Positions 1 to 64,000 of a stretch of 64,000 bases of DNA are shown here, piece after piece; the first letter of the stretch is position 1, and every line of letters begins with the position of its first letter. The notes beneath the pieces were generated by a model, which was not told where the DNA came from, ran no database searches, and saw only the letters and a program-made list of their open reading frames with translations. The position numbers and the translations under genes are program-made. The DNA comes from Dongshaea marina (GTDB lineage: Bacteria; Pseudomonadota; Gammaproteobacteria; Enterobacterales; Aeromonadaceae): assembly GCF_003072645.1 (NCBI RefSeq), contig NZ_CP028897.1, positions 1,005,658 to 1,069,657 on the forward strand. The letters run 5' to 3'.

Positions 1-348
1 AACATCGGGTCCATTTACGGTGAGGTAGGGCCTGATTGGTCGCTGTATGAAGGCACTCAAATGGCTAACCCCGCAGCTTATGCTGCAAGCAAGGGCGGGC
101 TTCATCAGTTAACGCGCTGGCTTGCAACTACCCTTGCCCCCAAAGTACGGGCTAACACTTTGGTACCAGGGGGAATTTTTCGTTATCAGCCGAAGAGCTT
201 TGTGGATGCATATTGCCAGAGGACACCTTTGAGGAGGATGGCTAAGGAAGAGGATCTTGCCGGCCCTCTGCTTTTTCTATGTTCAGATATGTCCTGCTAT
301 ATGACCGGAGCTCGACTCGATGTTGATGGCGGATGGCAGGCTTGGTAG
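1..348 (+). CDS. Short-chain dehydrogenase/reductase, C-terminal part (partial)
   Basis: The gene enters from the left edge, so only the last 115 residues are seen. The catalytic Ser (in N-I-G-S, visible residue 4) and the Y-x-x-x-K pair (visible Tyr27 and Lys31, in YAASKGG) of the SDR superfamily are present, as is the usual ending with a V-D-G-G motif. The enzyme should oxidise or reduce a hydroxyl or keto group with NAD(P). It lies 55 bases before a sugar amidotransferase and the HisF/HisH pair, so a role in modifying a nucleotide-linked or nonulosonic sugar is likely; SDR genes of the PtmA type sit in such clusters. The substrate cannot be read from this fragment. Confidence 0.85.
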   Translation, partial: NIGSIYGEVGPDWSLYEGTQMANPAAYAASKGGLHQLTRWLATTLAPKVRANTLVPGGIFRYQPKSFVDAYCQRTPLRRMAKEEDLAGPLLFLCSDMSCYMTGARLDVDGGWQAW

Positions 349-403
349 GCGCAGTTATTGCATTATTCTTTGTACTCTTACTTTTTAAGGATGAAGAAGA
401 TCT

Positions 404-1717
404 ATGGCTCAAATTTCAGCACCATCTCGTGTCGATACTCGATTATTTTCTCCTGAAGCCTCGATTAATGGAACAAAATATGGTTTACCCTCGGAGGTTT
501 ACTATTGTAAAAAATGTGTAATTAGTAATCAGCGCCCAAACTCGGCTGTAGAGTTTAAGCATACGAATAAAAGCAAAAAGAAAACAATTCACTTTGATAG
601 CGAGGGGGTTTGTGATGCGTGCCGATTATCGGAGCAGAAAAATAATACAATAGATTGGGAGCTCAGAGATAAGGCGTTGAGAGAGTTATGTGATCGGCAT
701 AGGAGCAAAAATGGATACTATGATTGTTTGGTTCCGGGATCTGGCGGTAAGGATAGTTTTTACGCGGCTCATATTTTAAAAGAAAAGTATGGAATGCACC
801 CATTAACCGTGACTTGGGCACCACATATATACACAGAGTGGGGGTGGAAGAATTTTCAGTCATGGATTCATGCAGGGCTTGATAACTACCTTATGACTCC
901 AAATGGGCGGGTACACAGATTATTAACCCGGTTGGCCGTTGAAAATTTATTGCATCCATTTCAACCATTTATGTTAGGGCAAAAGTTATTAGCCCCCAAA
1001 ATGGCTAAGAAGTTCAATATCCCATTGATCTTTTATGGTGAAAATGAGGCGGAGTATGGAAACCCTATTGCAGATACCAACTCACCACTGCGTAGTAGCG
1101 AATACTTTTCATCGTCTGACTATGATGAGCTTTATCTTGGAGGAGTATCATTGACAGAGCTTCAGGAGGACTTTGGATTAGTTTCCCAGGATCTTATTCC
1201 ATACCTTCCTATATCTGAGGGTGATATTGAAGAGTGTAATATTGAAACACATTATCTAGGATATTATCTGAAATGGCACCCTCAGAGTTGCTATTACTAT
1301 GCAGTAGAAAATGGCGGATTTGTTGCTTCTCCAGAAAGGACGCCTGGAACTTATTCTAAGTATAATAGTATTGATGATCGAATTGATGACCTTCATTATT
1401 ATACAACCGGTGTTAAATTTGGTCTGGGTCGTGCGAGTTATGATGCAGCTCAAGAGATTCGTTCCTTAGATATTGAGAGAGATGAAGGTGTTGCTTTGGT
1501 TCGTCGATATGATCACGAATTCCCTGAGCGTTTTATTGATGAGCTGTTATCCTATTTAAGTATTCCTGAGAATGAGTTTCCTGTTGCAGCAACACAATTT
1601 GAATCACCAGTTATGGATAGACACTATTTTGATCGTCTTTGCGATAGCTTTAGGAGTCCTCACTTATGGATTTATGATAAGGGGCTGTGGCGATTACGCC
1701 ACCCTTTGGAGGAGTGA
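404..1717 (+). CDS. N-acetyl sugar amidotransferase (WbpG/PseA family)
   Basis: This 437-residue protein has the features of the N-acetyl sugar amidotransferase family: a Cys pair at residues 35 and 38, a second pair at 70 and 73 (V-C-D-A-C) suggesting a zinc site, and a PP-loop ATP-binding motif S-G-G-K-D-S at about 113-118. Family members (WbpG of Pseudomonas, PseA of Campylobacter) turn an N-acetyl group into an acetamidino group, using ammonia delivered by HisH/HisF-like partners. Those partners follow directly; the next start codon overlaps this stop (TGATG). The base composition is more AT-rich than the flagellar genes, which suggests acquisition. The exact sugar substrate is not known; a nonulosonic acid is favoured by context. 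Confidence 0.88.
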   Translation: MAQISAPSRVDTRLFSPEASINGTKYGLPSEVYYCKKCVISNQRPNSAVEFKHTNKSKKKTIHFDSEGVCDACRLSEQKNNTIDWELRDKALRELCDRHRSKNGYYDCLVPGSGGKDSFYAAHILKEKYGMHPLTVTWAPHIYTEWGWKNFQSWIHAGLDNYLMTPNGRVHRLLTRLAVENLLHPFQPFMLGQKLLAPKMAKKFNIPLIFYGENEAEYGNPIADTNSPLRSSEYFSSSDYDELYLGGVSLTELQEDFGLVSQDLIPYLPISEGDIEECNIETHYLGYYLKWHPQSCYYYAVENGGFVASPERTPGTYSKYNSIDDRIDDLHYYTTGVKFGLGRASYDAAQEIRSLDIERDEGVALVRRYDHEFPERFIDELLSYLSIPENEFPVAATQFESPVMDRHYFDRLCDSFRSPHLWIYDKGLWRLRHPLEE

Positions 1718-2475
1718 TGCCAAAGAAGCGACTAATTGCGCGACTTGATATAAAAAATAACTACCTTATCAAGGGGATTCACCTTGAAGGGCTTAGGAAA
1801 CTAGGCACTCCAGATACCTTTGCTGGAGAGTACTTTTCACAGGGTGTTGATGAGCTGATATTTATGGATGCGGTAGCATCTCTCTACCAGCGCAATAATC
1901 TGATGCATATTGTTAGTCAGGCTGCCGAGAATATATTTGTACCAATTACAGTGGGTGGGGGATTAAGAAAATTAGATGATGTTAAGGCTGTCCTGCGAAG
2001 TGGTGCTGACAAAGTTGCTATCAATACTGCTGCGGTGGCTAAACCAAAATTTTTGAGTGAAGTAGCAAGAGAGTGTGGGGTTCAATGTGTAGTTTTGTCT
2101 GTGGAAGCAAAAAGTGTAGGGGATCAGCTATGGGAGGTTTATACCGATAATGGCCGAGAGAGAACAGGGGTAATGGTTGATGATTGGGTAAAGCAGTGTT
2201 TACCCTTGGGGGTTGGTGAGATTCTACTTACATCAGTGGATCGTGAAGGGACATGTTGTGGACTAGACATAGAGTTATGTCGCATGGTGAGATCTCTATC
2301 TACTGTACCAGTTGTTGCTTCGGGAGGTGTGGGTTGTTTGAGTCATATTCAACAAGGTTTTGATGTTGATATGGATGGTATAGCGCTTGCGCACCTCCTT
2401 CATTATCGGAAATCGACAGTTAGCGAAATAAGGGACTACTGTCTTGATGCAAACCTGGATGTAAGAGCAAGATGA
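1717..2475 (+). CDS. HisF-like cyclase/synthase subunit for sugar amidation
   Basis: A (beta-alpha)8-barrel protein of 252 residues clearly related to HisF, with the N-terminal R-L-D motif (Asp11, a catalytic position in HisF) and phosphate-binding G-G-G and A-S-G-G-V motifs. I start it at the ATG at 1717 because it overlaps the amidotransferase stop; an in-frame ATG 30 bases upstream lies inside that gene. At the place where histidine-pathway HisF has Asp130 (I-D-A-K) this protein reads V-E-A-K, an Asp-to-Glu change. With the adjoining HisH and amidotransferase it most likely passes ammonia to a sugar rather than making histidine; no other his genes are here. Confidence 0.88.
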   Translation: MPKKRLIARLDIKNNYLIKGIHLEGLRKLGTPDTFAGEYFSQGVDELIFMDAVASLYQRNNLMHIVSQAAENIFVPITVGGGLRKLDDVKAVLRSGADKVAINTAAVAKPKFLSEVARECGVQCVVLSVEAKSVGDQLWEVYTDNGRERTGVMVDDWVKQCLPLGVGEILLTSVDREGTCCGLDIELCRMVRSLSTVPVVASGGVGCLSHIQQGFDVDMDGIALAHLLHYRKSTVSEIRDYCLDANLDVRAR

Positions 2476-3092
2476 AAAAAATAGATTTGATAGATTTTGG
2501 CACAGGAAACCTCTTCTCAATTATCGGGGCATTGCGCTATTTGGGGGCGGAGCTTAATGTTGTGAGCCGAAAGGGAGATTTTAGTGGTGCCGGGCTTATA
2601 GTTTTACCTGGAGTTGGTGCTTATCCCGCTGCAATGAAAACTCTAAAGAGTAATGATATACAACGTGAACTACAGTATAAGGTTAGTTGTGGTATACCTA
2701 TTCTTGGGATCTGTCTGGGCATGCAGCTTCTGTTTGAGAAGAGCTATGAATTTGAAGCTTGTAAAGGATTAGGGTTGCTCTCTGGTGAAGTTACCCCTTT
2801 GCCTAGTTTGTCAATTGATGGGTTGAGTCTCCGTATACCCCATGTTGGTTGGAGCCAGGTTACTTTTGAAGGTAATGGTAGTAGTCCACTGGTAGGGGGG
2901 CTTATGCAGGAAGATTATTACTTTGTACATTCACTTTCGGCAATAACTCAGGATAGTCTTGGGTTTGTTGAGTTTGGAGGGCACAAAATTACAGCCTATG
3001 CTGAAAAGAAAAATATATTTGGTTGTCAATTTCATCCCGAGAAGAGTGGTGATGCTGGCTTGCATATGTTGGAGTCCTTTATTAATTTATAA
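2472..3092 (+). CDS. HisH-like glutamine amidotransferase subunit
   Basis: Class I glutamine amidotransferase of 206 residues, the normal HisH length. The nucleophile is Cys81 in G-I-C-L-G-M-Q, and the His188/Glu190 pair of the catalytic triad is in Q-F-H-P-E-K near the C-terminus. It releases ammonia from glutamine and feeds it through the partner HisF barrel; the two genes overlap by four bases (ATGA), which fits a 1:1 complex. Together with the upstream amidotransferase this forms the three-gene acetamidino module known from WbpG-HisH2-HisF2 of Pseudomonas O-antigen loci. It is the last plus-strand gene before a convergent minus-strand block. Confidence 0.88.
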   Translation: MKKIDLIDFGTGNLFSIIGALRYLGAELNVVSRKGDFSGAGLIVLPGVGAYPAAMKTLKSNDIQRELQYKVSCGIPILGICLGMQLLFEKSYEFEACKGLGLLSGEVTPLPSLSIDGLSLRIPHVGWSQVTFEGNGSSPLVGGLMQEDYYFVHSLSAITQDSLGFVEFGGHKITAYAEKKNIFGCQFHPEKSGDAGLHMLESFINL

Positions 3093-3159
3093 AATACATT
3101 ATGGGGTAATTCATCAGGGTTTATAATTTTAACTATATCAGTATGTATTAATTGTTACC

Positions 3160-4293
3160 TCATATAAATAAAGGTATTATTTTCTCTTGTGGGATCTTCT
3201 TTTCATTAACTAGAAAATTATTTATCTCTGAGTAAAATGACATTGATGATATAATAAACAAGTCAGCAGTTAAATATCTTTCATCATTAATCGATACGAT
3301 TTTCTTATTAAATGAAGGTAAATATGTGTTTGTTTTTGAATTATCAATATCAGCTATAATGATATTTTCATCAGTATGAACGTCTAGTATATAAAGTAAC
3401 GTGTTTAGTCCATTGCATGCACCATGGAAAGCTATTTTTTTATTGTTCGTCCTTTCAGTGTTCAATATATTTTTTATCCTTAATATATTACTTTCAATTT
3501 TTGATGATATGATATCTATCAATCCATCATCCTCAGCTATAATGTTTTCTTTAGGTTGTGATGTTGCTTCAATTAAGATATTTAATGTGTCATTGGCGTA
3601 GAATTCATTAATTATATTAAAGCCACAAAACTGGATTATTTCATATGCGCTTTTTCTTGTGAAATAGCTTATGTGTTCATGTAAAAGAGCATTCAAATCT
3701 CCCGTTTTAAACTGCCTTTCAATATCTGGGATTTCAACAACCGCCCTACCTCTTTTAGGTAATAAAACCTTATTTAGTTCTGCTAGAAACAAAGTTGGAT
3801 CTGGAACATGCTCTAATACGCTGAAGCAGATTGCAAAATCAAATTTTTTATTTTGCAAAATATTAAAATTAAAGTACCCCTTAATGACATCTATTTTTTC
3901 ATCGCTGGATTCTTCTTTTATTGCCGGGTCAACTAATGTATATTTTTTTATGTCAAATTTACCAAGTATTTTTTTTGCCGTGTAAAGGCTTCCCCCTCCA
4001 ATTTCAAGGATTTCTTTATGGTCTAAACTACCGTGTAAATATGAGATTAAATTGATCTTTTGATCACCAAGTTTATTTGCCCACTCTGAATATCCTGGAG
4101 GGTTAGTTATAAACTCATAGTCATCATTATCGTATGTTTCAAATATTGAATCTTGATTTTCTGAACTAATAATCTGTTGTATATAACCATTATTGTTCCA
4201 ATGAATTTCAAATGGTATTAACGCCTCAATGCCTGGCTTTTCAGATGTACCTTTCCATAAGGGCATACTTCTTATTTTTAGTTTTTTATTCAT
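3160..4293 (-). CDS. SAM-dependent methyltransferase, two-domain
   Basis: A 377-residue protein with a class I methyltransferase core: motif I around residues 96-103 (L-E-I-G-G-G) and the post-motif V-L-E-H-V-P-D-P typical of Methyltransf_11/13 enzymes. The C-terminal ~120 residues contain a second alpha/beta region (K-I-A-F-H-G-A-C-N-G, then I-I-A-D-I-D-N) resembling the C-terminal domain of sugar C-methyltransferases. It overlaps the upstream synthase gene by four bases and is the promoter-distal gene of the AT-rich minus-strand block. A role in O-, N- or C-methylation of a nonulosonic acid or nucleotide sugar is inferred; the acceptor is not known. Confidence 0.75.
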   Translation of the reverse strand: MNKKLKIRSMPLWKGTSEKPGIEALIPFEIHWNNNGYIQQIISSENQDSIFETYDNDDYEFITNPPGYSEWANKLGDQKINLISYLHGSLDHKEILEIGGGSLYTAKKILGKFDIKKYTLVDPAIKEESSDEKIDVIKGYFNFNILQNKKFDFAICFSVLEHVPDPTLFLAELNKVLLPKRGRAVVEIPDIERQFKTGDLNALLHEHISYFTRKSAYEIIQFCGFNIINEFYANDTLNILIEATSQPKENIIAEDDGLIDIISSKIESNILRIKNILNTERTNNKKIAFHGACNGLNTLLYILDVHTDENIIIADIDNSKTNTYLPSFNKKIVSINDERYLTADLFIISSMSFYSEINNFLVNEKKIPQEKIIPLFI

Positions 4294-5369
4294 ATCAAAT
4301 CATCCATGTCGTAGTTAGTTTTTGCTCTTTTCCCTAAATACTCCCAATAGGAGTATGGGGATATTCCTGAGCCAGGCCTTTTTATTGTTAAATTATCCTT
4401 TGTAAATAGTTCTCCTTTTTTAATCGCCTTAGAGGCGATTAGGCTTTTTCGTGCCACATCACTATTAACTAATTCATCATCGACAGGTGCCTTTATTCCT
4501 TTACCCATAGCTTGTTCAATATTTCTTATTTTATTAATCATAGATTTTAATTCGTCAGGCTCTAGGGATGCGCTATGGTCTGGACCTTTTAGTGTACGGG
4601 TTAATGTAAAGTGCTTTTCAATTATAGATGCGCCAAGAGCTACAGCTGCTAATGAGATCTCGATACCTAAAGTATGGTCTGAATAGCCAGTTTTTAGCCC
4701 GAATGCAACTTTTAGGGTATTTAGCGTGTTAAGGTTTGCCGAACTAAATGGTGTTGGATAAGCTGTTGTACAATGCAAAAGTGTCACATTATTTTTTAGT
4801 GCTCTCTGACCTGCTTCAGAACAATAACACTGTCTAAAGTTTTCTAATGATGGAGATAAATTATGGGATGTGTACCCTAAGGCTAATACACCTAATGCAC
4901 TTTCAATATCTGCAAGAGTACACATTCCTGTTGATAGTATGACAGGGGTATTTCGAGAGGATATGTCAAGCAGTAATGGTGCATTTGTTATTTCCCCGGA
5001 TGCTATTTTAATTATTGGTAGCTTTAATTCATCTATGAGTAATACTATGCTCTCTTCATCAAATGGTGATGATAAAAAATCAATATTATTAATTTTGCAG
5101 TATTGAAATAATTCAATGTGTTCTTCTTTAGTCAGCTCGAAACTCTTTATCATTTCAAGCTGAGACTCATCACTAGGGGTGTTTCTTTTTTGATACTCAG
5201 CTTTAGGTGATTTACTGCTCACAACATTTTCAGACTTAAAAGTTTGAAACTTCACAGCATCTGCATTGGCATCTACAGCAATATCAATTAGTTTTTTAGC
5301 TAATTCAATAGAACCATTATGGTTAACTCCCGCTTCAGCAATAATATATGTCCTATTTTTGTGTTGCAT
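4290..5369 (-). CDS. NeuB-family nonulosonic acid synthase (sialic/legionaminic type)
   Basis: A 359-residue member of the N-acetylneuraminate synthase family. The barrel carries A-E-A-G-V-N-H-N-G near the N-terminus and the conserved E-K-H-F-T-L ... K-G-P-D-H stretch at about 245-260; the last ~70 residues form a SAF (antifreeze-like) domain. These enzymes condense phosphoenolpyruvate with a six-carbon sugar to give a nine-carbon acid. It is clearly distinct from the PseI encoded at 9018-10064, and sits in AT-rich DNA with an epimerase, ATP-grasp and phosphoesterase. Whether its product is legionaminic acid, sialic acid or another isomer cannot be decided; no precursor genes for a second acid are visible in the window. 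Confidence 0.88.
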   Translation of the reverse strand: MQHKNRTYIIAEAGVNHNGSIELAKKLIDIAVDANADAVKFQTFKSENVVSSKSPKAEYQKRNTPSDESQLEMIKSFELTKEEHIELFQYCKINNIDFLSSPFDEESIVLLIDELKLPIIKIASGEITNAPLLLDISSRNTPVILSTGMCTLADIESALGVLALGYTSHNLSPSLENFRQCYCSEAGQRALKNNVTLLHCTTAYPTPFSSANLNTLNTLKVAFGLKTGYSDHTLGIEISLAAVALGASIIEKHFTLTRTLKGPDHSASLEPDELKSMINKIRNIEQAMGKGIKAPVDDELVNSDVARKSLIASKAIKKGELFTKDNLTIKRPGSGISPYSYWEYLGKRAKTNYDMDDLI

Positions 5370-5398
5370 TAATCACACTCCAGAATAATCATTTAAAG

Positions 5399-6295
5399 TT
5401 AGTACTTGTTTATCACTTTACCTGAGTGCATTGCATCTATGCCATCTTTTAAATTTATGCTAGCTGAATAGTTAAATTTTTCATGAGCTTTTGTGCAATC
5501 TAGGTCAAATCTTATGCTTGGCGTGTCACTATCACCATCAAGTATATTTATATTTCCCCTGTTTGTTATCTCTATACATGTTTTTGCTATTTTTAGTATT
5601 GAAATGTTTTCCGGTCCTGCAATGTTAAATATCCCCCATGCTTTATTCTCTAAGGCGTGTAAGGCTGCGTTACATACATCTGCTGCATTAATTAAATTGA
5701 CGGACGATTCAATAGGCTGATAGATATCTATCTGTTTATTTTGTTCTGATAAATATAGTAGCTTTGCGACTAGTTTTTTTTTGTCCATAAATGTCCCATA
5801 AATTGAGGATGGACGTAAAACTATAGTTTTTAATCCAAGATAACTATAGTGTTCAAATATACTCTCAGCCAATAGCTTACTAAAACCATAGAATCCTCCA
5901 AAACCTGAAATAACTTTCTCACTATTTTCTTTTATTTTCTTAGCATAAGGATCTTTATAAACGGTAGATCCAGATAAAAAGACTACTGGGATATTTCTTG
6001 ATAGAGCCCACTCACAAATTGCCAGGCATGATCTAACATTTGTATCAAATGTTTCCTTTATGATAGAATTATTTTCATATTTATGGTCAGATCTATTTAT
6101 CGAATGTTTTGTATATGCACCAAAATGAAATATTGATGATACACCCTTGAGTAAGTGATCAAGCTGATGGATGCTTTGCCAATCTCTTAAATCCCATTGT
6201 TTTCGGGTTATCTCAATAAAAGGTATCGACCTTTCTTTGAGAATGGATTTCATATTAAGCCCTACCAAGCCAGAGCTTCCGGTTAGAGCTATCAT
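5399..6295 (-). CDS. NAD-dependent epimerase/dehydratase family protein
   Basis: Extended SDR of 298 residues. The N-terminus has the Rossmann motif T-G-S-S-G-L-V-G (residues 5-12), a Ser-Gly-Ser-T-V-Y region near residue 110, and the Tyr/Lys pair in G-F-Y-G-F-S-K. Such proteins epimerise, dehydrate or reduce nucleotide sugars. The gene overlaps the upstream ATP-grasp gene by four bases and lies 29 bases before the NeuB-family synthase, so all three are probably co-transcribed and act on one sugar. The base composition is very AT-rich, like the rest of this block. Confidence 0.82.
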   Translation of the reverse strand: MIALTGSSGLVGLNMKSILKERSIPFIEITRKQWDLRDWQSIHQLDHLLKGVSSIFHFGAYTKHSINRSDHKYENNSIIKETFDTNVRSCLAICEWALSRNIPVVFLSGSTVYKDPYAKKIKENSEKVISGFGGFYGFSKLLAESIFEHYSYLGLKTIVLRPSSIYGTFMDKKKLVAKLLYLSEQNKQIDIYQPIESSVNLINAADVCNAALHALENKAWGIFNIAGPENISILKIAKTCIEITNRGNINILDGDSDTPSIRFDLDCTKAHEKFNYSASINLKDGIDAMHSGKVINKY

Positions 6296-7314
6296 ATAGA
6301 TATTACCTTATGATGAGGGTTATTTAGTTTAATGTGATGGCTTCTTGAAAGTTTCTCAATTTGTTTTTTTGGAACAAGAAGCTCACTCCAATATCTCATG
6401 ATGACAAAATCATAATTTACCTCTGGTTTATACTCAATATCATTGATTTTTTTTAGATAATACTCGACAGGATTAAAACCTAAGGCAGTCCAAAATGGTG
6501 TAGTACCAGAGTGGCGGCAGTTAATTTCAAATATTTTTGGGATTCCACTAGAATCAATTCGGAGTTGAAAGTTGCAACAACCGTGAACGTTTAGTTTTAA
6601 AGCAACTTCAGTAATGTATTCGCAGATTTTTTTATTTTTTATGGGGGTAGCTTTGTACGTATCACCATCTCGTAATTCTCGCTTGAAAACTAGAACATCA
6701 GAAACATGATTGCCTACGATAATAATTGTGCATGTGTACTCATCAGAGCCTTCGCCTATCAATTCTTGGATGATGAGTCCATCTTCATTTTCAATTCTAT
6801 CTCTAAGTTCTTTTTCGTTTTTTGAAATGCTGACACCTTTTGAGCGGCACCCAATAGCGGGCTTCACAATTATAGGATAGTTTATTTCTTTATAATCTAT
6901 ATCTTCAGGTCTATATGTAGCGGGGTGCGAGAAATTGTTCTTTTTAAGAAACTCAAAAGTCTTGTATTTATCGGAGGATATTTCAATCGCCCTCTCTGGC
7001 GATATTATAACCTTTGCAGAGCTCATCGATTCTATTTTACTTTTATTTCTGGCACAGAAATAAAGCTCTATATCAGTTCCTGGGAAATAGTAACTTACAT
7101 TTTCATTGTTTAATAGCTCAATAAGTTTTTCTAGATGGTTAGGAGATGTTTCAGGTGGAAGAATTTTGGCGTAATCACTAACATATAGACCGGCAGAGTA
7201 TGCGCTAATATCAGAGGTTACAATTCTAATATCTAAATCTGTGATTGACTTTAGCGATTTAATTATGCCTTGACCAACACCGCCACCAACTCCTGTTACT
7301 AGAACTGTAAGCAT
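6292..7314 (-). CDS. ATP-grasp domain protein (carboxylate-amine ligase-like)
   Basis: A 340-residue protein with an N-terminal Rossmann-like pre-ATP-grasp domain (V-L-V-T-G-V-G-G-G-V-G) followed by an ATP-grasp fold: the Lys in Y-P-I-I-V-K-P, the G-S-D-E-Y stretch, and the metal-binding E-I-N-C-R-H near residue 265. It resembles the carbamoyl-phosphate-synthase-large-subunit-like proteins seen in polysaccharide clusters. Family members join a carboxylate to an amine or other nucleophile with ATP. In this setting it could add an amino acid or acyl group to a sugar or its carboxylate; that is inference. It overlaps the epimerase gene and is three bases from the phosphoesterase gene. Confidence 0.8.
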   Translation of the reverse strand: MLTVLVTGVGGGVGQGIIKSLKSITDLDIRIVTSDISAYSAGLYVSDYAKILPPETSPNHLEKLIELLNNENVSYYFPGTDIELYFCARNKSKIESMSSAKVIISPERAIEISSDKYKTFEFLKKNNFSHPATYRPEDIDYKEINYPIIVKPAIGCRSKGVSISKNEKELRDRIENEDGLIIQELIGEGSDEYTCTIIIVGNHVSDVLVFKRELRDGDTYKATPIKNKKICEYITEVALKLNVHGCCNFQLRIDSSGIPKIFEINCRHSGTTPFWTALGFNPVEYYLKKINDIEYKPEVNYDFVIMRYWSELLVPKKQIEKLSRSHHIKLNNPHHKVISI

Positions 7315-7316
7315 AT

Positions 7317-8126
7317 TTATTCCTTAAAAAATGAAAGTAGCTTCTGAATCGTTTCTTTAGGTAGTTGTGATGCATTTATTTTTCTAAAATAATCATTAAG
7401 ATCTGTTTTTGCTTCAATGTGTTCAATAGTTATATCTATAGACCCTAATGTCAATATTAAAAAACTTAGTCCGGTGCCTCTTGACTGTCCTAGAGACCCG
7501 GGGTTTACAATGAGACACTTTTCTTTTTTATCATTTATTTTGAATTTTTTTGTGTTCTCTTTAATAGAGTTATGGTTTATAACACATGTACTCAATGCTC
7601 TATGTGTGTGCCCAAAAATCCCTACCATATAATGCCTATTAGATAGCTCTTTTGCTGCTGATAATAGATCGTCTCGTGAGTTTATATATGACCAATCATT
7701 ATCTGAATAGGGATTTGCATGAGAAAATAAAATAGGACCTATAGATAATGATTCAATCCAGTTGAAATATGAATATAGATTAACATCTATATTGTTTAGG
7801 TTCCACATTATTGAGTCACGAATATATCCGCTGATATTTTCTAGCGATTTTCCATTCTGTAGGTCAAAGTATATTTGGTCGTGATTTCCTTTGATGAAAA
7901 AACACTTTGTTTCTTGAGGTATATTTTTTAATGAATATATTACCTCTTTACATTGGCAGCCATAGCTTAATACATCACCTAAAATAACAATATATTTTAT
8001 TGAGTTTTTTTTAATGTAGTTTATGGCAAACTCAAGGGAGTCACTATTACTATGTATGTCGGACAATACTGCAATTTTTCTGCCTAGTACCTCACTATAG
8101 TCTATGTTGATGGCATTCTCTCTCAT
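7317..8126 (-). CDS. Metallophosphoesterase (calcineurin-like, YfcE type)
   Basis: A 269-residue phosphoesterase with all the metal-binding motifs in order: D-I-H (in L-S-D-I-H-S-N), G-D (in I-L-G-D-V), G-N-H-D, and G-H-T-H, followed by N-P-G-S-L-G. Active enzymes of this fold hydrolyse phosphomonoesters or diesters with two metal ions. NeuB-type synthases of the sialic acid pathway may use 6-phosphosugars or leave 9-phosphates, so a sugar-phosphate phosphatase would fit this operon, but the substrate is not shown by the sequence. It appears to be the first full gene of the AT-rich minus-strand unit. Confidence 0.85.
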   Translation of the reverse strand: MRENAINIDYSEVLGRKIAVLSDIHSNSDSLEFAINYIKKNSIKYIVILGDVLSYGCQCKEVIYSLKNIPQETKCFFIKGNHDQIYFDLQNGKSLENISGYIRDSIMWNLNNIDVNLYSYFNWIESLSIGPILFSHANPYSDNDWSYINSRDDLLSAAKELSNRHYMVGIFGHTHRALSTCVINHNSIKENTKKFKINDKKEKCLIVNPGSLGQSRGTGLSFLILTLGSIDITIEHIEAKTDLNDYFRKINASQLPKETIQKLLSFFKE

Positions 8127-8138
8127 TGTGTCTTATCT

Positions 8139-8246
8139 CTATGAACTATAGTGTTTTTTGTGAATATTGGCACGTTTCTGCAAAATTATTTTTTCATCTT
8201 TAATGCTACCGCATGGACATTTTATCCACCAATTAAGTTTATTCAT
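8139..8246 (-). other. Possible small gene or gene remnant, 35 residues with C-P-C motif
   Basis: An ATG at 8246 opens a 36-codon frame ending 12 bases before the phosphoesterase start. The peptide contains I-K-C-P-C-G-S-I-K-D-E-K and a basic tail (K-R-A-N-I-H-K-K-H). The same frame stays open upstream, without an ATG, almost to the end of the PIG-L gene (about 8342). It reads like genuine protein sequence rather than random frame, and could be the C-terminal piece of a lost gene or a small zinc-binding peptide. I do not recognise a family. Confidence 0.3.
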
Positions 8247-8340
8247 ATCATAATGGGTGTGAGAATGCAACCGTCCTAACCGTGACTCTTTATACCTTAT
8301 TTTTTTGATTATTCTATAAATGACATATTTGGAATATGAG

Positions 8341-9021
8341 CTATCTTATACACCTTTCAATATAAAATGATTCTGCCATTTGGAGACCATACATAGCACC
8401 TCTTGTAGTAGCTAAGGACTTGATTGTCTCATAGCTACGACTATGTGGAAAAGAACGTATCTCTTCATCATACTGCTTTAGTGCTCTGAGTTTACTCTCC
8501 CAATAGTTACTGATATCCACGATATAGTTTGGAGTAAAAGTTGGGTAGCTCTTGGATTGCCACTCAGTGCTGGAGAGTACCTCGAAGGTCAACAGCTTTT
8601 TGACGGGGCTTCCGGGCTGGGGACGGCATGCTGTTAAGACTGCCTGATTGACGATACGGTGATCAATATTCAGATCCTGAGCGTAGTGAGTATAGACAAC
8701 CGAGGGCTGAATTTTATTCAGCTCTTTCTCGATAGTCTGGGTGACCTCAAGCAAAGGCAGGGTATCGAGTTGGTTATCGGGGAAATTAAACCGATGCACA
8801 CTCTCCTCATCAATACCAAGCTCAGCTAGAGCCCTGACGGATGCATCTTGACGCTGCTGGAGCTGTGCCGCTTGTTGCTGGCTTTCTCGGGCGCTTACTC
8901 CATCTGTCATGATGATAATGCTAACCTCATCGCCTTCGGCAATATGCCGGGCGATGGTGCCACCACAGCCAAGCACCTCATCATCCGGGTGCGCCACAAT
9001 TACCGCCACTGTTTCTGTCAT
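8341..9021 (-). CDS. PIG-L family deacetylase
   Basis: A 226-residue protein with the zinc-binding A-H-P-D-D-E motif at residues 10-15 and the later His of Y-T-H-Y-A-Q-D-L-N-I-D-H, both diagnostic of PIG-L/LmbE-type N-deacetylases, which strip acetyl groups from amino sugars. I chose the ATG at 9021 because it overlaps the pseI stop (ATGA); a start 15 bases upstream is possible. It is the last gene of the pseudaminic acid operon. Removing an N-acetyl group so that another acyl group can be added, for instance by the neighbouring formyltransferase homologues, is a reasonable but unproven role. Confidence 0.85.
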   Translation of the reverse strand: MTETVAVIVAHPDDEVLGCGGTIARHIAEGDEVSIIIMTDGVSARESQQQAAQLQQRQDASVRALAELGIDEESVHRFNFPDNQLDTLPLLEVTQTIEKELNKIQPSVVYTHYAQDLNIDHRIVNQAVLTACRPQPGSPVKKLLTFEVLSSTEWQSKSYPTFTPNYIVDISNYWESKLRALKQYDEEIRSFPHSRSYETIKSLATTRGAMYGLQMAESFYIERCIR

Positions 9022-10064
9022 TTGATTAGCTCCCATGAAACCGCTGTTCCAATACTGATATCCTGGTTCACCTCTTTGCCGATCAGCTCCTGGTAATGTT
9101 TGGGGGTAAGTCCGTAGCCCGGACGAATTCGCCGAATACTGGAAGCAGTTATCTTGTCTCCAGCTTTGAGATCTTCCACAAAGTAGAGGGAGCGGCGAAA
9201 TTTGATGCTTGCCTCTTCGACTGGCTTTTGTTCATAGCTGGCTGTCCCAATTGCTTGCCAGACCACTTGTGTATCCAGGGAGAGCTGCTTTAGCTCTGAA
9301 GGCTCTAAAGAAAAGGCAGAATCTGGCCCCTTGTCCTCTCTGCTCAGGGTTACATGCTTTTCGATAACGCATGCGCCTAAGGCAACGGCGGCAACCGGTA
9401 CTGAGGTACCAAGAGTGTGATCGGATAATCCAACCAGGCAATCGAAGTCTTGCTCCATTTTGGGGATTGTCGCGAGGTTTGCTTGTTCAACGGGGGAGGG
9501 ATAACCACTGATACAGTGCAGCAGTACAAGCTCAGAGCAGCCATTTTCTCTGGCTGTTTTGACCGTTTCTTCAATCTCTTGCTGATTAGCCATTCCGGTG
9601 GAGATGATCATCGGTTTACCGGTTTGAGCGACTCGTTTGATGAGGGGGAGATCTGTCATCTCGAAGGAGGCAATCTTATAAGCGGGTGTATCCAGCTCTT
9701 CCAGCAAATCGACAGCTGTTTCATCAAAAGGAGTAGAGAACAGGGTAACTCCGACCTCTTTCGCTTTTTGAAACAGGGTCTCATGCCACTCAAAAGGGGT
9801 GTGGGCCCAATCATAGAGGTCGTAGAGCTTATAGCCATCCCATAGGCCGCCATGGATCAGAAAGTCCTGCTTATCACAGTCAATGGTCATGGTATCGGCG
9901 GTGTAGCTCTGGATCTTAATGGCATCGGCTCCGGATTGGGCCATTATCTCAATACTCTCAAGGGCCCTTTGCAATGAACCATTATGGTTCGCAGATAGTT
10001 CAGCAATGATGTATGGCTTCTCTTTTTTTCCAATGGCCCGATTATTGATCAAGATAGGTTTCAT
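9018..10064 (-). CDS. pseI: Pseudaminic acid synthase
   Basis: A 348-residue NeuB-family synthase. The N-terminal A-E-L-S-A-N-H-N-G and the E-K-H-V-T-L ... K-G-P-D-S-A-F-S-L stretch match the pseudaminic branch, where D-S-A-F replaces D-H-A/S of the sialic and legionaminic enzymes. The last ~60 residues form the SAF domain (R-P-G-Y-G-L-T-P). It condenses phosphoenolpyruvate with 2,4-diacylamino-2,4,6-trideoxy-L-altrose to give pseudaminic acid. Four-base overlaps on both sides (deacetylase and formyltransferase genes) put it firmly inside the pse operon. Confidence 0.93.
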   Translation of the reverse strand: MKPILINNRAIGKKEKPYIIAELSANHNGSLQRALESIEIMAQSGADAIKIQSYTADTMTIDCDKQDFLIHGGLWDGYKLYDLYDWAHTPFEWHETLFQKAKEVGVTLFSTPFDETAVDLLEELDTPAYKIASFEMTDLPLIKRVAQTGKPMIISTGMANQQEIEETVKTARENGCSELVLLHCISGYPSPVEQANLATIPKMEQDFDCLVGLSDHTLGTSVPVAAVALGACVIEKHVTLSREDKGPDSAFSLEPSELKQLSLDTQVVWQAIGTASYEQKPVEEASIKFRRSLYFVEDLKAGDKITASSIRRIRPGYGLTPKHYQELIGKEVNQDISIGTAVSWELIK

Positions 10065-10771
10065 GACTTATTCGGCCTTTTGGTGATGAATACAGAAGCG
10101 AATAACTGATCGGGGTCATCCTGGTTAGCATCCGTAAACTCCATTCTATAATCTCCCCAATCGATATAAGCCTTTGGGTAGCTCTGTGCATCCAACATAC
10201 GAATATGATCATAGAGAGCTTTGAGATCAGCTGTCTTTGGTAACTCACTCTGCTCTGGTGTACGGCGTTTGAATAGCGTGACCTCTCCTTCCTGAGGCTT
10301 AGGCTGAGGCGTCTGCTCAACTATGTAGCAAATAAGCTGATAGATCTTGGGAGCCATCCTCTCAAAAATCTCCTGGGCAGATCCTTCCAGAGAGAGTGGA
10401 AGCTTCCGGTACACAGGACCTGCGTCCAACTCTTTTACCATCTGCAGAGCGCTGAGCCGGGTCTCCTTGTGCCCTCTTGCTATGAGGTTTTGTAGTGGGC
10501 TACCACCTCTGCCATAAGGGACGTCGGCCATGTGAAAGCAAACACACTCCCAATGTTTAAGGATATCTTCGGGGACGATCCAGCTCCAGTGAGGGAAAAA
10601 GATATACCTGGGGTCGAGGCTGTTTAGGTAATCGGTTGTCAGTTGATTTTTTTCTGTGATCAAGTGCCACTGACCCGGGAGCTCAGGTGTGAATTGTGTG
10701 AAAGCCTCAATATTCCACGGCTTGAGTGTGGCCACCAGGTAATTTTGTGTGTTTGGATCAGTCTGGATCAT
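10061..10771 (-). CDS. Formyltransferase-like protein A of the pse operon
   Basis: A 236-residue protein related to the N-terminal domain of methionyl-tRNA and sugar formyltransferases. It shows the C-F-H-M-A-D-V-P-Y-G-R-G-G motif near residue 95 and D-A-G-P-V near 130. Of the Asn-His-Asp triad of the family, the His and Asp are present; the Asn position two before the His reads Cys. A ~60-residue C-terminal extension follows. It is wedged between pseI (four-base overlap) and a second, divergent homologue (14-base overlap), where other clusters often carry the acetyltransferase gene pseH. It may add an N-formyl group to the sugar; a non-catalytic partner role for one of the pair is also possible. 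Confidence 0.72.
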   Translation of the reverse strand: MIQTDPNTQNYLVATLKPWNIEAFTQFTPELPGQWHLITEKNQLTTDYLNSLDPRYIFFPHWSWIVPEDILKHWECVCFHMADVPYGRGGSPLQNLIARGHKETRLSALQMVKELDAGPVYRKLPLSLEGSAQEIFERMAPKIYQLICYIVEQTPQPKPQEGEVTLFKRRTPEQSELPKTADLKALYDHIRMLDAQSYPKAYIDWGDYRMEFTDANQDDPDQLFASVFITKRPNKS

Positions 10772-11411
10772 ATTCAGTGATCTCGATTTTGTATTGTTTC
10801 CCGCGGAGTTTAAAAAAAGCCGGGTAGCGTTGATTGTCGACGATCCTCAGGAGCTCGAATTGCTCGCTCAGACTCTTGTCCGGGTTTAGTTCGCTATCTC
10901 CGGGATTCCTTCTTGGGTAGCTATGGCTGGCCCCTGACTGCTCTTTAGGTATGAGGGTTGGATACTCCAATAGAAACCTTTGGCAGATCCGAATTGTCGC
11001 TTCTCCCTGCAGCTGCCGCCATTCATCACAAAGCTCTGTTCCTCTGAGTTCAATCTTGTCTTTGAGCCAGATCCTGCCACTATCGGCCTGCTGGGTTGCC
11101 TCAATCAGGCAGACCGGGATCTCATTTTTTCCTTCCAGTATCTGCCAGGCTATGGGAGCAAAACCTTTTCCATGGGGAAGGTCACTTTCATGGGCCACAA
11201 GATTGAGTCTGGCTTTGGCAAGATTTTCTGGCGTTACCATATGCACGCAGCCGAGGAGAAAGGTGATATCGGATTGAGCAAGCTCAGATTGCTCACTAAT
11301 CAACTTTGCGTCATAACCATGTTTATGGCACCAGTCGATGAGCTCCCGGGCAAAGGGAAGAATCCAGGACTCATTGTCGACGAGAACACAAATTGAGTCG
11401 ATTTTATCCAT
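10758..11411 (-). CDS. Formyltransferase-like protein B of the pse operon
   Basis: A 217-residue formyltransferase-fold protein, only distantly similar to its neighbour. The motif N-L-V-A-H-E-S-D-L-P-H-G-K-G near residue 78 keeps the family His, and A-D-S-G-R-I near 115 keeps the Asp; the Asn of the triad is not in its usual place two residues before the His, though an Asn lies four before it. The C-terminal ~50 residues (Y-P-R-R-N-P-G-D-S-E-L) parallel the R-R-T-P-E-Q-S-E-L tract of protein A, so the two share architecture and may be old duplicates. It overlaps pseG by eight bases. The likely role is N-formylation of a 4-amino sugar using 10-formyltetrahydrofolate; unproven. Confidence 0.7.
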   Translation of the reverse strand: MDKIDSICVLVDNESWILPFARELIDWCHKHGYDAKLISEQSELAQSDITFLLGCVHMVTPENLAKARLNLVAHESDLPHGKGFAPIAWQILEGKNEIPVCLIEATQQADSGRIWLKDKIELRGTELCDEWRQLQGEATIRICQRFLLEYPTLIPKEQSGASHSYPRRNPGDSELNPDKSLSEQFELLRIVDNQRYPAFFKLRGKQYKIEITEYDPD

Positions 11412-12489
11412 TGCCTAATATCTCCACGACCCTGCTTGTGCCCACTCCATCGCAGCTATCTAATCCCAGTTTGACTGACTCTAGATAAAATCTGGGGTCT
11501 GTAATTTTTGCAATTTGAGCTGTTAATGAATCTGGATTGAGAGGGCTCTTAAGTTCAACCGCTATCTTCCGGGATACCAGTTTTTCTGCGATGAGTTTTT
11601 GGTTCTCAGCAAATACAGTAATTAGGCTCACAAGCCCCATACTACAGCGCTCCCAGCAACTACTTCCTGCGGCACCAATACAAATATCATGGGAGTGGAT
11701 CAATTGAGCGATCTGATTACAGTTAATTTTGAGCTCAATTTGTTGATGCTGTTTATAAAGTTGCTGAATTCTAGGAATATTTAGAGCTGAGCTACCGAGA
11801 ACTACAGTCACTTTTGTGAACTCTTCCAAGTTGAGTGAAGCAAGGATCTGGGATGTGATATCGCAAGGATCGGTACCTCCCATCATGATGAGAAGCCGGC
11901 TTAACCCTTGTTTGATACGGGATTGGCGATGCTGAATGATCTCTGTAGGAGAGTGTTGGTTGAATTCGGGCCTTAGTAAGGCGTACTCAGTTCCCAGCAG
12001 CATGGTACAGGGTTTCATCAGGTATGGCTGATAATCTTGGGGAATACGTCCAAGGGTTTGATCTAAAAGAAGATCACAATAGTGTTGGCGATCAGCTAGA
12101 TCATCAATGACCATGATATTTTGGGCGTGCCGGGTGAGGGCTTTTTGCCAGTGATAATCAATCCCATAGTGATCGACGATGAGCCAGTCTACCTGCTGCC
12201 CGAAAGACTCCTCTATGATATTTCGGGTTGCCTGTGCATCTTGCTTTTGAGAGCCGCCGAGCCAACGACTATGGGCCAGCAAGTGCTCAGGTTGATCTTC
12301 AGAGATAGGTATGGAGTGAACCTCTATTCCCTGTGCTTCAAGGAGGTGGCACAGGTGCCCGGGATGTTGCTTACAGATAAATAAAACCCTATGCCCTTGA
12401 TTGTTTAGCGCCTTGGCCAGGGTTAGGCTGCGCATGATATGCCCGTTTCCTATCTCTATGCCTGCATCTGCCCGCAATACAATATTCAC
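11404..12489 (-). CDS. pseG: UDP-2,4-diacetamido-2,4,6-trideoxy-beta-L-altropyranose hydrolase
   Basis: A 361-residue GT-B-fold nucleotide-sugar hydrolase related to MurG. The N-terminus has R-A-D-A-G with G-N-G-H-I-M-R (catalytic His at residue 17), and the C-terminal half has the M-G-G-T-D-P nucleotide-binding loop and G-A-A-G-S-S-C-W-E. PseG removes UDP from the 2,4-diacylamino-trideoxy-altrose before condensation by PseI. It overlaps pseF by four bases. No acetyltransferase (PseH) domain is fused to it. Family length varies; this is towards the longer form. Confidence 0.9.
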   Translation of the reverse strand: MNIVLRADAGIEIGNGHIMRSLTLAKALNNQGHRVLFICKQHPGHLCHLLEAQGIEVHSIPISEDQPEHLLAHSRWLGGSQKQDAQATRNIIEESFGQQVDWLIVDHYGIDYHWQKALTRHAQNIMVIDDLADRQHYCDLLLDQTLGRIPQDYQPYLMKPCTMLLGTEYALLRPEFNQHSPTEIIQHRQSRIKQGLSRLLIMMGGTDPCDITSQILASLNLEEFTKVTVVLGSSALNIPRIQQLYKQHQQIELKINCNQIAQLIHSHDICIGAAGSSCWERCSMGLVSLITVFAENQKLIAEKLVSRKIAVELKSPLNPDSLTAQIAKITDPRFYLESVKLGLDSCDGVGTSRVVEILGNG

Positions 12490-13175
12490 AGACTAAGCTC
12501 CATGATAGCTTTGTGCATCAGCTCGGCCCTTAACCAGTCCTCCTCGGTGTCTATATCCTGAACGATATATCGGGAAAGAATTATGGGGAGAGTGTTACTA
12601 CTAAATAAAGGACGATCTTCGATAAATGCTTCTTTATGCCCCCAGTAGATCTGGCCTGCATCATGGTAAGATTCATCGAGATCCTGGGAGCGGGTCATCC
12701 TGTGCTCTGGCTCTCGCATCTGCAAACTTCCATTCTCTTCAAGCTTTAGGGCACGTTGGATAGGAAAGGGAAAGCTGGTTACCGTAACTGCATAATCAAA
12801 ATCGGCGTTTGCCTGCAATAATTGGAGCCCTTTTCGGAGGACCTCGGGTCTTATGAACGGAGCTGTGGCATAGATACAGCAGGCAAAGTCAATATTTTCT
12901 GTTAGTTGATGAATAGTGTGGGCAACCACTGCGTTAGTTCCCGTAAAGTCATCGGCGAGTTCGTTAGGCCTGATAAAGGGGACTTCCCCTCCAAAATGAA
13001 CAGCAATCTCAGCGATCTCGGGGTCGTCGGTTGAAATAATGATTCTCTCAAAGCATTCGCAAGCCTTGGCTGCTTCAATGGAGTAGCCGATAATAGGTTT
13101 ACCATTAAAGGGACGAATATTTTTGCTAGGTATGCGTTTGCTACCAGCTCGGGCAGGAATAACCGCGATATTCAT
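12486..13175 (-). CDS. pseF: Pseudaminic acid cytidylyltransferase
   Basis: A 229-residue CMP-sugar synthetase with the N-terminal signature I-P-A-R-A-G-S-K-R-I-P-S-K-N and the later D-I-D-T-E-E-D-W near the C-terminus, both typical of PseF/NeuA enzymes. It activates pseudaminic acid with CTP to CMP-pseudaminic acid, the donor for glycosyltransferases. Four-base overlaps with pseC upstream and pseG downstream show one transcription unit. No glycosyltransferase is visible in the window, so the final acceptor is not shown. Confidence 0.92.
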   Translation of the reverse strand: MNIAVIPARAGSKRIPSKNIRPFNGKPIIGYSIEAAKACECFERIIISTDDPEIAEIAVHFGGEVPFIRPNELADDFTGTNAVVAHTIHQLTENIDFACCIYATAPFIRPEVLRKGLQLLQANADFDYAVTVTSFPFPIQRALKLEENGSLQMREPEHRMTRSQDLDESYHDAGQIYWGHKEAFIEDRPLFSSNTLPIILSRYIVQDIDTEEDWLRAELMHKAIMELSL

Positions 13176-14338
13176 TTCAGTGCTACCTTTAATGCTTGAA
13201 TGACTCTGTCCTGCTGCAGCTCGGTCATGCTATGAAACAGGGGAAGGCTAATTGCTCTGCGATAATAGTTTTCAGCCACAGGGAAATCACCTGATTTGAA
13301 GCCAAATTGCTGATAGAAGGGCTGTGTGTGTACCGGGATAAAGTGTAGGTTTACACCAATCTCCTGCACTCTAAGCTTGTTGAAAACCTCAAGATGAAAT
13401 GCCGGATCATCGTTTTTGAGCAAAATGATGTAGAGGTGCCAGCTTGAATAGCTAAGAGAGGCCTGAAAAGGCTTATCTACAGGAAGAGATCCGAGGCTTT
13501 CATTATATCGTTTGACTAAGGCATGGCGAGCCGCAACGAAGTTATCCAGCTTGGCTAGCTGCTTGAGTCCTAATGCTGCATGGATCTCAGACATCCGGTA
13601 GTTGTACCCAAGCTCAATCTGTTGATAGTACCAGGGGCCATCGGGTTGATGAGTCATCTGAACCGGATCCCGGGTGACCCCATGGCTGCGGTGCAGCTCC
13701 ATTTTTTTCCGGAGTGTCTTGCTATTGGTTAGCGCGGCGCCACCCTCTGCTGTGGTAATGATTTTGACCGGGTGAAAGCTAAATACGCAGATATCTGAGT
13801 ATTTGCAGCCACCGATAGGCTCTCCATCATATCGTGCGCCAATGGCGTGCGAGGCATCCTCAATGATTGAAAACCCATATTGCCTGGCAAGTTTTGAGAT
13901 AGCTTTCATGTCACAGGGTTGACCGGTTAGGTGGACCGCGACCAGCACTTTGGGGAGCTTTTGCTCTGCCTGAGCTTGTTTGAGTTTTTTCTCCAGAGCT
14001 AAAGGGCAGAGATTATAGGTTTTTGGATCGATATCGACGAAATCTATATTGGCTCCGCAGTAGAGTCCACAGTTTGCCGAGGCAACAAAAGTGATGGGGG
14101 AGGTCCACAACCAATCACCAGGCCCTAACTCTAGCGCCATGCAAGCGATATGCAGCGCTGAGGTCGCGCTATTTACTGCCAGGGCATGCTTGGCTCCAGT
14201 ATAGCTTTTAAGCTGCTTTTCAAATTCAGGTACCCGTGGCCCCTGGGTCAGGAAGTCAGACTTTAAGACTTTAACTACCGCATCAATCTCTTCCTGGGTG
14301 ATCTCTTGGCGGCCGTAAGGGATATGATCTTTGTTCAT
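13172..14338 (-). CDS. pseC: UDP-4-amino-4,6-dideoxy-N-acetyl-beta-L-altrosamine transaminase
   Basis: A DegT/DnrJ/EryC1-family PLP aminotransferase of 388 residues. Lys192 in F-S-F-H-P-V-K-I-I-T is the PLP Schiff-base lysine, and Asp161 in I-I-E-D-A-S-H-A holds the pyridine nitrogen. PseC transfers the glutamate amino group onto C4 of the keto sugar made by PseB. It overlaps pseB and pseF by four bases each. The length and the H-P-V-K-I-I-T-T-A-E-G-G-A signature are as expected for PseC. Confidence 0.93.
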   Translation of the reverse strand: MNKDHIPYGRQEITQEEIDAVVKVLKSDFLTQGPRVPEFEKQLKSYTGAKHALAVNSATSALHIACMALELGPGDWLWTSPITFVASANCGLYCGANIDFVDIDPKTYNLCPLALEKKLKQAQAEQKLPKVLVAVHLTGQPCDMKAISKLARQYGFSIIEDASHAIGARYDGEPIGGCKYSDICVFSFHPVKIITTAEGGAALTNSKTLRKKMELHRSHGVTRDPVQMTHQPDGPWYYQQIELGYNYRMSEIHAALGLKQLAKLDNFVAARHALVKRYNESLGSLPVDKPFQASLSYSSWHLYIILLKNDDPAFHLEVFNKLRVQEIGVNLHFIPVHTQPFYQQFGFKSGDFPVAENYYRRAISLPLFHSMTELQQDRVIQALKVALK

Positions 14339-15324
14339 GCTATTAATTTAGCTATCTCCTTAATAGACAGATAATGCGGGTTAGATAAAGAGTTATACTC
14401 AAACCCTGGCGTGACCAGCTCCCCTGTTTCCCCAACAGCATTATTTGTATAGTCATGGCTCAGGTTATTGAACTTGATTGAAGGAGAGATCAGGTAGTGA
14501 TCCGGATAGTCATAGGTATGGTAGGAGTCATCAGCAGGGCACATGATCTCATGCATCTTCTCTCCCGGACGGATCCCTATGATTTTAAATGGGGTTTCAG
14601 GGGCTATCGCTGAGGCTAGATCAGTGATCTTGCAGCTGGGGATTTTGGGAATGAAAATCTCACCACCGGCCATACGCTCAAAACTCTTGATGACAAAATC
14701 AACACCTTGCTCAAGAGTGATTAAAAAGCGGGTCATTTCAGGGTGAGTAATGGGGAGTTGTTCACATCCGTTTTCCAAGAGCTCCTTAAAGAAGGGAATA
14801 ACAGAGCCTCTTGAGCCAATGACATTACCGTAACGTACCACGGAGAATATTGTTTTATGTTTGCCTGCTATGTTGTTACCCGCAACAAAAATCTTATCGG
14901 AAGCCAGTTTGGAAGCACCGTAAAGATTGATGGGATTAGCCGCTTTGTCAGTGGATAGAGCAATCACCTTCTGGACGTTATTTTCCAGTGCGGCATGGAT
15001 GACATTTTCTGCACCATGCACATTGGTTTTAATACACTCCATAGGATTGTATTCGGCTGCAGGGACTTGCTTGATCGCTGCGGCATGGACCACATAATCA
15101 ACGTTGCGCATCGCCCGGGTCAGGCGAGCCTGATCTCGAACATCACCAAGGAAGTAACGCATGCACGACTGGCTAAACACCTGCTGCATCTCAAACTGTT
15201 TGAGCTCATCTCTGGAGTAAACGATCAAGCGTGATGGCGTATAGCGATCGAGCACTGTTTCGACAAACTGTTTGCCAAATGAGCCTGTTCCACCTGTGAT
15301 TAAGATAGCCTTGCCATTAAACAT
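14335..15324 (-). CDS. pseB: UDP-N-acetylglucosamine 4,6-dehydratase (inverting)
   Basis: A 329-residue extended SDR of the FlaA1/PseB type. It has the NADP-binding T-G-G-T-G-S-F-G motif at residues 10-17, A-L-S-T-D-K-A (the altered catalytic Asp/Lys site of this subfamily) and Y-G-A-S-K. It carries out the first pathway step, 4,6-dehydration with C5 inversion of UDP-GlcNAc. It is the first gene of the pse operon; a good Shine-Dalgarno (AAAGGAG) precedes the ATG at 15324 by seven bases. I could not find a convincing promoter in the 267 bases upstream, so read-through from the sigma-54 promoter of fliS is possible. Confidence 0.93.
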   Translation of the reverse strand: MFNGKAILITGGTGSFGKQFVETVLDRYTPSRLIVYSRDELKQFEMQQVFSQSCMRYFLGDVRDQARLTRAMRNVDYVVHAAAIKQVPAAEYNPMECIKTNVHGAENVIHAALENNVQKVIALSTDKAANPINLYGASKLASDKIFVAGNNIAGKHKTIFSVVRYGNVIGSRGSVIPFFKELLENGCEQLPITHPEMTRFLITLEQGVDFVIKSFERMAGGEIFIPKIPSCKITDLASAIAPETPFKIIGIRPGEKMHEIMCPADDSYHTYDYPDHYLISPSIKFNNLSHDYTNNAVGETGELVTPGFEYNSLSNPHYLSIKEIAKLIA

Positions 15325-15591
15325 CTGAACTCCTTTCGATGCTGTATGCTGGTGCTATTATGTGATGACTCTTGCAAGCCTGGTTTACATACCAAAGTAG
15401 TCTCCTAAATCTACAGCGGTAGTAACCGGATGCTATTTCATTGAGCTAAATGCACTTTTACGGCTTATGTCTAACCATCCTACCGCCTGCGCTGGGGAGC
15501 AACAAGGGCTGGTTTCACAGAACATGCTGAATCACTCATGACTGGTGAAATATTGATATTCGAAAACTGGCTGTTGAGGGACTGGGGCTTG
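15325..15591. other. Intergenic spacer between fliT-like gene and pseB
   Basis: No coding frame of credible composition and no strong terminator is visible. On the minus strand a GG-N10-GC spacing (T-G-G-T-T-A ... A-A-G-C-C) occurs near 15470, but its -12 half is a poor match, so I do not call it. The lack of a terminator leaves open co-transcription of the pse operon with fliS and the fliT-like gene. Confidence 0.4.
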
Positions 15592-15888
15592 CTATTTTTT
15601 TTGTTCATATTGTTTTTTAAAGTGGTGGCTGCGTTTGAGCTTGAGTAGCTCTTCTTTGAGCTCTTTGTGGCGCTTTCCTGCATGTTGATGCATGGTTTGC
15701 AGAGTCTGCAGCAACTCCCTGAGAAGCTCCCGGTGTGGAGCTAACTCTTCGGGCGAGCGCTCCTTGAACAGAGCCCGCACCTCCTGATCCAGCTTTTGTA
15801 CCAACTCGGCAGAGACTAAGGCATTGGCGTCATCAAGCTGCTGGTACAGCTCTTCCAGCAGGCGTGCAATCTCATGAAAGTGGGGCAT
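15592..15888 (-). CDS. FliT-like flagellar chaperone (FlaI type)
   Basis: A 98-residue, almost wholly helical, charged protein (rich in Leu, Glu and Lys) directly downstream of fliS with a five-base gap. In vibrios and relatives the gene after or before fliS in the filament cluster encodes the small FlaI/FliT-type protein that guards the FliD cap or other late substrates. Sequence similarity alone is weak, so the call rests on size, composition and position. Confidence 0.6.
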   Translation of the reverse strand: MPHFHEIARLLEELYQQLDDANALVSAELVQKLDQEVRALFKERSPEELAPHRELLRELLQTLQTMHQHAGKRHKELKEELLKLKRSHHFKKQYEQKK

Positions 15889-15893
15889 TGAGG

Positions 15894-16313
15894 TTAGTCC
15901 TCAGGTTTTGCCTGTTTTGTTGCGTGTTGATCTCGGGCTTCCTGGGGGATTGCATCCCAGCCCTCCTTGACCTCGGCAATCAGCTTAGAGACCTCATCCA
16001 GCATGGCAGGCTCAATCTTGGCGTTGGACTCGACTAGTCGACGTACACAGTAATCATAGAGTGCCGCCAGGTTTTGGGAGACTTCGCCGCCCTGCTCCAT
16101 ATCCAGGCTATCTTGCAGCTCACCGATAAGGGCGATCGATTTATCGATGGCCTTGGTTCGAGCCTCGATATCCTCTCGCTCCATGGCGCCCTTGGCGATG
16201 GTGTTATTGTTGATTATGTGCTGAAAGATGATTGATATCAGTGTGTGGGGGTCAGCATCTGCGACATTACTCACACTGCTCTGCTGGTACTTTTTAATTG
16301 AGCTTCTGGTCAT
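15894..16313 (-). CDS. fliS: Flagellin export chaperone FliS
   Basis: A 139-residue FliS. The N-terminal Y-Q-Q-S-S-V (family Y-x-x-x-x-V), the D-P-H-T-L-I stretch and the later helical bundle with L-Y-D-Y-C-V-R-R-L are all typical. It binds the C-terminus of flagellin in the cytoplasm to stop early polymerisation. Related genomes have fliD and flagellin genes beside it; here the neighbours are the flrA regulator (divergent) and the pse operon, with no filament genes in the window. A sigma-54 site lies 43 bases upstream. Confidence 0.9.
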   Translation of the reverse strand: MTRSSIKKYQQSSVSNVADADPHTLISIIFQHIINNNTIAKGAMEREDIEARTKAIDKSIALIGELQDSLDMEQGGEVSQNLAALYDYCVRRLVESNAKIEPAMLDEVSKLIAEVKEGWDAIPQEARDQHATKQAKPED

Positions 16314-16355
16314 ACTCTGTCCCTATCGCGATTGCACGATCTTTCCAAAATAGTC

Positions 16356-16371
16356 AGCAATATCTATGCCT
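16356..16371 (-). promoter_or_regulatory. Sigma-54 promoter for fliS
   Basis: On the minus strand the site reads A-G-G-C-A ... T-T-G-C-T with exactly ten bases between the GG (-24) and GC (-12). It lies 43 bases before the fliS start, predicting a transcript start near 16344. It would place fliS, the fliT-like gene and possibly the pse operon under sigma-54 with FlrA or FlrC. Confidence 0.65.
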
Positions 16372-16437
16372 TTTCTCATATTAGCAGGCCAAATGAATCC
16401 TTTACCTGAAGTGAGTCCCATTGCAATACTATGATCT

Positions 16438-16467
16438 TTGACAGCCTGTCATAAAATTGGCTATTTT
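16438..16467 (+). promoter_or_regulatory. Candidate sigma-70 promoter for flrA
   Basis: A perfect -35 hexamer TTGACA (16438-16443) is followed after 18 bases by TATTTT (16462-16467). It is about 75 bases before the flrA start. Master regulators of this family are usually transcribed by sigma-70, so the position fits; the -10 match is modest. Confidence 0.35.
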
Positions 16468-16541
16468 GCCAATAATCGTCGAGAATTTATCCGTATGGAA
16501 GCGGTCTGATTGAGTGCGACTTAATGCGAGGATAGCATACC

Positions 16542-17974
16542 ATGGTCAACGAGTTGGGAAGCGTTCTGCTTATCGATAATGATGAGCAGCGCAGGCAGCG
16601 TTTAGAGACAGTTCTCTCCTTTTTGAAAGTGAACTGGCAAAGTGGCAGTGAAGAGGATTGTCTGGCGTACCTGGGGGCAAGTGAACGTTTTTTTGCGGTG
16701 ATAGCGGGTCAGCTTAAGCATAAGAGTCCCTCCAAACTGGTTGAGCAGTATCCCCTGTGTCCTTTTATCACCTTCGAGGCCTTGAGTGGTGAGCACCCTA
16801 ATGTCGTAGGCTGTTTGAGCGAGCCGGTGAGTTATGATCAGCTGACTCAACTGCTGCACTTTTGTCAATCTTTTGCCGACCACAGACCGGATCGAGAGAT
16901 TGAGGGCAGCCATCAGCAGCTGTTTAAACTGCTGGTGGGTAAGGGGATGGCGATTAAGGAGGTCCGACGCCTGATTGAGCAGGTCGCCAGCAAGGATGCC
17001 AATGTGCTGATCCTGGGAGAGTCTGGTACCGGCAAGGAGGTGGTTGCCCGGGCAATTCATGAGCTTTCTAATCGTTGTAAAGGACCTTTTGTACCGATCA
17101 ATTGCGGTGCTATCCCCGCCGAGCTTCTTGAGAGTGAGCTTTTTGGCCATGAAAAGGGGGCCTTTACCGGGGCTTTTACCTCGCGCAAGGGGCGCTTTGA
17201 GCTTGCTGAGGGGGCACCCTGTTTCTGGATGAGATTGGGGATATGCCGCACCCGATGCAGGTCAAGCTGTTGCGGGTCTTGCAGGAGCGGCTCTTCGAGC
17301 GGGTCGGGGGAGGAAAGCAGCTTAGCGCTGATGTGCGGATCATTGCCGCGACCCATCGCGATCTTGAGGAGATGATCCGCCAGGAAAAATTCCGTGAAGA
17401 TCTCTACTACCGCCTCAATGTATTCCCGATAGAAACCCCATCACTGCGTGAGCGCCAGGATGACATTCCGCTGCTCCTTCAGGAGCTGGTGCGGCGTCAC
17501 CAGATAGAGCATAAGGCGACTTTGCATTTTACCCAGCGCTCGCTGGAATCCCTGATGCAGCATAGCTGGAAGGGCAATGTCCGAGAGCTATCCAACCTGG
17601 TGGAGCGGTTACTGATCCTCTATCCCAACCGTATCGTCGATGTGGCCGATCTACCGGTGCGTTATCGACATCTTGAGCTAGAAGACAGTGAGGTATTTAC
17701 ACCCGAGTATCCGGAGGAGTTGGCGGAGCGCGATGCCCTGGCGGCCGTCTTTCAGGAGAGCGATGAGGAGGAGCTTTTTGATGCGCCTCTTCGCAGCCTT
17801 CCCGATGATGGGATCAACCTCAAGGAGATGCTGGCCGACTTCGAAGTCGAGATGATTCGTCAGGCTCTGGATGCACAAAATGGGGTCGTTGCCCGGGCCT
17901 CCGATATGTTGGGGATGCGTCGCACCACCTTGGTGGAGAAGATGAAAAAGTACGGGTTAAGCAAAGAGAGTTAA
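16542..17974 (+). CDS. flrA: Flagellar master regulator FlrA/FleQ (one apparent frameshift)
   Basis: Sigma-54 activator of about 477 residues at the top of the polar flagellar hierarchy. It has an N-terminal degenerate receiver domain (L-L-I-D-N-D), a central AAA+ domain with Walker A G-E-S-G-T-G-K-E and the sigma-54-contacting G-A-F-T-G-A, and a C-terminal Fis-type helix-turn-helix ([12 protein letters not shown]). Reading is broken at the G run at 17210-17214: the frame gives A-E-G-A-P, while one extra G restores [10 protein letters not shown], the invariant Walker B region. As sequenced, translation would stop at 17375 after 277 residues. Ten other one-base losses in the window argue for an assembly error. 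Confidence 0.9.
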
Positions 17975-18011
17975 ACAGTTTTTCAGGGACTGTCTTATTC
18001 AGGATAAAGTC

Positions 18012-18056
18012 AAATAACAATGCCTTGAGATTCATTCTCTCAAGGCATTGTTATTT
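18012..18056 (+). terminator. Perfect 18-bp hairpin after flrA
   Basis: Arms at 18012-18029 and 18039-18056 are exact reverse complements around a nine-base loop. It lies 37 bases after the flrA stop. The 3' arm ends in TTATTT then a G run, so it lacks a classic U tract; it may act as a terminator in part or as an RNA-end stabiliser. Confidence 0.5.
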
Positions 18057-18114
18057 GGGGGACTGCTTACCGGGAGTACCATATTCATTTGACTCTATGT
18101 GAACTAACAGAGCA

Positions 18115-18217
18115 CCACGGGTTTACCCGTGGGTGAATGATTTTTCAAATTTCATTGCGTAGCTTTGGAATTTGTTCAACGAAGTTGTAACGGTAAGTAC
18201 CCCGTGCATGCACGGGG
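18115..18217. repeat. Twin-palindrome element, possible IS200-derived miniature element
   Basis: Two short perfect hairpins, each an 8-bp stem around a 2-base centre (18115-18132 and 18200-18217), bracket 67 bases with no gene. IS200/IS605 elements carry one subterminal hairpin at each end, as the complete copy at 20937 does, so this could be a palindrome-bearing miniature derivative or solo ends left after loss of the transposase. It sits between flrA and flrB. The 455-base gap between these two genes holds this, the hairpin at 18012 and the flrB promoter. Confidence 0.4.
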
Positions 18218-18377
18218 GAATCTACTTTCGGTTGTGCCGGGCGCTTTTATTGCTGGGTTTAATGCAATGAAATCAGGGGCTGAGTGTACTTAAATTAACC
18301 TGGATTGCATTGGGTGTTATGAGCCAATTGTTTGACATTGTGAGTCTAATTGACTGAAAAATAGTCTATTTTTTATC

Positions 18378-18393
18378 TGGCATGATTATTGAT
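18378..18393 (+). promoter_or_regulatory. Candidate sigma-54 promoter for flrBC (variant -12)
   Basis: TGGCATGATTATTGAT has the -24 GG (18379-18380) and good flanking bases, but the -12 reads GA rather than GC. It is 37 bases upstream of the flrB ATG, where an FlrA-dependent promoter is expected. A near-identical site with the same TTGAT half is found before fliP. Confidence 0.45.
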
Positions 18394-18429
18394 GATTTCT
18401 GCACAAGTCATGTAATAGGAAATGGACTT

Positions 18430-19494
18430 ATGACGGATACGACCTACTCTACCTCTGAATGCGAAGTCTTGCGGTTGCGTCAGGACGTGAGCCGTTTAAC
18501 CCAGATCCTGGAGGCGATGCCTTCGGGGCTGGTGATCCTGGATGGTGCCGGAATTGTTTGCCAGGCAAATTTAGCGGCTCGGAATATGCTGGATGAGCCT
18601 TTAGTGGGTGAGCGCTGGATGGGGATCATCAAGCGCTGTTTTCGGATCCGCAACGATGATGGTCACGAGGTATCCCTGTATGACGGGCGCAGGGTGCAGC
18701 TTTCGATGATGCCCCTTGCCGACGAGCCGGGGCAGCTTATCTTGATCACAGACTTGACTCATACCCGGGCGCTTCAGGATAGAATTGCCCAGCTCAAGCG
18801 CTTGTCTGCCCTGGGTAAGATGGCGGCCTCACTAGCGCATCAGATCCGCACTCCGTTGTCGGCAGCCATGCTCTATGGTGCCAATTTATCAAATCAAACC
18901 TTATCCAGCGCGGCTCGTGAACGCTTTAGTGGCAAACTGATGGAGCGCCTGGCGGAGCTGGAAAAACAGATCAATGATATGTTGCTGTTTGCCCGCAGTG
19001 GTGAGCAGCAGATCGTCGAGCCATTGTCGGTGGCACAAATCTTTGAACAGGTTGAGACCAGCACCGAGGCGATGTGCCTGCAGAGTCAGGCAAGCCTGAG
19101 TGTATCGGCGGTCGAGAGCTCAACCTATCTGATGGCGAATAGCAATGCACTGGTGAGTGCCATTGGCAACCTGGTGGAGAATGCCCTACAGGCGGGAGCT
19201 CATCGATTGCAGCTAACGGCGGACAATCAGGGGGAGTGGTTAAAACTACAACTGGTTGACGATGGCAATGGGATCGACTCCGAGGTTCGATCCCAGATCT
19301 TTGAGCCCTTCTTCACCACTCGTACCCAGGGTACGGGTCTTGGCCTGGCTGTGGTTCAGGCCGTTGTCCGGGCTCATCAGGGGGAGATCAGTGTGGAATC
19401 ACAGCCAGGAAAGGGGAGCCGCTTTACCTTGTTGCTTCCCATCTTGCCTGCAAAGCAGCGGTCTTCGGCTGAGTGTGTAGGAGGTGCAGCATGA
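18430..19494 (+). CDS. flrB: Flagellar sensor histidine kinase FlrB/FleS
   Basis: A soluble 354-residue kinase: a PAS-like domain (about residues 25-110), a HisKA domain with L-A-H-Q-I-R-T-P-L in which the His is the phosphorylation site, and a HATPase_c domain with N-L-V-E-N-A-L-Q-A, D-D-G-N-G-I and G-T-G-L-G-L. It phosphorylates FlrC for the middle flagellar genes. I start at the ATG at 18430, which has AGGA upstream and follows the promoter; an ATG 48 bases earlier would lie almost on the promoter. It overlaps flrC by four bases. Confidence 0.9.
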   Translation: MTDTTYSTSECEVLRLRQDVSRLTQILEAMPSGLVILDGAGIVCQANLAARNMLDEPLVGERWMGIIKRCFRIRNDDGHEVSLYDGRRVQLSMMPLADEPGQLILITDLTHTRALQDRIAQLKRLSALGKMAASLAHQIRTPLSAAMLYGANLSNQTLSSAARERFSGKLMERLAELEKQINDMLLFARSGEQQIVEPLSVAQIFEQVETSTEAMCLQSQASLSVSAVESSTYLMANSNALVSAIGNLVENALQAGAHRLQLTADNQGEWLKLQLVDDGNGIDSEVRSQIFEPFFTTRTQGTGLGLAVVQAVVRAHQGEISVESQPGKGSRFTLLLPILPAKQRSSAECVGGAA

Positions 19495-20858
19495 GTCAAT
19501 CACGGATCCTGGTTGTCGAAGATGATCAAGGGCTCAGAGAAGCACTGGTAGATACTCTGATGCTGGCTGGATACGCTTGCCAGCAGGTCGATAGTGGTGA
19601 GTCGGCTCTGATTGAGCTTGGGCAGAGCCGCTTTGATATGGTGATCTCAGATATTCAGATGGGTAAGATCGGGGGCCTGGAGCTCCTTAATTCGGTCAGG
19701 CGCAGTTATCCGGGATTGCCGGTGCTGCTGATGACCGCCTATGCCAAGATAGATGATGCGGTCAAAGCGATGCGCCAGGGCGCCATTGATTATCTGGCAA
19801 AACCCTTCTCTCCCGAGGTTCTTCTCAACCAGGTTGGACGTTACCTGCCGCCCCATAAGGTTGAGGATAAGACCCCTATCTATGGCGATCCCCAAAGTGA
19901 AGAGCTGCTGGCGCTAGCCTCCCGGGTTGCGACGACCGATGCCACCGTAATGATCACAGGTCCCAGTGGGACCGGAAAAGAGGTCCTGGCCCGTTATATC
20001 CATCAGCAATCGATTCGTGCCGATCAGCCCTTTGTGGCGATTAACTGTGCGGCGATTCCTGAAAATATGCTGGAGGCGACCCTGTTTGGCTATGAAAAGG
20101 GCGCTTTTACCGGGGCGATTCAGGCGTGCCCGGGAAAGTTCGAGCAGGCCCAGGGAGGAACTTTGTTGCTGGATGAGATCTCAGAGATGGATCTCAATCT
20201 TCAGGCAAAACTCTTACGGGTACTCCAGGAGCGTGAGGTTGAACGCCTGGGTGGACGTAAAACCATAGCTCTGGATGTGCGGGTATTGGCGACCAGCAAC
20301 CGCGATCTCAAGCAGTGTGTGAGTGACGGTGATTTTCGTGAGGATCTCTACTACCGGCTCAATGTGTTTCCCCTGCGCTGGCTGCCTCTATGTAAGCGTC
20401 CTGGGGATATTCTCCCCCTGGCGGAACATCTCCTAGAGCTACATGCCAGGGAGCAGGATCTTGCTATTCCTGAGCTCACTCCTCAGGCACAGCAAACCCT
20501 TGTGGGTTATCACTGGCCGGGAAATGTGCGTGAGCTGGATAACGTGATGCAACGTGCTTTGATCTTGGCGACAGATCGATCCATCGAGGCCTCACACCTT
20601 ATTCTTGAAGAGGCACAGGAGACCTCCGGTTTATCTTTACAATTTAAAGCTGAGTCCGTGTTAGAGAGTCTCAAAGAGGCCGACGATTTTCGGCTCGGGG
20701 GTGAGCTCAGGCAGCAGGAGCAGCAGATTATCTTGGATGCCCTGCAGCGCTTTGAGGGTTGCCGTAAGGAGGTGGCTCAGGCCCTTGGGATCAGCCCGCG
20801 AACTCTGCGCTATAAGCTTGCCAAGATGCGCGAGTCCGGGATTGAGATCCCATCCTGA
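19491..20858 (+). CDS. flrC: Flagellar response regulator FlrC/FleR
   Basis: NtrC-type regulator of 455 residues. The receiver domain has V-E-D-D near residue 10, phospho-acceptor Asp in V-I-S-D-I-Q-M, and a K-P-F motif. The AAA+ domain has G-P-S-G-T-G-K-E, G-A-F-T-G-A and intact L-L-L-D-E-I-S; the C-terminus has a Fis-type helix-turn-helix (A-Q-A-L-G-I-S-P-R-T-L-R-Y-K). Once phosphorylated by FlrB it drives sigma-54 transcription of hook-basal body operons. The ATG at 19491 has AGGAGG eight bases before it and overlaps the flrB stop. Confidence 0.92.
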   Translation: MSQSRILVVEDDQGLREALVDTLMLAGYACQQVDSGESALIELGQSRFDMVISDIQMGKIGGLELLNSVRRSYPGLPVLLMTAYAKIDDAVKAMRQGAIDYLAKPFSPEVLLNQVGRYLPPHKVEDKTPIYGDPQSEELLALASRVATTDATVMITGPSGTGKEVLARYIHQQSIRADQPFVAINCAAIPENMLEATLFGYEKGAFTGAIQACPGKFEQAQGGTLLLDEISEMDLNLQAKLLRVLQEREVERLGGRKTIALDVRVLATSNRDLKQCVSDGDFREDLYYRLNVFPLRWLPLCKRPGDILPLAEHLLELHAREQDLAIPELTPQAQQTLVGYHWPGNVRELDNVMQRALILATDRSIEASHLILEEAQETSGLSLQFKAESVLESLKEADDFRLGGELRQQEQQIILDALQRFEGCRKEVAQALGISPRTLRYKLAKMRESGIEIPS

Positions 20859-20900
20859 ATCGGTAGGCTGGGCTCAGACTTAAGCCTTTTGATTTTGCTG

Positions 20901-20931
20901 CAAATGGGGGAGACACTGTCTCCCCCATTTG
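20901..20931 (+). terminator. Hairpin after flrC
   Basis: Fifteen bases on each side (CAAATGGGGGAGACA and its complement) pair perfectly around one central base, 42 bases after the flrC stop. A U tract is absent, so termination strength is uncertain, but the position suits the end of the flrBC transcript. Confidence 0.5.
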
Positions 20932-20936
20932 ATTGT

Positions 20937-21540
20937 CACCCCTAAACCACCGCCTAAGGCGGTGGTGATTGTAAAATCGAGGCTATAGCCTGAAGAGTGC
21001 CCATGCTAGAAATGGCCTGCTTATTCACCACAATAAGAGGTCTAACATGGGCGATTACAGAAGTTCATCACATGTCTACTGGCGTTGCAAATATCATATC
21101 GTTTGGACTCCGAAATACCGTTTTAAGATCCTAAGAAACAAGGTCGGGAAGGAGCTTTATCGGAGCATTTATATCCTGTGTAATATGAAGGAATGTGAGG
21201 TTCTGGAGCTGAACATTCAGTACGATCATGTTCACTTGGTTGTGATAGTACCTCCTAAGCTATCGATATCAGGGTTGATGGGGACTTTGAAGGGGAGGAC
21301 AGCAATCAGATTGTTCAATAAGTTTCCTCATATACGGAAAAAGCAATGGGGAACCACTTTTGGGCAAGGGGATATTTCGTAGATACGATAGGGGTAAATG
21401 AGGTAATAATCAGGAGATATGTTCGCCACCAAGATAAGCAGGATATTGAGCATGAGCGACAGCTCGGCTTGCTCGATTGAAGCCTATTGCCCCCTTCCAG
21501 GGGGCTTCTAAGAAAGCCACCTTCTAAGAAGGTGGATGTT
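20937..21540 (+). mobile_element. IS200/IS605-type insertion sequence
   Basis: A single-gene element of about 600 bases encoding a Y1 transposase. It has a subterminal hairpin at each end with the same TAA loop: 20947-20965 (stem CCACCGCC) on the left and 21517-21535 (stem CCACCTTC) on the right. An extra stem-loop at 21489-21505 follows the gene and could be its terminator. The exact ends cannot be fixed because this family makes no target duplication. It separates flrC from fliE but lies upstream of the fliE promoter. Confidence 0.8.
21047..21480 (+). CDS. tnpA: IS200-type Y1 transposase TnpA (one apparent frameshift)
   Basis: The HUH motif (Y-D-H-V-H-L) lies near residue 65 and the frame begins W-R-C-K-Y-H-I-V-W-T-P-K-Y-R, both typical of TnpA. 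As written, the frame stops at 21382 after W-G-T-T-F-G. One extra base in the GGGGAA run near 21350 restores W-G-N-H-F-W-A-R-G-Y-F and carries the frame through the catalytic Tyr region (R-R-Y-V-R-H-Q-D) to a stop at 21478-21480, giving 144 residues, the normal length. It may therefore be active; the break matches the homopolymer errors elsewhere. Confidence 0.85.
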
Positions 21541-22019
21541 TACTATAGCCGTTACCAGCTTTTAGCTCGTGAGTGGGATCTCCTCTCCACTTAAAGCAAT
21601 TCAACCACATGAGTTTAATCGGGAGCCGGTCCTGCCCAATCGGTTAGAGCATTTTTGGTTTAATCCGGGTAGTTATTCGCGCCCCTCAAGTTCAAGTGCT
21701 GCTTTGAGCTTTGTTAAGCTGACCTTCTGCAGCAAGGGCGGAGTTGTAAAGCAGCGTAGCGAGAAGCAGAGATGCTGAACTGGAAAAGATTATCAGGGAA
21801 GATAATCGATGCAGTAGAGCAACATGGATGTGACTTGCGAGTCAGCGATCAAAGTCAAAGCTGCTTTCATGAGATGAACCGGTTTATCCGGAAAAGGCTC
21901 TAGCCCGGCTCTGTAGGCTTAACTCCTTCATGTTTAGAGATTTACCCGGAGCGACAAAAAAGAGTCACTCGGGATAAGGTGTGAGCTTAACTTTCTGTTT
22001 ATTAATGTTTTTTTTAGTT
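21541..22019. other. Gap between the IS200 element and the fliE promoter
   Basis: This stretch has no convincing gene. A 43-codon frame at 21772-21903 (starting M-L-N-W-K-R-L-S-G-K, ending F-I-R-K-R-L) has a protein-like look but only a weak ribosome site and no family I know. The rest shows no repeat or RNA gene that I can identify. Confidence 0.35.
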
Positions 22020-22035
22020 TGGCCCCGCTTTTGCT
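22020..22035 (+). promoter_or_regulatory. Sigma-54 promoter for the fliE operon
   Basis: TGGCCCCGCTTTTGCT has GG at 22021-22022 and GC at 22033-22034 with ten bases between, close to the consensus TGGCACG-N4-TTGCW. A start near 22046 would give a leader of about 28 bases before the fliE ATG. FlrC-dependent control is expected. Confidence 0.75.
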
Positions 22036-22073
22036 TTATCTGGCATAACGCGTTATGTGCAGGAGTGCGTGTG

Positions 22074-22388
22074 ATGGATATGAAAGTAGATGCATTGATT
22101 CGTGAGATGCAGGCGTTGCAAAGCCAGGCCTCCGGCAAGCCAGCTGAAGCGGTCCCGGCAACCGAGAGTGACTTTGGTCAGTTGCTCAAAGATGCAGTAG
22201 ATAAGGTAAACGGGATGCAGCAGCACACCAATGATCTGCGGACCCGCTTTGAGCTTGGCGATCGCTCCATCAGCCTGGCTCAGGTGATGTTGGCGGGGCA
22301 AAAGTCCAGCATCGCTTTTGAAGCAACCGTACAGGTGCGCAACAAGCTGATAGAAGCTTATAAGAATATTATGAGTATGCCGGTGTAA
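22074..22388 (+). CDS. fliE: Flagellar hook-basal body protein FliE
   Basis: A 104-residue FliE, the MS-ring/rod junction protein and the earliest export substrate. The C-terminal half (S-L-A-Q-V-M-L-A-G-Q-K-S-S-I-A-F, then V-R-N-K-L-I-E-A-Y) is the conserved family region. I start at the ATG at 22074 rather than at upstream in-frame codons because those would precede the sigma-54 promoter. It leads the operon running through fliJ. Confidence 0.92.
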   Translation: MDMKVDALIREMQALQSQASGKPAEAVPATESDFGQLLKDAVDKVNGMQQHTNDLRTRFELGDRSISLAQVMLAGQKSSIAFEATVQVRNKLIEAYKNIMSMPV

Positions 22389-22400
22389 TAGGGGGCAATA

Positions 22401-24113
22401 GTGTCTGATCAGCTGAACGATAATATGTCTCTTGATGATGGCGGAGCGATCCCCGACCTGGAACGCCATGAACAGGCTAGCTCCCCCCTGAAGATGCTCA
22501 GTAATACAGACATTCTGCGTCAGGTGACCCTGATCTTGGGGCTAGCGATCTGTCTGGCGATCGCCGTGTTTATTCTGCTGTGGGGCAAGGAGCCTGACAT
22601 GCGCCCCCTGGGGACCTATCCCACCCATGAGCTGATCCAGGTCCTTGATTTCATGGACAAAGAGAAACTCCCCTATAAGCTTGATGGCAATACGGTGATC
22701 GTGACGGCCCAAAGTTATCCCGAAATTAAGCTGGCACTGACCCGCTCCGGAACCGTGACCGAATCGGCCGGTGGTGAAGATATCCTGCTGGGAGAGGGTG
22801 GGTTCGGCGTCAGCCAACGGATGGAAAAAGAGCGCCTCAAGCTAAGTCGTGAGAAGCAGCTGGCCCATGCCATAGAGCAGTATACCAATGTCTCTAAAGC
22901 CAAGGTTCTTCTGGCCATTCCCAAAGATAATGTGTTTGCCCGGCATCAGCGCAAGCCCAGTGCAACGGCGGTACTGGTTGTTCGCAAGGGAACCAGTCTC
23001 AAGCAGGAAGAGGTAGACTCAATTGTTGATACCATAGCATCAGCGGTGCATGGTCTTGAACCCTCCCGGGTGACGGTTTCGGATCAAAATGGACGACTCT
23101 TAAGCTCTGGCTCTCAGGATCCGCTCGCCTCGAGAACTCGCAAAGAGTTCGAGATGCAGCAGGCCAAAGAGCATGAATATAAGCAGAAAATCGATTCAAT
23201 CCTGGCGCCGGTGCTGGGGATCGGTAACTACACCGCAGAAGTGGATGTCAAGCTCGACTTTACCCAGAGTGAGCAGACCCGTAAAACCTTTAACCCGGAT
23301 CTACCAGCCCTGCGCTCTGAGATGACGGTTGAGGATCAAAGCACTGATGGCACCCTGCGTGGTATTCCGGGTGCTCTGACCAATCAACCCCCCCTTGAGT
23401 CGGATATTCCCGAGCAGGCGGCTGGTGGGGGAGCCGAGCAGCAAAAGGCTCAGAGTGGTCGCAATCATAAAGAGGCGACTCGAAACTACGAGCTGGATAC
23501 CACTATAAGCCATACCCGTCGTCCGGTGGGAGGCATTGAACGGCTGACGGTATCGGTTGCGGTCGACTATACCCTGACTACACTCGCAGATGGAAAGGTT
23601 GAGCGTGAGCCCAGAACTCAGGCGGCCCTGGAGACTTATAGGCGCCTTCTGAAAGGGGGGCTTGGTTTTGATGTGAATCGTGGCGACACCCTGGAAGTGG
23701 TAACCATCCCCTTTAATCGGCCCGATCTGGATCCGGCTCCTGAGCTACCAATGTGGGAGCAACCCTGGTTCTGGCGTGGCGCCCGGATCATCGGTAGTGT
23801 CCTGATAATCGCGGTGCTGATCATTACCATAGTGCGACCCATGGTCAAGCGGTTGCTCTATCCCGATGCCAAGCCTGAGGGACTGGCGGAGATTGACCTG
23901 GATAACGTACCCGCTTTTGAGGGCGAGGATGATCTCAACGTGCTGGCCACCCAGAGTGACAGAGATATGGAGTTTGGAATCAAGGATGGCCAGTTGCAGC
24001 TACCAGATCTGCACCGGGATGAAGACCTGCTGAAGGCGGTTCGGGCCCTGGTGGCCAATGAGCCGGAGATGGCGGCCCAGGTGATCAAAGAGTGGATAAC
24101 CGAAAATGAGTGA
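22401..24113 (+). CDS. fliF: Flagellar MS-ring protein FliF
   Basis: A 570-residue MS-ring protein starting at GTG. It has a first membrane helix at about 35-55, YscJ/FliF ring-building domains through about residue 300, a disordered linker rich in Gly, Glu and Gln, and a second membrane helix near 455-478 (I-I-G-S-V-L-I-I-A-V-L). The acidic C-terminal tail is the FliG-binding part. It forms the ring in the inner membrane on which the export gate and C-ring assemble. The end overlaps fliG by eight bases. Confidence 0.93.
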   Translation: MSDQLNDNMSLDDGGAIPDLERHEQASSPLKMLSNTDILRQVTLILGLAICLAIAVFILLWGKEPDMRPLGTYPTHELIQVLDFMDKEKLPYKLDGNTVIVTAQSYPEIKLALTRSGTVTESAGGEDILLGEGGFGVSQRMEKERLKLSREKQLAHAIEQYTNVSKAKVLLAIPKDNVFARHQRKPSATAVLVVRKGTSLKQEEVDSIVDTIASAVHGLEPSRVTVSDQNGRLLSSGSQDPLASRTRKEFEMQQAKEHEYKQKIDSILAPVLGIGNYTAEVDVKLDFTQSEQTRKTFNPDLPALRSEMTVEDQSTDGTLRGIPGALTNQPPLESDIPEQAAGGGAEQQKAQSGRNHKEATRNYELDTTISHTRRPVGGIERLTVSVAVDYTLTTLADGKVEREPRTQAALETYRRLLKGGLGFDVNRGDTLEVVTIPFNRPDLDPAPELPMWEQPWFWRGARIIGSVLIIAVLIITIVRPMVKRLLYPDAKPEGLAEIDLDNVPAFEGEDDLNVLATQSDRDMEFGIKDGQLQLPDLHRDEDLLKAVRALVANEPEMAAQVIKEWITENE

Positions 24114-25154
24114 TACAACGGATAAAAAAGAGGTTGGCCCCAAGTCCAGTAACCCCCTGGAGGGTATGAATGGCTGGGAAAAATCAGCGGTCCTGATGCT
24201 AAGCCTCAGTGAAGATGATGCGGCGCAGCTATTTCGTCACCTGGAGCCTAAACAGGTGCAGAAGCTGGGTATGACCATGGCCGCTCTGACCAATCTGAGT
24301 CACGATCGGGTTACGGCGATTCATCGCCTGTTTATCGAAGACATTCAGAAATACACCAATATCGGTATCGGTAGCCAGGACTTCGTGCGTAATGCACTGA
24401 CCGCTGCTTTGGGTGAAGATAAGGCCGGTAACCTGGTTGAGCAAATCGTGATGGGTAGTGGTGCCCAGGGTCTGGACTCTCTCAAGTGGATGGATGCCAG
24501 ACAGGTGGCTAACATCATTCAAAATGAGCACCCGCAGATCCAAACCATAGTTCTTTCTTACCTGGACCCCGAGCAGTCGGCCGAGATCCTCTCGCAGTTC
24601 CCGGAGCAGGTACGCCTGGATCTGGTGATGCGTATCGCCAACTTGGAAGAGGTTCAGCCGGCAGCCCTGCAGGAGCTGAACGATATCATGGAGAAACAGT
24701 TTGCCGGTACCGCGGGAGCCCAGGCCGCGAAGATGGGTGGTCTCAAGGCCGCTGCCAATATCATGAACTACCTGGATACCAATATCGAAGGCCAGCTGAT
24801 GGATGCGATCCGCGAGAGCGACGAGGAGATGGGCCAGGAGATCCAGGATCTGATGTTTGTGTTCGAGAATCTTATCGATGTGGACGACCGTGGCATCCAG
24901 GCACTGCTGCGGGATGTGCCACAGGAGCAACTGCAAAAAGCCCTCAAGGGGCCGACGATCAGCTCAAAGAGAAGATATTCAAAAATATGTCCAAGCGTGC
25001 AGCCGAGATGCTGCGTGATGATCTTGAGGTCATGGGGCCGATTCGTGTCAGCGAAGTTGAGGCGGCTCAAAAAGAGATCTTGTCTGTGGCTCGTCGTCTG
25101 TCCGATGCAGGTGAGATCATGCTTGGTGGTGGTGGTGGTGATGAATTCTTGTAA
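24106..25154 (+). CDS. fliG: Flagellar motor switch protein FliG (one apparent frameshift)
   Basis: FliG of about 349 residues: N-terminal FliF-binding domain, the middle domain with the E-H-P-Q-I-Q-T motif, and the C-terminal torque helix region with its charged residues. The frame breaks at the GGGG run at 24949-24952: as written it reads L-K-G-P-T-I-S, whereas one more G gives L-K-G-A-D-D-Q-L-K-E-K and restores M-S-K-R-A-A-E-M-L-R-D-D-L-E and the natural end D-E-F-L. Without it the torque domain would be garbled to a stop at 25158. FliG is essential for rotation, so an assembly error is the likeliest cause. Confidence 0.92.
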
Positions 25155-25164
25155 TTGAGGATTT

Positions 25165-25962
25165 ATGGGCGAACAACAAAAGCCAGTGGATCAAAACATG
25201 TCAGCCGACGATGAGTCTCTCGAAACCTGGCAGCCACCCGATTTCTCCTCAGAGATGCCGGAGAAGGGACCGACCGCGATCGGCAAGCGGGCGGAGTGGT
25301 ATCGCGCTAAGGATGAGGTAGAGGAGGAGGTTGAAGCCGAGCCTGAGCCTCGCCCCCTGACCGCCGATGAGATTGAGGAGATTCGCCAGAGCGCTTTTGA
25401 TGATGGGTTTGCCGAAGGTAAGGCCCAGGGCTTTAGCAAGGGTGAAGAGGAGGGGCGGCTCCAAGGGCTCAAAGAGGGCCATGAAGAGGGATTTAGCCAG
25501 GGCCATGCGGAGGGGTTAGAGCTTGGCTCTGAAGATATTAAGGAGCGAATCCTGCGCTGGCAGGCGATATTGGACAGGTTGCATAAACCCTTGGCCCAGG
25601 TCGATGAAGAGATCGAGAAGCAACTGGTTAGGCTGGCAACTCAGCTGGCCGAGGGGGTGATCCGAACCGAGGCCAAAACCAATCCTCAGGTGATCCTGGA
25701 GTGTTTGAAAGAGGCCATTAATGCACTACCCGATCGCCAGGGCGAGATCAGAATTGAGCTAAACCCGGAAGATCTTGAGTTGGTACAGCAGCAGTATGAT
25801 GAAAAGAGCTGCCTGGATCGAGGCTGGGTACTACTTGGCGAGCCGGCTCTTGAGCGGGGAGAGTGTCTGGTGAGTAATCACCTGTCGAGTGTTGATATGC
25901 GTTTTGAGCAGCGTATCGCCGATCTTATTCGTAATTTTTTTGAGAAGAACCTGGAGTCGTGA
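25165..25962 (+). CDS. fliH: Flagellar assembly protein FliH
   Basis: A 265-residue regulator of the FliI ATPase. The middle holds the hallmark run of G-x-x-x-G repeats ([15 protein letters not shown], then further E-G motifs) at about 90-125, followed by the FliH/HrpE C-terminal domain. The N-terminal third is acidic and likely disordered. FliH dimers bind FliI and dock it to the FliN/FlhA export gate. Ten bases separate it from fliG, and it overlaps fliI. Confidence 0.9.
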
Positions 25963-27299
25963 TGAGCGAGCTGCTGCAGAGGCTTCAGAATTATCGAGCC
26001 GATGAATGTGCCTCAAGGCCTATGGTGGCCGGTAAGCTGACCCGGGTGATCGGCCTGACCCTCGAAGCAGTGGGATGCCGGGCTGCCGTCGGATCCCTGT
26101 GTCGGGTCGAGACGCTTCAGGGCTCAATTGATGCCGAAGTGGTGGGGTTTGAGGGCGAGAAACTCTATCTGATGCCCAGTGAGCAGGTCAAGGGGGTGAT
26201 CCCGGGGGCTCGAGTGCAGCCTCTTAGTGAGCAGTATGGGATCCCGGTCGGGATGGAGCTGCTGGGACGGGTCATCGATGGGGTCGGACGTCCTCTGGAT
26301 GGCCTGGGCCGGATCATCACCAGGCAAAAGGCGACCCTGGGTGGGACGCGGATCAATCCACTTCACCGTAAACCGATCTCGCTTCCCCTGGATGTTGGCG
26401 TTGAGTCGATCAATGCGCTGATGACCGTTGGTCAGGGACAGAGAATGGGACTCTTTGCTGGCTCAGGGGTGGGTAAGAGTGTGTTACTTGGGATGATGAC
26501 CCGGGGAACCGTCGCCGATGTGGTGGTGGTCGCCCTGATAGGCGAGCGGGGACGAGAGGTGAAGGAGTTTATCGAGGACATTCTCGGTGATGAGGGACGT
26601 TCTCGTTCTGTGGTGGTGGTCTCCCCGGCGGATACCTCTCCTCTGATGCGGATCAAGGGCAGTGAGACGGCACTGACCATTGCCGAATTTTTTCGGGACC
26701 AGGGACTAAATGTGTTGCTATTGATGGACTCGCTGACACGCTACGCCCAGGCGCAGCGTGAAGTGGCTCTGGCTGTGGGTGAGCCGCCGGCCACCAAGGG
26801 TTACCCGCCTTCGGTGTTTGCCAAAATGCCACTTTTGGTGGAGCGCGCCGGTAACGGGGGAGATGGACAGGGCTCAATCACCGCATTTTTTACTGTGTTA
26901 GCCGAGGGCGATGATCTGCAAGATCCGGTGGCTGATGCCTCCCGGGCGATCCTGGATGGACACCTGGTTTTGTCACGGGAGTTGGCGGATTCGGGGCACT
27001 ACCCGGCCGTTGATATTGAGCGCTCAATCAGCCGGGTGATGCCGATGATCACCAGTGAGGAGCACCAGAACTATGCCCGGCTTTTCAAGCAAAGTTATGC
27101 GCTCTATCAGCAAAACCGGGATCTCATCAGCATTGGTGCCTATCAGCAGGGGGCGGATCCCCGCATCGATCAGGCGATAGCGATGAAACCTGCTTTGGAT
27201 AAATTTTTAATCCAGGGAATGAAAGAAGTCATCCATTACGATCTGTGTCTGCAAAACCTGCAGATGGTGACGACCCCACTGTTGGGGGGTAATGGATGA
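25962..27299 (+). CDS. fliI: Flagellum-specific ATPase FliI
   Basis: A 445-residue F1-ATPase-beta-like protein with Walker A G-S-G-V-G-K-S (about residue 170), Walker [11 protein letters not shown], and the G-Y-P-P-S-V-F-A catalytic loop. It energises and orders substrate delivery to the type III export gate. The ATG at 25962 overlaps the fliH stop (TGATG); a GTG one codon upstream is less likely. Confidence 0.95.
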
Positions 27300-27745
27300 G
27301 CCGCAAAGCACTGCAACTGCTGCTGGAGCAGGTGACAGAGAAGGAGCAGAAGGCCGCTCAGGAGTTTGCGGCATCACAGATGCAGCTTCAGGCCTACCGG
27401 CAACAGTTGAAGCAGCTGTATGAGTATCAGCGAACCTATATGACACAGCTGAGTATAAAAGCCCTTGAGGGGCTCGATGCTGCCGGATTTAGTCATTACC
27501 AATCCTTCATCTCGCGTCTGGAAACCGCGGCCCGCGAGCAACATGCGGCCATTATTCAAAGTGAGAAGCAGCTGGAACAAAAGCGCCTGATCTGGACCAG
27601 GGCTCAGACCAAGCGTAAAAGCTTTGAGCTGTTGATCGATAAGCAGCTTGAGCGCGAGGAGGCCCGCCTGCTGCGTCAGGAGCAGCTGCTACAGGATGAG
27701 TACTCTATCACTCAGTTTGTACGCCGGAGTCGGGAGTCGTCTTAG
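27296..27745 (+). CDS. fliJ: Flagellar export chaperone FliJ
   Basis: A 149-residue, almost entirely coiled-coil protein following fliI with a four-base overlap. Heptad-like Glu, Gln, Lys and Leu repeats and the C-terminal [11 protein letters not shown] tract fit FliJ, the central stalk-like subunit that links the FliI hexamer to FlhA. It ends the fliE-fliJ transcript; the next gene has its own sigma-54 site. Confidence 0.88.
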
Positions 27746-27760
27746 GCGCAGTCGTTAAAC

Positions 27761-27776
27761 TGGCCTGAAAGTTGCT
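27761..27776 (+). promoter_or_regulatory. Sigma-54 promoter for fliK
   Basis: TGGCCTGAAAGTTGCT has GG (27762-27763) and GC (27774-27775) separated by ten bases and good outer bases. It starts 16 bases after fliJ and predicts a start near 27787, about 28 bases before the fliK ATG, the same leader length as at fliE. Confidence 0.75.
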
Positions 27777-27814
27777 CAGTCAAGGCAACGCTATGGGTAA
27801 AAAGGTAGGATACT

Positions 27815-29422
27815 ATGACCTCTTTGAACCTTGCCCCCTCACAATCGGCGCTGCCGATTCAGGCTCAGGCCGGTCGCGGTAGTGAGGAGCTATCTGCCTC
27901 AGGAGGCTCTTCAGAGCAGGCCCCACAGGGGTTTGATAAGCTTCTCGAGGATAAGATCCAGCAGGCTCCCCAGGGCAAAAGAGCCTCTGAAGCACCTCCT
28001 GTAGAATCTAAATCAGAGGTAGCCGAGAGCCGTGAACCTTCAAAACCTCCTTCCGAGTCGGTCGAGAATCAATCCGAAGACGGTGAGGTTTTGCCACGCG
28101 AGGGGCAAGAGTTGACCTCTGAGGAGGAGCAACGCCCGCTCGAAGGTGAAGCAGAGGTTGAGCAGGTCTCATTACAGGAGCCCGGAGTTGAAGAGCTTGA
28201 TGAGGCTTTGTTTGCTGGGCAGACCGAAGAGGAGTTACAGGGGGCCGAGCTGGAAGATTCAGAAGATTCTCTGGATGATGCCGTTATTCCCGGGTTGGTT
28301 CTCAGTGATATTGAATCTTCAAGGGAGTTTTCGAAGCTGAACCTTGTGGACTCTGAGTCTGAGCAGGTTTCACAAGACCCGGATGCAGAGGCTGCCTTAG
28401 AGGAGTCCTTGATCGCTCAGGAGGAGATGATGGCTGAGTCGGTTGCGACAGCCTCAGAGGCAGAGGGATCCGTAGATGATGCCCAGGCGGTTTCTGTTGC
28501 TGCAGCCATGGCGAACCAGCAGCCTAAGAGTGAGAGTAGCCATGCTCAGATGAAGGAGGCCGGGCTTGATGTCTCAGCGGTATCCGGAGTGAAGGCTGAG
28601 CAAGCGAAGCAGCCCGAGGGAGCGTTCAGCTCTTTATCCCGGGAGGGGGGACAACAGGATAGTGAGCAGAGTTTAGGCCAGCAGAAACACTATTTCTCAC
28701 AGGGACAGGCTGAAGAGGAGCTCAGTAAGGGAGATAAGCTAGAGAAAGGCCGCTCGGACTGGGCCTTGCAGAAGCAAAATCTTGGGCGGACTATCTCTGA
28801 GTTCCATGGATTGCGCGAGCGCATGCTTGCCTCGGAGGGAAATCTTGTCACGGAGCAGAGTTCAACCTCAGCGGCCGAGGGATTTGTGAAGGAGTCCTCT
28901 CAGGGCATTCGCGGTGTGTCGGATCTTGCTGCGGCGTTACGCGCTGAGCGTACGGCTTCCGGGAGTCCGATTGATCTACCTTCGATGCGACTGACCGCTA
29001 ATCCCGATAATAATGGGTTACATCTTGGCCAGAGACTGCAGATGATGCTCAATCAGCGGCTGCAGAGAGCCGAAATCCAGCTTGAGCCTGAAACCCTGGG
29101 TCGGATCCAGATCAGCCTGCAGGTCAATAATGATCAAGCCCATTTGCAGATCACGACCTCCCAGCCACAAACCCGGGAGGTGCTGGAGCAGACTCTGCCT
29201 CGATTAAGGGAATTACTGGCACAGTCGGGGATCAACCTGAGTGAGGCCAATATCCAGTATCGCCAGGAGCAGCAAGATGCTTCTGAACAGTCCGCTGCTG
29301 AGGGTGAGCAGCTGGCCTCCGGTGCGGCTGAAAACGAAGTGTCGGCTGAGGAGGGTGGCTCTTCACAGGGGATAGTGAGAGGTGACTGGCAAATAAGTGA
29401 TCGAATCGACTTCTATGCTTGA
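27815..29422 (+). CDS. fliK: Flagellar hook-length control protein FliK
   Basis: A 535-residue protein with a long, very acidic, low-complexity N-terminal two-thirds rich in Glu, Ser, Gln and Ala (the ruler region) and a compact C-terminal Flg_hook domain at about 390-490 (L-R-L ... R-A-E-I-Q-L-E-P-E-T-L-G-R-I-Q-I). FliK is exported while the hook grows and switches FlhB from rod/hook to filament substrates. Sequence outside the C-terminal domain is poorly conserved, as usual. Confidence 0.88.
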   Translation: MTSLNLAPSQSALPIQAQAGRGSEELSASGGSSEQAPQGFDKLLEDKIQQAPQGKRASEAPPVESKSEVAESREPSKPPSESVENQSEDGEVLPREGQELTSEEEQRPLEGEAEVEQVSLQEPGVEELDEALFAGQTEEELQGAELEDSEDSLDDAVIPGLVLSDIESSREFSKLNLVDSESEQVSQDPDAEAALEESLIAQEEMMAESVATASEAEGSVDDAQAVSVAAAMANQQPKSESSHAQMKEAGLDVSAVSGVKAEQAKQPEGAFSSLSREGGQQDSEQSLGQQKHYFSQGQAEEELSKGDKLEKGRSDWALQKQNLGRTISEFHGLRERMLASEGNLVTEQSSTSAAEGFVKESSQGIRGVSDLAAALRAERTASGSPIDLPSMRLTANPDNNGLHLGQRLQMMLNQRLQRAEIQLEPETLGRIQISLQVNNDQAHLQITTSQPQTREVLEQTLPRLRELLAQSGINLSEANIQYRQEQQDASEQSAAEGEQLASGAAENEVSAEEGGSSQGIVRGDWQISDRIDFYA

Positions 29423-29488
29423 GCAACTATCAGCTAACTTTATGATATATAAAGTGGAAGGATGGGTAATCCAACAAGGACGATGGTT

Positions 29489-30000
29489 ATGGCTGATGAC
29501 GAAGAGTTAACCCTTGAGGAACAGGGGGAGGAAAAAGTAAGACCATGCTGATCATCATCATAGCTGTGGTGGTGATCCTGGTTGGAGGCGGAGCTGCCGC
29601 CTGGTTTTTGCTGTTTAGTGGTTCAGACTCAGGTGAGGCGGTGCAAACCGAGGAGGTTGTTGAGGAGCCGATCACCTCAAGTGAGGCGGTCTACGTGGGC
29701 ATGCCTCGACCCTTTGTCTTTAATGTTGCAGGAACGCCAAGGGATCGCCTGGTGCAGATTAAAGTGCAGCTCCTGGTTCGTGGAACCGAAAATGAGGCCT
29801 TCGCCAAGCAGCATGTCCCTTTGATTGAGGGAACTTTGTTGCGGGTGTTTAGCGCAGAAACAGCTGCGCAGCTCGAGACTCTGCAGGGCAAAGATCAGCT
29901 GAGGCAGAAGTCACTGGATGAGGTTCGAAAGTCTCTTGAGAAGTTGACCGGGGTACCTGTGGTTGAGAAGGTACTGTTTACAGGGTTTGTGATGCAATAG
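29489..30000 (+). CDS. fliL: Flagellar basal body protein FliL (one apparent frameshift)
   Basis: FliL of about 170 residues: a short charged cytoplasmic N-terminus (M-A-D-D-E-E-L), one membrane helix (L-I-I-I-I-A-V-V-V-I-L-V), and a periplasmic domain ending in V-L-F-T-G-F-V-M-Q. As sequenced, the reading frame from the ATG at 29489 runs into a stop at the membrane helix. One extra G in the run at 29523-29527 joins it (Q-G-G-G-K-S-K-T-M-L-I) to the downstream frame. AAGGA lies eight bases before this ATG. FliL surrounds the stator units and supports torque. Confidence 0.85.
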
Positions 30001-30011
30001 GATTCATCATT

Positions 30012-31082
30012 ATGGATCTTCTGAGCCAAGACGAAATTGATGCGCTACTTCATGGTGCAGATGATATTGATGAAGATGAACTTGAGGAGGGAGGGGAAAG
30101 TTCCGGTACGGCGAACTTTGACTTCTCCTCCCAGGATCGCATCGTCCGGGGTCGGATGCCGACCCTGGAGCTGGTGAATGAACGCTTTGCACGGCATATG
30201 CGGATCAGTTTGTTTAACATGATGCGGCGTACCGCTGAAGTGTCGATCAACGGCGTACAGATGCTCAAGTTTGGTGAGTATGTCCACACCCTGTTTGTTC
30301 CCACCAGTCTGAACATGGTGCGTTTTCGTCCCCTCAAGGGGACCGGTCTGGTGACCATGGAAGCGCGACTGGTGTTTATTCTGGTGGAGAACTTCTTTGG
30401 TGGCGATGGACGCTATCATGCCAAGATCGAGGGGCGTGAGTTTACTCCAACCGAGCGGCGGATCACTCAGATGCTGCTCAAACTGGTGTTTGAGGACTAC
30501 AAGGAGGCCTGGGCACCGGTGATGGATTGCGGTTTTGAATATCTGGACTCAGAAGTGAACCCAGCGATGGCGAACATAGTCAGCCCCACCGAAGTGATCG
30601 TAGTGAGTTCATTTCATATTGAGCTCGATGGAGGCGGGGGAGACTTTCACGTGGCACTTCCCTATTCGATGCTGGAGCCTATCCGTGAGCTTCTTGATGC
30701 CGGAGTTCAGAGTGATAAAGGGGATACGGATGTTCGCTGGAGTAAGGCTCTGCAAGACGAGATCATGGATGTGGAGATCGGGCTGAGAGTCAAGATGCTG
30801 GATACCGAGGTATCGCTCCGAGAGATGATGGAGTTCAAAGAGGGCTCTATCATCCCAATCGACATGCCGGAAAATCTGTTGGTGTTTGTGGAGGACCTTC
30901 CGACCTATCATGCCAAGCTGGGGCGGACCAAGGATAATGTTGCTATCCAGATCACCGAAAAACTCAAGCGGCCTAAGTCCGTGAAGAGTGAGTTGCAACT
31001 GGTGACCCGTCGCGGGGTACGGATCGATGGGGATGCTGAGTTGGAGCAGCTCGAAGAGCTGATTGATGGAGAAGAAGAATGA
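30012..31082 (+). CDS. fliM: Flagellar motor switch protein FliM
   Basis: A 356-residue C-ring protein. The N-terminal L-S-Q-D-E-I-D-A-L-L motif at residues 4-13 is the CheY-P docking helix; the middle domain has the CheC-like fold (G-x-G pattern around residues 115-180), and the C-terminal SpoA domain pairs with FliN. The gene lies 11 bases after fliL and overlaps fliN by four. Confidence 0.95.
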   Translation: MDLLSQDEIDALLHGADDIDEDELEEGGESSGTANFDFSSQDRIVRGRMPTLELVNERFARHMRISLFNMMRRTAEVSINGVQMLKFGEYVHTLFVPTSLNMVRFRPLKGTGLVTMEARLVFILVENFFGGDGRYHAKIEGREFTPTERRITQMLLKLVFEDYKEAWAPVMDCGFEYLDSEVNPAMANIVSPTEVIVVSSFHIELDGGGGDFHVALPYSMLEPIRELLDAGVQSDKGDTDVRWSKALQDEIMDVEIGLRVKMLDTEVSLREMMEFKEGSIIPIDMPENLLVFVEDLPTYHAKLGRTKDNVAIQITEKLKRPKSVKSELQLVTRRGVRIDGDAELEQLEELIDGEEE

Positions 31083-31561
31083 GCGATGACGAACAAGGCC
31101 AAATGGCAGATGAATGGGCTGCAGCGCTAGGAGAGCAGGCCGATGCTGAAGGTGAAGCCGCAGCGGAGGATGATTGGGCGGCGGCACTGGGGGAGCAGGC
31201 TGAAGCAGAGGCGGCTGCCGATGAGGTTGCGGCTGATGATGTGATGCCCGCAGAGCTTGAAGAGCTCAGCGATGAGAGCTCACCAATCAATGCCGATGAG
31301 CGACGCAAGCTGGATACCATTTTGGATATTCCGGTCAGCATCTCGATGGAGGTTGGTCGCAGTAATATAAACATTCGTAACCTGCTGCAGCTGAATCAGG
31401 GATCTGTGGTTGAGCTGGATCGGGTCGCGGGTGAGCCTTTGGACGTTTTGGTCAATGGTACCCTGATCGCCCATGGTGAAGTGGTGGTGGTTAATGATAA
31501 ATTTGGTATTCGCTTAACCGATGTGATCAGTCAAACCGAAAGGATCAAAAAACTCAAATGA
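31079..31561 (+). CDS. fliN: Flagellar motor switch protein FliN
   Basis: A 160-residue FliN. The first ~70 residues are an acidic, Ala/Glu/Asp-rich extension containing two near-identical A-A-A-L-G-E-Q-A blocks; the last ~80 residues are the SpoA domain (D-I-P-V-S-I-S-M-E-V-G-R-S, then L-N-Q-G-S-V-V-E-L-D). It forms the base of the C-ring and docks FliH. It overlaps fliM and fliO by four bases each. Confidence 0.95.
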   Translation: MSDDEQGQMADEWAAALGEQADAEGEAAAEDDWAAALGEQAEAEAAADEVAADDVMPAELEELSDESSPINADERRKLDTILDIPVSISMEVGRSNINIRNLLQLNQGSVVELDRVAGEPLDVLVNGTLIAHGEVVVVNDKFGIRLTDVISQTERIKKLK

Positions 31562-31917
31562 AAAAGGCTGTGATTGCGTGGGCCCTGATGGCTTTTCCTG
31601 TGCTTGCGGCACCAGAAACCACCTCTATGGTGAATTGGTTGTTCTCCAGTGTGCTGGTGGTGGTGATAATTTTCATGCTGGCCTGGCTTCTTAAGAAAAC
31701 CCGGCTAGTACCGAACTCTGCCGGCCAGATCAAGGTCGTGAGCGCGATGCCCCTCGGCAGCAAGGAGCGACTGGTGGTGGTGCAGATCAAGGAGACCCAG
31801 TATCTGCTGGGGGTTACGGCGCATCAGATCAATCTTCTCGAAAAGCTTGATGAGCCCATCACCCGGGAGGCGCCGGAGTTTGCCCAGACCTTGAATAAAT
31901 TCTTAAAAAAAAGCTAG
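31558..31917 (+). CDS. fliO: Flagellar biosynthesis protein FliO
   Basis: A 119-residue protein with a leader-like hydrophobic start, a membrane helix at about 20-42 (L-F-S-S-V-L-V-V-V-I-I-F) and a cytoplasmic tail with the family motif G-S-K-E-R-L-V-V-V-Q-I. FliO helps the FliP ring of the export gate to form. It is followed by a strong terminator rather than running directly into fliP. Confidence 0.9.
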   Translation: MKKAVIAWALMAFPVLAAPETTSMVNWLFSSVLVVVIIFMLAWLLKKTRLVPNSAGQIKVVSAMPLGSKERLVVVQIKETQYLLGVTAHQINLLEKLDEPITREAPEFAQTLNKFLKKS

Positions 31918-31943
31918 AGCCTGAGCTTAAACATCGCAGAATG

Positions 31944-31979
31944 AACAGGGTGACGTTTTTTCGTCACCCTGTTTTTTTT
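31944..31979 (+). terminator. Strong intrinsic terminator between fliO and fliP
   Basis: An 11-bp perfect stem (ACAGGGTGACG at 31945-31955 with its complement at 31962-31972) is closed by a T-rich loop and followed by eight T residues. It splits the otherwise continuous fli operon, so fliP and later genes need read-through or their own promoter. Confidence 0.85.
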
Positions 31980-32028
31980 GTGCCCGGAATGAGGGGGAGA
32001 GCCGCGCCATAGCTGGGCTGAGACCGGA

Positions 32029-32044
32029 TGGCATGATGCTTGAT
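32029..32044 (+). promoter_or_regulatory. Candidate sigma-54 promoter for fliP (variant -12)
   Basis: TGGCATGATGCTTGAT has -24 GG at 32030-32031 and, after ten bases, GA at 32042-32043. It differs from the flrB candidate at only two bases. It lies between the fliO terminator and the fliP start, 39 bases before the ATG, which fits a promoter restarting transcription. Confidence 0.4.
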
Positions 32045-32082
32045 GGAGTCATGCTATTGCGATGGGAGGGGAGTAACAGAGC

Positions 32083-32844
32083 ATGGTGCAGCGATTGAGT
32101 GTATGGGGGGCTGTACTTATGGTGGCAGGACTTTGTGCCGCTGAAGCTGCGATTGCTCAGCCGACAGGTCTGCAGGCACTGACGGTGATCACAAATCCGG
32201 ATGGTTCTCAGGAGTATTCGGTCACGCTGCAGGTGTTGGCCCTGATGACCTCCCTGTCTTTTCTGCCTTCGATTGTGGTGATGATGACCTCATTTACCCG
32301 GATCATCGTGGTGATGGCAATCCTCAGGCAGGCGATGGGCTTGCAGCAGACACCTTCGAATCAGATCTTGCTGGGGATCGCCCTGTTCATGAGCTTTTTT
32401 GTGATGTCTCCTGTGCTGGAGCGGATCAACAATGAGGCCCTGCAACCCTACCTGAAGGAGCAGGTAACCTCGATTGAGGCGGTGAAGAAGGCGCGGGAGC
32501 CGATCCACCAGTTTATGTTGGCTCAGACCCGGATCAAGGATCTCAATACCTTCATGGATATCGCCGATGAGAAGGTAGATAAGGTGGAAGATGTTCCACT
32601 ACGGGTGTTGATCCCGGCATTTGTCACCAGCGAGCTTAAAACTGCTTTTCAAATTGGCTTCATGCTGTTTCTGCCGTTTCTTGTGATCGACCTGGTGGTG
32701 GCCAGTATCCTGATGGCGATGGGTATGATGATGCTATCGCCTATGCTGGTCTCCCTGCCCTTCAAGCTGATGCTGTTTGTGCTGGTGGATGGTTGGGGAA
32801 TGGTGATGGGCACCCTGGCGACCAGCTTCGGAATGGGGACCTAG
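32083..32844 (+). CDS. fliP: Flagellar export gate protein FliP
   Basis: A 253-residue polytopic membrane protein with a cleavable signal peptide (about residues 1-26) and four membrane helices, including the [11 protein letters not shown] and [12 protein letters not shown] signatures. Five copies build the pore of the type III export gate with FliQ and FliR. The ATG is preceded by GGGAGG/GGAG at good spacing. Confidence 0.95.
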
Positions 32845-32846
32845 CC

Positions 32847-33116
32847 ATGAGTCCTGAGTCTTTTGTCGATATCTTCCGTGAAGCCCTGGGAGTGGTTCTG
32901 ATGCTGGTGGCGGCGGTGATCCTCCCCAGCTTGATGGTGGGCTTGCTGGTTTCTATCTTCCAGGCGGCAACCTCTATCAACGAGCAGACCCTGAGCTTTC
33001 TGCCTCGTCTGGTGGTAACCCTGCTGGCGTTGGCCTGGGGAGCCCACTGGGGACTGCAAACCCTGATGGAGTTTTTTTACCTGATGATTGATCAGATCCC
33101 ACAGGTGATCAGCTGA
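32847..33116 (+). CDS. fliQ: Flagellar export gate protein FliQ
   Basis: An 89-residue protein with two membrane helices (about 15-40 and 50-75) and the conserved Q-A-A-T-S-I-N-E-Q-T-L-S-F motif between them. I start at the ATG at 32847, two bases after fliP. FliQ packs around the FliP-FliR core. It overlaps fliR by one base. Confidence 0.95.
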   Translation: MSPESFVDIFREALGVVLMLVAAVILPSLMVGLLVSIFQAATSINEQTLSFLPRLVVTLLALAWGAHWGLQTLMEFFYLMIDQIPQVIS

Positions 33117-33895
33117 TGGATTACCTGACCCAGCTGATCATGGAGTGGCTGGCAGCCCATCTGTGGCCGATGGCACGGATCTCCGGGATGCTAATGAGCA
33201 TGGTGGTAATTGGCTCCCGGACGGTTTCAACCCGGATCCGGGTTGCCTTTGTGATTGCGATGACCTTTGTCATCGCGCCGATTGTTCCTGAATCTCCTGC
33301 CATCGCGATGTTTTCGGCGGCAAGCCTGGTGATCCTGGCACAACAGCTGATGATCGGGGTGGCGATGGGGATCTTGTCGCAGATCCTGGTACAGACCTTT
33401 GTCATTGCAGGACAGATGATCGCGATGCAGACCAGTTTGGGTTTTGCCACCATGGTCGATCCCCTCAATGGGCAGTCCTCTCCCGTGGTGGGTCAATTCT
33501 ATCTGCTGCTGAGCTCGGTGCTGTTTCTGGCAATGGATGGGCACCTGGTGATGATCGAGCTGTTGGCTGAGAGCTTTGAAACCCTGCCAATCAGCATGCA
33601 GGGGCTCAGTATCGGTAATTATCAGTCGCTGGCTGCATTCTTTGCCTCTATGTTTAAGGCGGGGCTGGTGATGGCCCTGTCGGCCAGTGTCGCCATGTTG
33701 TTCATCAACTTCTCGTTTGGGGTGATGACCCGGGCGGCACCTCAGCTCAACATTTTTAGTATCGGTTTTGCGATCAATATGATCTTTGGTCTGTTTATTC
33801 TCTGGTTCACCGTGGGCGGCTTTCAGGCTCACTTCGAACGGCAGTGGCACAACACCAATAGTCTGATGTGCACACTGATCCGGGTGAGCTGTTAA
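33116..33895 (+). CDS. fliR: Flagellar export gate protein FliR
   Basis: A 259-residue membrane protein with six predicted helices and the signatures R-I-S-G-M-L-M and M-V-D-P-L-N-G-Q-S-S-P. A single FliR completes the FliP5-FliQ4-FliR1 gate. The ATG overlaps the fliQ stop. Confidence 0.94.
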   Translation: MDYLTQLIMEWLAAHLWPMARISGMLMSMVVIGSRTVSTRIRVAFVIAMTFVIAPIVPESPAIAMFSAASLVILAQQLMIGVAMGILSQILVQTFVIAGQMIAMQTSLGFATMVDPLNGQSSPVVGQFYLLLSSVLFLAMDGHLVMIELLAESFETLPISMQGLSIGNYQSLAAFFASMFKAGLVMALSASVAMLFINFSFGVMTRAAPQLNIFSIGFAINMIFGLFILWFTVGGFQAHFERQWHNTNSLMCTLIRVSC

Positions 33896-33904
33896 GGAGC
33901 TGTC

Positions 33905-35044
33905 ATGGCTGAGTCAGACGGTCAGGAACGAACGGAACAACCGACGCAACGGAAAATTGACCAGGCGCGGGAAAAGGGGCAGATCCCCAGATCCAAAGAG
34001 CTGGGGACGGCAACGATCCTGTTTGTTGCCGTGGCCTCACTGTTTTTGGTGGGGGATGAGATTGCCAACGCCATGTTCAGCATCTTCAAGAACAACTATG
34101 TGATGACCCGGGCCGAGGTGTTTGATGAGGAGACGACTAAGCTGACCCTGGCCAAGGTGCTTCCGGTGATCGGCTTGCCGATGCTATTGCTGTTTTTCTT
34201 TGTGATGATTGCCGCCCTGGTGGGGAACATTCTGCTGGGTGGAATTAAGGTCAGTGCCAAGGCGGCGATGCCCAAGGCGAGCAAGCTCAACCCGCTCAAG
34301 GGGCTCAAGCGGATGTTTGGTATCCAGGGGCTGATGGAGCTGGTCAAAGCTGTGGCCAAGGTGCTGACCATAGGATTTTTTCTGGCGATCCTGCTTTACT
34401 TTCGTTTCACCGAGATCCTGTCGATAAGCTCACTGCCGCTTCATCAGGCGGTAGAAAAGGCGTTTGATATCCTACTGTGGATGTTGCTGATGCTCTGTTG
34501 CTCGCTGATCCCGATCGTGCTGATCGATGTGCCGTTTCAGATGTGGAATTACACCCGGCAACTACGGATGACCAAGCAGGAGATCAAAGATGAGTACAAG
34601 GATACCGAGGGAAAACCCGAGGTGAAGACCCAGATCCGCCGCCGCCAGATGGAGATGGCTAACCGACGGATGATGGCCGAGGTTCCCAAGGCCGATGTAG
34701 TGATCACCAACCCAAGCCATTATTCGGTTGCTTTGAAGTATGACATGCAGACCCAGGGAGCGGCACCTATGGTGATCGCCAAGGGGGTGGATCAGGTTGC
34801 CCTTAAAATTCGTGAGATCGCCCGCGAATATGAGGTTCCGGTGATGCGCTCGCCAGCCCTGACCCGGGCTATCTATCACTCCACTGAGCTCAATCAGACC
34901 ATTCCTGAAGGCTTGTTTATGGCGGTGGCCCAGATCCTGGCCTATGTGTATCAGCTGAACCGCTTCCGTAAGGGGCGAGGCGCAAGGCCTAAGCCTCTTC
35001 CCGAAGAGCTACCAATTCCTAAGGAGTACTACAAAGAAGGCTAG
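33905..35044 (+). CDS. flhB: Flagellar export switch protein FlhB
   Basis: A 379-residue export-gate protein with an N-terminal cytoplasmic segment (E-Q-P-T-Q-R-K-I-D-Q-A-R-E-K-G), four membrane helices up to about 210, and a cytoplasmic domain that cleaves itself and switches export specificity. The cleavage motif reads N-P-S-H (in I-T-N-P-S-H-Y) rather than the usual N-P-T-H. It is the last gene of this cluster before an 180-base gap and the flhA promoter. Confidence 0.94.
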   Translation: MAESDGQERTEQPTQRKIDQAREKGQIPRSKELGTATILFVAVASLFLVGDEIANAMFSIFKNNYVMTRAEVFDEETTKLTLAKVLPVIGLPMLLLFFFVMIAALVGNILLGGIKVSAKAAMPKASKLNPLKGLKRMFGIQGLMELVKAVAKVLTIGFFLAILLYFRFTEILSISSLPLHQAVEKAFDILLWMLLMLCCSLIPIVLIDVPFQMWNYTRQLRMTKQEIKDEYKDTEGKPEVKTQIRRRQMEMANRRMMAEVPKADVVITNPSHYSVALKYDMQTQGAAPMVIAKGVDQVALKIREIAREYEVPVMRSPALTRAIYHSTELNQTIPEGLFMAVAQILAYVYQLNRFRKGRGARPKPLPEELPIPKEYYKEG

Positions 35045-35175
35045 CCCAGAGGCTTTTCATCGGTGCATCACCTTGCAGGCGGGATCTCTCTAAAATCGGG
35101 CCGACTATCCATTTCAGATGATCCAAATCAGAAAATTTGACTTTAACCCTCTGTTTAAAAAGTATTTTTTATACC

Positions 35176-35191
35176 CGGCCTGCTCTTTGCT
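35176..35191 (+). promoter_or_regulatory. Sigma-54 promoter for flhA
   Basis: CGGCCTGCTCTTTGCT has GG (35177-35178) and GC (35189-35190) with a ten-base spacer. A start near 35202 lies 25 bases before the flhA ATG at 35227 and rules out the longer in-frame start at 35137. Confidence 0.7.
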
Positions 35192-35226
35192 TACTAGCTA
35201 TAAATCGTCAGTTTTTGGACCCTGTG

Positions 35227-37332
35227 ATGGCATTACCTCAGGTGTTACAGAAGATTAAACAGACTCGTTTCTCACTGGATCGGGGGCTTGGTACCCCACT
35301 GTTGGTGCTGGCATCTCTGGCGATGGTCACCTTGCCGATGCACCCCTTCCTGCTGGACATTCTGTTTTCATTCAATATCTCTCTGGCCCTGGTGGTGCTG
35401 CTGGTGGCAGTGTATGCCAGAAAACCTCTTGATTTTGCTGCTTTTCCTACCATCTTGCTGGTTGCAACCCTGCTACGTCTTGCGCTCAATGTCGCTTCAA
35501 CCCGAATCGTACTGCTGGATGGCCATACCGGTCCCGGCGCCGCAGGCCAGGTGATCCAGGCCTTTGGCTCCGTGGTGATCGGCGGCAACTATGCGGTTGG
35601 TCTGGTGGTGTTTTTGATCCTGATGATCATCAACTTTGTAGTGGTCACCAAGGGTGCAGGTCGGATCTCCGAAGTGAGTGCCCGATTTACCCTGGATGCG
35701 ATGCCGGGTAAACAGATGGCGATCGATGCGGATCTTAATGCTGGATTAATCAATCAGGATGAAGCCAAGGCGCGGCGTAAGCAAGTGACTGAAGAGGCTG
35801 ATTTTTATGGTTCGATGGATGGTGCCTCAAAGTTTGTAAAAGGCGATGCGATAGCCGGTATCCTGATCCTGTTTATCAATATCATCGGTGGCTTTGTGAT
35901 CGGTGTTGCTCAATATGGACTGACCTTTGCCCAGGCCACCCAGATCTATACCCTGCTGACCATAGGGGATGGGCTGGTCGCCCAGATCCCCTCACTGCTG
36001 CTCTCCATCGCTGCAGCTATCATAGTCACCCGCCAGAATACCGATCAGGACATGGGCAAGGCGATGCTCAGTCAAATGTTTGACAACCCACGCTCGCTGA
36101 TTATCGCCGCAGCCGTGCTGCTGATCATGGGGCTGGTTCCAGGAATGCCACACTTTTCGTTTCTGACCCTGGCGGTGATTGCCGGAGTGGGAAGCTGGCT
36201 TCTGGTGCGCCATCGCAAGGCGGCCCTTGAAAAGCATACAGAGCTTGCACAGAGTGGTGAGGCTCCCGAGCAGGCGAAAATTGAGCATAAAGATCTCAGC
36301 TGGGATGACGTGATGCCGGTCGATGTGATCGGCCTTGAGGTCGGCTATCGCCTGATCTCCATGGTCGACAGGACCCAGGGGGGCGATCTTCTGGATCGGA
36401 TCAAGGGGGTTCGTAAAAAGCTGTCTCAGGAGCTGGGTTTTTTGATCCCGCCGGTGCATATCCGGGACAATCTTGATCTCTCTCCCAATTGTTATCAGAT
36501 CTCCCTGATGGGGGTTTCAAGTGGGGATGCTGAGGTTTATTCTGACAAGGAGCTTGCGATCAATCCGGGTCAGGTGTTTGGTCAGGTTCAGGGTATAGAG
36601 ACTAAGGAGCCGGCATTTGGTCTGGATGCCATTTGGGTTGCCGAAGAGCAGCGAGAGCATGCTCAGGCGATGGGCTATACGGTGGTGGATGCCTCAACTG
36701 TGATCGCAACTCACCTGAGCCAGCTGCTGGTCAATCATGCGTCCAGTTTGCTCGGTTATGAAGAGGTGCAAAACCTACTGGATATGACAGCTAAAACTCA
36801 TCCTAAGTTGGTGGAAGGCTTTATTCCTGAGGTGTTACAGCTTGGGGTATTGGCTAAAGTTCTGCAGTCCCTACTCGATGAAGGAGTGCCGATTCGTGAC
36901 ATGCGAACCATACTGCAGACCCTGAGTGAGTATGCGAGCAAGACCCAGGACCCAGAGATCCTGGTGGCGGCTTGCAGGATCAGCTTACGTCGGCTGATTG
37001 TTCAGGAGATTGCCGGGATTGAACCTGAGCTGCCGGTGATCACCCTGTCTCCTGAGCTTGAACAGATCTTGCATAGCTCGCTACAGGCCGGCGGGGCTGG
37101 AGGGGCCGGAATTGAGCCCGGATTGGCAGAGCGGATGCAGCACTCTTTGACCGAGGCGGTTCAGGAGCAGGAGCTGCAGGGATCTCCGGCGATACTCCTC
37201 ACTTCCGGGGTGTTGCGTACCACTTTGGCGAAGTTTGTGAAAAATACGATACCCAGCCTGCGTGTGCTAGCATACCAGGAGGTGCCTGATGATCGGCAGA
37301 TCCGTATCGTAAGTTCGGTTGGACAACAGTAA
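35227..37332 (+). CDS. flhA: Flagellar export gate protein FlhA
   Basis: A 701-residue protein: an N-terminal half with about eight membrane helices, the conserved cytoplasmic FHIPEP loop (G-R-I-S-E-V-S-A-R-F-T-L-D-A-M-P-G-K-Q) and a large C-terminal cytoplasmic domain that receives chaperone-substrate pairs. The nonamer of the C-domain forms the docking ring below the gate. The start at 35227 follows the sigma-54 site and gives the normal length. Confidence 0.95.
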   Translation: MALPQVLQKIKQTRFSLDRGLGTPLLVLASLAMVTLPMHPFLLDILFSFNISLALVVLLVAVYARKPLDFAAFPTILLVATLLRLALNVASTRIVLLDGHTGPGAAGQVIQAFGSVVIGGNYAVGLVVFLILMIINFVVVTKGAGRISEVSARFTLDAMPGKQMAIDADLNAGLINQDEAKARRKQVTEEADFYGSMDGASKFVKGDAIAGILILFINIIGGFVIGVAQYGLTFAQATQIYTLLTIGDGLVAQIPSLLLSIAAAIIVTRQNTDQDMGKAMLSQMFDNPRSLIIAAAVLLIMGLVPGMPHFSFLTLAVIAGVGSWLLVRHRKAALEKHTELAQSGEAPEQAKIEHKDLSWDDVMPVDVIGLEVGYRLISMVDRTQGGDLLDRIKGVRKKLSQELGFLIPPVHIRDNLDLSPNCYQISLMGVSSGDAEVYSDKELAINPGQVFGQVQGIETKEPAFGLDAIWVAEEQREHAQAMGYTVVDASTVIATHLSQLLVNHASSLLGYEEVQNLLDMTAKTHPKLVEGFIPEVLQLGVLAKVLQSLLDEGVPIRDMRTILQTLSEYASKTQDPEILVAACRISLRRLIVQEIAGIEPELPVITLSPELEQILHSSLQAGGAGGAGIEPGLAERMQHSLTEAVQEQELQGSPAILLTSGVLRTTLAKFVKNTIPSLRVLAYQEVPDDRQIRIVSSVGQQ

Positions 37333-37350
37333 CGGTCTGGAGGCTTATCT

Positions 37351-38702
37351 TTGAAAATAAAGCGATTTTTTGCCAAGGATATGCGAACGGCACTGGCAGA
37401 GGTCAAAGAGGTGCTGGGGCCGGATGCCGTGATCATGTCCAACAAGAAAGCTCGCGGAGGCATTGAGATAGTCGCGGCGGTTGATTATCGCGAGCAGCAG
37501 GCGGCTCAATCAGAGCAACCCCAGATGGGGGGCTCAAAGAGGATTCGGTCAGCCTGTCAGCGGCCCGTCCGGGGGCAGGTCCATCTCTGGGTGAAACGCC
37601 ACTGACTTCAGAGCAAACCCGCAATTTTGCAGATACCCTGGATAAACTTCTGCAGCGCCAGGAGCAATCCCCCCTCGAAGCCCCCAAGTCCCTTGCCGAG
37701 CAACAGCAATGGCATCAGGGCACCAAACACAGTGAGCCTTCCCGAAACAGGAATCGCCAACATAAGGGCAATAGCGGTACTCAGGAGATGAGTGAGATGC
37801 GCCATGAGATCCAGATGATCCGAAAACTGCTGGAGCATCAGGTCTCAGGGCTGATGTGGCAGGAGGTTGAGCGCAGGGAGCCGGTCCGGGCGCTGCTGAT
37901 CAAAGCCCTGGTTAAGGCGGGTTTTTCAGAGAACTTTGCCGATCACCTGATGAGCCAGCTTCCCGAAGGGGAGGATCTGGCGAACAGTTGGGAATCGGTT
38001 CAACATCAGCTGATGACTCAGCTCCCGGAAGGCCATGATGAGATCCTACGTGAGGGCGGGGCGATCGCCTTGCTGGGGCCGACCGGTGTTGGCAAGACCA
38101 CCACCATTGCTAAGCTTGCGGCTGCATTTGGTAAAAAATTTGGAATGGAGCAGGTGGCACTGGTCACCACGGATCACTACCGGATTGGCGCCTTTGAGCA
38201 GCTGCAGACCTACGGCAGGATCATCGGCTGCGTGGTCAAGCAGGCGAAAACCGCCGAGGAGCTTTCCGAGGTTCTCTACCAACTTCGTAATCGGCGGCTG
38301 GTACTGATTGATACGGCGGGGATAGGCCAGCGGGATGTTCGACTCTCTGAGCAGCTGGATACTCTGAGCCGTAACTCCCGGGTGACCATCAAGAATTACC
38401 TGGTGTTATCGGCAACGGCCCAGCGGCGTGTTTTGGAGGAGACTTTTAACCAATTTCACCGGGTACCCATCAGTGGATGTATACTGACAAAACTGGATGA
38501 AAGTTTAACTTTAGGGGATGCCCTGTGTGTCAGTATTCAGCATTCGCTCCCGGTAAGTTACATTACGGATGGCCAGCGAGTGCCAGAAGATATTCAGGCT
38601 GCGAATGCTTTAGAGTTGGTGACAAGAGCAGTCGAGATGGTTGAGCGCTTAGGAGATGATCCCCACTACTGGTGTGGTGATAGCGAGGGATCGACGGTTT
38701 AA
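37351..38702 (+). CDS. flhF: Flagellar SRP-type GTPase FlhF (one apparent frameshift)
   Basis: FlhF of about 450 residues starting at TTG with GGAGG upstream; M-K-I-K-R-F-F-A-K-D-M-R is the typical N-terminus. The NG domain has Walker A G-P-T-G-V-G-K-T-T-T, the T-T-D-H-Y-R-I-G-A motif, D-T-A-G, and T-K-L-D-E. The frame breaks at the six-G run at 37514-37519; a seventh G turns M-G-G-S-K-R into M-G-G-L-K-E-D-S and joins the B domain to the rest. FlhF recruits the first basal-body parts to the pole. As written, the first frame ends at 37605. Confidence 0.9.
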
Positions 38703-38728
38703 ATTGGATTTTCAGGTGACTAATACAG

Positions 38729-39574
38729 ATGCAAAAAAAGAAGCAAGTCAAAGTCATAGCCGTCACAGGGGGAAAGGGGGGCGTTGGTAAAACCAGTGTG
38801 ACCCTTAATATGGCGATCGCCATGGCATCACAGGGTGTTCGGGTGATGGTATTGGATGCGGACCTCGGACTGGCCAATGTGGATGTGATGCTTGGGGTAC
38901 GGGCAAAACACAACCTGTCTCATGTCCTGTCCGGTGAGTGCTCACTGGATGAGATTATCGTGCATGGTCCACAAGGGGTGATGATTATTCCTGCAACCTC
39001 AGGAACCCAATCCATGGTCGAACTCTCGCCTGCGGAGCATGGTGGCCTCATCCGCGCCTTCAGCGAGATGGAGACCCCGATCGATGTATTGCTGGTCGAT
39101 ACCGCAGCCGGTATATCGGACATGGTGCTGAGCTTTGCCAAGGCGGCTCAGGATGTATTGATGGTAGTCTGTGATGAGCCGACATCCATTACCGATGCCT
39201 ATGCATTGATTAAGATCCTGACCCGGGAATATGGCCTGTACCGCTTCCGGGTGGTGGTGAATATGGTGCGCAGCCTGCGTGAGGGGCAGGATGTGTTCAG
39301 CAAACTCACCCGGGTGACCGACCGTTTTTTAGATGTCACATTGGAGCTGGTGGCCTGTATTCCGTTTGATAATAATGTTCGCCAATCGATTCGCAAGCAA
39401 AAGGCGATCATTGAGGCGTTTCCTAAGTCACCTGCGTCTCTGGCGGTTCGCGCGTTAGCGGATAAGGCTTGTTTGTGGCCGGTTCCTTCTCAGCCGGGGG
39501 GACACCTGGAGTTTTTTATCGAGAGCCTGCTGAACAAACCCCAAGAGATCAAGGAAGAGGATACGAGTGAGTAA
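38729..39574 (+). CDS. flhG: Flagellar number regulator FlhG/FleN
   Basis: A 281-residue MinD/ParA-type ATPase with the deviant Walker A motif G-G-K-G-G-V-G-K-T, the L-D-A-D-L-G-L-A-N switch region and D-T-A-A-G-I-S. It limits flagella to one per pole by countering FlhF and restraining FlrA/FleQ. It overlaps fliA by eight bases. Confidence 0.94.
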   Translation: MQKKKQVKVIAVTGGKGGVGKTSVTLNMAIAMASQGVRVMVLDADLGLANVDVMLGVRAKHNLSHVLSGECSLDEIIVHGPQGVMIIPATSGTQSMVELSPAEHGGLIRAFSEMETPIDVLLVDTAAGISDMVLSFAKAAQDVLMVVCDEPTSITDAYALIKILTREYGLYRFRVVVNMVRSLREGQDVFSKLTRVTDRFLDVTLELVACIPFDNNVRQSIRKQKAIIEAFPKSPASLAVRALADKACLWPVPSQPGGHLEFFIESLLNKPQEIKEEDTSE

Positions 39575-40286
39575 GTCTCAGGCCTACAGTAACCAGCGGG
39601 ATGCTCATCAACTGGTTGAGGAGCATGGCTTGCTGGTAAGGCGAATCGCCCAGCATCTGATGGCTCGGTTGCCACCCAGTGTTCAGCTTGAGGATCTCAT
39701 CCAGGCGGGAATGATTGGCCTGCTGGAGGCGGCGCGTAACTTTGATGGGAGTAAGGGCGCGAGTTTTGAAACCTACGCCGGGATCCGGATTCGCGGAGCC
39801 ATGCTCGATGAGATCCGCAGGGGGGACTGGGTGCCGCGCTCGGTGCATAAAAATAGCCGCCGGATCACCGAGGCGATCGAGGCGGTTGAAAAAGAGCAAA
39901 GCCGGGATGCCCGGGATAAAGAGATTGCAGAAAAAATGGGGATAGCGGTCGACGATTATCACACAATGTTGAGTGATGTGTCGTCGGGGCGACTACTGGG
40001 AATCGAAGATCTCGGAGTGAGCGAAGATATTCTCAGTAACGAAGCTCAACGCAAGGCCAATCAACCTCTGGAGGGAGTGGAGGCCAATCAGTTTCAACAG
40101 GTGTTGGCACAGCAGATTGCAGCACTTCCCGAGCGGGAGGCTCTGGTGCTATCGCTCTACTACGATGAGGAGCTGAACCTTCGTGAGATAGGGGAGGTGC
40201 TCAGTGTGAGCGAGTCTCGGGTGAGTCAGATCCACAGTCAGGCGATGCATCGCCTGAGAGCCAGAATGCAGGATTGGTTAGGCTAA
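39567..40286 (+). CDS. fliA: Flagellar sigma factor FliA (sigma-28)
   Basis: A 239-residue group 3 sigma factor. Region 2 has D-L-I-Q-A-G-M-I-G-L-L-E-A-A and R-G-A-M-L-D-E-I-R; region 4 has L-R-E-I-G-E-V-L-S-V-S-E-S-R-V-S-Q-I-H. It transcribes late genes such as flagellin, stator and chemoreceptor genes. No anti-sigma flgM lies in the window. Confidence 0.95.
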   Translation: MSKSQAYSNQRDAHQLVEEHGLLVRRIAQHLMARLPPSVQLEDLIQAGMIGLLEAARNFDGSKGASFETYAGIRIRGAMLDEIRRGDWVPRSVHKNSRRITEAIEAVEKEQSRDARDKEIAEKMGIAVDDYHTMLSDVSSGRLLGIEDLGVSEDILSNEAQRKANQPLEGVEANQFQQVLAQQIAALPEREALVLSLYYDEELNLREIGEVLSVSESRVSQIHSQAMHRLRARMQDWLG

Positions 40287-40410
40287 CATTCGATTAGTGT
40301 TTACCTAACATTTTGGAAAATTTGTCGATTTAGTAGTGCTTATTGAGTGTCGTGTTATTCTTAAGATGAGAATATGGGGATAACCTTGGAGCTGTATCTA
40401 GGAGGGAGCT

Positions 40411-40794
40411 TTGGATAAGAATATGAAAATCCTCGTGGTTGATGATTTCTCCACTATGCGTCGAATCATCAAAAACCTGCTTAGGGACCTTGGATTCAAT
40501 AATACCCACGAAGCGGATGATGGAAGCACCGCGCTGCCTATGCTTAAGGGTGGGGATTATGAATTTGTTGTGACCGATTGGAATATGCCTGGTATGCAGG
40601 GGATCGATCTGCTTAAGGCGATTCGCGCCGATGACGATCTCAAGCACCTGCCGGTTCTGATGGTAACAGCAGAAGCCAAGCGTGAACAGATCATTGAAGC
40701 AGCTCAGGCGGGCGTCAATGGCTACATCGTCAAGCCGTTCACTGCAGCAACTCTAAAGGAAAAGCTGGATAAGATTTTCGAACGACTCGGCTAA
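40411..40794 (+). CDS. cheY: Chemotaxis response regulator CheY
   Basis: A single-domain receiver of 127 residues with V-V-D-D-F-S, the phospho-acceptor Asp in V-T-D-W-N-M-P-G (near residue 61), T/S and K-P-F motifs. The TTG at 40411 is chosen because AGGAGG is seven bases upstream and the peptide D-K-N-M-K-I-L matches close relatives; the ATG four codons later is an alternative. CheY-P binds FliM to change rotation. Confidence 0.94.
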
Positions 40795-40806
40795 CTGGAG
40801 TGGCCT

Positions 40807-41550
40807 ATGATGGCGAAAAAGGATGCGCTGATTACTGTGGAGCAGGCGAAGGAGATCGTCGCGCTTCTTGAGGCCGGCGATCAGGATGGCGCCGAGAGCC
40901 TGTTGGCTGATATTTGCGTACCCAACGCAAGTCAACTGTTTGATAAGGTGGGCCAGTTAACCCGCCAACTTCACGATTCACTTCAGGAGTTTAAGCTCGA
41001 TCCCCGCCTTCCTGATTTGGCAAGTCAGGATATCCCTGATGCACGAGAGCGTCTTAACTATGTGATTGAGATGACGGATAAAGCCGCCAATCGCACCATG
41101 GATGCAGTCGATGCCAGCTTGCCACTGGCTGAAAAACTCAATGATAGCATTGTTAAAGTGAAACCCAGCTGGCGTGCGTTGATGGGCCGGGACCTGAGTG
41201 TGGGTCAATTTAAGGAGCTCTGCTACCAGCTGGATGAGTTTATTGAGTCGAGTGAAGCTGATGCCAGTCAGCTCAAAGAGCTTTTAACTGAGATCCTGAT
41301 GGCGCAGGATTTCCAGGACTTGACCGGACAAACCATTCGCAAGGTGATCACTCTGGTAGGAGAGGTCGAAGATAAGCTGGTTGAGATGTTAACCGTGTTT
41401 GGCCATACCATCACTGAAGATGAGAAGGCTGAGAAACAGGCTCAATCAAGTGGCATCGAGGCAGAAGGTCCTATAATAGACAAGAGTCGTGAAGATGTCG
41501 TCTCCGGTCAGGATGATGTGGATGACCTGTTATCCAGCCTAGGATTCTAA
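40807..41550 (+). CDS. cheZ: CheY-P phosphatase CheZ
   Basis: A 247-residue helical protein. The active-site region D-F-Q-D-L-T-G-Q-T-I near residue 165 carries the Asp and Gln needed for dephosphorylation, and the last residues D-D-V-D-D-L-L-S-S-L-G-F form the CheY-binding tail. It lies 12 bases after cheY and 12 before cheA. Confidence 0.93.
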   Translation: MMAKKDALITVEQAKEIVALLEAGDQDGAESLLADICVPNASQLFDKVGQLTRQLHDSLQEFKLDPRLPDLASQDIPDARERLNYVIEMTDKAANRTMDAVDASLPLAEKLNDSIVKVKPSWRALMGRDLSVGQFKELCYQLDEFIESSEADASQLKELLTEILMAQDFQDLTGQTIRKVITLVGEVEDKLVEMLTVFGHTITEDEKAEKQAQSSGIEAEGPIIDKSREDVVSGQDDVDDLLSSLGF

Positions 41551-41562
41551 GGGAGTTAGGGC

Positions 41563-43698
41563 ATGAGTTTTGAACTTGATGAAGATATCCTACAGGACTT
41601 TTTAATTGAAGCGGGTGAAATCCTGGAGCTGCTGTCAGAGCAGCTGGTGGAGATGGAAAAAACCCCTGAAGATCAAGAGTTGCTGAATGCGATCTTTCGC
41701 GGATTCCATACCGTTAAGGGTGGAGCCGGGTTTCTATCTCTCAATGCCCTGGTTGATGCCTGTCATGGTGCAGAAAATGTGTTTGACTGTCTGCGCAACG
41801 GACAGCGTGCCGTTACTCCCGAGTTGATGGATGTCATCTTACAGGCTTTGGATACGGTCAACGAGATGTTTGCCCTGGTGCAAAATCGCGAAGAGCCTGA
41901 GCCTGCAGACCCTGAGCTTTTGGAAGCTTTGCACCGCTTAAGTAAGCCTGAGTCTGCGGATGAAGCTGCACCCGCTGCAGCCGAAGAGGCCCCTGCTGCC
42001 GCTGCGGAGCCTGCGCCTGAACCTGCCGTTCCCGAACCCACTCCTGAAGCACCCGCAGCTGATGCGTCGGGAGGCATTGACGAAATCACCGATGAAGAGT
42101 TTGAAGGCCTGCTTGATGAGCTCCATGGTGGTGGAGCTAAGCCTGCGGCAGCGCCGCCTCCTGCAGATGATACAGGAGACGATATTACCGATGATGAGTT
42201 TGAGGCTCTGCTCGATCAGCTCCAGGGTGATGGGAAAGGAGCAGCAGCTGAGCCAGCGGCCAGCCCCGCAACTCCAGCAGCGCCACAAGGGGGCTCAGAC
42301 GATACGATCAATGACGATGAGTTTGATCAGCTGCTCGATGATCTGCATGGCAAGGGTAAGGGGGCTACAGCTACCGCTGCACCTAAGGCAGAAGCACCCA
42401 AGCCAGAGCCTAAACCTGAACCCGCTCCGGCTCCTAAGCCTGCGGCGGCAAAACCTGCACCAGCAAAACCTGCGGCGAAAGAGCCTGCGAAGGATAAAGC
42501 GCCGGCCAAGCCTGCGCCGCAACCTGAGGCCACGGTTCGGGTTGATACCAGCACCCTTGATGAGATCATGAACATGGTCGGTGAGTTGGTGTTGGTTCGA
42601 AACCGCCTGGTGAGCCTTGGCATCGCCAGTAATGATGAAGAGATGTCTAAGGCGGTTGCCAATCTTGATGTAGTCACGGCGGACCTTCAGGGCGCGGTGA
42701 TGAAGACTCGGATGCAACCGATCAAGAAGGTGTTTGGTCGTTTCCCCCGGGTTGTCCGGGATCTGGCGCGCAGCCTCAAGAAAGAGATCGCCCTGGTGAT
42801 GGAGGGCGAAGAGACGGATCTGGATAAGAACCTGGTAGAGGCTCTGGCCGATCCCATGGTTCACCTGGTACGAAACTCCTGCGACCATGGTGTGGAGCTG
42901 CCGGAAATTCGTGAGAAGGCAGGCAAGCCCCGTCAGGGTACGATCAAGCTTGGCGCCTCTCAGGAAGGGGATCACATCCTGTTGGTGATTGAGGATGATG
43001 GTGCGGGTATGGATGCCGAGAAGCTCAAATCTATTGCGATAGAGCGTGGGGTCCTGGACGCGGACTCGGCGGCGCGCCTGAGTGACTCAGAGGCCTATAA
43101 CCTGATCTTTGCTCCCGGTTTCTCGACCAAGGTGGAGATCTCAGATATCTCCGGGCGTGGGGTTGGAATGGATGTGGTCAAGACAGGGATCACCCAGCTC
43201 AATGGATCGATCCATATCGATTCGACCCTGGGGAAAGGAACCCGCCTTGAAATCAAGGTGCCGTTGACCCTGGCTATTTTGCCGACCCTGATGATTCAGG
43301 TTGGAGAGCAGGTGTTTGCACTACCCCTGACCAATGTCAGCGAGATCTTTAACCTGGATCTGGGTAAAACCAATGTGGTCGACGGACAGTTGACCATTAT
43401 TGTTCGTGATAAGGCGATTCCACTGTTCTATCTGCATGAATGGTTGATTCGAGATCGCAGCAAGTATGTTGTCAACAGAGAAAAAGGCTATGTGGTGATC
43501 GTCCAGGTTGGGACACAGCTCATCGGCTTTGTGGTTGATAGCATGATTGGCCAGGAAGAGGTGGTGATCAAGCCGCTGGATGGTTTGTTACAGCGCAGAA
43601 CCGAAGGTATGGCCGGGGCAACCATCACCAGTGACGGCGGGATAGCATTGATTCTTGATGTGCCAAGCTTGCTCAAGGCAAATGCTCGCAAAGGATGA
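41563..43698 (+). CDS. cheA: Chemotaxis histidine kinase CheA
   Basis: A 711-residue CheA. P1 has the phospho-His in F-H-T-V-K-G-G-A-G-F (near residue 49). A Pro/Ala-rich linker of about 200 residues holds three copies of a short acidic motif, roughly D-D/E-x-I-x-D-D/E-E-F-x-x-L-L-D-x-L, near residues 173, 206 and 246. P3 to P5 follow, with D-P-M-V-H-L-V-R-N-S-C-D-H-G and G-R-G-V-G-M-D-V-V in the ATPase domain and a CheW-like C-terminus. In vibrios the linker motif region (LID) binds ParP at the cell pole, and parP is present downstream here. Confidence 0.94.
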   Translation: MSFELDEDILQDFLIEAGEILELLSEQLVEMEKTPEDQELLNAIFRGFHTVKGGAGFLSLNALVDACHGAENVFDCLRNGQRAVTPELMDVILQALDTVNEMFALVQNREEPEPADPELLEALHRLSKPESADEAAPAAAEEAPAAAAEPAPEPAVPEPTPEAPAADASGGIDEITDEEFEGLLDELHGGGAKPAAAPPPADDTGDDITDDEFEALLDQLQGDGKGAAAEPAASPATPAAPQGGSDDTINDDEFDQLLDDLHGKGKGATATAAPKAEAPKPEPKPEPAPAPKPAAAKPAPAKPAAKEPAKDKAPAKPAPQPEATVRVDTSTLDEIMNMVGELVLVRNRLVSLGIASNDEEMSKAVANLDVVTADLQGAVMKTRMQPIKKVFGRFPRVVRDLARSLKKEIALVMEGEETDLDKNLVEALADPMVHLVRNSCDHGVELPEIREKAGKPRQGTIKLGASQEGDHILLVIEDDGAGMDAEKLKSIAIERGVLDADSAARLSDSEAYNLIFAPGFSTKVEISDISGRGVGMDVVKTGITQLNGSIHIDSTLGKGTRLEIKVPLTLAILPTLMIQVGEQVFALPLTNVSEIFNLDLGKTNVVDGQLTIIVRDKAIPLFYLHEWLIRDRSKYVVNREKGYVVIVQVGTQLIGFVVDSMIGQEEVVIKPLDGLLQRRTEGMAGATITSDGGIALILDVPSLLKANARKG

Positions 43699-43730
43699 TC
43701 CACAGTAATTCAACATAGAGATGGTGGACA

Positions 43731-44855
43731 ATGACGATCAAGGTACTGGTAGTTGATGATTCAAGCTTCTTTCGGCGTCGGGTCCAGGAGATCATTGAGG
43801 GAGAGCCATCTCTTAGCGTGATCGGAACGGCTAAAAATGGTCAGGAAGCGGTCGATATGGTTGCCAAGCTTCGCCCGGATGTTGTGACCATGGACATCGA
43901 GATGCCGGTGATGGATGGGATCACCGCGGTAAAACTTATTATGGAGAAGACTCCGACTCCGATCCTGATGTTTTCTTCTCTGACCCATGAGGGGGCCAAG
44001 GCAACCCTTGATGCACTCGAGGCCGGGGCCCTGGACTTTCTTCCCAAGAAATTTGAAGATATCGCCAAAGATCGCGATGAGGCGACCCGTCAGCTGCAGT
44101 CCAGAGTAAAAGCGATTGCCCGGCGCCCGGTTTCTGCGCTGCGTCGTCCGGCTCCAAGACCCGCGGCTCCCGCAGCACCAACCAGCCCGACTGCTCCAGC
44201 TGCTCCCACAACCACAGCACCAGCTCAGCCTGCGGCTCGTCCGGCGCCAGCTGCTGAAGCAAGGTTTAAAAAAAGCGGCAAACAGTACAACCTGCTGGCG
44301 ATTGGTACTTCCACCGGAGGGCCGGTTGCCCTGCAAACCGTATTGACTGAGCTTCCTGCGAATTTTCCCTATCCGATTCTATTGATCCAGCATATGCCTT
44401 CGACCTTTACTCCGGCCTTTGCTGCCAGGCTCAATGGCCTGTGCAAGATCAGTGTGAAAGAGGCTCAGGATGGAGATATCTTGCGTCCGGGGTGTGCTTA
44501 TCTTGCTCCCGGGGGCAAGCAGATGTTGGTTGAAGGGCGCGGCAATAGTGCCAAGCTCAAGGTGGTGGATGGTAATGACAAGGTCAATTATAAGCCCTGT
44601 GTGGATATTACCTTTGCTTCTGCTGCCAAGAGCCATGGAGGGAAGGTTCTGGCAATCGTTCTGACCGGGATGGGAGCGGATGGTTGTGATGGTGCTCGCT
44701 TGCTAAAAGAGCAGGGGGCCACCATCTGGGCTCAGGATGAGCAGAGCTGTGTGGTGTATGGTATGCCACAGGCGGTTGCTAGGGCTGGTATCGCTAGTGA
44801 GTCACTTCCCCTGAACCGGGTCGCACAACGTATCAATGTTGAAATAGGATGTTAA
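43731..44855 (+). CDS. cheB: Chemotaxis methylesterase/deamidase CheB
   Basis: A 374-residue protein with a receiver domain ([18 protein letters not shown]) and a methylesterase domain with catalytic Ser in G-T-S-T-G-G-P, His in Q-H-M-P and Asp in T-G-M-G-A-D-G. A 55-residue Pro/Ala linker joins them. It removes methyl groups from chemoreceptors to adapt signalling. Confidence 0.94.
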
Positions 44856-44858
44856 CTC

Positions 44859-45593
44859 ATGGGGCTGCTGGGACTGGCCATTGCGATCGCCTGTATCCTG
44901 GTCGCCCAGCTTCTCAGTGGCGGCTCACTGCTTGCGCTTATCGATTTTCCTGCCTTTTTGATTGTGTTCGGTGGCACCATGGGTGCCATCATTCTCCAGA
45001 CGCCTTTGAGTGCGCTGCGGATCGCCCTGCTTCAGCTTGCATGGGTGGTTAATCCACCAAAGAGCCAGTTACTCAACCAGGCAGAACGCTTTGAGAAATG
45101 GTCGATGTCGGCGCGTCAATATGGCTTATTGGCGCTGGAGGACTTGTCTGATGATGAGCCCTGTGAGTTTACCAAGATGGGGCTTAACCTGCTGGTTGAT
45201 GGCACAGATAGCGATCATATCAAGCAGCTACTCGAGACAGAGATCGATATAGAGCAGGAGAAGCTTGAGCAGGGAGCTAAAGTTTACGAGGCTATGGGAG
45301 GCTATAGCCCAACCATCGGCATTATCGGTGCAGTCCTTGGGCTGATCCAGGCGATGGCTCACCTGGATAACCCCAGCGAGCTTGGAGAAGGGATCGCGGT
45401 TGCTTTTGTGGCTACTATTTATGGCGTGGGTTTTGCTAATCTTTTGTACCTGCCAATCTCCAATAAACTGCGGGCGATGCATTATCAAATCTATCTTTAC
45501 CAGGAGCTGACGATGCAGGGGCTTTTGGCGATCGCAAGTGGAGAGAGCGGATTACAGCTGAGACACAGGTTCCAGGTCTATCTCAGGGAGTAG
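44859..45593 (+). CDS. motC: Stator protein MotC (MotA-like)
   Basis: A 244-residue MotA/TolQ/ExbB-family protein with four membrane helices; the C-terminal pair holds the conserved G-G-Y-S-P-T-I-G-I-I-G-A-V-L-G-L stretch. It sits between cheB and a MotB-like gene, as motC-motD does in Pseudomonas. It would form the ion channel with MotD. Whether H+ or Na+ is used cannot be told from the sequence. Confidence 0.87.
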   Translation: MGLLGLAIAIACILVAQLLSGGSLLALIDFPAFLIVFGGTMGAIILQTPLSALRIALLQLAWVVNPPKSQLLNQAERFEKWSMSARQYGLLALEDLSDDEPCEFTKMGLNLLVDGTDSDHIKQLLETEIDIEQEKLEQGAKVYEAMGGYSPTIGIIGAVLGLIQAMAHLDNPSELGEGIAVAFVATIYGVGFANLLYLPISNKLRAMHYQIYLYQELTMQGLLAIASGESGLQLRHRFQVYLRE

Positions 45594-45597
45594 TTGG

Positions 45598-46536
45598 ATG
45601 CGGATGCGTAGAAAACATAGAGGTCACTCCGGCCATGAGCGAACCGATCGCTGGCTGGTTTCCTACGCAGACTACATGACGCTGATATTTGCCCTGTTTG
45701 TGGTTCTATACGCCTTGGCTATCTACCATGAGGATCGCTATGATGAGCTGCGTGAAAGTTTCAAGCAGGCCAGCGAACGCATCATCGGCAGTAATGAGCC
45801 CATTTTCTCCTCTATCTTTCCTGAACTCTCCAACTCCATTCTGACCGAAGAGGCCAGCGGTGTGATCCCCGATGGTGGGAGTCTCGCCATCGCCGAGGAG
45901 GATGATCTCTCCGAGTTACCCGAAAGTAAGCTTCAGGGGGCCCCATTTTCCGCAATTGAACAGAGCCTCAGCTCCCTGGCCCGTCAGAGCGAGGCCGGTA
46001 CCATGCAGCTTGAGCAGGACGAGCAGTGGTTAACCATCGAGCTCGACTCCCGCTCTATATTTCCCAGCGGCAGTGCAGCGCTCACCCTTAAGGCCCGTAC
46101 GATACTAAGAGAAATTTCACAAACCCTTAAAACGGTCGATAATTATGTCAGGATCAGGGGGTATACCGATGACCGCCTGGTTCGTAATGAGCTGTTTGCT
46201 TCCAATTGGGAGCTTTCTGCAGCTCGAGCCGTCAGTGTTTTACGGTTTCTTAACCGAGATGGTATAGCACCTCAGCGGATGGCAATCGAGGCATTTGGCC
46301 AGTATCGCCCCGTGCTCTCTAATGAGACCGAGGAGGGGCGGGCTAAGAATCGGCGGGTGGTCATTGCGGTCTCAAAATATGCCTGGGTTGCGCCGGTGAA
46401 GGCCGTACCCAAGACTGTAGATACGGCCACCGAGACGCCAAAACCCTCTGAGCAGCAAGATTCGGATGAGGTGAAAGAGATCCCATTGCCTGGAGGCGGC
46501 TTCATCATCACAACAAGAAAGGATGCATCATCGTGA
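45598..46536 (+). CDS. motD: Stator protein MotD (MotB-like, OmpA domain)
   Basis: A 312-residue protein: a short basic cytoplasmic start, one membrane helix near 25-45 with the ion-binding Asp in S-Y-A-D-Y-M-T, and a peptidoglycan-binding OmpA/MotB domain (R-I-R-G-Y-T-D-D, L-S-A-A-R-A, then R-A-K-N-R-R-V). The Pro/Thr-rich tail is unusual in length. It overlaps parC by four bases. Confidence 0.87.
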   Translation: MRMRRKHRGHSGHERTDRWLVSYADYMTLIFALFVVLYALAIYHEDRYDELRESFKQASERIIGSNEPIFSSIFPELSNSILTEEASGVIPDGGSLAIAEEDDLSELPESKLQGAPFSAIEQSLSSLARQSEAGTMQLEQDEQWLTIELDSRSIFPSGSAALTLKARTILREISQTLKTVDNYVRIRGYTDDRLVRNELFASNWELSAARAVSVLRFLNRDGIAPQRMAIEAFGQYRPVLSNETEEGRAKNRRVVIAVSKYAWVAPVKAVPKTVDTATETPKPSEQQDSDEVKEIPLPGGGFIITTRKDASS

Positions 46537-47326
46537 TTGTATGGACAGTAGCTAATCAAAAAGGTGGTGTTGGTAAGACAACGACCGTGGTCGCACTGGC
46601 TGGCTTGCTCTCTCAACGGGGCAAGCGGGTATTACTGATCGATACGGATCCTCACGCATCTCTCACCAGCTATCTGAACTATGACTCAGACTCACTGGAC
46701 AAGACGCTCTATGAGCTGTTCCAGGTCCCGAAACTCACCCCTGAATTTATTCAAGAGCATATCATTCATACCGCCTTTGAAAATATTCACCTGCTGCCGG
46801 CATCCATTACGCTGGCCACCCTGGATCGGGTGTTGGGCAACCGTGAGGGAATGGGGCTGATTCTGGCCAGGGCGTTGCACAAGCTGCATGATGAATATGA
46901 TTTTGCGATCATCGATTGCCCGCCGGTGCTGGGAGTGATGATGGTCAATGCCATTGCCGCCTGTGATCGCATCCTGGTTCCGGTACAAACCGAATTCCTG
47001 GCTCTCAAGGGCTGGATCGCATGATGCGTACTTTTGAGGTGATGCAGCGTTCCAAGAAAGAGGGATTCCTCTATACCATTATTCCGACCATGTTTGATAA
47101 ACGCACCAAGGCGTCACTGATGACCCTGCGCTCCCTTAAGGAGCTGCATGGTGACAAGGTCTGGAACTCAGTGATCCCGATTGATACTAAGTTCCGTGAT
47201 GCCAGCCTGCAGCATATCCCTCCCTCAATTTATGCCAAGGGAAGCCGCGGGGCTTATGCCTACTGGAGCTTGCTCAACTACATTTTGCAGCTCGAAGATG
47301 AGCAGAGGGAGGAGTCTTCATCATGA
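46533..47326 (+). CDS. parC: Polar chemotaxis ParA-like ATPase ParC (one apparent frameshift)
   Basis: A ParA/Soj-type ATPase of about 264 residues starting at GTG, with N-Q-K-G-G-V-G-K-T-T-T at the N-terminus and I-I-D-C-P-P-V-L-G near residue 128. The frame breaks at the GGG in A-L-K-G (about 47010): as written it reads K-G-W-I-A and stops, while one more G gives K-G-L-D-R-M-M-R-T-F-E. In Vibrio and Pseudomonas this ParC places chemotaxis arrays at the pole. It is not the topoisomerase IV subunit of the same name. Confidence 0.88.
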
Positions 47327-48141
47327 ATTCAAAAAACCATGAACAGGCCCTGGAGAACTATTTCGCGGCACTGTTAATGGATCTTGATGATGACATTCAG
47401 GAGACGGAAGAACTGCCTGCGGGGGAGGTTGCCCTGGAGCAGGTTTCCGCTCCTTTGCAGGAGGAGCTAACCCCTGAGCCCAAGGTGCAGCCGCAAGCCG
47501 AAGCTAAAGCCGAGCCCTTGCCGGTTCGCCTTGAGGACACACTGATTGCCCCTTTCAATCACCTTGAAAAGGATAATCTTGCGAATCTTCTGGAAACGAT
47601 TGAGGAGCTTAAAGAGCAGCAAGAGAAGGTTACACCCAAGGTGAAGGTTGAGCCGGTCAAACAACCCGAGCCTGAGCCGGAGCAGCCCTGGGAAAATATA
47701 GACGCAGAAGAGAGCTTTCAGGTGCTGTTTTTCTCGGTCGATGGCGTGACCTTTGCGGTCCCCCTGACCGATCTTGGCGGCATCCATGAGCTGGAGTCGG
47801 TGACCAGTTTGTTTGGTAAGCCCGATTGGTTTGCTGGTGTGGTGGATATCCGGGGTGAAAAGCTCAATGTGGTGAAGACGCCCCACTGGGTGATGCCGGA
47901 TCAACCTCACGATGAGTGGGAGGCTCGTTACCTGGTGATGCTCGGAACCAGTGAGTGGGGGCTCGGCACAGAGCAGCTGCTCGGGACCGAGCTGCTGCAT
48001 AATGATCAGGTGAAATGGCGCCGCAGCGCCGGCAAACGCCCCTGGCTCGCCGGGATGGTCAAAGAGAAGATGTGTGTGCTACTTCATGTCAATGAGATGA
48101 TTCGGCTGCTTGAGCAGGGCGTCAATATTAATGGGGACTGA
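47323..48141 (+). CDS. parP: CheW-like polar array protein ParP
   Basis: A 272-residue protein with an acidic, Pro/Glu-rich N-terminal half and a C-terminal CheW-like domain (F-Q-V-L-F-F-S-V-D-G-V-T-F-A-V-P-L). This is the layout of ParP, which links ParC to CheA and keeps signalling arrays at the pole. It overlaps parC by four bases and precedes cheW by 64. Confidence 0.88.
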   Translation: MNSKNHEQALENYFAALLMDLDDDIQETEELPAGEVALEQVSAPLQEELTPEPKVQPQAEAKAEPLPVRLEDTLIAPFNHLEKDNLANLLETIEELKEQQEKVTPKVKVEPVKQPEPEPEQPWENIDAEESFQVLFFSVDGVTFAVPLTDLGGIHELESVTSLFGKPDWFAGVVDIRGEKLNVVKTPHWVMPDQPHDEWEARYLVMLGTSEWGLGTEQLLGTELLHNDQVKWRRSAGKRPWLAGMVKEKMCVLLHVNEMIRLLEQGVNINGD

Positions 48142-48205
48142 TCAGAGCTAAACGAAACGTGCTAATGTTACGGTTAGAGAGCCAAAATAGTAAAGGATGG
48201 CAGAG

Positions 48206-48694
48206 ATGAGTGAACAGCAGAGTGTAGCGGATAATGTCGCTGGAGATGAGATTCTCCAATGGGTGACCTTCAAGCTGGATGAAGAGACATATGGCATCAA
48301 CGTGATGCAAGTACAGGAGGTGCTGCGCTATTCTGAGATCGCTCCTGTGCCGGGGGCTCCCGATTATGTCCTTGGGATCATCAATCTTCGCGGAAATGTT
48401 GTGACCGTTATCGATACCCGTGCCCGTTTTGGATTGATGCCGGCTGAGGTCAGTGATAACTCACGAATCGTGATTATTGAGACCGACCGTCAGGTGATCG
48501 GTATTTTGGTCGATAGCGTTGCTGAGGTGGTTTACCTGAGATCCTCAGAGATCGATACGGCGCCAAACGTTGGGACCGAAGAGAGTGCCAAGTTTATTCA
48601 GGGCGTCAGTAATCGTGATGGAGAATTGCTGATCTTGGTTGATTTGAATAAACTGTTATCAGATGATGAATGGGATGATCTCAGCCAGTTATAA
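48206..48694 (+). CDS. cheW: Chemotaxis coupling protein CheW
   Basis: A 162-residue CheW with G-I-N-V-M-Q-V-Q-E-V-L, P-G-A-P-D-Y-V-L-G-I-I-N-L-R-G and a V-D-S-V-A-E-V strand. It joins chemoreceptors to CheA. I prefer the ATG at 48206 because AAGGA is eight bases before it; the ATG at 48197 would be too close to that site. Confidence 0.94.
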   Translation: MSEQQSVADNVAGDEILQWVTFKLDEETYGINVMQVQEVLRYSEIAPVPGAPDYVLGIINLRGNVVTVIDTRARFGLMPAEVSDNSRIVIIETDRQVIGILVDSVAEVVYLRSSEIDTAPNVGTEESAKFIQGVSNRDGELLILVDLNKLLSDDEWDDLSQL

Positions 48695-48698
48695 CCTG

Positions 48699-49121
48699 AT
48701 GACCGACCAACTGTTTATATATCTGCTGCCAGCGTTAGCCCTAGTGGTTGCGCTGGTCGCGCTATTTTTGGGACTCATCCACTCCAGAAATCAGCAGCAT
48801 AAACTGCAGGCGATGGAGCGGGTCCTCAAAGAGCACAGTCGCAACCGGGATCTGCTGAGGAAGCAGGTCAATGAGATCCAGTCTGGTACCCTGGGGCTTG
48901 GCAAGCGCCTGGTGGCTCTGCAGAGCTCCCTTGAGGGCCTGCAGGAGCAGCAGCAGGAGCTGTCGATGCGCGAGCCTGAAAATCGCCTGTATAGCCGGGC
49001 GATGCGTATGGTTGAGCTAGGTGCGGATCTTGATGAGCTGATGCGTGAGTGCGAACTTCCAAGAGCCGAGGCCGAGCTGCTCCTCTCTTTACACCAGCAA
49101 CAGCGTCAGCGTACCGAATAG
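48699..49121 (+). CDS. DUF2802-type membrane-anchored coiled-coil protein
   Basis: A 140-residue protein with one N-terminal membrane helix (about residues 5-27), a coiled-coil stretch rich in Gln, Glu and Leu, and a conserved C-terminal M-V-E-L-G-A-D-L-D-E-L ... L-P-R-A-E-A-E-L-L. Proteins of this DUF2802 type end the chemotaxis operon of polar-flagellated relatives. The function is not known; a role beside the polar array is suggested only by position. The ATG at 48699 lies five bases after cheW. Confidence 0.8.
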   Translation: MTDQLFIYLLPALALVVALVALFLGLIHSRNQQHKLQAMERVLKEHSRNRDLLRKQVNEIQSGTLGLGKRLVALQSSLEGLQEQQQELSMREPENRLYSRAMRMVELGADLDELMRECELPRAEAELLLSLHQQQRQRTE

Positions 49122-49177
49122 CCAGAGACTCCCATTACTCATATCCCTAAGCTTTCGCCTTTTCTATGGAGGAATAG

Positions 49178-49420
49178 ATGTCATTTGATCAAACCGTAGC
49201 TTCTCTTACCCCCGAAATGTATTCCCGCCTTAAGTTGGCGGTTGAACTTGGAAAGTGGCCCGATGGTAAGGCCCTGACCCCTGAGCAGAAAGAGCTGAGC
49301 CTGCAGGCGGTGCTGTTATGGCAGAGCCAGCATGGTGATGAACCTGAGCATATGACGCTCGATCGCCAGGGAAACCTGGTGATGAAGAGTAAGCAGGAGC
49401 TGAAAGAGCAGTTTAAATAG
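49178..49420 (+). CDS. yeaC: DUF1315 family protein YeaC
   Basis: An 80-residue protein matching YeaC over its length: S-L-T-P-E-M-Y-S-R-L near the start, V-E-L-G-K-W-P-D-G-K-A-L-T-P-E-Q-K in the middle and M-K-S-K-Q-E-L-K-E at the end. A good AGGAG ribosome site precedes it. The function is unknown. In enterobacteria it also lies near sppA and ansA, as here. Confidence 0.9.
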   Translation: MSFDQTVASLTPEMYSRLKLAVELGKWPDGKALTPEQKELSLQAVLLWQSQHGDEPEHMTLDRQGNLVMKSKQELKEQFK

Positions 49421-49433
49421 CCTGACGCTATCT

Positions 49434-49465
49434 CAGATGAGGCCTGCTCAGATTGGCCTCATCTG
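49434..49465. terminator. Convergent hairpin between yeaC and ansA
   Basis: CAGATGAGGCC at 49434-49444 pairs perfectly with 49455-49465. It lies between the stops of two convergent genes and could serve both strands, though no U tract follows. Confidence 0.5.
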
Positions 49466-49475
49466 GTGCCTGGTG

Positions 49476-50485
49476 TCACTCTCCCAGGGTAAGTTCTCCC
49501 TTGAGATCCTGTTGCATCAGGGCCCGGACTTGTGGGCTGGTATAGCGTTGGCTCAGCAGCATATGCAGTTTGGTCAGTGCTGCCTCGGTTGTCATATCAA
49601 AGCCGGAGATCACCCCGGCCCGGCTCAGGGCATTCCCCCGGCATATCCCTCCATATTGACTTTTCCGCTCAGGCACTGGGTCAGGTTCACGATAATGACC
49701 CCCCGCTCCGTGGCATCGGTTAACAGGGCTAGCATCTCCTGGTTCAGGGGGCATTGCCAACTCCGTAAGAGAGCAGGATCAACGCCTTGACCGGCTGTTG
49801 CAGGATATTGCGGATCACATCCACGCTTATTCCGGGGTAGAGGGTGACCACCCCTATCGGCTGAGGGGTGATCGGAGTTACCTGCAGGGGGAGAGGCTCA
49901 TCTTCGCCTATCTTGCCGGCAACCAGTTCAATGTTGATTCCGGCCTTGAGCAGGGGGGGAAGTTCGGTGAGCCGAAGGCGTTGAAACCATCGGCTCTGAT
50001 CTTACTGCTGCGATTGCCACGAAACAGCTCATTGTTAAAAAACAAAGAGACTTCGTGAATCGGGTAGTTGGCAGCGATGTAGAGGGCGTTGAGCAGGTTT
50101 TGCTGCCCATCGGAGCGCAACTGTGACAAGGGGATCTGTGATCCGGTGACGATGACCGGTTTTTGCAGATCGCTGAGCATAAAAGAGAGTGCCGATGCGG
50201 TAAAGGACATGGTATCTGTCCCGTGCAGGATCACGAAGCCATCATATTTGTCATAGTTGTGGTGGATATCGTCAGCAATCCTTTGCCAGTCAGCCGGGGT
50301 CATGTCCGAGGAGTCCATCAGGGGCAGTACTCATTGATGGTGTAGCTGGGCATATCCGGATGATGGAACTCAGGCATATCGGCCAGACACTGCTCCATAT
50401 ATCCGGCAACCGGGATAAACCCCTGCTCAGATCGCTGCATACCTATGGTGCCCCCGGTATAAGCGATATAGATCGATTTTTTCAC
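49476..50485 (-). CDS. ansA: Type I (cytoplasmic) L-asparaginase AnsA, four apparent frameshifts
   Basis: From a GTG at 50485 the frame reads [11 protein letters not shown], the asparaginase active-site start, and continues with H-G-T-D-T-M and V-T-G-S-Q-I-P-L. It is broken four times, each at a run of G or C: 50321-50324 (four bases), 49953-49959 (seven), 49747-49751 (five) and 49635-49639 (five). Adding one base to each gives an unbroken 337-residue protein with full AnsA length and normal conserved sequence. It hydrolyses asparagine to aspartate. Every break being a homopolymer loss favours assembly error; if real, this is a pseudogene. Confidence 0.85.
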
Positions 50486-50549
50486 GACAGACTCTTCTTT
50501 TATTTATATGGATAACAGACGGGCATTATAGAGGCTGAGGGGGGTAAAA

Positions 50550-50575
50550 AAGAACCCCGGCCGGGCCGGGGTTTT
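50550..50575 (-). terminator. Terminator for sppA
   Basis: The GC-rich palindrome AACCCCGGCC/GGCCGGGGTT centred near 50563 is followed, on the minus strand, by six T residues. It begins four bases after the sppA stop. Confidence 0.8.
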
Positions 50576-50578
50576 CAA

Positions 50579-52417
50579 TTACTGAATTTTCCAGGGACAG
50601 ATGGCGTACATCCCCTGTGGATCATTGAGCTGCAACAGGGGTTTACCGGCGCTGACTAGCTCACCGACGATCTTAGGCAGTGTGGTTCCGATGCTACTGA
50701 ACTCGCTGATATGTTCGAACAGTTGCTGGATAAACAGCTCCCGGGCCGAGATCGGCGGAGTGATCGGTAGCAGCTGATACTCCTTGAGACCCGCGAGCTT
50801 GGCCGCCAGGGCTGCGGCGTCAGCCTGATTACCGAGCTTGTCCACCAGTCCCAGCTTAAGGGCATCCTTACCCGTCCAGACATGGCCCTGAGCAATCTTG
50901 TTGACTGCCTCTGGTGACATGTGGCGGCCACTGGCAACCACTTTGAGGAAACGCTGGTAGGTATCCTCAACCCCCATCTGGATGATGCTCTTGGCCTCTT
51001 TGGACAATGGCCGGGTCATGCTGACCTGAGGGTAGGCACTCACAGTTACCCCATCGGTATGCACTCCAAGTTTACCCAGGGCCTTGTCTATGGTGGTGAG
51101 CATGCCAAACACACCAATTGAGCCGGTCAGGGTGGTGGGCTCGGCGACGATCTTATCGGCATCGGCGGCAATCCAGTAACCACCGGAGGCCGCGTAACTA
51201 CTCATGGAGACCACCACAGGCTTGCCGGATTTTTTCAGGGCAATCAGCTGCTGGCGGATCTGCTCGGCGGCAAAGGCGCTCCCTCCCGGGCTATCAACTC
51301 GCAGCACCACGGCTTTTATCTCTTTATCCAGCCGGGCCCGGGTTAGCAGCTCAGACAGAGTGTCTGAGCCGATCACCCCGCGGGGCTGATCGCCGCTCAT
51401 GATCGGACCTGAGGCGGTGATGAGGGCGATATCCGGCTTGCCATGGTCCCGGTATGGGCTGGGCAGGGTTGAGAGGTATCTCTGGTAACTGATGCTACGA
51501 TAATGCTCTTTGCCCTTGGGATGTCCCACCAGCTTGACCAGGGCCTTGTTCATCTCAAGCTCTGTGGCCAGCTCATCAACCAGTTTATTTTGCAATGCAT
51601 ACTGGGCCGGGTTGCCTCCGGCTTTGGTCAGACGCGCCATGAGCTGCTGTTTACTCGGGTTAATCACATCCGCAGCTATCTTACGCTGGGTGGAAACATC
51701 TGTGACATATTGGGACCAGATCTGCTGGAGCAGGTGCTGATTGACCTTGCGGCTATCCGGAGACATGTTGTCCCTGAGGTAGGGTTCAACAAAGGATTTA
51801 TAGCGGCCCACCCGGAACACATGGGTGTCGATATTGAACTTATCCAGTGCGGATTTGTAGTAGAGGCGGTAGATCCCGTAGCCTTGCAGATCCACGCCTC
51901 CGGCCGGGTTGAGGAGGATCTTGTCTGCATAAGAGGCCAGGTAGTACTGGGCCTGATCAAACTCGCTGCCAATAGCGATTATTGGCTTCCTGGAGGTTTT
52001 GAAATCCTCCAGGGCCGCACCGATCAGCCTAAGCTTGGTCAGATCCGCCTGGCGCAGGTTTTTGAGCTGCAGCACCAGCAGCTTGATTCGTGGGTCCTTT
52101 TTCGCCTGCTCGATGGCATACACCACCTTGTGGACCGAAACCTGCTGAGTGGGGGACTCCTCATCCAGCAGTTGGCGCATCAGCAGCTGGCTCGGATTAT
52201 CTTCACTGGGCTGCTCCACCAGATCCCCGGAGAGGTTCAAGGTCAGAGCGGCATGCGCCGGGAGCGCCGGAGTGGTTGGCTTATCCGCGATAAAGACAGA
52301 GATAACCAGCAGCAGGATAATTAAAAAAATAAGGTTTAGGATCAATTTGCGCAGGGTATTGATGCACTTCCATGCGCCAATCAGGATCCATTTTATGGTT
52401 TGCCAAATAACTTTCAT
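50579..52417 (-). CDS. sppA: Signal peptide peptidase SppA, 67 kDa type
   Basis: A 612-residue inner-membrane serine protease that clears cleaved signal peptides. It has one N-terminal membrane helix (about 22-45), a first S49 half carrying the catalytic Lys in V-G-R-Y-K-S-F-V-E-P, and a second half carrying the nucleophile Ser in S-Y-A-A-S-G-G-Y-W-I-A. The long form matches the E. coli protein. I use the ATG at 52417; a GTG four codons upstream is possible. Neighbours ansA and ydjA are the same as in E. coli. Confidence 0.93.
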   Translation of the reverse strand: MKVIWQTIKWILIGAWKCINTLRKLILNLIFLIILLLVISVFIADKPTTPALPAHAALTLNLSGDLVEQPSEDNPSQLLMRQLLDEESPTQQVSVHKVVYAIEQAKKDPRIKLLVLQLKNLRQADLTKLRLIGAALEDFKTSRKPIIAIGSEFDQAQYYLASYADKILLNPAGGVDLQGYGIYRLYYKSALDKFNIDTHVFRVGRYKSFVEPYLRDNMSPDSRKVNQHLLQQIWSQYVTDVSTQRKIAADVINPSKQQLMARLTKAGGNPAQYALQNKLVDELATELEMNKALVKLVGHPKGKEHYRSISYQRYLSTLPSPYRDHGKPDIALITASGPIMSGDQPRGVIGSDTLSELLTRARLDKEIKAVVLRVDSPGGSAFAAEQIRQQLIALKKSGKPVVVSMSSYAASGGYWIAADADKIVAEPTTLTGSIGVFGMLTTIDKALGKLGVHTDGVTVSAYPQVSMTRPLSKEAKSIIQMGVEDTYQRFLKVVASGRHMSPEAVNKIAQGHVWTGKDALKLGLVDKLGNQADAAALAAKLAGLKEYQLLPITPPISARELFIQQLFEHISEFSSIGTTLPKIVGELVSAGKPLLQLNDPQGMYAICPWKIQ

Positions 52418-52467
52418 ATAGGTTTGCACAACTTATGGGCTCTAACTGCTGATTATCGGAGTTATTG

Positions 52468-52590
52468 ATGCAAATTACCATGGAAGCGGGGGCAATTCGT
52501 GCTCGGGCGGGTGCACGGATTCAATTCTGTCATATCGGCATCAGTATCCTGGGTTTTGCTGTGCTGCATTTTTTACATGGCCTGTGCTAA
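52468..52590 (+). other. Possible 40-residue small membrane peptide gene
   Basis: An ATG with GGAG seven bases before it opens a 41-codon frame. The C-terminal half is hydrophobic (I-S-I-L-G-F-A-V-L-H-F-L), preceded by a basic stretch. It lies between the divergent sppA and ydjA genes, where a promoter would be expected. No family is recognised, and it may be chance. Confidence 0.25.
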
Positions 52591-52620
52591 GGTAACTTTT
52601 TTAAGTGGTCGAGAATCGTT

Positions 52621-53169
52621 ATGGAAGCGTTAGAATTGCTGCTTAATCGTCACTCTTGCAGTCGACTCAAGGTACCGGCTCCTGCAGGGGAGGGGTTGCA
52701 ACTTATTCTGAAGGCCGGGCTTTGTGCCCCGGATCATGGGGCCCTTAAACCCTGGGAGTTTATCATCGCCAAGGGTGAGGGGCTCACCCGGTTGGGGGAT
52801 ATTTTTGCCAGGGCTGCCGAGGCTCGGGGGGAGTCCGCAGATAAGGTAGAGCGGGCGCGTAATGCCCCCTCAAGAGCCCCTCTGGTGATCGCCGTTGCAG
52901 CCAAGGTCAAGCCTCACGAGAAGGTCCCTCCCTTCGAGCAACACCTGGCGGCAGGCTGCTCGGTGATGGCGATGCAGATGGCGGCCCAGGCCCAGGGATT
53001 TAACGGGATCTGGCGCTCCGGCTGGTTTATCTATGATCGTCAGGTTCACCAGGAGCTTGGGTTATCGGATGAAGATCAGCTGGTGGGCTTTCTTTATCTC
53101 GGGACGCCGACGGTCGAGTGCCACGCGTTGCGCAAGGTGGTGGTGGCCGACCACTGCCGCGAGCTATAA
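52621..53169 (+). CDS. ydjA: Nitroreductase family protein YdjA
   Basis: A 182-residue flavin-dependent nitroreductase. R-H-S-C-S-R-L-K-V-P at the N-terminus is the FMN-phosphate region; P-D-H-G-A-L-K-P-W-E-F follows, then G-F-N-G-I-W-R-S-G and G-F-L-Y-L-G-T-P. The length is that of YdjA, a minimal dimeric member whose natural substrate is not settled. It is followed at once by a bidirectional terminator. Confidence 0.9.
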   Translation: MEALELLLNRHSCSRLKVPAPAGEGLQLILKAGLCAPDHGALKPWEFIIAKGEGLTRLGDIFARAAEARGESADKVERARNAPSRAPLVIAVAAKVKPHEKVPPFEQHLAAGCSVMAMQMAAQAQGFNGIWRSGWFIYDRQVHQELGLSDEDQLVGFLYLGTPTVECHALRKVVVADHCREL

Positions 53170-53200
53170 AAAAAGCCCTGCCATCCGGCAGGGCTTTTTT
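53168..53200. terminator. Bidirectional terminator between ydjA and asnS
   Basis: AAAAAAGCCCTGCC and its complement flank a short ATCC loop, with A and T tracts on both sides. It serves both convergent genes; their stops lie within 20 bases. Confidence 0.9.
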
Positions 53201-53219
53201 GTAATGCGGGTGCTGGCTT

Positions 53220-54620
53220 TTAGAACTCCGCCGTGCGGGCCGCGCGGGGGAATGGCATCACATCACGGATGTTGGCCATACCTGTGACAAAGGTTACCAG
53301 GCGGTCAAACCCTAGGCCAAAGCCTGAGTGAGGGACGGTGCCGTAGCGACGCAGATCCCGATACCACCAGTAATCCTCTTTTTCCAGCTCCATCTCTTCC
53401 AGGCGCTGATCCAGGATCTCCAGACGCTCTTCACGCTGGGAGCCACCGATGATCTCACCGATGCCCGGAGCCAGAATGTCCATCGCCGCCACTGTTTTGC
53501 CATCATCATTGAGACGCATGTAGAAGGCTTTGATATCTTTCGGATAGTTCTTCACCACCACCGGAGCTTTGAAGTGCTCCTCGGCCAGGTAGCGCTCATG
53601 CTCGGAACTCATGTCGATGCCCCAGGAGACCGGGTACTCGAACTCCTTGCCGCAGTTTTCCAGGATCTCGATTGCGTCGGTGTAGTCTACCTGCACAAAT
53701 TCGGAGCTCACTAGCTGTTGCAGGCGCTCAATCACACCTTTTTGGATGCGCTGATCAAAGAACTGCAGATCGTCCATCCGCTCTTCGAGGACCGCCTTGA
53801 ACACATACTTGAGCATCTCGATTGCAACTTCGGCCGCATCGTCGAGATCGGCAAAGGCTATTTCCGGCTCCAGCATCCAAAACTCGGCCAGATGACGGCT
53901 CGTGTTGGAGTTTTCGGCGCGGAAGGTCGGACCAAAGGTGTAGACCTTGCTCATGGCACAGGCAAAGGTTTCAACGTTAAGCTGGCCGGATACGGTCAGG
54001 AAGGCCTCTTTACCAAAGAAGTCTTCGCTATAATCCACCTCACCCTTATCGGTCAGGGGTAGGTTTTGCATATCCAGGGTCGAGACGCGGAACATCTCTC
54101 CGGCGCCCTCACAGTCACTGGCGGTGATGATCGGGGTACTGATCCAGTTGTAGCCATTTTCATAGAAGAAACGGTGCAGAGCCTGAGCCAGGCAGTTACG
54201 TACCCGGGTCACGGCGCCAATTACATTGGTGCGCGGACGCAGGTGGGCATGCTCACGCAGGTATTCGATGGAGTGGCGCTTTGCCGCCATCGGGTAGCTG
54301 TCCGGGTTCTCGACCCAGCCGATCACTTCAACCCCGGTCGCCTGAAGCTCAAAGGTTTGCCCCTTGCCCTGGGATTCGACCACCTCGCCCGTGACTGCTA
54401 CCGAGCAGCCTGCGGTCAGGCGCTGGACCTCTTCCTGGTAATTATTCAGGGTATTAGGGACGACTGCCTGCACAGGATTGAAACAGCTGCCATCATGGAT
54501 AGCAAGAAAAGAGATGCCGGCTTTCGAATCCCGTCGGGTTCGAATCCAGCCCTTGACAGTCACTGTGCTGCCGACAGGAAATTGACCTGCCAGTACATCT
54601 ACAACAGACGCTAGCGCCAT
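53220..54620 (-). CDS. asnS: Asparagine-tRNA ligase
   Basis: A 466-residue class IIb aminoacyl-tRNA synthetase. The N-terminal OB-fold ([14 protein letters not shown]) binds the anticodon; motif 2 is [21 protein letters not shown] and motif 3 is G-F-G-L-G-F-D-R-L. It charges tRNA-Asn directly. The length and end (P-R) are as in other gammaproteobacteria. Confidence 0.96.
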
Positions 54621-54784
54621 ATTCTTCGGTTCTCCAGCAAGAGGGGTGATAAAAAAGAGAAAATCTCACGCAGCCCTCAATCTTACCTTCGTCACAATAA
54701 GACTCAAGTAAAAAGATTGGAAACGGGCAATTTTGGCCACAAATGCGACTAGGGATTATTCTAGTAAGTAGATAGGGAGGTAAT

Positions 54785-55140
54785 ATGCACGACAACGAGC
54801 GACGCAAAGGCCCCGATCTGGGGCAGCGGATCCTCCAGCTGTGCTCGATTCTGGCCTGGCTGCTGTTTCTGGTGGCCATGGTGCTGTTTCACTTTGCTCG
54901 TCCTGAAGTGCAGTTTGGTTTGCTTACCTTCTGGGGGTCGAGGTACGCCAGAGCTGGGATCAACCCCTGGGAGACTGGTTTTTGTTTACCCTGTGGGGCT
55001 GCTGTATTCTGGCGCTCGTCACCGTATTGGTGAACATCCGCCGTAGTCGCCGTCACAGTGATCACCAGTTGTTTAACCTGGTTCTGTTGCTCTTGATTGT
55101 CTCTGGCTCCCTGCTCTCCTATTACTTTGGTTTTATCTGA
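54785..55140 (+). CDS. Small inner-membrane protein (one apparent frameshift)
   Basis: A protein of about 118 residues with three hydrophobic helices. The frame breaks in the five-G run at 54933-54937: as written it reads W-G-S-R-Y-A-R and stops at 55033, whereas one more G gives W-G-V-E-V-R-Q-S-W-D-Q-P-L-G-D-W, followed by L-A-L-V-T-V-L-V-N-I-R-R and L-L-L-L-I-V-S-G-S-L-L-S-Y. An AGGGAGG ribosome site precedes the ATG. I do not recognise a named family. It lies alone between asnS (divergent) and a chemoreceptor gene. Confidence 0.7.
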
Positions 55141-55248
55141 TTATTTTCAACACCTTGCTTCATGGGCTATGTCTTTTGGACTCAGTCATGCATTTTGCCT
55201 GAGATCTTCTACGCTTTTAGGTAGGAAGATGGATAGGGAGTGTCCCTG

Positions 55249-57087
55249 ATGACGGTCAAACAAAAACTTCTGGCCAGTGCAGTGCTGAGTGTATTGATTC
55301 TGCTGATCGTGCTGGCATTTGTGTTTCGCTTCGCATCCCAGCAGCAAGATCTGAGTATGGCGATCAAGAGCGCCGAGCACCTGGAAACCCAGATGCTGAA
55401 CATGCGCCGTTATGAGAAGGACTTCTTGATCACCAAGAAAGAGGAGGATGTTACCAAGTTCAATCAGATCTATAAGGCCTTCGTCGCAGAGGATGAAGAG
55501 CTTGATGAGCTGATCCACGATGATGAGCTACATCGCCTTCTGACCCAGTTGATTGATGAGATCAAGGGCTATCAGCAGAAATTCACCAAATTGGTTGAGA
55601 TGCAAAAAACCATAGGTTTGAATCCCAAGGCCGGGCTCTATGGATCGCTACGCTCCTCGGTGCATAATCTTGAGACCAAGCTCAAGGAGGATAACCAGCC
55701 CGAGCAGATGGTCGAGATGCTGATGCTGCGCCGCGCCGAGAAAGACTTTATGTTGCGCCGGGATCTCAAATACAAGGGTAAGTTTGAGAAGACCTACTCC
55801 AAGCTCGAATCCATGCTTGCCGGCGAGCCCGATAAGCTCAATCTGCTCAGTAACTATAAGCGGGACTTCTTCAATCTCATCAGTAACGAGCAGCAGTTGG
55901 GGTTGAGTCCAGATTCAGGTCTGCTCAAGGAGATGCGTACTCAGGTGCATCGCACCGAGAATATGTTTGGCCAGATGCTGGCTTACCTCGAAGAATTCTC
56001 GGCGGAGAGCCGTCAGTCGATGATCTCCCAGATCACCATCTTTGCCATCATCGGCGTTCTGCTGGTGGTGTTCTTTAGCTTCTGGATCGCGCGCAGTGTT
56101 ATCGGTAGCCTCTCCGGTTTTGCCGGCCTGATGCAGAAGGTCAGTGATAATCACGATCTGACGCTACGCAGTGAGCTTCAATCCAAGGATGAGTTCGCTG
56201 ATATGGGAGAGGACTTTAACCGGATGCTTGAGTCCTTCATGCATGTGATTGGCGATGTCAAAGGGGCGGTAAATGCCCTTGAGAGTGCGACCGACTCCCT
56301 GTCGCAAAATGCTGAAGCGGCCCGCAGTGGCGCCGAGCAGCAGCTGCAAGAGACAGATATGGTTGCCACCGCCGCGACCGAGATGGGTTCAACCATCAGT
56401 GAGATCGCCCAGAATACCGAACTGGCAGCGGCCAGTGCCAAGGAGACCAATGAGACAGCTCATAATGGTCAGCAGCAGGTTGAGACCACCATCCAGGAGA
56501 TCCGCTCTCTGTCTGGCCGCTTGGAAGAGTCCTCCGGCGTGGTTCAGGAGCTTGAAAAAGAGAGTCAGACGGTGGGCGCCGTGCTGGATGTGATCCGCGG
56601 GATTGCCGAGCAGACCAATCTGCTGGCGCTTAACGCTGCTATCGAGGCAGCCCGGGCGGGTGATCAAGGCCGCGGCTTTGCCGTGGTGGCCGACGAGGTT
56701 CGAAGTCTGGCGATGCGTACCCAGGAGTCCACCGAGGAGATTGCCGGGATCATCAATGGGTTGCAGAGCCGTACCCAGAACATAGTGCAGCTGATGGATG
56801 AGTGCCGGGCCCAGGGAGAGCGCAGTGTGAATGCCGCCACCGATGCCGGTGAGCAGCTCTCTCAGATCACCGACAAGATGAAAGATGTGATGGATATGAG
56901 TACTCAAATTGCTACCGCTGTCGAGGAGCAGAGTTCGGTGGCCAATGAGATCAATCGCAATGTGACCACCATCCGTGACATCGCTCATGAGTCCAGTGAG
57001 AAGACTGAGCAGAATATGGAGTCGAGTTTTGAGGTATCACAACAGGCCCAGAGCTTGTCGCGCTCGGTCGAGATCTTTAAGTCCTGA
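55249..57087 (+). CDS. Methyl-accepting chemotaxis protein with long periplasmic helical domain
   Basis: A 612-residue transmembrane receptor. TM1 is at about 8-26; a ~230-residue periplasmic domain, all helical with repeated M-R-R-x-E-K-D-F motifs (at about 47 and 165), resembles a helical bimodular (HBM) sensor. TM2 near 265-285 is followed by HAMP and a signalling domain with the tip E-Q-T-N-L-L-A-L-N-A-A-I-E-A-A-R-A-G. HBM receptors bind organic acids or amines in known cases; the ligand here is unknown. A loose sigma-54-like spacing (GG at 55178, GC at 55190) lies upstream; no clear sigma-28 site was seen. Confidence 0.9.
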   Translation: MTVKQKLLASAVLSVLILLIVLAFVFRFASQQQDLSMAIKSAEHLETQMLNMRRYEKDFLITKKEEDVTKFNQIYKAFVAEDEELDELIHDDELHRLLTQLIDEIKGYQQKFTKLVEMQKTIGLNPKAGLYGSLRSSVHNLETKLKEDNQPEQMVEMLMLRRAEKDFMLRRDLKYKGKFEKTYSKLESMLAGEPDKLNLLSNYKRDFFNLISNEQQLGLSPDSGLLKEMRTQVHRTENMFGQMLAYLEEFSAESRQSMISQITIFAIIGVLLVVFFSFWIARSVIGSLSGFAGLMQKVSDNHDLTLRSELQSKDEFADMGEDFNRMLESFMHVIGDVKGAVNALESATDSLSQNAEAARSGAEQQLQETDMVATAATEMGSTISEIAQNTELAAASAKETNETAHNGQQQVETTIQEIRSLSGRLEESSGVVQELEKESQTVGAVLDVIRGIAEQTNLLALNAAIEAARAGDQGRGFAVVADEVRSLAMRTQESTEEIAGIINGLQSRTQNIVQLMDECRAQGERSVNAATDAGEQLSQITDKMKDVMDMSTQIATAVEEQSSVANEINRNVTTIRDIAHESSEKTEQNMESSFEVSQQAQSLSRSVEIFKS

Positions 57088-57108
57088 TTTACAGTCTTAG
57101 GAAATGAA

Positions 57109-57136
57109 AGAGGGATGCCTGGCACCCCTCTTTTTT
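57109..57136. terminator. Terminator between the chemoreceptor and cmoB
   Basis: AGAGGG-A-TGC pairs with GCA-C-CCCTCT around CTG and is followed by six T residues on the plus strand. It ends the chemoreceptor transcript and lies 23 bases from the cmoB stop on the other strand. Confidence 0.8.
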
Positions 57137-57158
57137 ATCCGGCTGGTTTTGATGAACC

Positions 57159-58933
<1,775 letters not shown>

Positions 58934-58992
58934 TTATTGTAGTGAAAAGTTCGCTGCTTGTCTTGAAGTAGGTTGTTTTTTATTCCCTGCTT

Positions 58993-59970
58993 AACCTCAG
59001 ATCTGCATAAGCGCTTCCTTTTCAAGCCGAGACATTCGGATGCTCGGCTTCTTTTCCTGGAAGGTATATGCAATGAGGCCAGCAAGGAGATTCACCATAA
59101 AGCTGATGCAGCTACGATGCCGTGAGTGTTCTATCTGAGAGATGTTCTTCAGCTGATCAAAGACGGTTTCAATGATGAAGCGTTTGCGGAGCATCAGCTT
59201 ATCCCATAGCCGCATCAACTTTGGTTTCATATTCTTCCTGATGCTGGTAATTAATGTGACCCCTTGGTCTGCCAGCTCTTCTGCAAGTGGTCCTGAAATA
59301 TAGCCTTTATCTCCATAGAGTGAACCCCAGAGCTGCTCGCACATTTCAGGAAGAGGAGTTCTGTCATCAACATTGGCTGGGGTTAATTTGACCGAGATAA
59401 CACCACCTTGATCATTGATGATAAGGTGCAATTTAAATCCATAAAACCACCCCATGGTTCCTTTGCCACGCTTGGCAGCACCTTGAAATACTTGATGTCG
59501 AGGGATGCGAAGGTTATGGCAAACCTGAAGTTTTGTTGAGTCGACGAATGCAATCCCAGTAGGTTTTGCTTGTCTGTGGGTGAGATAGGAGCACAAAGGG
59601 ACAAGGGTCGTTTGCATCAATTTCAACATCCGGGTGTAACTCACCAGGCCGGGGAACTCGCTTTTCCAGTACTTACATACGAACTGAAGATAATAGGATT
59701 TAAAGTCTCGGAATCCCAAGCGATGGAATGCGATGACGATGGTCATCACTTCACTGACAGCCAGGCGAGAGGGTCTGTTCCGCTGCTTCACACCTAAGGA
59801 GATCTGCTGTTTTTGCCAAGCGGGTAGAAAGACCTGACAGAAATCATCGACATCAACGAAAATAGCTTCTAAATTGATCATGCCCAAGCTCCTTGGCGAT
59901 TGATGGTTCTGGACAAACGATCAGATCGCAGCTTGGGCTTTTAGTTCCCCTCTTATGCGCAGCTCAGGTT
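58993..59970 (-). mobile_element. IS982-family insertion sequence
   Basis: About 980 bases with imperfect terminal inverted repeats: the left end from 58993 (AACCTCAGATCTGCATAAG) matches the complement of the right end up to 59970 at roughly three quarters of positions. Both ends are flanked by GCTT (58989-58992 and 59971-59974), which may be the target duplication; it can be read as GCTTAAC because the element also begins with AAC. One intact transposase gene fills it, so it may be active. Confidence 0.8.
58997..59881 (-). CDS. IS982-family transposase
   Basis: A 294-residue DDE transposase. The three acidic residues fit F-V-D-S-T-K-L, Y-G-D-K-G-Y-I-S and the C-terminal R-F-I-I-E-T-V-F-D-Q-L-K. 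The end is H-S-R-H-R-S ... L-L-A-G-L-I-A-Y-T-F, typical of IS982. It starts at the ATG at 59881. Its frame is intact, unlike the IS200 transposase. Confidence 0.88.
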   Translation of the reverse strand: MINLEAIFVDVDDFCQVFLPAWQKQQISLGVKQRNRPSRLAVSEVMTIVIAFHRLGFRDFKSYYLQFVCKYWKSEFPGLVSYTRMLKLMQTTLVPLCSYLTHRQAKPTGIAFVDSTKLQVCHNLRIPRHQVFQGAAKRGKGTMGWFYGFKLHLIINDQGGVISVKLTPANVDDRTPLPEMCEQLWGSLYGDKGYISGPLAEELADQGVTLITSIRKNMKPKLMRLWDKLMLRKRFIIETVFDQLKNISQIEHSRHRSCISFMVNLLAGLIAYTFQEKKPSIRMSRLEKEALMQI

Positions 59971-60012
59971 GCTTAACAATTGTGCTGAATTATCTCAGCA
60001 CAATTGTTAAGC
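59971..60012. repeat. Perfect 18-bp palindrome at the IS982 boundary
   Basis: GCTTAACAATTGTGCTGA (59971-59988) is exactly complementary to 59995-60012 with a six-base loop. It abuts the right end of the IS. It may have been the target of the insertion, as many elements choose hairpins, or a terminator of the lost neighbour. Confidence 0.6.
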
Positions 60013-60420
60013 AAACGGCTTTGTCCTTCGGACTGGTTATTTGTGCCGGCGGCACAATTGTCCGGCCGCGGACCACGGGAGTCTATCCTTCGTTACTCTT
60101 TCTAGAAAGAGTAACCAGAAAGTCGCTACGCGCTCCGAGTCCCTCCGTAGAGCTTCGCGGCTCGGCATCCTGCCTCGAAATAATCAAACACCAAAAAGGA
60201 TATAAACGACCTTAGAAGCTAAATCGGAGAGAGGGAGTTTAATCCCCCATAACGAGTGCCGCGACAAGGATGTTGCGTCTAAGCGAAGCCTTAATCCTTA
60301 GGGGAGGCGAGGGTTAAGCGAGACCCGGGGCGGCAGGGGATTGCAAAGGGGAAAGGCGTTTGCCCCTTTGCTCGCTGTCGGTCGACCCCGGGCAGCTGAT
60401 TGCTGGCACCATTTGGAGAT
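60013..60420. repeat. Structured non-coding stretch, likely dispersed repeat
   Basis: No credible reading frame. Several stems are visible: TTACTCTTTCTAGAAAGAGTAA (about 60091-60112), CAAAGGGG/CCCCTTTG (about 60345-60371), and an outer CCCGGGG/CCCCGGG pair enclosing the latter (about 60325-60392). The composition is more GC-rich than the next 400 bases. It has the look of the intergenic repetitive segments found in many copies in related genomes, but a single window cannot prove that. Confidence 0.4.
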
Positions 60421-60820
60421 ATTTCTCACCTTTTTGTGATTGAGTGAGTTTTATTAGAAAAAAGATCGACCGATCAGCAAAGAAATATTTCACAGGGCAT
60501 CGTGATGCTTCCGAATTAAATTTGGTGTTATTTCATTTGTCTTTAACAAGGTTAAGGGTTTTATAAATAGAGGTGTTTATTGGGTAAAAACCGCTATTGA
60601 CAGCGTCTCCTTCGGGGAATTGACACACCCGCCCAGAAGACTAGAGTAGAGCCACAACAGAGCTCTTTTCTCGGAGCTTTGTATAAAAATTCCTTCAGAT
60701 TATCAATACAGAGTAAACGCTCACAACTCATTGGCAGGGACTCCAATGGAGTATGTATTTCAGGCCGACGCGATCTGCCTGTGGTGGTCTATTGCACTTT
60801 TTTAAGATTTGGTCGAAGTC
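60421..60820 (+). promoter_or_regulatory. Long upstream region of the aromatic amino acid permease
   Basis: About 400 AT-rich bases without a gene. TTGACA occurs twice (about 60597 and 60619) and could be -35 boxes. Near the gene, CATTGG...CCAATGGAGT (about 60726-60751) can fold into an imperfect hairpin. I could not find a clear TyrR box. The length suggests a leader or complex promoter. Confidence 0.3.
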
Positions 60821-62065
60821 ATGAAGTCTAAAACAATTGGTAGTATTTTAATTTTTACCGGTACCTGTGTCGGAGCCGGAATTCTTGCCTTGCCTTTATC
60901 GACTGCCGGACTGGGGTTCTTCCCGGCGGCTGGAGCACTTTTTGTCAACTGGCTATTGTCTGTGATCACAGCGATGCTGGTGCTTGAAGTCCTGATTGCA
61001 CTACCTAAAAAGAAGCTTAATTTTGACTCCATGAGCCGGATGACCCTTGGGCGTCCCGGTCAGCTGGTCTGCCTCATCGCCTATCTGGTGCTGCTCTACT
61101 CTGTATCCTCTGCTTACCTTAGTGGTGGAACCTCAATGCTGATCGCTCTATTGGGTCAGTTTGGGATCAGCATGCCGAGCTGGCTGTCGGCGCTGATGTT
61201 TACCCTGATCCTGGGTGGAATCGTTTACGGAGGCCACAGGGTCGTCGATTTCACCAACCGAGGCCTGTTGTCAGTGAAAGGACTTAGCTTTATTGCCCTG
61301 GCATCCTTGTTGATCCCGGATGTAACAGCAAGCAACCTGTTTGCCCTGCATCACAGCATGCCTTACCTGTGGGCGGCATTTCCTGTGCTGTTTTTCTCCT
61401 TCGGGATGCAAATCATGGTCCCCAGCATGTATAGCTACCTGGAGATGGATGCTAAAGAGCTGCGCAAAGCGATCCTGATCGGCAGCCTGATCCCATTTTT
61501 GCTGTATCTGCTGTGGCTGGCGGTTACCCTTGGGATCCTGCCACGCTTTGGGGCGAACAGCTATGACAGCTTCCTTCAGAGTCACAGCAGCAGTGATATT
61601 GGCGCTCTGTTTGCGATGCTGGGTCACCTGGGCTCTAAAGGCTGGGGAGGCACCGCCATGGGGATCTTTACCAATGTTGCGGTCACCACCTCATTCCTGG
61701 CGGTCACCATGGCTTTGAAAGACTATGTCTCGGATATCTTCCGTCTCAAGCCGACCCGCAGCGGCAAGAATCTGGGAGCTCTTATCACCTATCTTCCACC
61801 TCTGTTGCTGGTGTTCCTGGCACCCTCAATCTTTTTGATCGCTTTGCAGTATGCGGCGGCCTCTCTGGCGGTGGTGATGGTGTTCCTGCCGGTGGCGATG
61901 ACGGTTTCGGTTCGCCGAACCCTGGCCCGTGAGCAGCGCACCAGTGAGTTTCGGGTGATGGGCGGAACCGGAATGCTGGTCTTTGTGAGTGTATTTGGGG
62001 TCGTTGTGGTGGCGTTGAGCTTCATGGCGAGCATGCATATGTTGCCTGAGCTTGGCTTTGCCTAA
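60821..62065 (+). CDS. Aromatic amino acid permease (TyrP/Mtr/TnaB family)
   Basis: A 414-residue inner-membrane transporter with about 11 helices. The start I-G-S-I-L-I-F-T-G-T-C-V-G-A-G-I-L-A-L-P is the family signature; F-S-F-G-M-Q near residue 193 is also conserved. Members import tyrosine or tryptophan by proton symport; similarity to TyrP seems closest but the substrate is not proven. I start at the ATG at 60821; a TTG four codons earlier is an alternative. Confidence 0.88.
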   Translation: MKSKTIGSILIFTGTCVGAGILALPLSTAGLGFFPAAGALFVNWLLSVITAMLVLEVLIALPKKKLNFDSMSRMTLGRPGQLVCLIAYLVLLYSVSSAYLSGGTSMLIALLGQFGISMPSWLSALMFTLILGGIVYGGHRVVDFTNRGLLSVKGLSFIALASLLIPDVTASNLFALHHSMPYLWAAFPVLFFSFGMQIMVPSMYSYLEMDAKELRKAILIGSLIPFLLYLLWLAVTLGILPRFGANSYDSFLQSHSSSDIGALFAMLGHLGSKGWGGTAMGIFTNVAVTTSFLAVTMALKDYVSDIFRLKPTRSGKNLGALITYLPPLLLVFLAPSIFLIALQYAAASLAVVMVFLPVAMTVSVRRTLAREQRTSEFRVMGGTGMLVFVSVFGVVVVALSFMASMHMLPELGFA

Positions 62066-62127
62066 GGGATAAACCAGAGCAGGGAGCTCCCCTCTCTATT
62101 GATGACAATGGTTACAGCAAAATCGAT

Positions 62128-62153
62128 AAACCAGCCTCATGGGCTGGTTTTTT
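62128..62153 (+). terminator. Terminator after the permease gene
   Basis: AAACCAGCC pairs with GGCTGGTTT around a TCATG loop and is followed by a T run. It lies about 60 bases after the permease stop. Confidence 0.85.
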
Positions 62154-62256
62154 CTATGAGAAGCCCAATTGCGGCCTAATACAAGCTGGATTTTACCCGG
62201 TCGGGGCTTTTCCTTTATAATGCTCGCCTTTTCACACTGAGTTGGTTAGAACTTCT

Positions 62257-62514
62257 ATGCCTATCTATGAATATGCCTGTGATAGCTGTGGCCATGAACT
62301 GGCCAAGCTCCAGAAGATCAGCGATGCGCCATTGACCGATTGTGACGAGTGCGGTCAGCCATCACTGGTAAAACAGATCTCTGCTCCCGGATTCCGCCTC
62401 AAGGGCAAGGGCTGGTACGAAACTGACTTTAAACAGGGAAAGAAGAAGAATCTTGCGACCCCCTGTGATTCAGAGCAGGGGTGTAAGACATGTCCTGCGA
62501 CACAAGCAAACTAA
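62257..62514 (+). CDS. FmdB family zinc ribbon protein
   Basis: An 85-residue protein starting M-P-I-Y-E-Y-A-C-D-S-C-G-H-E, with a second Cys pair in C-D-E-C-G, forming a zinc ribbon of the FmdB/CxxC_CxxC_SSSS type. K-G-K-G-W-Y-E-T-D-F is the conserved C-terminal part, followed by a Cys-rich tail (C-D-S-E-Q-G-C-K-T-C). The gene sits 23 bases before aspS, the usual order in gammaproteobacteria. The function is not established. The TTG 15 bases upstream is a less likely start. Confidence 0.88.
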   Translation: MPIYEYACDSCGHELAKLQKISDAPLTDCDECGQPSLVKQISAPGFRLKGKGWYETDFKQGKKKNLATPCDSEQGCKTCPATQAN

Positions 62515-62537
62515 TTTGAAGAATATAGGATAACTCC

Positions 62538-64000
62538 ATGCGCACCATCTATTGTGGACAAGTGAATATCTCTCACGTGGGGCAACAGGTCACGCTTTGT
62601 GGCTGGGTGCATCGCCGTCGTGATCTCGGTGGTTTGATCTTTATCGATATGCGCGATCGCGAAGGGATCGTGCAGGTTTTCTTTGATCCTGACTATGCCG
62701 AGGCTTTTGAGCTGGCGGGTGAGCTGCGCAATGAGTATTGCATCCAGATCCAGGGTGAGGTCCGTGCTCGCCCGGACTCTCAGGTAAACTCCGAGATGCA
62801 AACCGGCGAGGTGGAGATCCTGGCGAAGTCCCTGACCATCATCAACCGCTCAGCTCCGACTCCTCTGGACTTTAACCAAGATAATAGCGAAGAGCAGCGT
62901 CTCAAGTATCGCTACCTGGATCTGCGTCGTCCCGAGATGGCAAACCAGCTGAAGGTTCGCGCCAAGGCGACCGCATTTGTGCGCCGCTTCATGGATGACA
63001 ATGGCTTTTTGGATATTGAAACGCCGGTTCTGACCAAGGCGACACCTGAAGGGGCGCGGGATTACCTGGTGCCGAGCCGGGTGCATAAGGGGGAGTTCTA
63101 TGCGCTTCCTCAATCGCCTCAGCTGTTTAAGCAGCTTTTGATGATGAGTGGCCTGGATCGCTACTATCAGATCGTCAAATGCTTCCGCGATGAAGACCTG
63201 CGCGCCGATCGCCAGCCTGAGTTTACCCAAATTGATGTTGAAACCTCCTTCATGAGTGCCGAGCAGGTACAGGAGATGATGGAGCTGATGATCCGCGGGC
63301 TGTGGAAAGATGTGCTGAATGTGGAGCTGCCACGTTTCCCTGTGATGGGCTTTGCAGAAGCGATGCGCCGTTTTGGTTCAGATAAGCCGGATCTGCGTAA
63401 CCCGCTGGAGCTTGTTGATGTCGCGGATCTGCTCAAAGAGGTGGACTTCAAGGTGTTCTCCGGTCCGGCCAATGATCCTGAGGGACGGGTTGCCCTGATC
63501 AAGGTTCCGGGTGGTGCCTCTTTGTCCCGCAAGCAGATTGATGAGTATGGCAAATATGTCTCCATCTATGGTGCCAAGGGGCTGGCCTGGATGAAGGTCA
63601 ATGAGGTTGCCAAGGGCGCTGAGGGGATCCAGTCTCCAATCGCTAAGTTCCTGACTCCGGAGATCATCAGTGCCCTGTTGGATCGCACAGCGGCCCAGGA
63701 CGGGGATATTCTGCTATTTGGTGCCGACACCTATCATGTGGTTTCTGATGCCCTGGGGGCTCTGCGCCTTAAGCTCGGGGCGGACTTTGACCTGGTTGAA
63801 GATAGCTGGAAGCCGCTGTGGATCGTTGACTGGCCGATGTTTGAGCGCAATGATGATGGCAGCATGACGGCGATGCACCACCCCTTCACCTCGCCCAAGG
63901 ATAGCAGTGCCGAGGAGCTCACGGCCGATCCTTTCAAGGTTCATGCAAACGCCTATGACATGGTGATCAACGGCTATGAAGTCGGTGGTGGTTCGGTGCG
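62538..64000 (+). CDS. aspS: Aspartate-tRNA ligase (partial, cut by window end)
   Basis: The first 487 residues of a bacterial AspRS (about 590 in full). The N-terminal OB-fold has [11 protein letters not shown] and F-I-D-M-R-D-R; motif 2 is [16 protein letters not shown]; the bacterial insertion domain follows (about 290-420), with M-H-H-P-F-T at about 438. The frame is open to the last base, before motif 3. It charges tRNA-Asp. A ribosome site (TAGGATAA) precedes the ATG. Confidence 0.96.

Follow-up and report, generated by a model that had tools for sequence, protein, structure and literature searches.

To our knowledge, non-acetyl N-acyl groups on nonulosonic acids (NulOs) and bacillosamine-type sugars are known chemically, whereas the genes behind them often are not. 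The C-terminal domain of PglB2 from Neisseria is an ATP-grasp domain. This distinct domain has been proposed to attach a glycerol-derived group to the sugar 4-amine, where acetyl would otherwise stand, as in GATDH, a glyceramido-acetamido-trideoxyhexose (PMC6959607). Tannerella forsythia produces Pse5Am7Gra, a NulO with an acetamidino group and an N-7 glyceroyl group, and two reports describe the glyceroyl gene as not known and elusive, with the explanation at the genetic level posing a major challenge (PMC6120980, PMC6388019). In Shewanella oneidensis, the flagellin modification operon sfmABCDE combines an ATP-grasp protein with a NeuB, a methyltransferase, and a reductase predicted to act on 3-oxoacyl-ACP (PMC3765264).

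The window analyzed here, a stretch of 64,000 nucleotides from Dongshaea marina (contig NZ_CP028897.1, positions 1,005,658 to 1,069,657), carries the following genes:

404..3092, plus strand: WbuX amidotransferase, HisF2-like and HisH2-like proteins, likely for acetamidino formation
3160..4293, minus strand: SAM-dependent methyltransferase (PF13489 and PF08484), inside the low-GC block
4290..5369, minus strand: NeuB-family synthase, most likely LegI (TIGR03569)
5399..6295, minus strand: extended SDR of the epimerase/dehydratase family, 298 aa (Pfam; Y-x3-K), third member of the cassette
6292..7314, minus strand: ATP-grasp ligase of the PRK12767 family, 340 aa (Pfam, NF009402)
7317..8126, minus strand: calcineurin-type metallophosphoesterase, 269 aa (PF12850, PF00149)
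8341..15324, minus strand: PIG-L, PseI, two formyltransferase-like proteins, PseG, PseF, PseC, and PseB

The ATP-grasp ligase and phosphoesterase genes are real, and their open reading frames lie exactly at 6292-7314 and 7317-8126, together spanning the interval 6292-8126 given in the initial annotation. That annotation placed both in a compact unit with the epimerase and the NeuB-type synthase; all four are present, closely spaced, and set in a NulO context, but it omitted the methyltransferase. The intergenic gaps from phosphoesterase through ATP-grasp, SDR, and NeuB to methyltransferase are +2, -4, +29, and -4 bp. GC content is 32.9% in this five-gene block (29.5 to 35.5% in single genes) versus 47.6% in the adjoining Pse genes, and 5-kb pieces of the window beyond 16.4 kb average 53.4%. 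The Pse genes adjoin the block, and the NulO pathway stands beside flagellar genes.

By description, the block shares NeuB, a reductase, a methyltransferase, and an ATP-grasp protein with sfmABCDE; it differs in that sfmABCDE has an ATP-grasp of the ATP-grasp_4 kind as well as a TPP enzyme, and none of its five genes is given as a phosphoesterase. PglB2, as described, resembles the role proposed below in putting a non-acetyl group on the 4-amine of a similar sugar. It is a single protein with a phosphosugar transferase, whereas the window has separate genes, a phosphoesterase and an SDR, and a NulO pathway; the 340-aa ATP-grasp stands alone and lacks the single-protein PglB2 architecture. When PglB2-like fusions were sought via PglC in 369 genomes of the class, the best fused candidate among the matches listed (L138) was, by eye, a glycosyltransferase-PglC fusion. 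The initial annotation knew of no textbook pathway with precisely this set. No paper describing the gene set was found in open-access full text, and passages on 8-epipseudaminic acid genes, Clostridium difficile flagellin, and Campylobacter jejuni flagella genes contain no matching set.

The window ATP-grasp scores 52.5 bits against Pfam ATP-grasp_3 (cut-off 23.2) and 280 bits against NCBIfam NF009402 (PRK12767.1-1; cut-off 218, applied to the window protein only); NF009402 also matches 35/35 members of an alignment of the window protein with homologs from 34 of the 55 loci described below (A2; E<=1e-20), in which the F-E-I-N active-site positions are conserved. The AF2 model (pLDDT 92.3) has 2pn1 and PylC as nearest folds (Z 27.8). 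PylC, the 3-methylornithine-lysine ligase, is an amide-forming ATP-grasp that shares the fold (4ffr: Z 27.8, rmsd 2.8 over 293) but differs by its low identity of 19 to 20%, and the window protein falls short of the PylC model TIGR03909 (37.4 bits, cut-off 248.3). We infer that the window ATP-grasp is a carboxylate-amine ligase. The phosphoesterase (Metallophos_2, 58.3 bits, cut-off 27) conserves D-x-H, GD, GNH, H, and GHxH, which we take to be its metal motifs, across an alignment of the window and 21 loci (A3), and its AF2 model (pLDDT 93.8) is nearest to PH1004, Pfu-1218608, SapH, and 3rqz. The SDR conserves Y-x3-K in an alignment of the window and 25 loci (A4); among solved proteins, those most similar to it are for the most part epimerases and dehydratases of nucleotide sugars.

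The four genes of the initial annotation can be ruled out as a self-standing NulO pathway because LegB, LegC, and LegG adjoin the window. In the left-flank locus L064 (L064:13366-16707, just left of the window), LegB scores 497 bits (cut-off 475), LegC 501 (cut-off 420), and LegG 402 (cut-off 236; the model is that of the NeuC family). They are followed by PtmE-, PtmF-, and LegF-like genes, the Ptm names after LegG being our presumed assignment; the LegF-like gene (L064:18980-19579) reaches 88.9 bits with the PseF model (cut-off 205.7). The WbuX, HisF2, and HisH2 genes of the window close the leg gene run, which begins left of the window. The window NeuB passes TIGR03569, a model named N-acetylneuraminate synthase (479 bits, cut-off 399.65), remains under the PseI cut-off (274 bits versus 340), and is 48 to 56% identical to the NeuB of 25/26 related NeuB-bearing LegC loci (35% in the remaining one, L127). 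From these sequence comparisons it is most likely the LegI step of the legionaminic acid pathway that starts outside the window.

One step of this pathway appears to be missing. LegH, PglD, and NeuD are N-acetyltransferases that use acetyl-CoA and are unrelated to the ATP-grasp cassette; the cassette would stand at their place in the pathway and, judged by the avoidance described below, would do the same job as they do, putting an acyl group on the 4-amine. A profile of our own found no LegH/NeuD in window positions 1-16400 or in the left flank, and the NeuD/PglD family has no match over cut-off in the D. marina genome (best 76.6, cut-off 160.8). The genome may still encode, at another site, a LegH that does not belong to the NeuD family. 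The comparison was then extended to 198 relatives and took in every one of the 31 further genomes that have a LegC match. A first subset of 20, drawn chiefly from the highest-ranked matches, contained NeuD in 16, and the count over all 31 gave full-length LegH/NeuD in 25. In related loci with LegC, NeuB, and LegG, LegH is present in 21/25, always directly before PtmE. In D. marina, by comparison, LegG (to 16707) and PtmE (from 16847) lie 139 bp apart, and LegI belongs to the low-GC block that also contains the cassette. The ATP-grasp is found in 0/31 of the related LegC genomes, and within the data examined only D. marina combines the cassette with the Leg pathway.

The initial annotation had named conserved co-occurrence in other genomes as a check, and it was found: phosphoesterase, ATP-grasp, and SDR occur together in 46/55 loci and incompletely in the other 9. 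The conserved unit is thus smaller than the set first proposed, since NeuB lies outside it and is present in just 2/46 triad loci (fetched flanks, at most 10 kb). The 55 loci are not independent, many being from Sinorhizobium/Ensifer and Sphingobium, and some end at contig ends, where absences are weaker. A phosphoesterase is present in 50/55 loci, 28 of calcineurin type and 22 of PHP type (the latter aligned from 13 sequences, A5), never both within 2.5 kb; in L163 a HAD-type protein lies beside ATP-grasp and PglE (weak Pfam match, 26.9 bits, cut-off 26.4). Contigs with the full cassette come from Pseudomonadota, myxobacteria, and a Chloroflexi, among others, and two cyanobacteria (L023, L026) have only phosphoesterase and ATP-grasp. 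Among relatives the ATP-grasp is rare (3/100 genomes at E<=1e-20, D. marina included; the other two are 28 to 31% identical). Plasmid matches at 1e-25 comprise 76 records, 74 of them Sinorhizobium. Assignment to a phage gene family was not supported, with no phage record at 1e-10 and no PHROG at 0.001.

The fetched flanks of 40/46 triad loci contain an aminotransferase, PglF-, or PglC-like gene, and those of 24/46 a sugar 4-aminotransferase-like gene. L062 and L063 each have an ATP-grasp-SDR fusion that directly follows an aminotransferase-like gene; a search for the L063 fusion at 1e-50 in 395 genomes of the class of L063 returned the genome of L063 only. The initial annotation allowed the ligase to act on either the sugar carboxylate or an amino group. 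Context supports the amino group, and a carboxylate amide is not favored because the sugars implied by those 24 loci are not acids.

The cassette mostly avoids the acetyltransferase. In a base-rate sample of 54 PglE-like loci, one per genome, from 54/398 genomes of the phylum and all fetched, 40 have NeuD, 3 have ATP-grasp, none has both, and 11 have neither; the chance that all 3 ATP-grasp loci fall among the 14 without NeuD is ∼0.015 (calculated by hand). ATP-grasp and NeuD coincide in 3/55 loci, of which two (L033, L045) have no phosphoesterase or SDR nearby and the third (L043) has phosphoesterase, ATP-grasp, and SDR. Outside the 55, L004 (omitted with L003 from the first alignment for a frame error) has a PglD-like gene directly alongside ATP-grasp and phosphoesterase, and NeuD is over cut-off somewhere in 3/12 cassette genomes tested, including those of L009 and L010. 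LegH and the cassette are both absent from 4/25 related Leg clusters (L122, L126, L201, L206); together with the 11/54 PglE loci, these indicate that LegH/PglD can be absent without the cassette.

Because the usual acetyltransferase appears to be missing, the D. marina cassette probably attaches a different acyl group. Judging from sequence, we consider it reasonably probable that the cassette does the work of LegH/PglD but acylates the sugar amine, which becomes N-7 of legionaminate, with a group other than acetyl. LegB and LegC would form a nucleotide-linked 2-acetamido-4-amino-2,4,6-trideoxyhexose; the ATP-grasp would activate a carboxylic acid with ATP and join it to the 4-amine, replacing acetylation from acetyl-CoA. 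The phosphoesterase would remove phosphate either from the acid before coupling (e.g., turning phosphoglycerate into glycerate) or from the product once it is coupled. Context also supports the phosphatase action on phosphorylated intermediates suggested initially. The SDR may alter the nucleotide sugar or the acid. LegG and LegI would then yield a legionaminic acid whose N-7 bears an acyl group other than acetyl. It may in addition be acetamidino-modified (WbuX/HisF2/HisH2) and methylated, and it would be destined for flagellin; the acceptor, the order of steps, and flagellin as target are what we infer. Fold searches with the ATP-grasp and phosphoesterase models pointed to no particular acid, and glyceroyl is our leading guess, a tentative one.

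A variant of this acyl replacement makes the phosphoesterase a nucleotide-sugar pyrophosphatase resembling LpxH, in place of an enzyme that dephosphorylates the acyl donor or the product. SapH, a phosphodiesterase/Ap4A hydrolase, is indeed among its nearest folds. LegG, however, already takes the nucleotide off in Leg pathways, PglC requires a UDP-sugar, and the PHP-type and, once, HAD-type partners would suggest a simple phosphoester, so that we regard the variant as unlikely. Alternatively, the low-GC block may have carried in, along with LegI, a cassette that serves a separate sugar or side group, such as an amino-acid or amide decoration on another glycan. The block looks acquired (33% GC), the scarcity of NeuB at triad loci and the four Leg clusters without LegH and cassette fit this account, and the annotated Sinorhizobium copy adjoins the sulfate-activation genes cysD-nodQ-cysQ; against it, the LegH gap coincides with the cassette here, and at other loci the cassette is mostly found apart from NeuD/PglD, which leaves the account quite unlikely. 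Least likely of all, and improbable in our judgment, is re-acylation by the ATP-grasp of an amine freed by PIG-L in the Pse pathway or on a finished NulO: PIG-L (8341-9036) immediately precedes the phosphoesterase on the same strand, PIG-L-like genes lie in the fetched flanks of 8/46 triad loci (L013, L014, L020, L024, L039, L052, L054, L058), and no match in the genome reaches the PseH cut-off (best 68.8 against 93.1), but PIG-L lies 214 bp away at 47.6% GC against 29.5 to 35.5% in the block genes, the two formyltransferase-like genes may fill the PseH gap, and the fetched flanks of 38/46 triad loci contain no PIG-L.

A broader reading can also be framed, which we hold to be possible but rather doubtful. 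The cassette would be a widespread means of exchanging the acyl group, in which the ATP-grasp couples a phosphorylated hydroxy acid (e.g., 3-phosphoglycerate), or the freed acid, to the 4-amine of an NDP-diamino-sugar, and in which phosphatases of unrelated kinds (calcineurin-, PHP-, and perhaps HAD-type) have come to carry out one and the same dephosphorylation. In the Leg pathway this would lead to an N-7 glyceroyl-type legionaminic acid and would name the kind of enzyme missing for Pse5Am7Gra, whose substituents resemble those of the product proposed here, on Pse rather than Leg. By calculation, Leg5Ac7-glyceroyl would appear as an oxonium ion at m/z of about 363, or 362 if acetamidino-modified, compared with 317 for Leg5Ac7Ac; the 361.2-Da residue of Tannerella (PMC6120980) agrees with this sum. 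A three-gene cassette that mostly avoids the acetyltransferase offers a concrete candidate enzyme for non-acetyl acylation, and its presence in a genome may serve to predict non-acetyl sugars.

The initial annotation placed a phosphoesterase and an ATP-grasp gene here, and ORF calls and family-model searches confirmed both the exact positions and the named families. The two genes open a run of five on the minus strand, from 8126 down to 3160, with intergenic gaps of +2, -4, +29, and -4 bp, in order:

7317-8126, minus strand, phosphoesterase
6292-7314, minus strand, ATP-grasp protein
5399-6295, minus strand, SDR
4290-5369, minus strand, NeuB
3160-4293, minus strand, methyltransferase

The GC content of this block (32.9%) is far below that of the flanking pseudaminic-type (Pse) genes (47.6%), its other neighbor (about 42%), and the window from 16.4 kb on (mean of 53.4% in 5-kb pieces); therefore, the five genes were probably acquired as one block. 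The surroundings, including L064, the 20 kb directly left of the window, contain the following:

L064, two flagellins and genes of hook-filament and filament-cap type (identified from the translations by eye)
L064, PseD/Maf-type protein (weak match, 57.7 bits, cut-off 670)
L064, in this order, LegB, LegC, LegG, proteins that we take to be PtmE-like and PtmF-like, and a weak LegF
Window, after the weak LegF of L064, WbuX, HisF2-like, and HisH2-like genes
Right of the block, operon of PseB, C, F, G, and I that also encodes a PIG-L deacetylase and two formyltransferase-like proteins, followed by FliS
8341-11411, minus strand, the part of the Pse operon that includes the PIG-L deacetylase and the two formyltransferase-like proteins

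With the Leg genes of L064 and the WbuX, HisF2-like, and HisH2-like genes in the window, the genome carries most of a legionaminic acid (Leg) pathway. The NeuB of the block best fits the LegI step, sharing 48 to 56% identity with the NeuB of 25 of the 26 NeuB-bearing LegC loci of relatives (35% in the remaining one, L127). Only 139 bp separate LegG from PtmE, with neither LegI nor LegH between them; LegI accompanies the cassette of phosphoesterase, ATP-grasp, and SDR genes instead. Given a PIG-L deacetylase, two formyltransferase-like genes, and no match to PseH over the cut-off in the genome, the Pse product is probably an N-formyl or deacetylated variant.

LegH, like PglD and NeuD, belongs to a family of N-acetyltransferases of the sugar 4-amine. 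In window positions 1-16400 and L064, no LegH matched a profile derived from 59 sequences of the NeuD family. A separate search of the whole genome gave no NeuD/PglD-family match over the cut-off, the best of 17 subthreshold matches scoring 76.6 of the 160.8 bits. A LegC search of 198 relatives yielded matches in 31 genomes besides this one, and all 31 loci were fetched and counted. Full-length LegH/NeuD was present in 25/31, and the ATP-grasp gene of the cassette in none. Among the 25 loci with both NeuB and LegG, 21 possess LegH, always directly before PtmE, and 4 lack it (L122, L126, L201, and L206). One related Leg cluster encodes formyltransferase-like and PIG-L-like proteins in addition to LegH (L123:11986-13541). 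Eight others (L110-L113 and L117-L120) share a 256- to 258-aa dehydrogenase-like protein after LegF, which was not seen in L064 or the window start; our guess is a part in 8-epimerization, like EpaB/AciE.

Among relatives of this genome, the ATP-grasp gene is rare, occurring in 3/100 genomes at 1e-20 and 3/398 genomes of the phylum at 1e-40, this genome included in both. Scanning a genome collection with an ATP-grasp alignment retrieved 55 loci, which are not independent, as many are from Sinorhizobium/Ensifer or Sphingobium. The eleven closest, from marine and other bacteria (e.g., Colwellia, Thiomicrorhabdus, Bacteriovorax, and Ruegeria), share 44 to 53% ATP-grasp identity in ten cases and 49% in the best segment of L018. 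Ten of the eleven have the phosphoesterase-ATP-grasp-SDR order of the window, the SDR being undetected in L018, and none has NeuB in its fetched flanks. In 46/55 loci, all three genes share a strand and fall within 2.5 kb. The compact unit with an epimerase and NeuB proposed in the initial annotation holds in the window as a tight minus-strand block, joined by the methyltransferase, but a NeuB-family gene lies in the fetched flanks of only 2/46 triad loci (L022 and L042). The fetched flanks of these 46 contain aminotransferase-like (24), PglF-/PseB-like (33), and PglC-like (17) genes, at least one of them in 40. Seven loci have the order ATP-grasp-SDR-phosphoesterase (L022, L042, L047, L053, L056, L057, and L059). 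ATP-grasp and SDR are fused in L062 and L063, both downstream of an aminotransferase-like gene, and an apparent third fusion in L060 ends at a contig edge. Phosphoesterases accompany 50/55 loci, 28 of calcineurin type and 22 of PHP type, never both; such use of unrelated phosphoesterases suggests that phosphate removal is required.

In a Sinorhizobium record (L007:7542-13895), the PHP-ATP-grasp-SDR genes are downstream of cysD-nodQ-cysQ, and therefore the sugar may also be sulfated. Beside another ATP-grasp gene, a receiver resembling response regulators (by eye) is fused to a PIG-L-like domain (L003:2453-3436).

Fifty-four PglE-like loci, one each from 54 of the 398 phylum genomes, were picked without regard to the cassette, and all were fetched. 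Full-length NeuD/PglD was found in 40, an ATP-grasp matching the profile used here in 3 (L145, L163, and L193), neither in 11, and both in none. A PHP partner is present only in L193; in L163, a HAD-type protein adjoins ATP-grasp and PglE. The variant at L145:3769-6948, between PglC and PglE, has a PLP decarboxylase and an SDR as partners, lacks a phosphoesterase of calcineurin or PHP type, and possibly uses an amino-acid-derived acyl group. NeuD occurs in 3/55 ATP-grasp loci, namely L033 and L045, whose surroundings lack both phosphoesterase and SDR, and L043, which carries the full triad; outside this set, L004 combines ATP-grasp, phosphoesterase, and a PglD-like gene. Genome-wide, NeuD over the cut-off was absent from 9 of 12 tested cassette genomes and present in those of L009, L010, and L063. 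NeuD was found in 1/24 loci with triad and aminotransferase versus 16/20 LegC loci (the first 20; Fisher test with kinship ignored, p = 1.7e-7). With moderate confidence, we place the ATP-grasp cassette in the position of LegH/PglD, and this reading is the same, at unchanged odds, with 20 or 31 Leg loci compared.

AlphaFold models of the ATP-grasp protein (pLDDT 92.3) and the phosphoesterase (pLDDT 93.8) were confident. The former most resembles 2pn1 and PylC, both at Z 27.8 (rmsd of 2.6 over 280 and 2.8 over 293, respectively), with biotin carboxylases and PurK close behind (Z 24-26). PylC is an amide-forming ligase. The phosphoesterase is nearest to PH1004, Pfu-1218608, SapH, and 3rqz (Z 24-26). 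Among proteins of known structure, the SDR matches chiefly nucleotide-sugar epimerases and dehydratases best, and the PHP-type partner PolX and YcdX. Likeness of fold does not establish function.

In the mechanism that we infer, LegB/LegC (elsewhere PglF/PglE) would supply an NDP-4-amino sugar, and the ATP-grasp protein would join a carboxylic acid to its amine as an amide. The phosphoesterase would take phosphate off the acid (phosphoglycerate to glycerate) or off the product after coupling, and the SDR would work on the sugar or the acid. Glyceroyl is a tentative, rather doubtful candidate for the acyl group, favored because it is a known acetyl substitute on such sugars. A distinct C-terminal PglB2 domain is proposed to add glyceroyl in place of acetyl in Neisseria GATDH (PMC6959607), Tannerella has the glyceroyl-bearing Pse5Am7Gra (PMC6120980, PMC6388019), and C. 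jejuni flagellin carries di-O-methylglyceric acid derivatives of Pse (PMC3068675), for which m/z 391 versus 317 is, by our arithmetic, consistent with one acetyl replaced. The methyltransferase and acetamidino genes of the locus would fit such a product.

No paper describing this gene set was found in open-access full text; among known systems, PglB2, LegH/PglD, and the sfm operon of Shewanella (PMC3765264) come closest. The novelty lies in the likely substitution of an ATP-grasp cassette for LegH/PglD, another way of filling a known pathway step, rather than in a new nonulosonic acid pathway.
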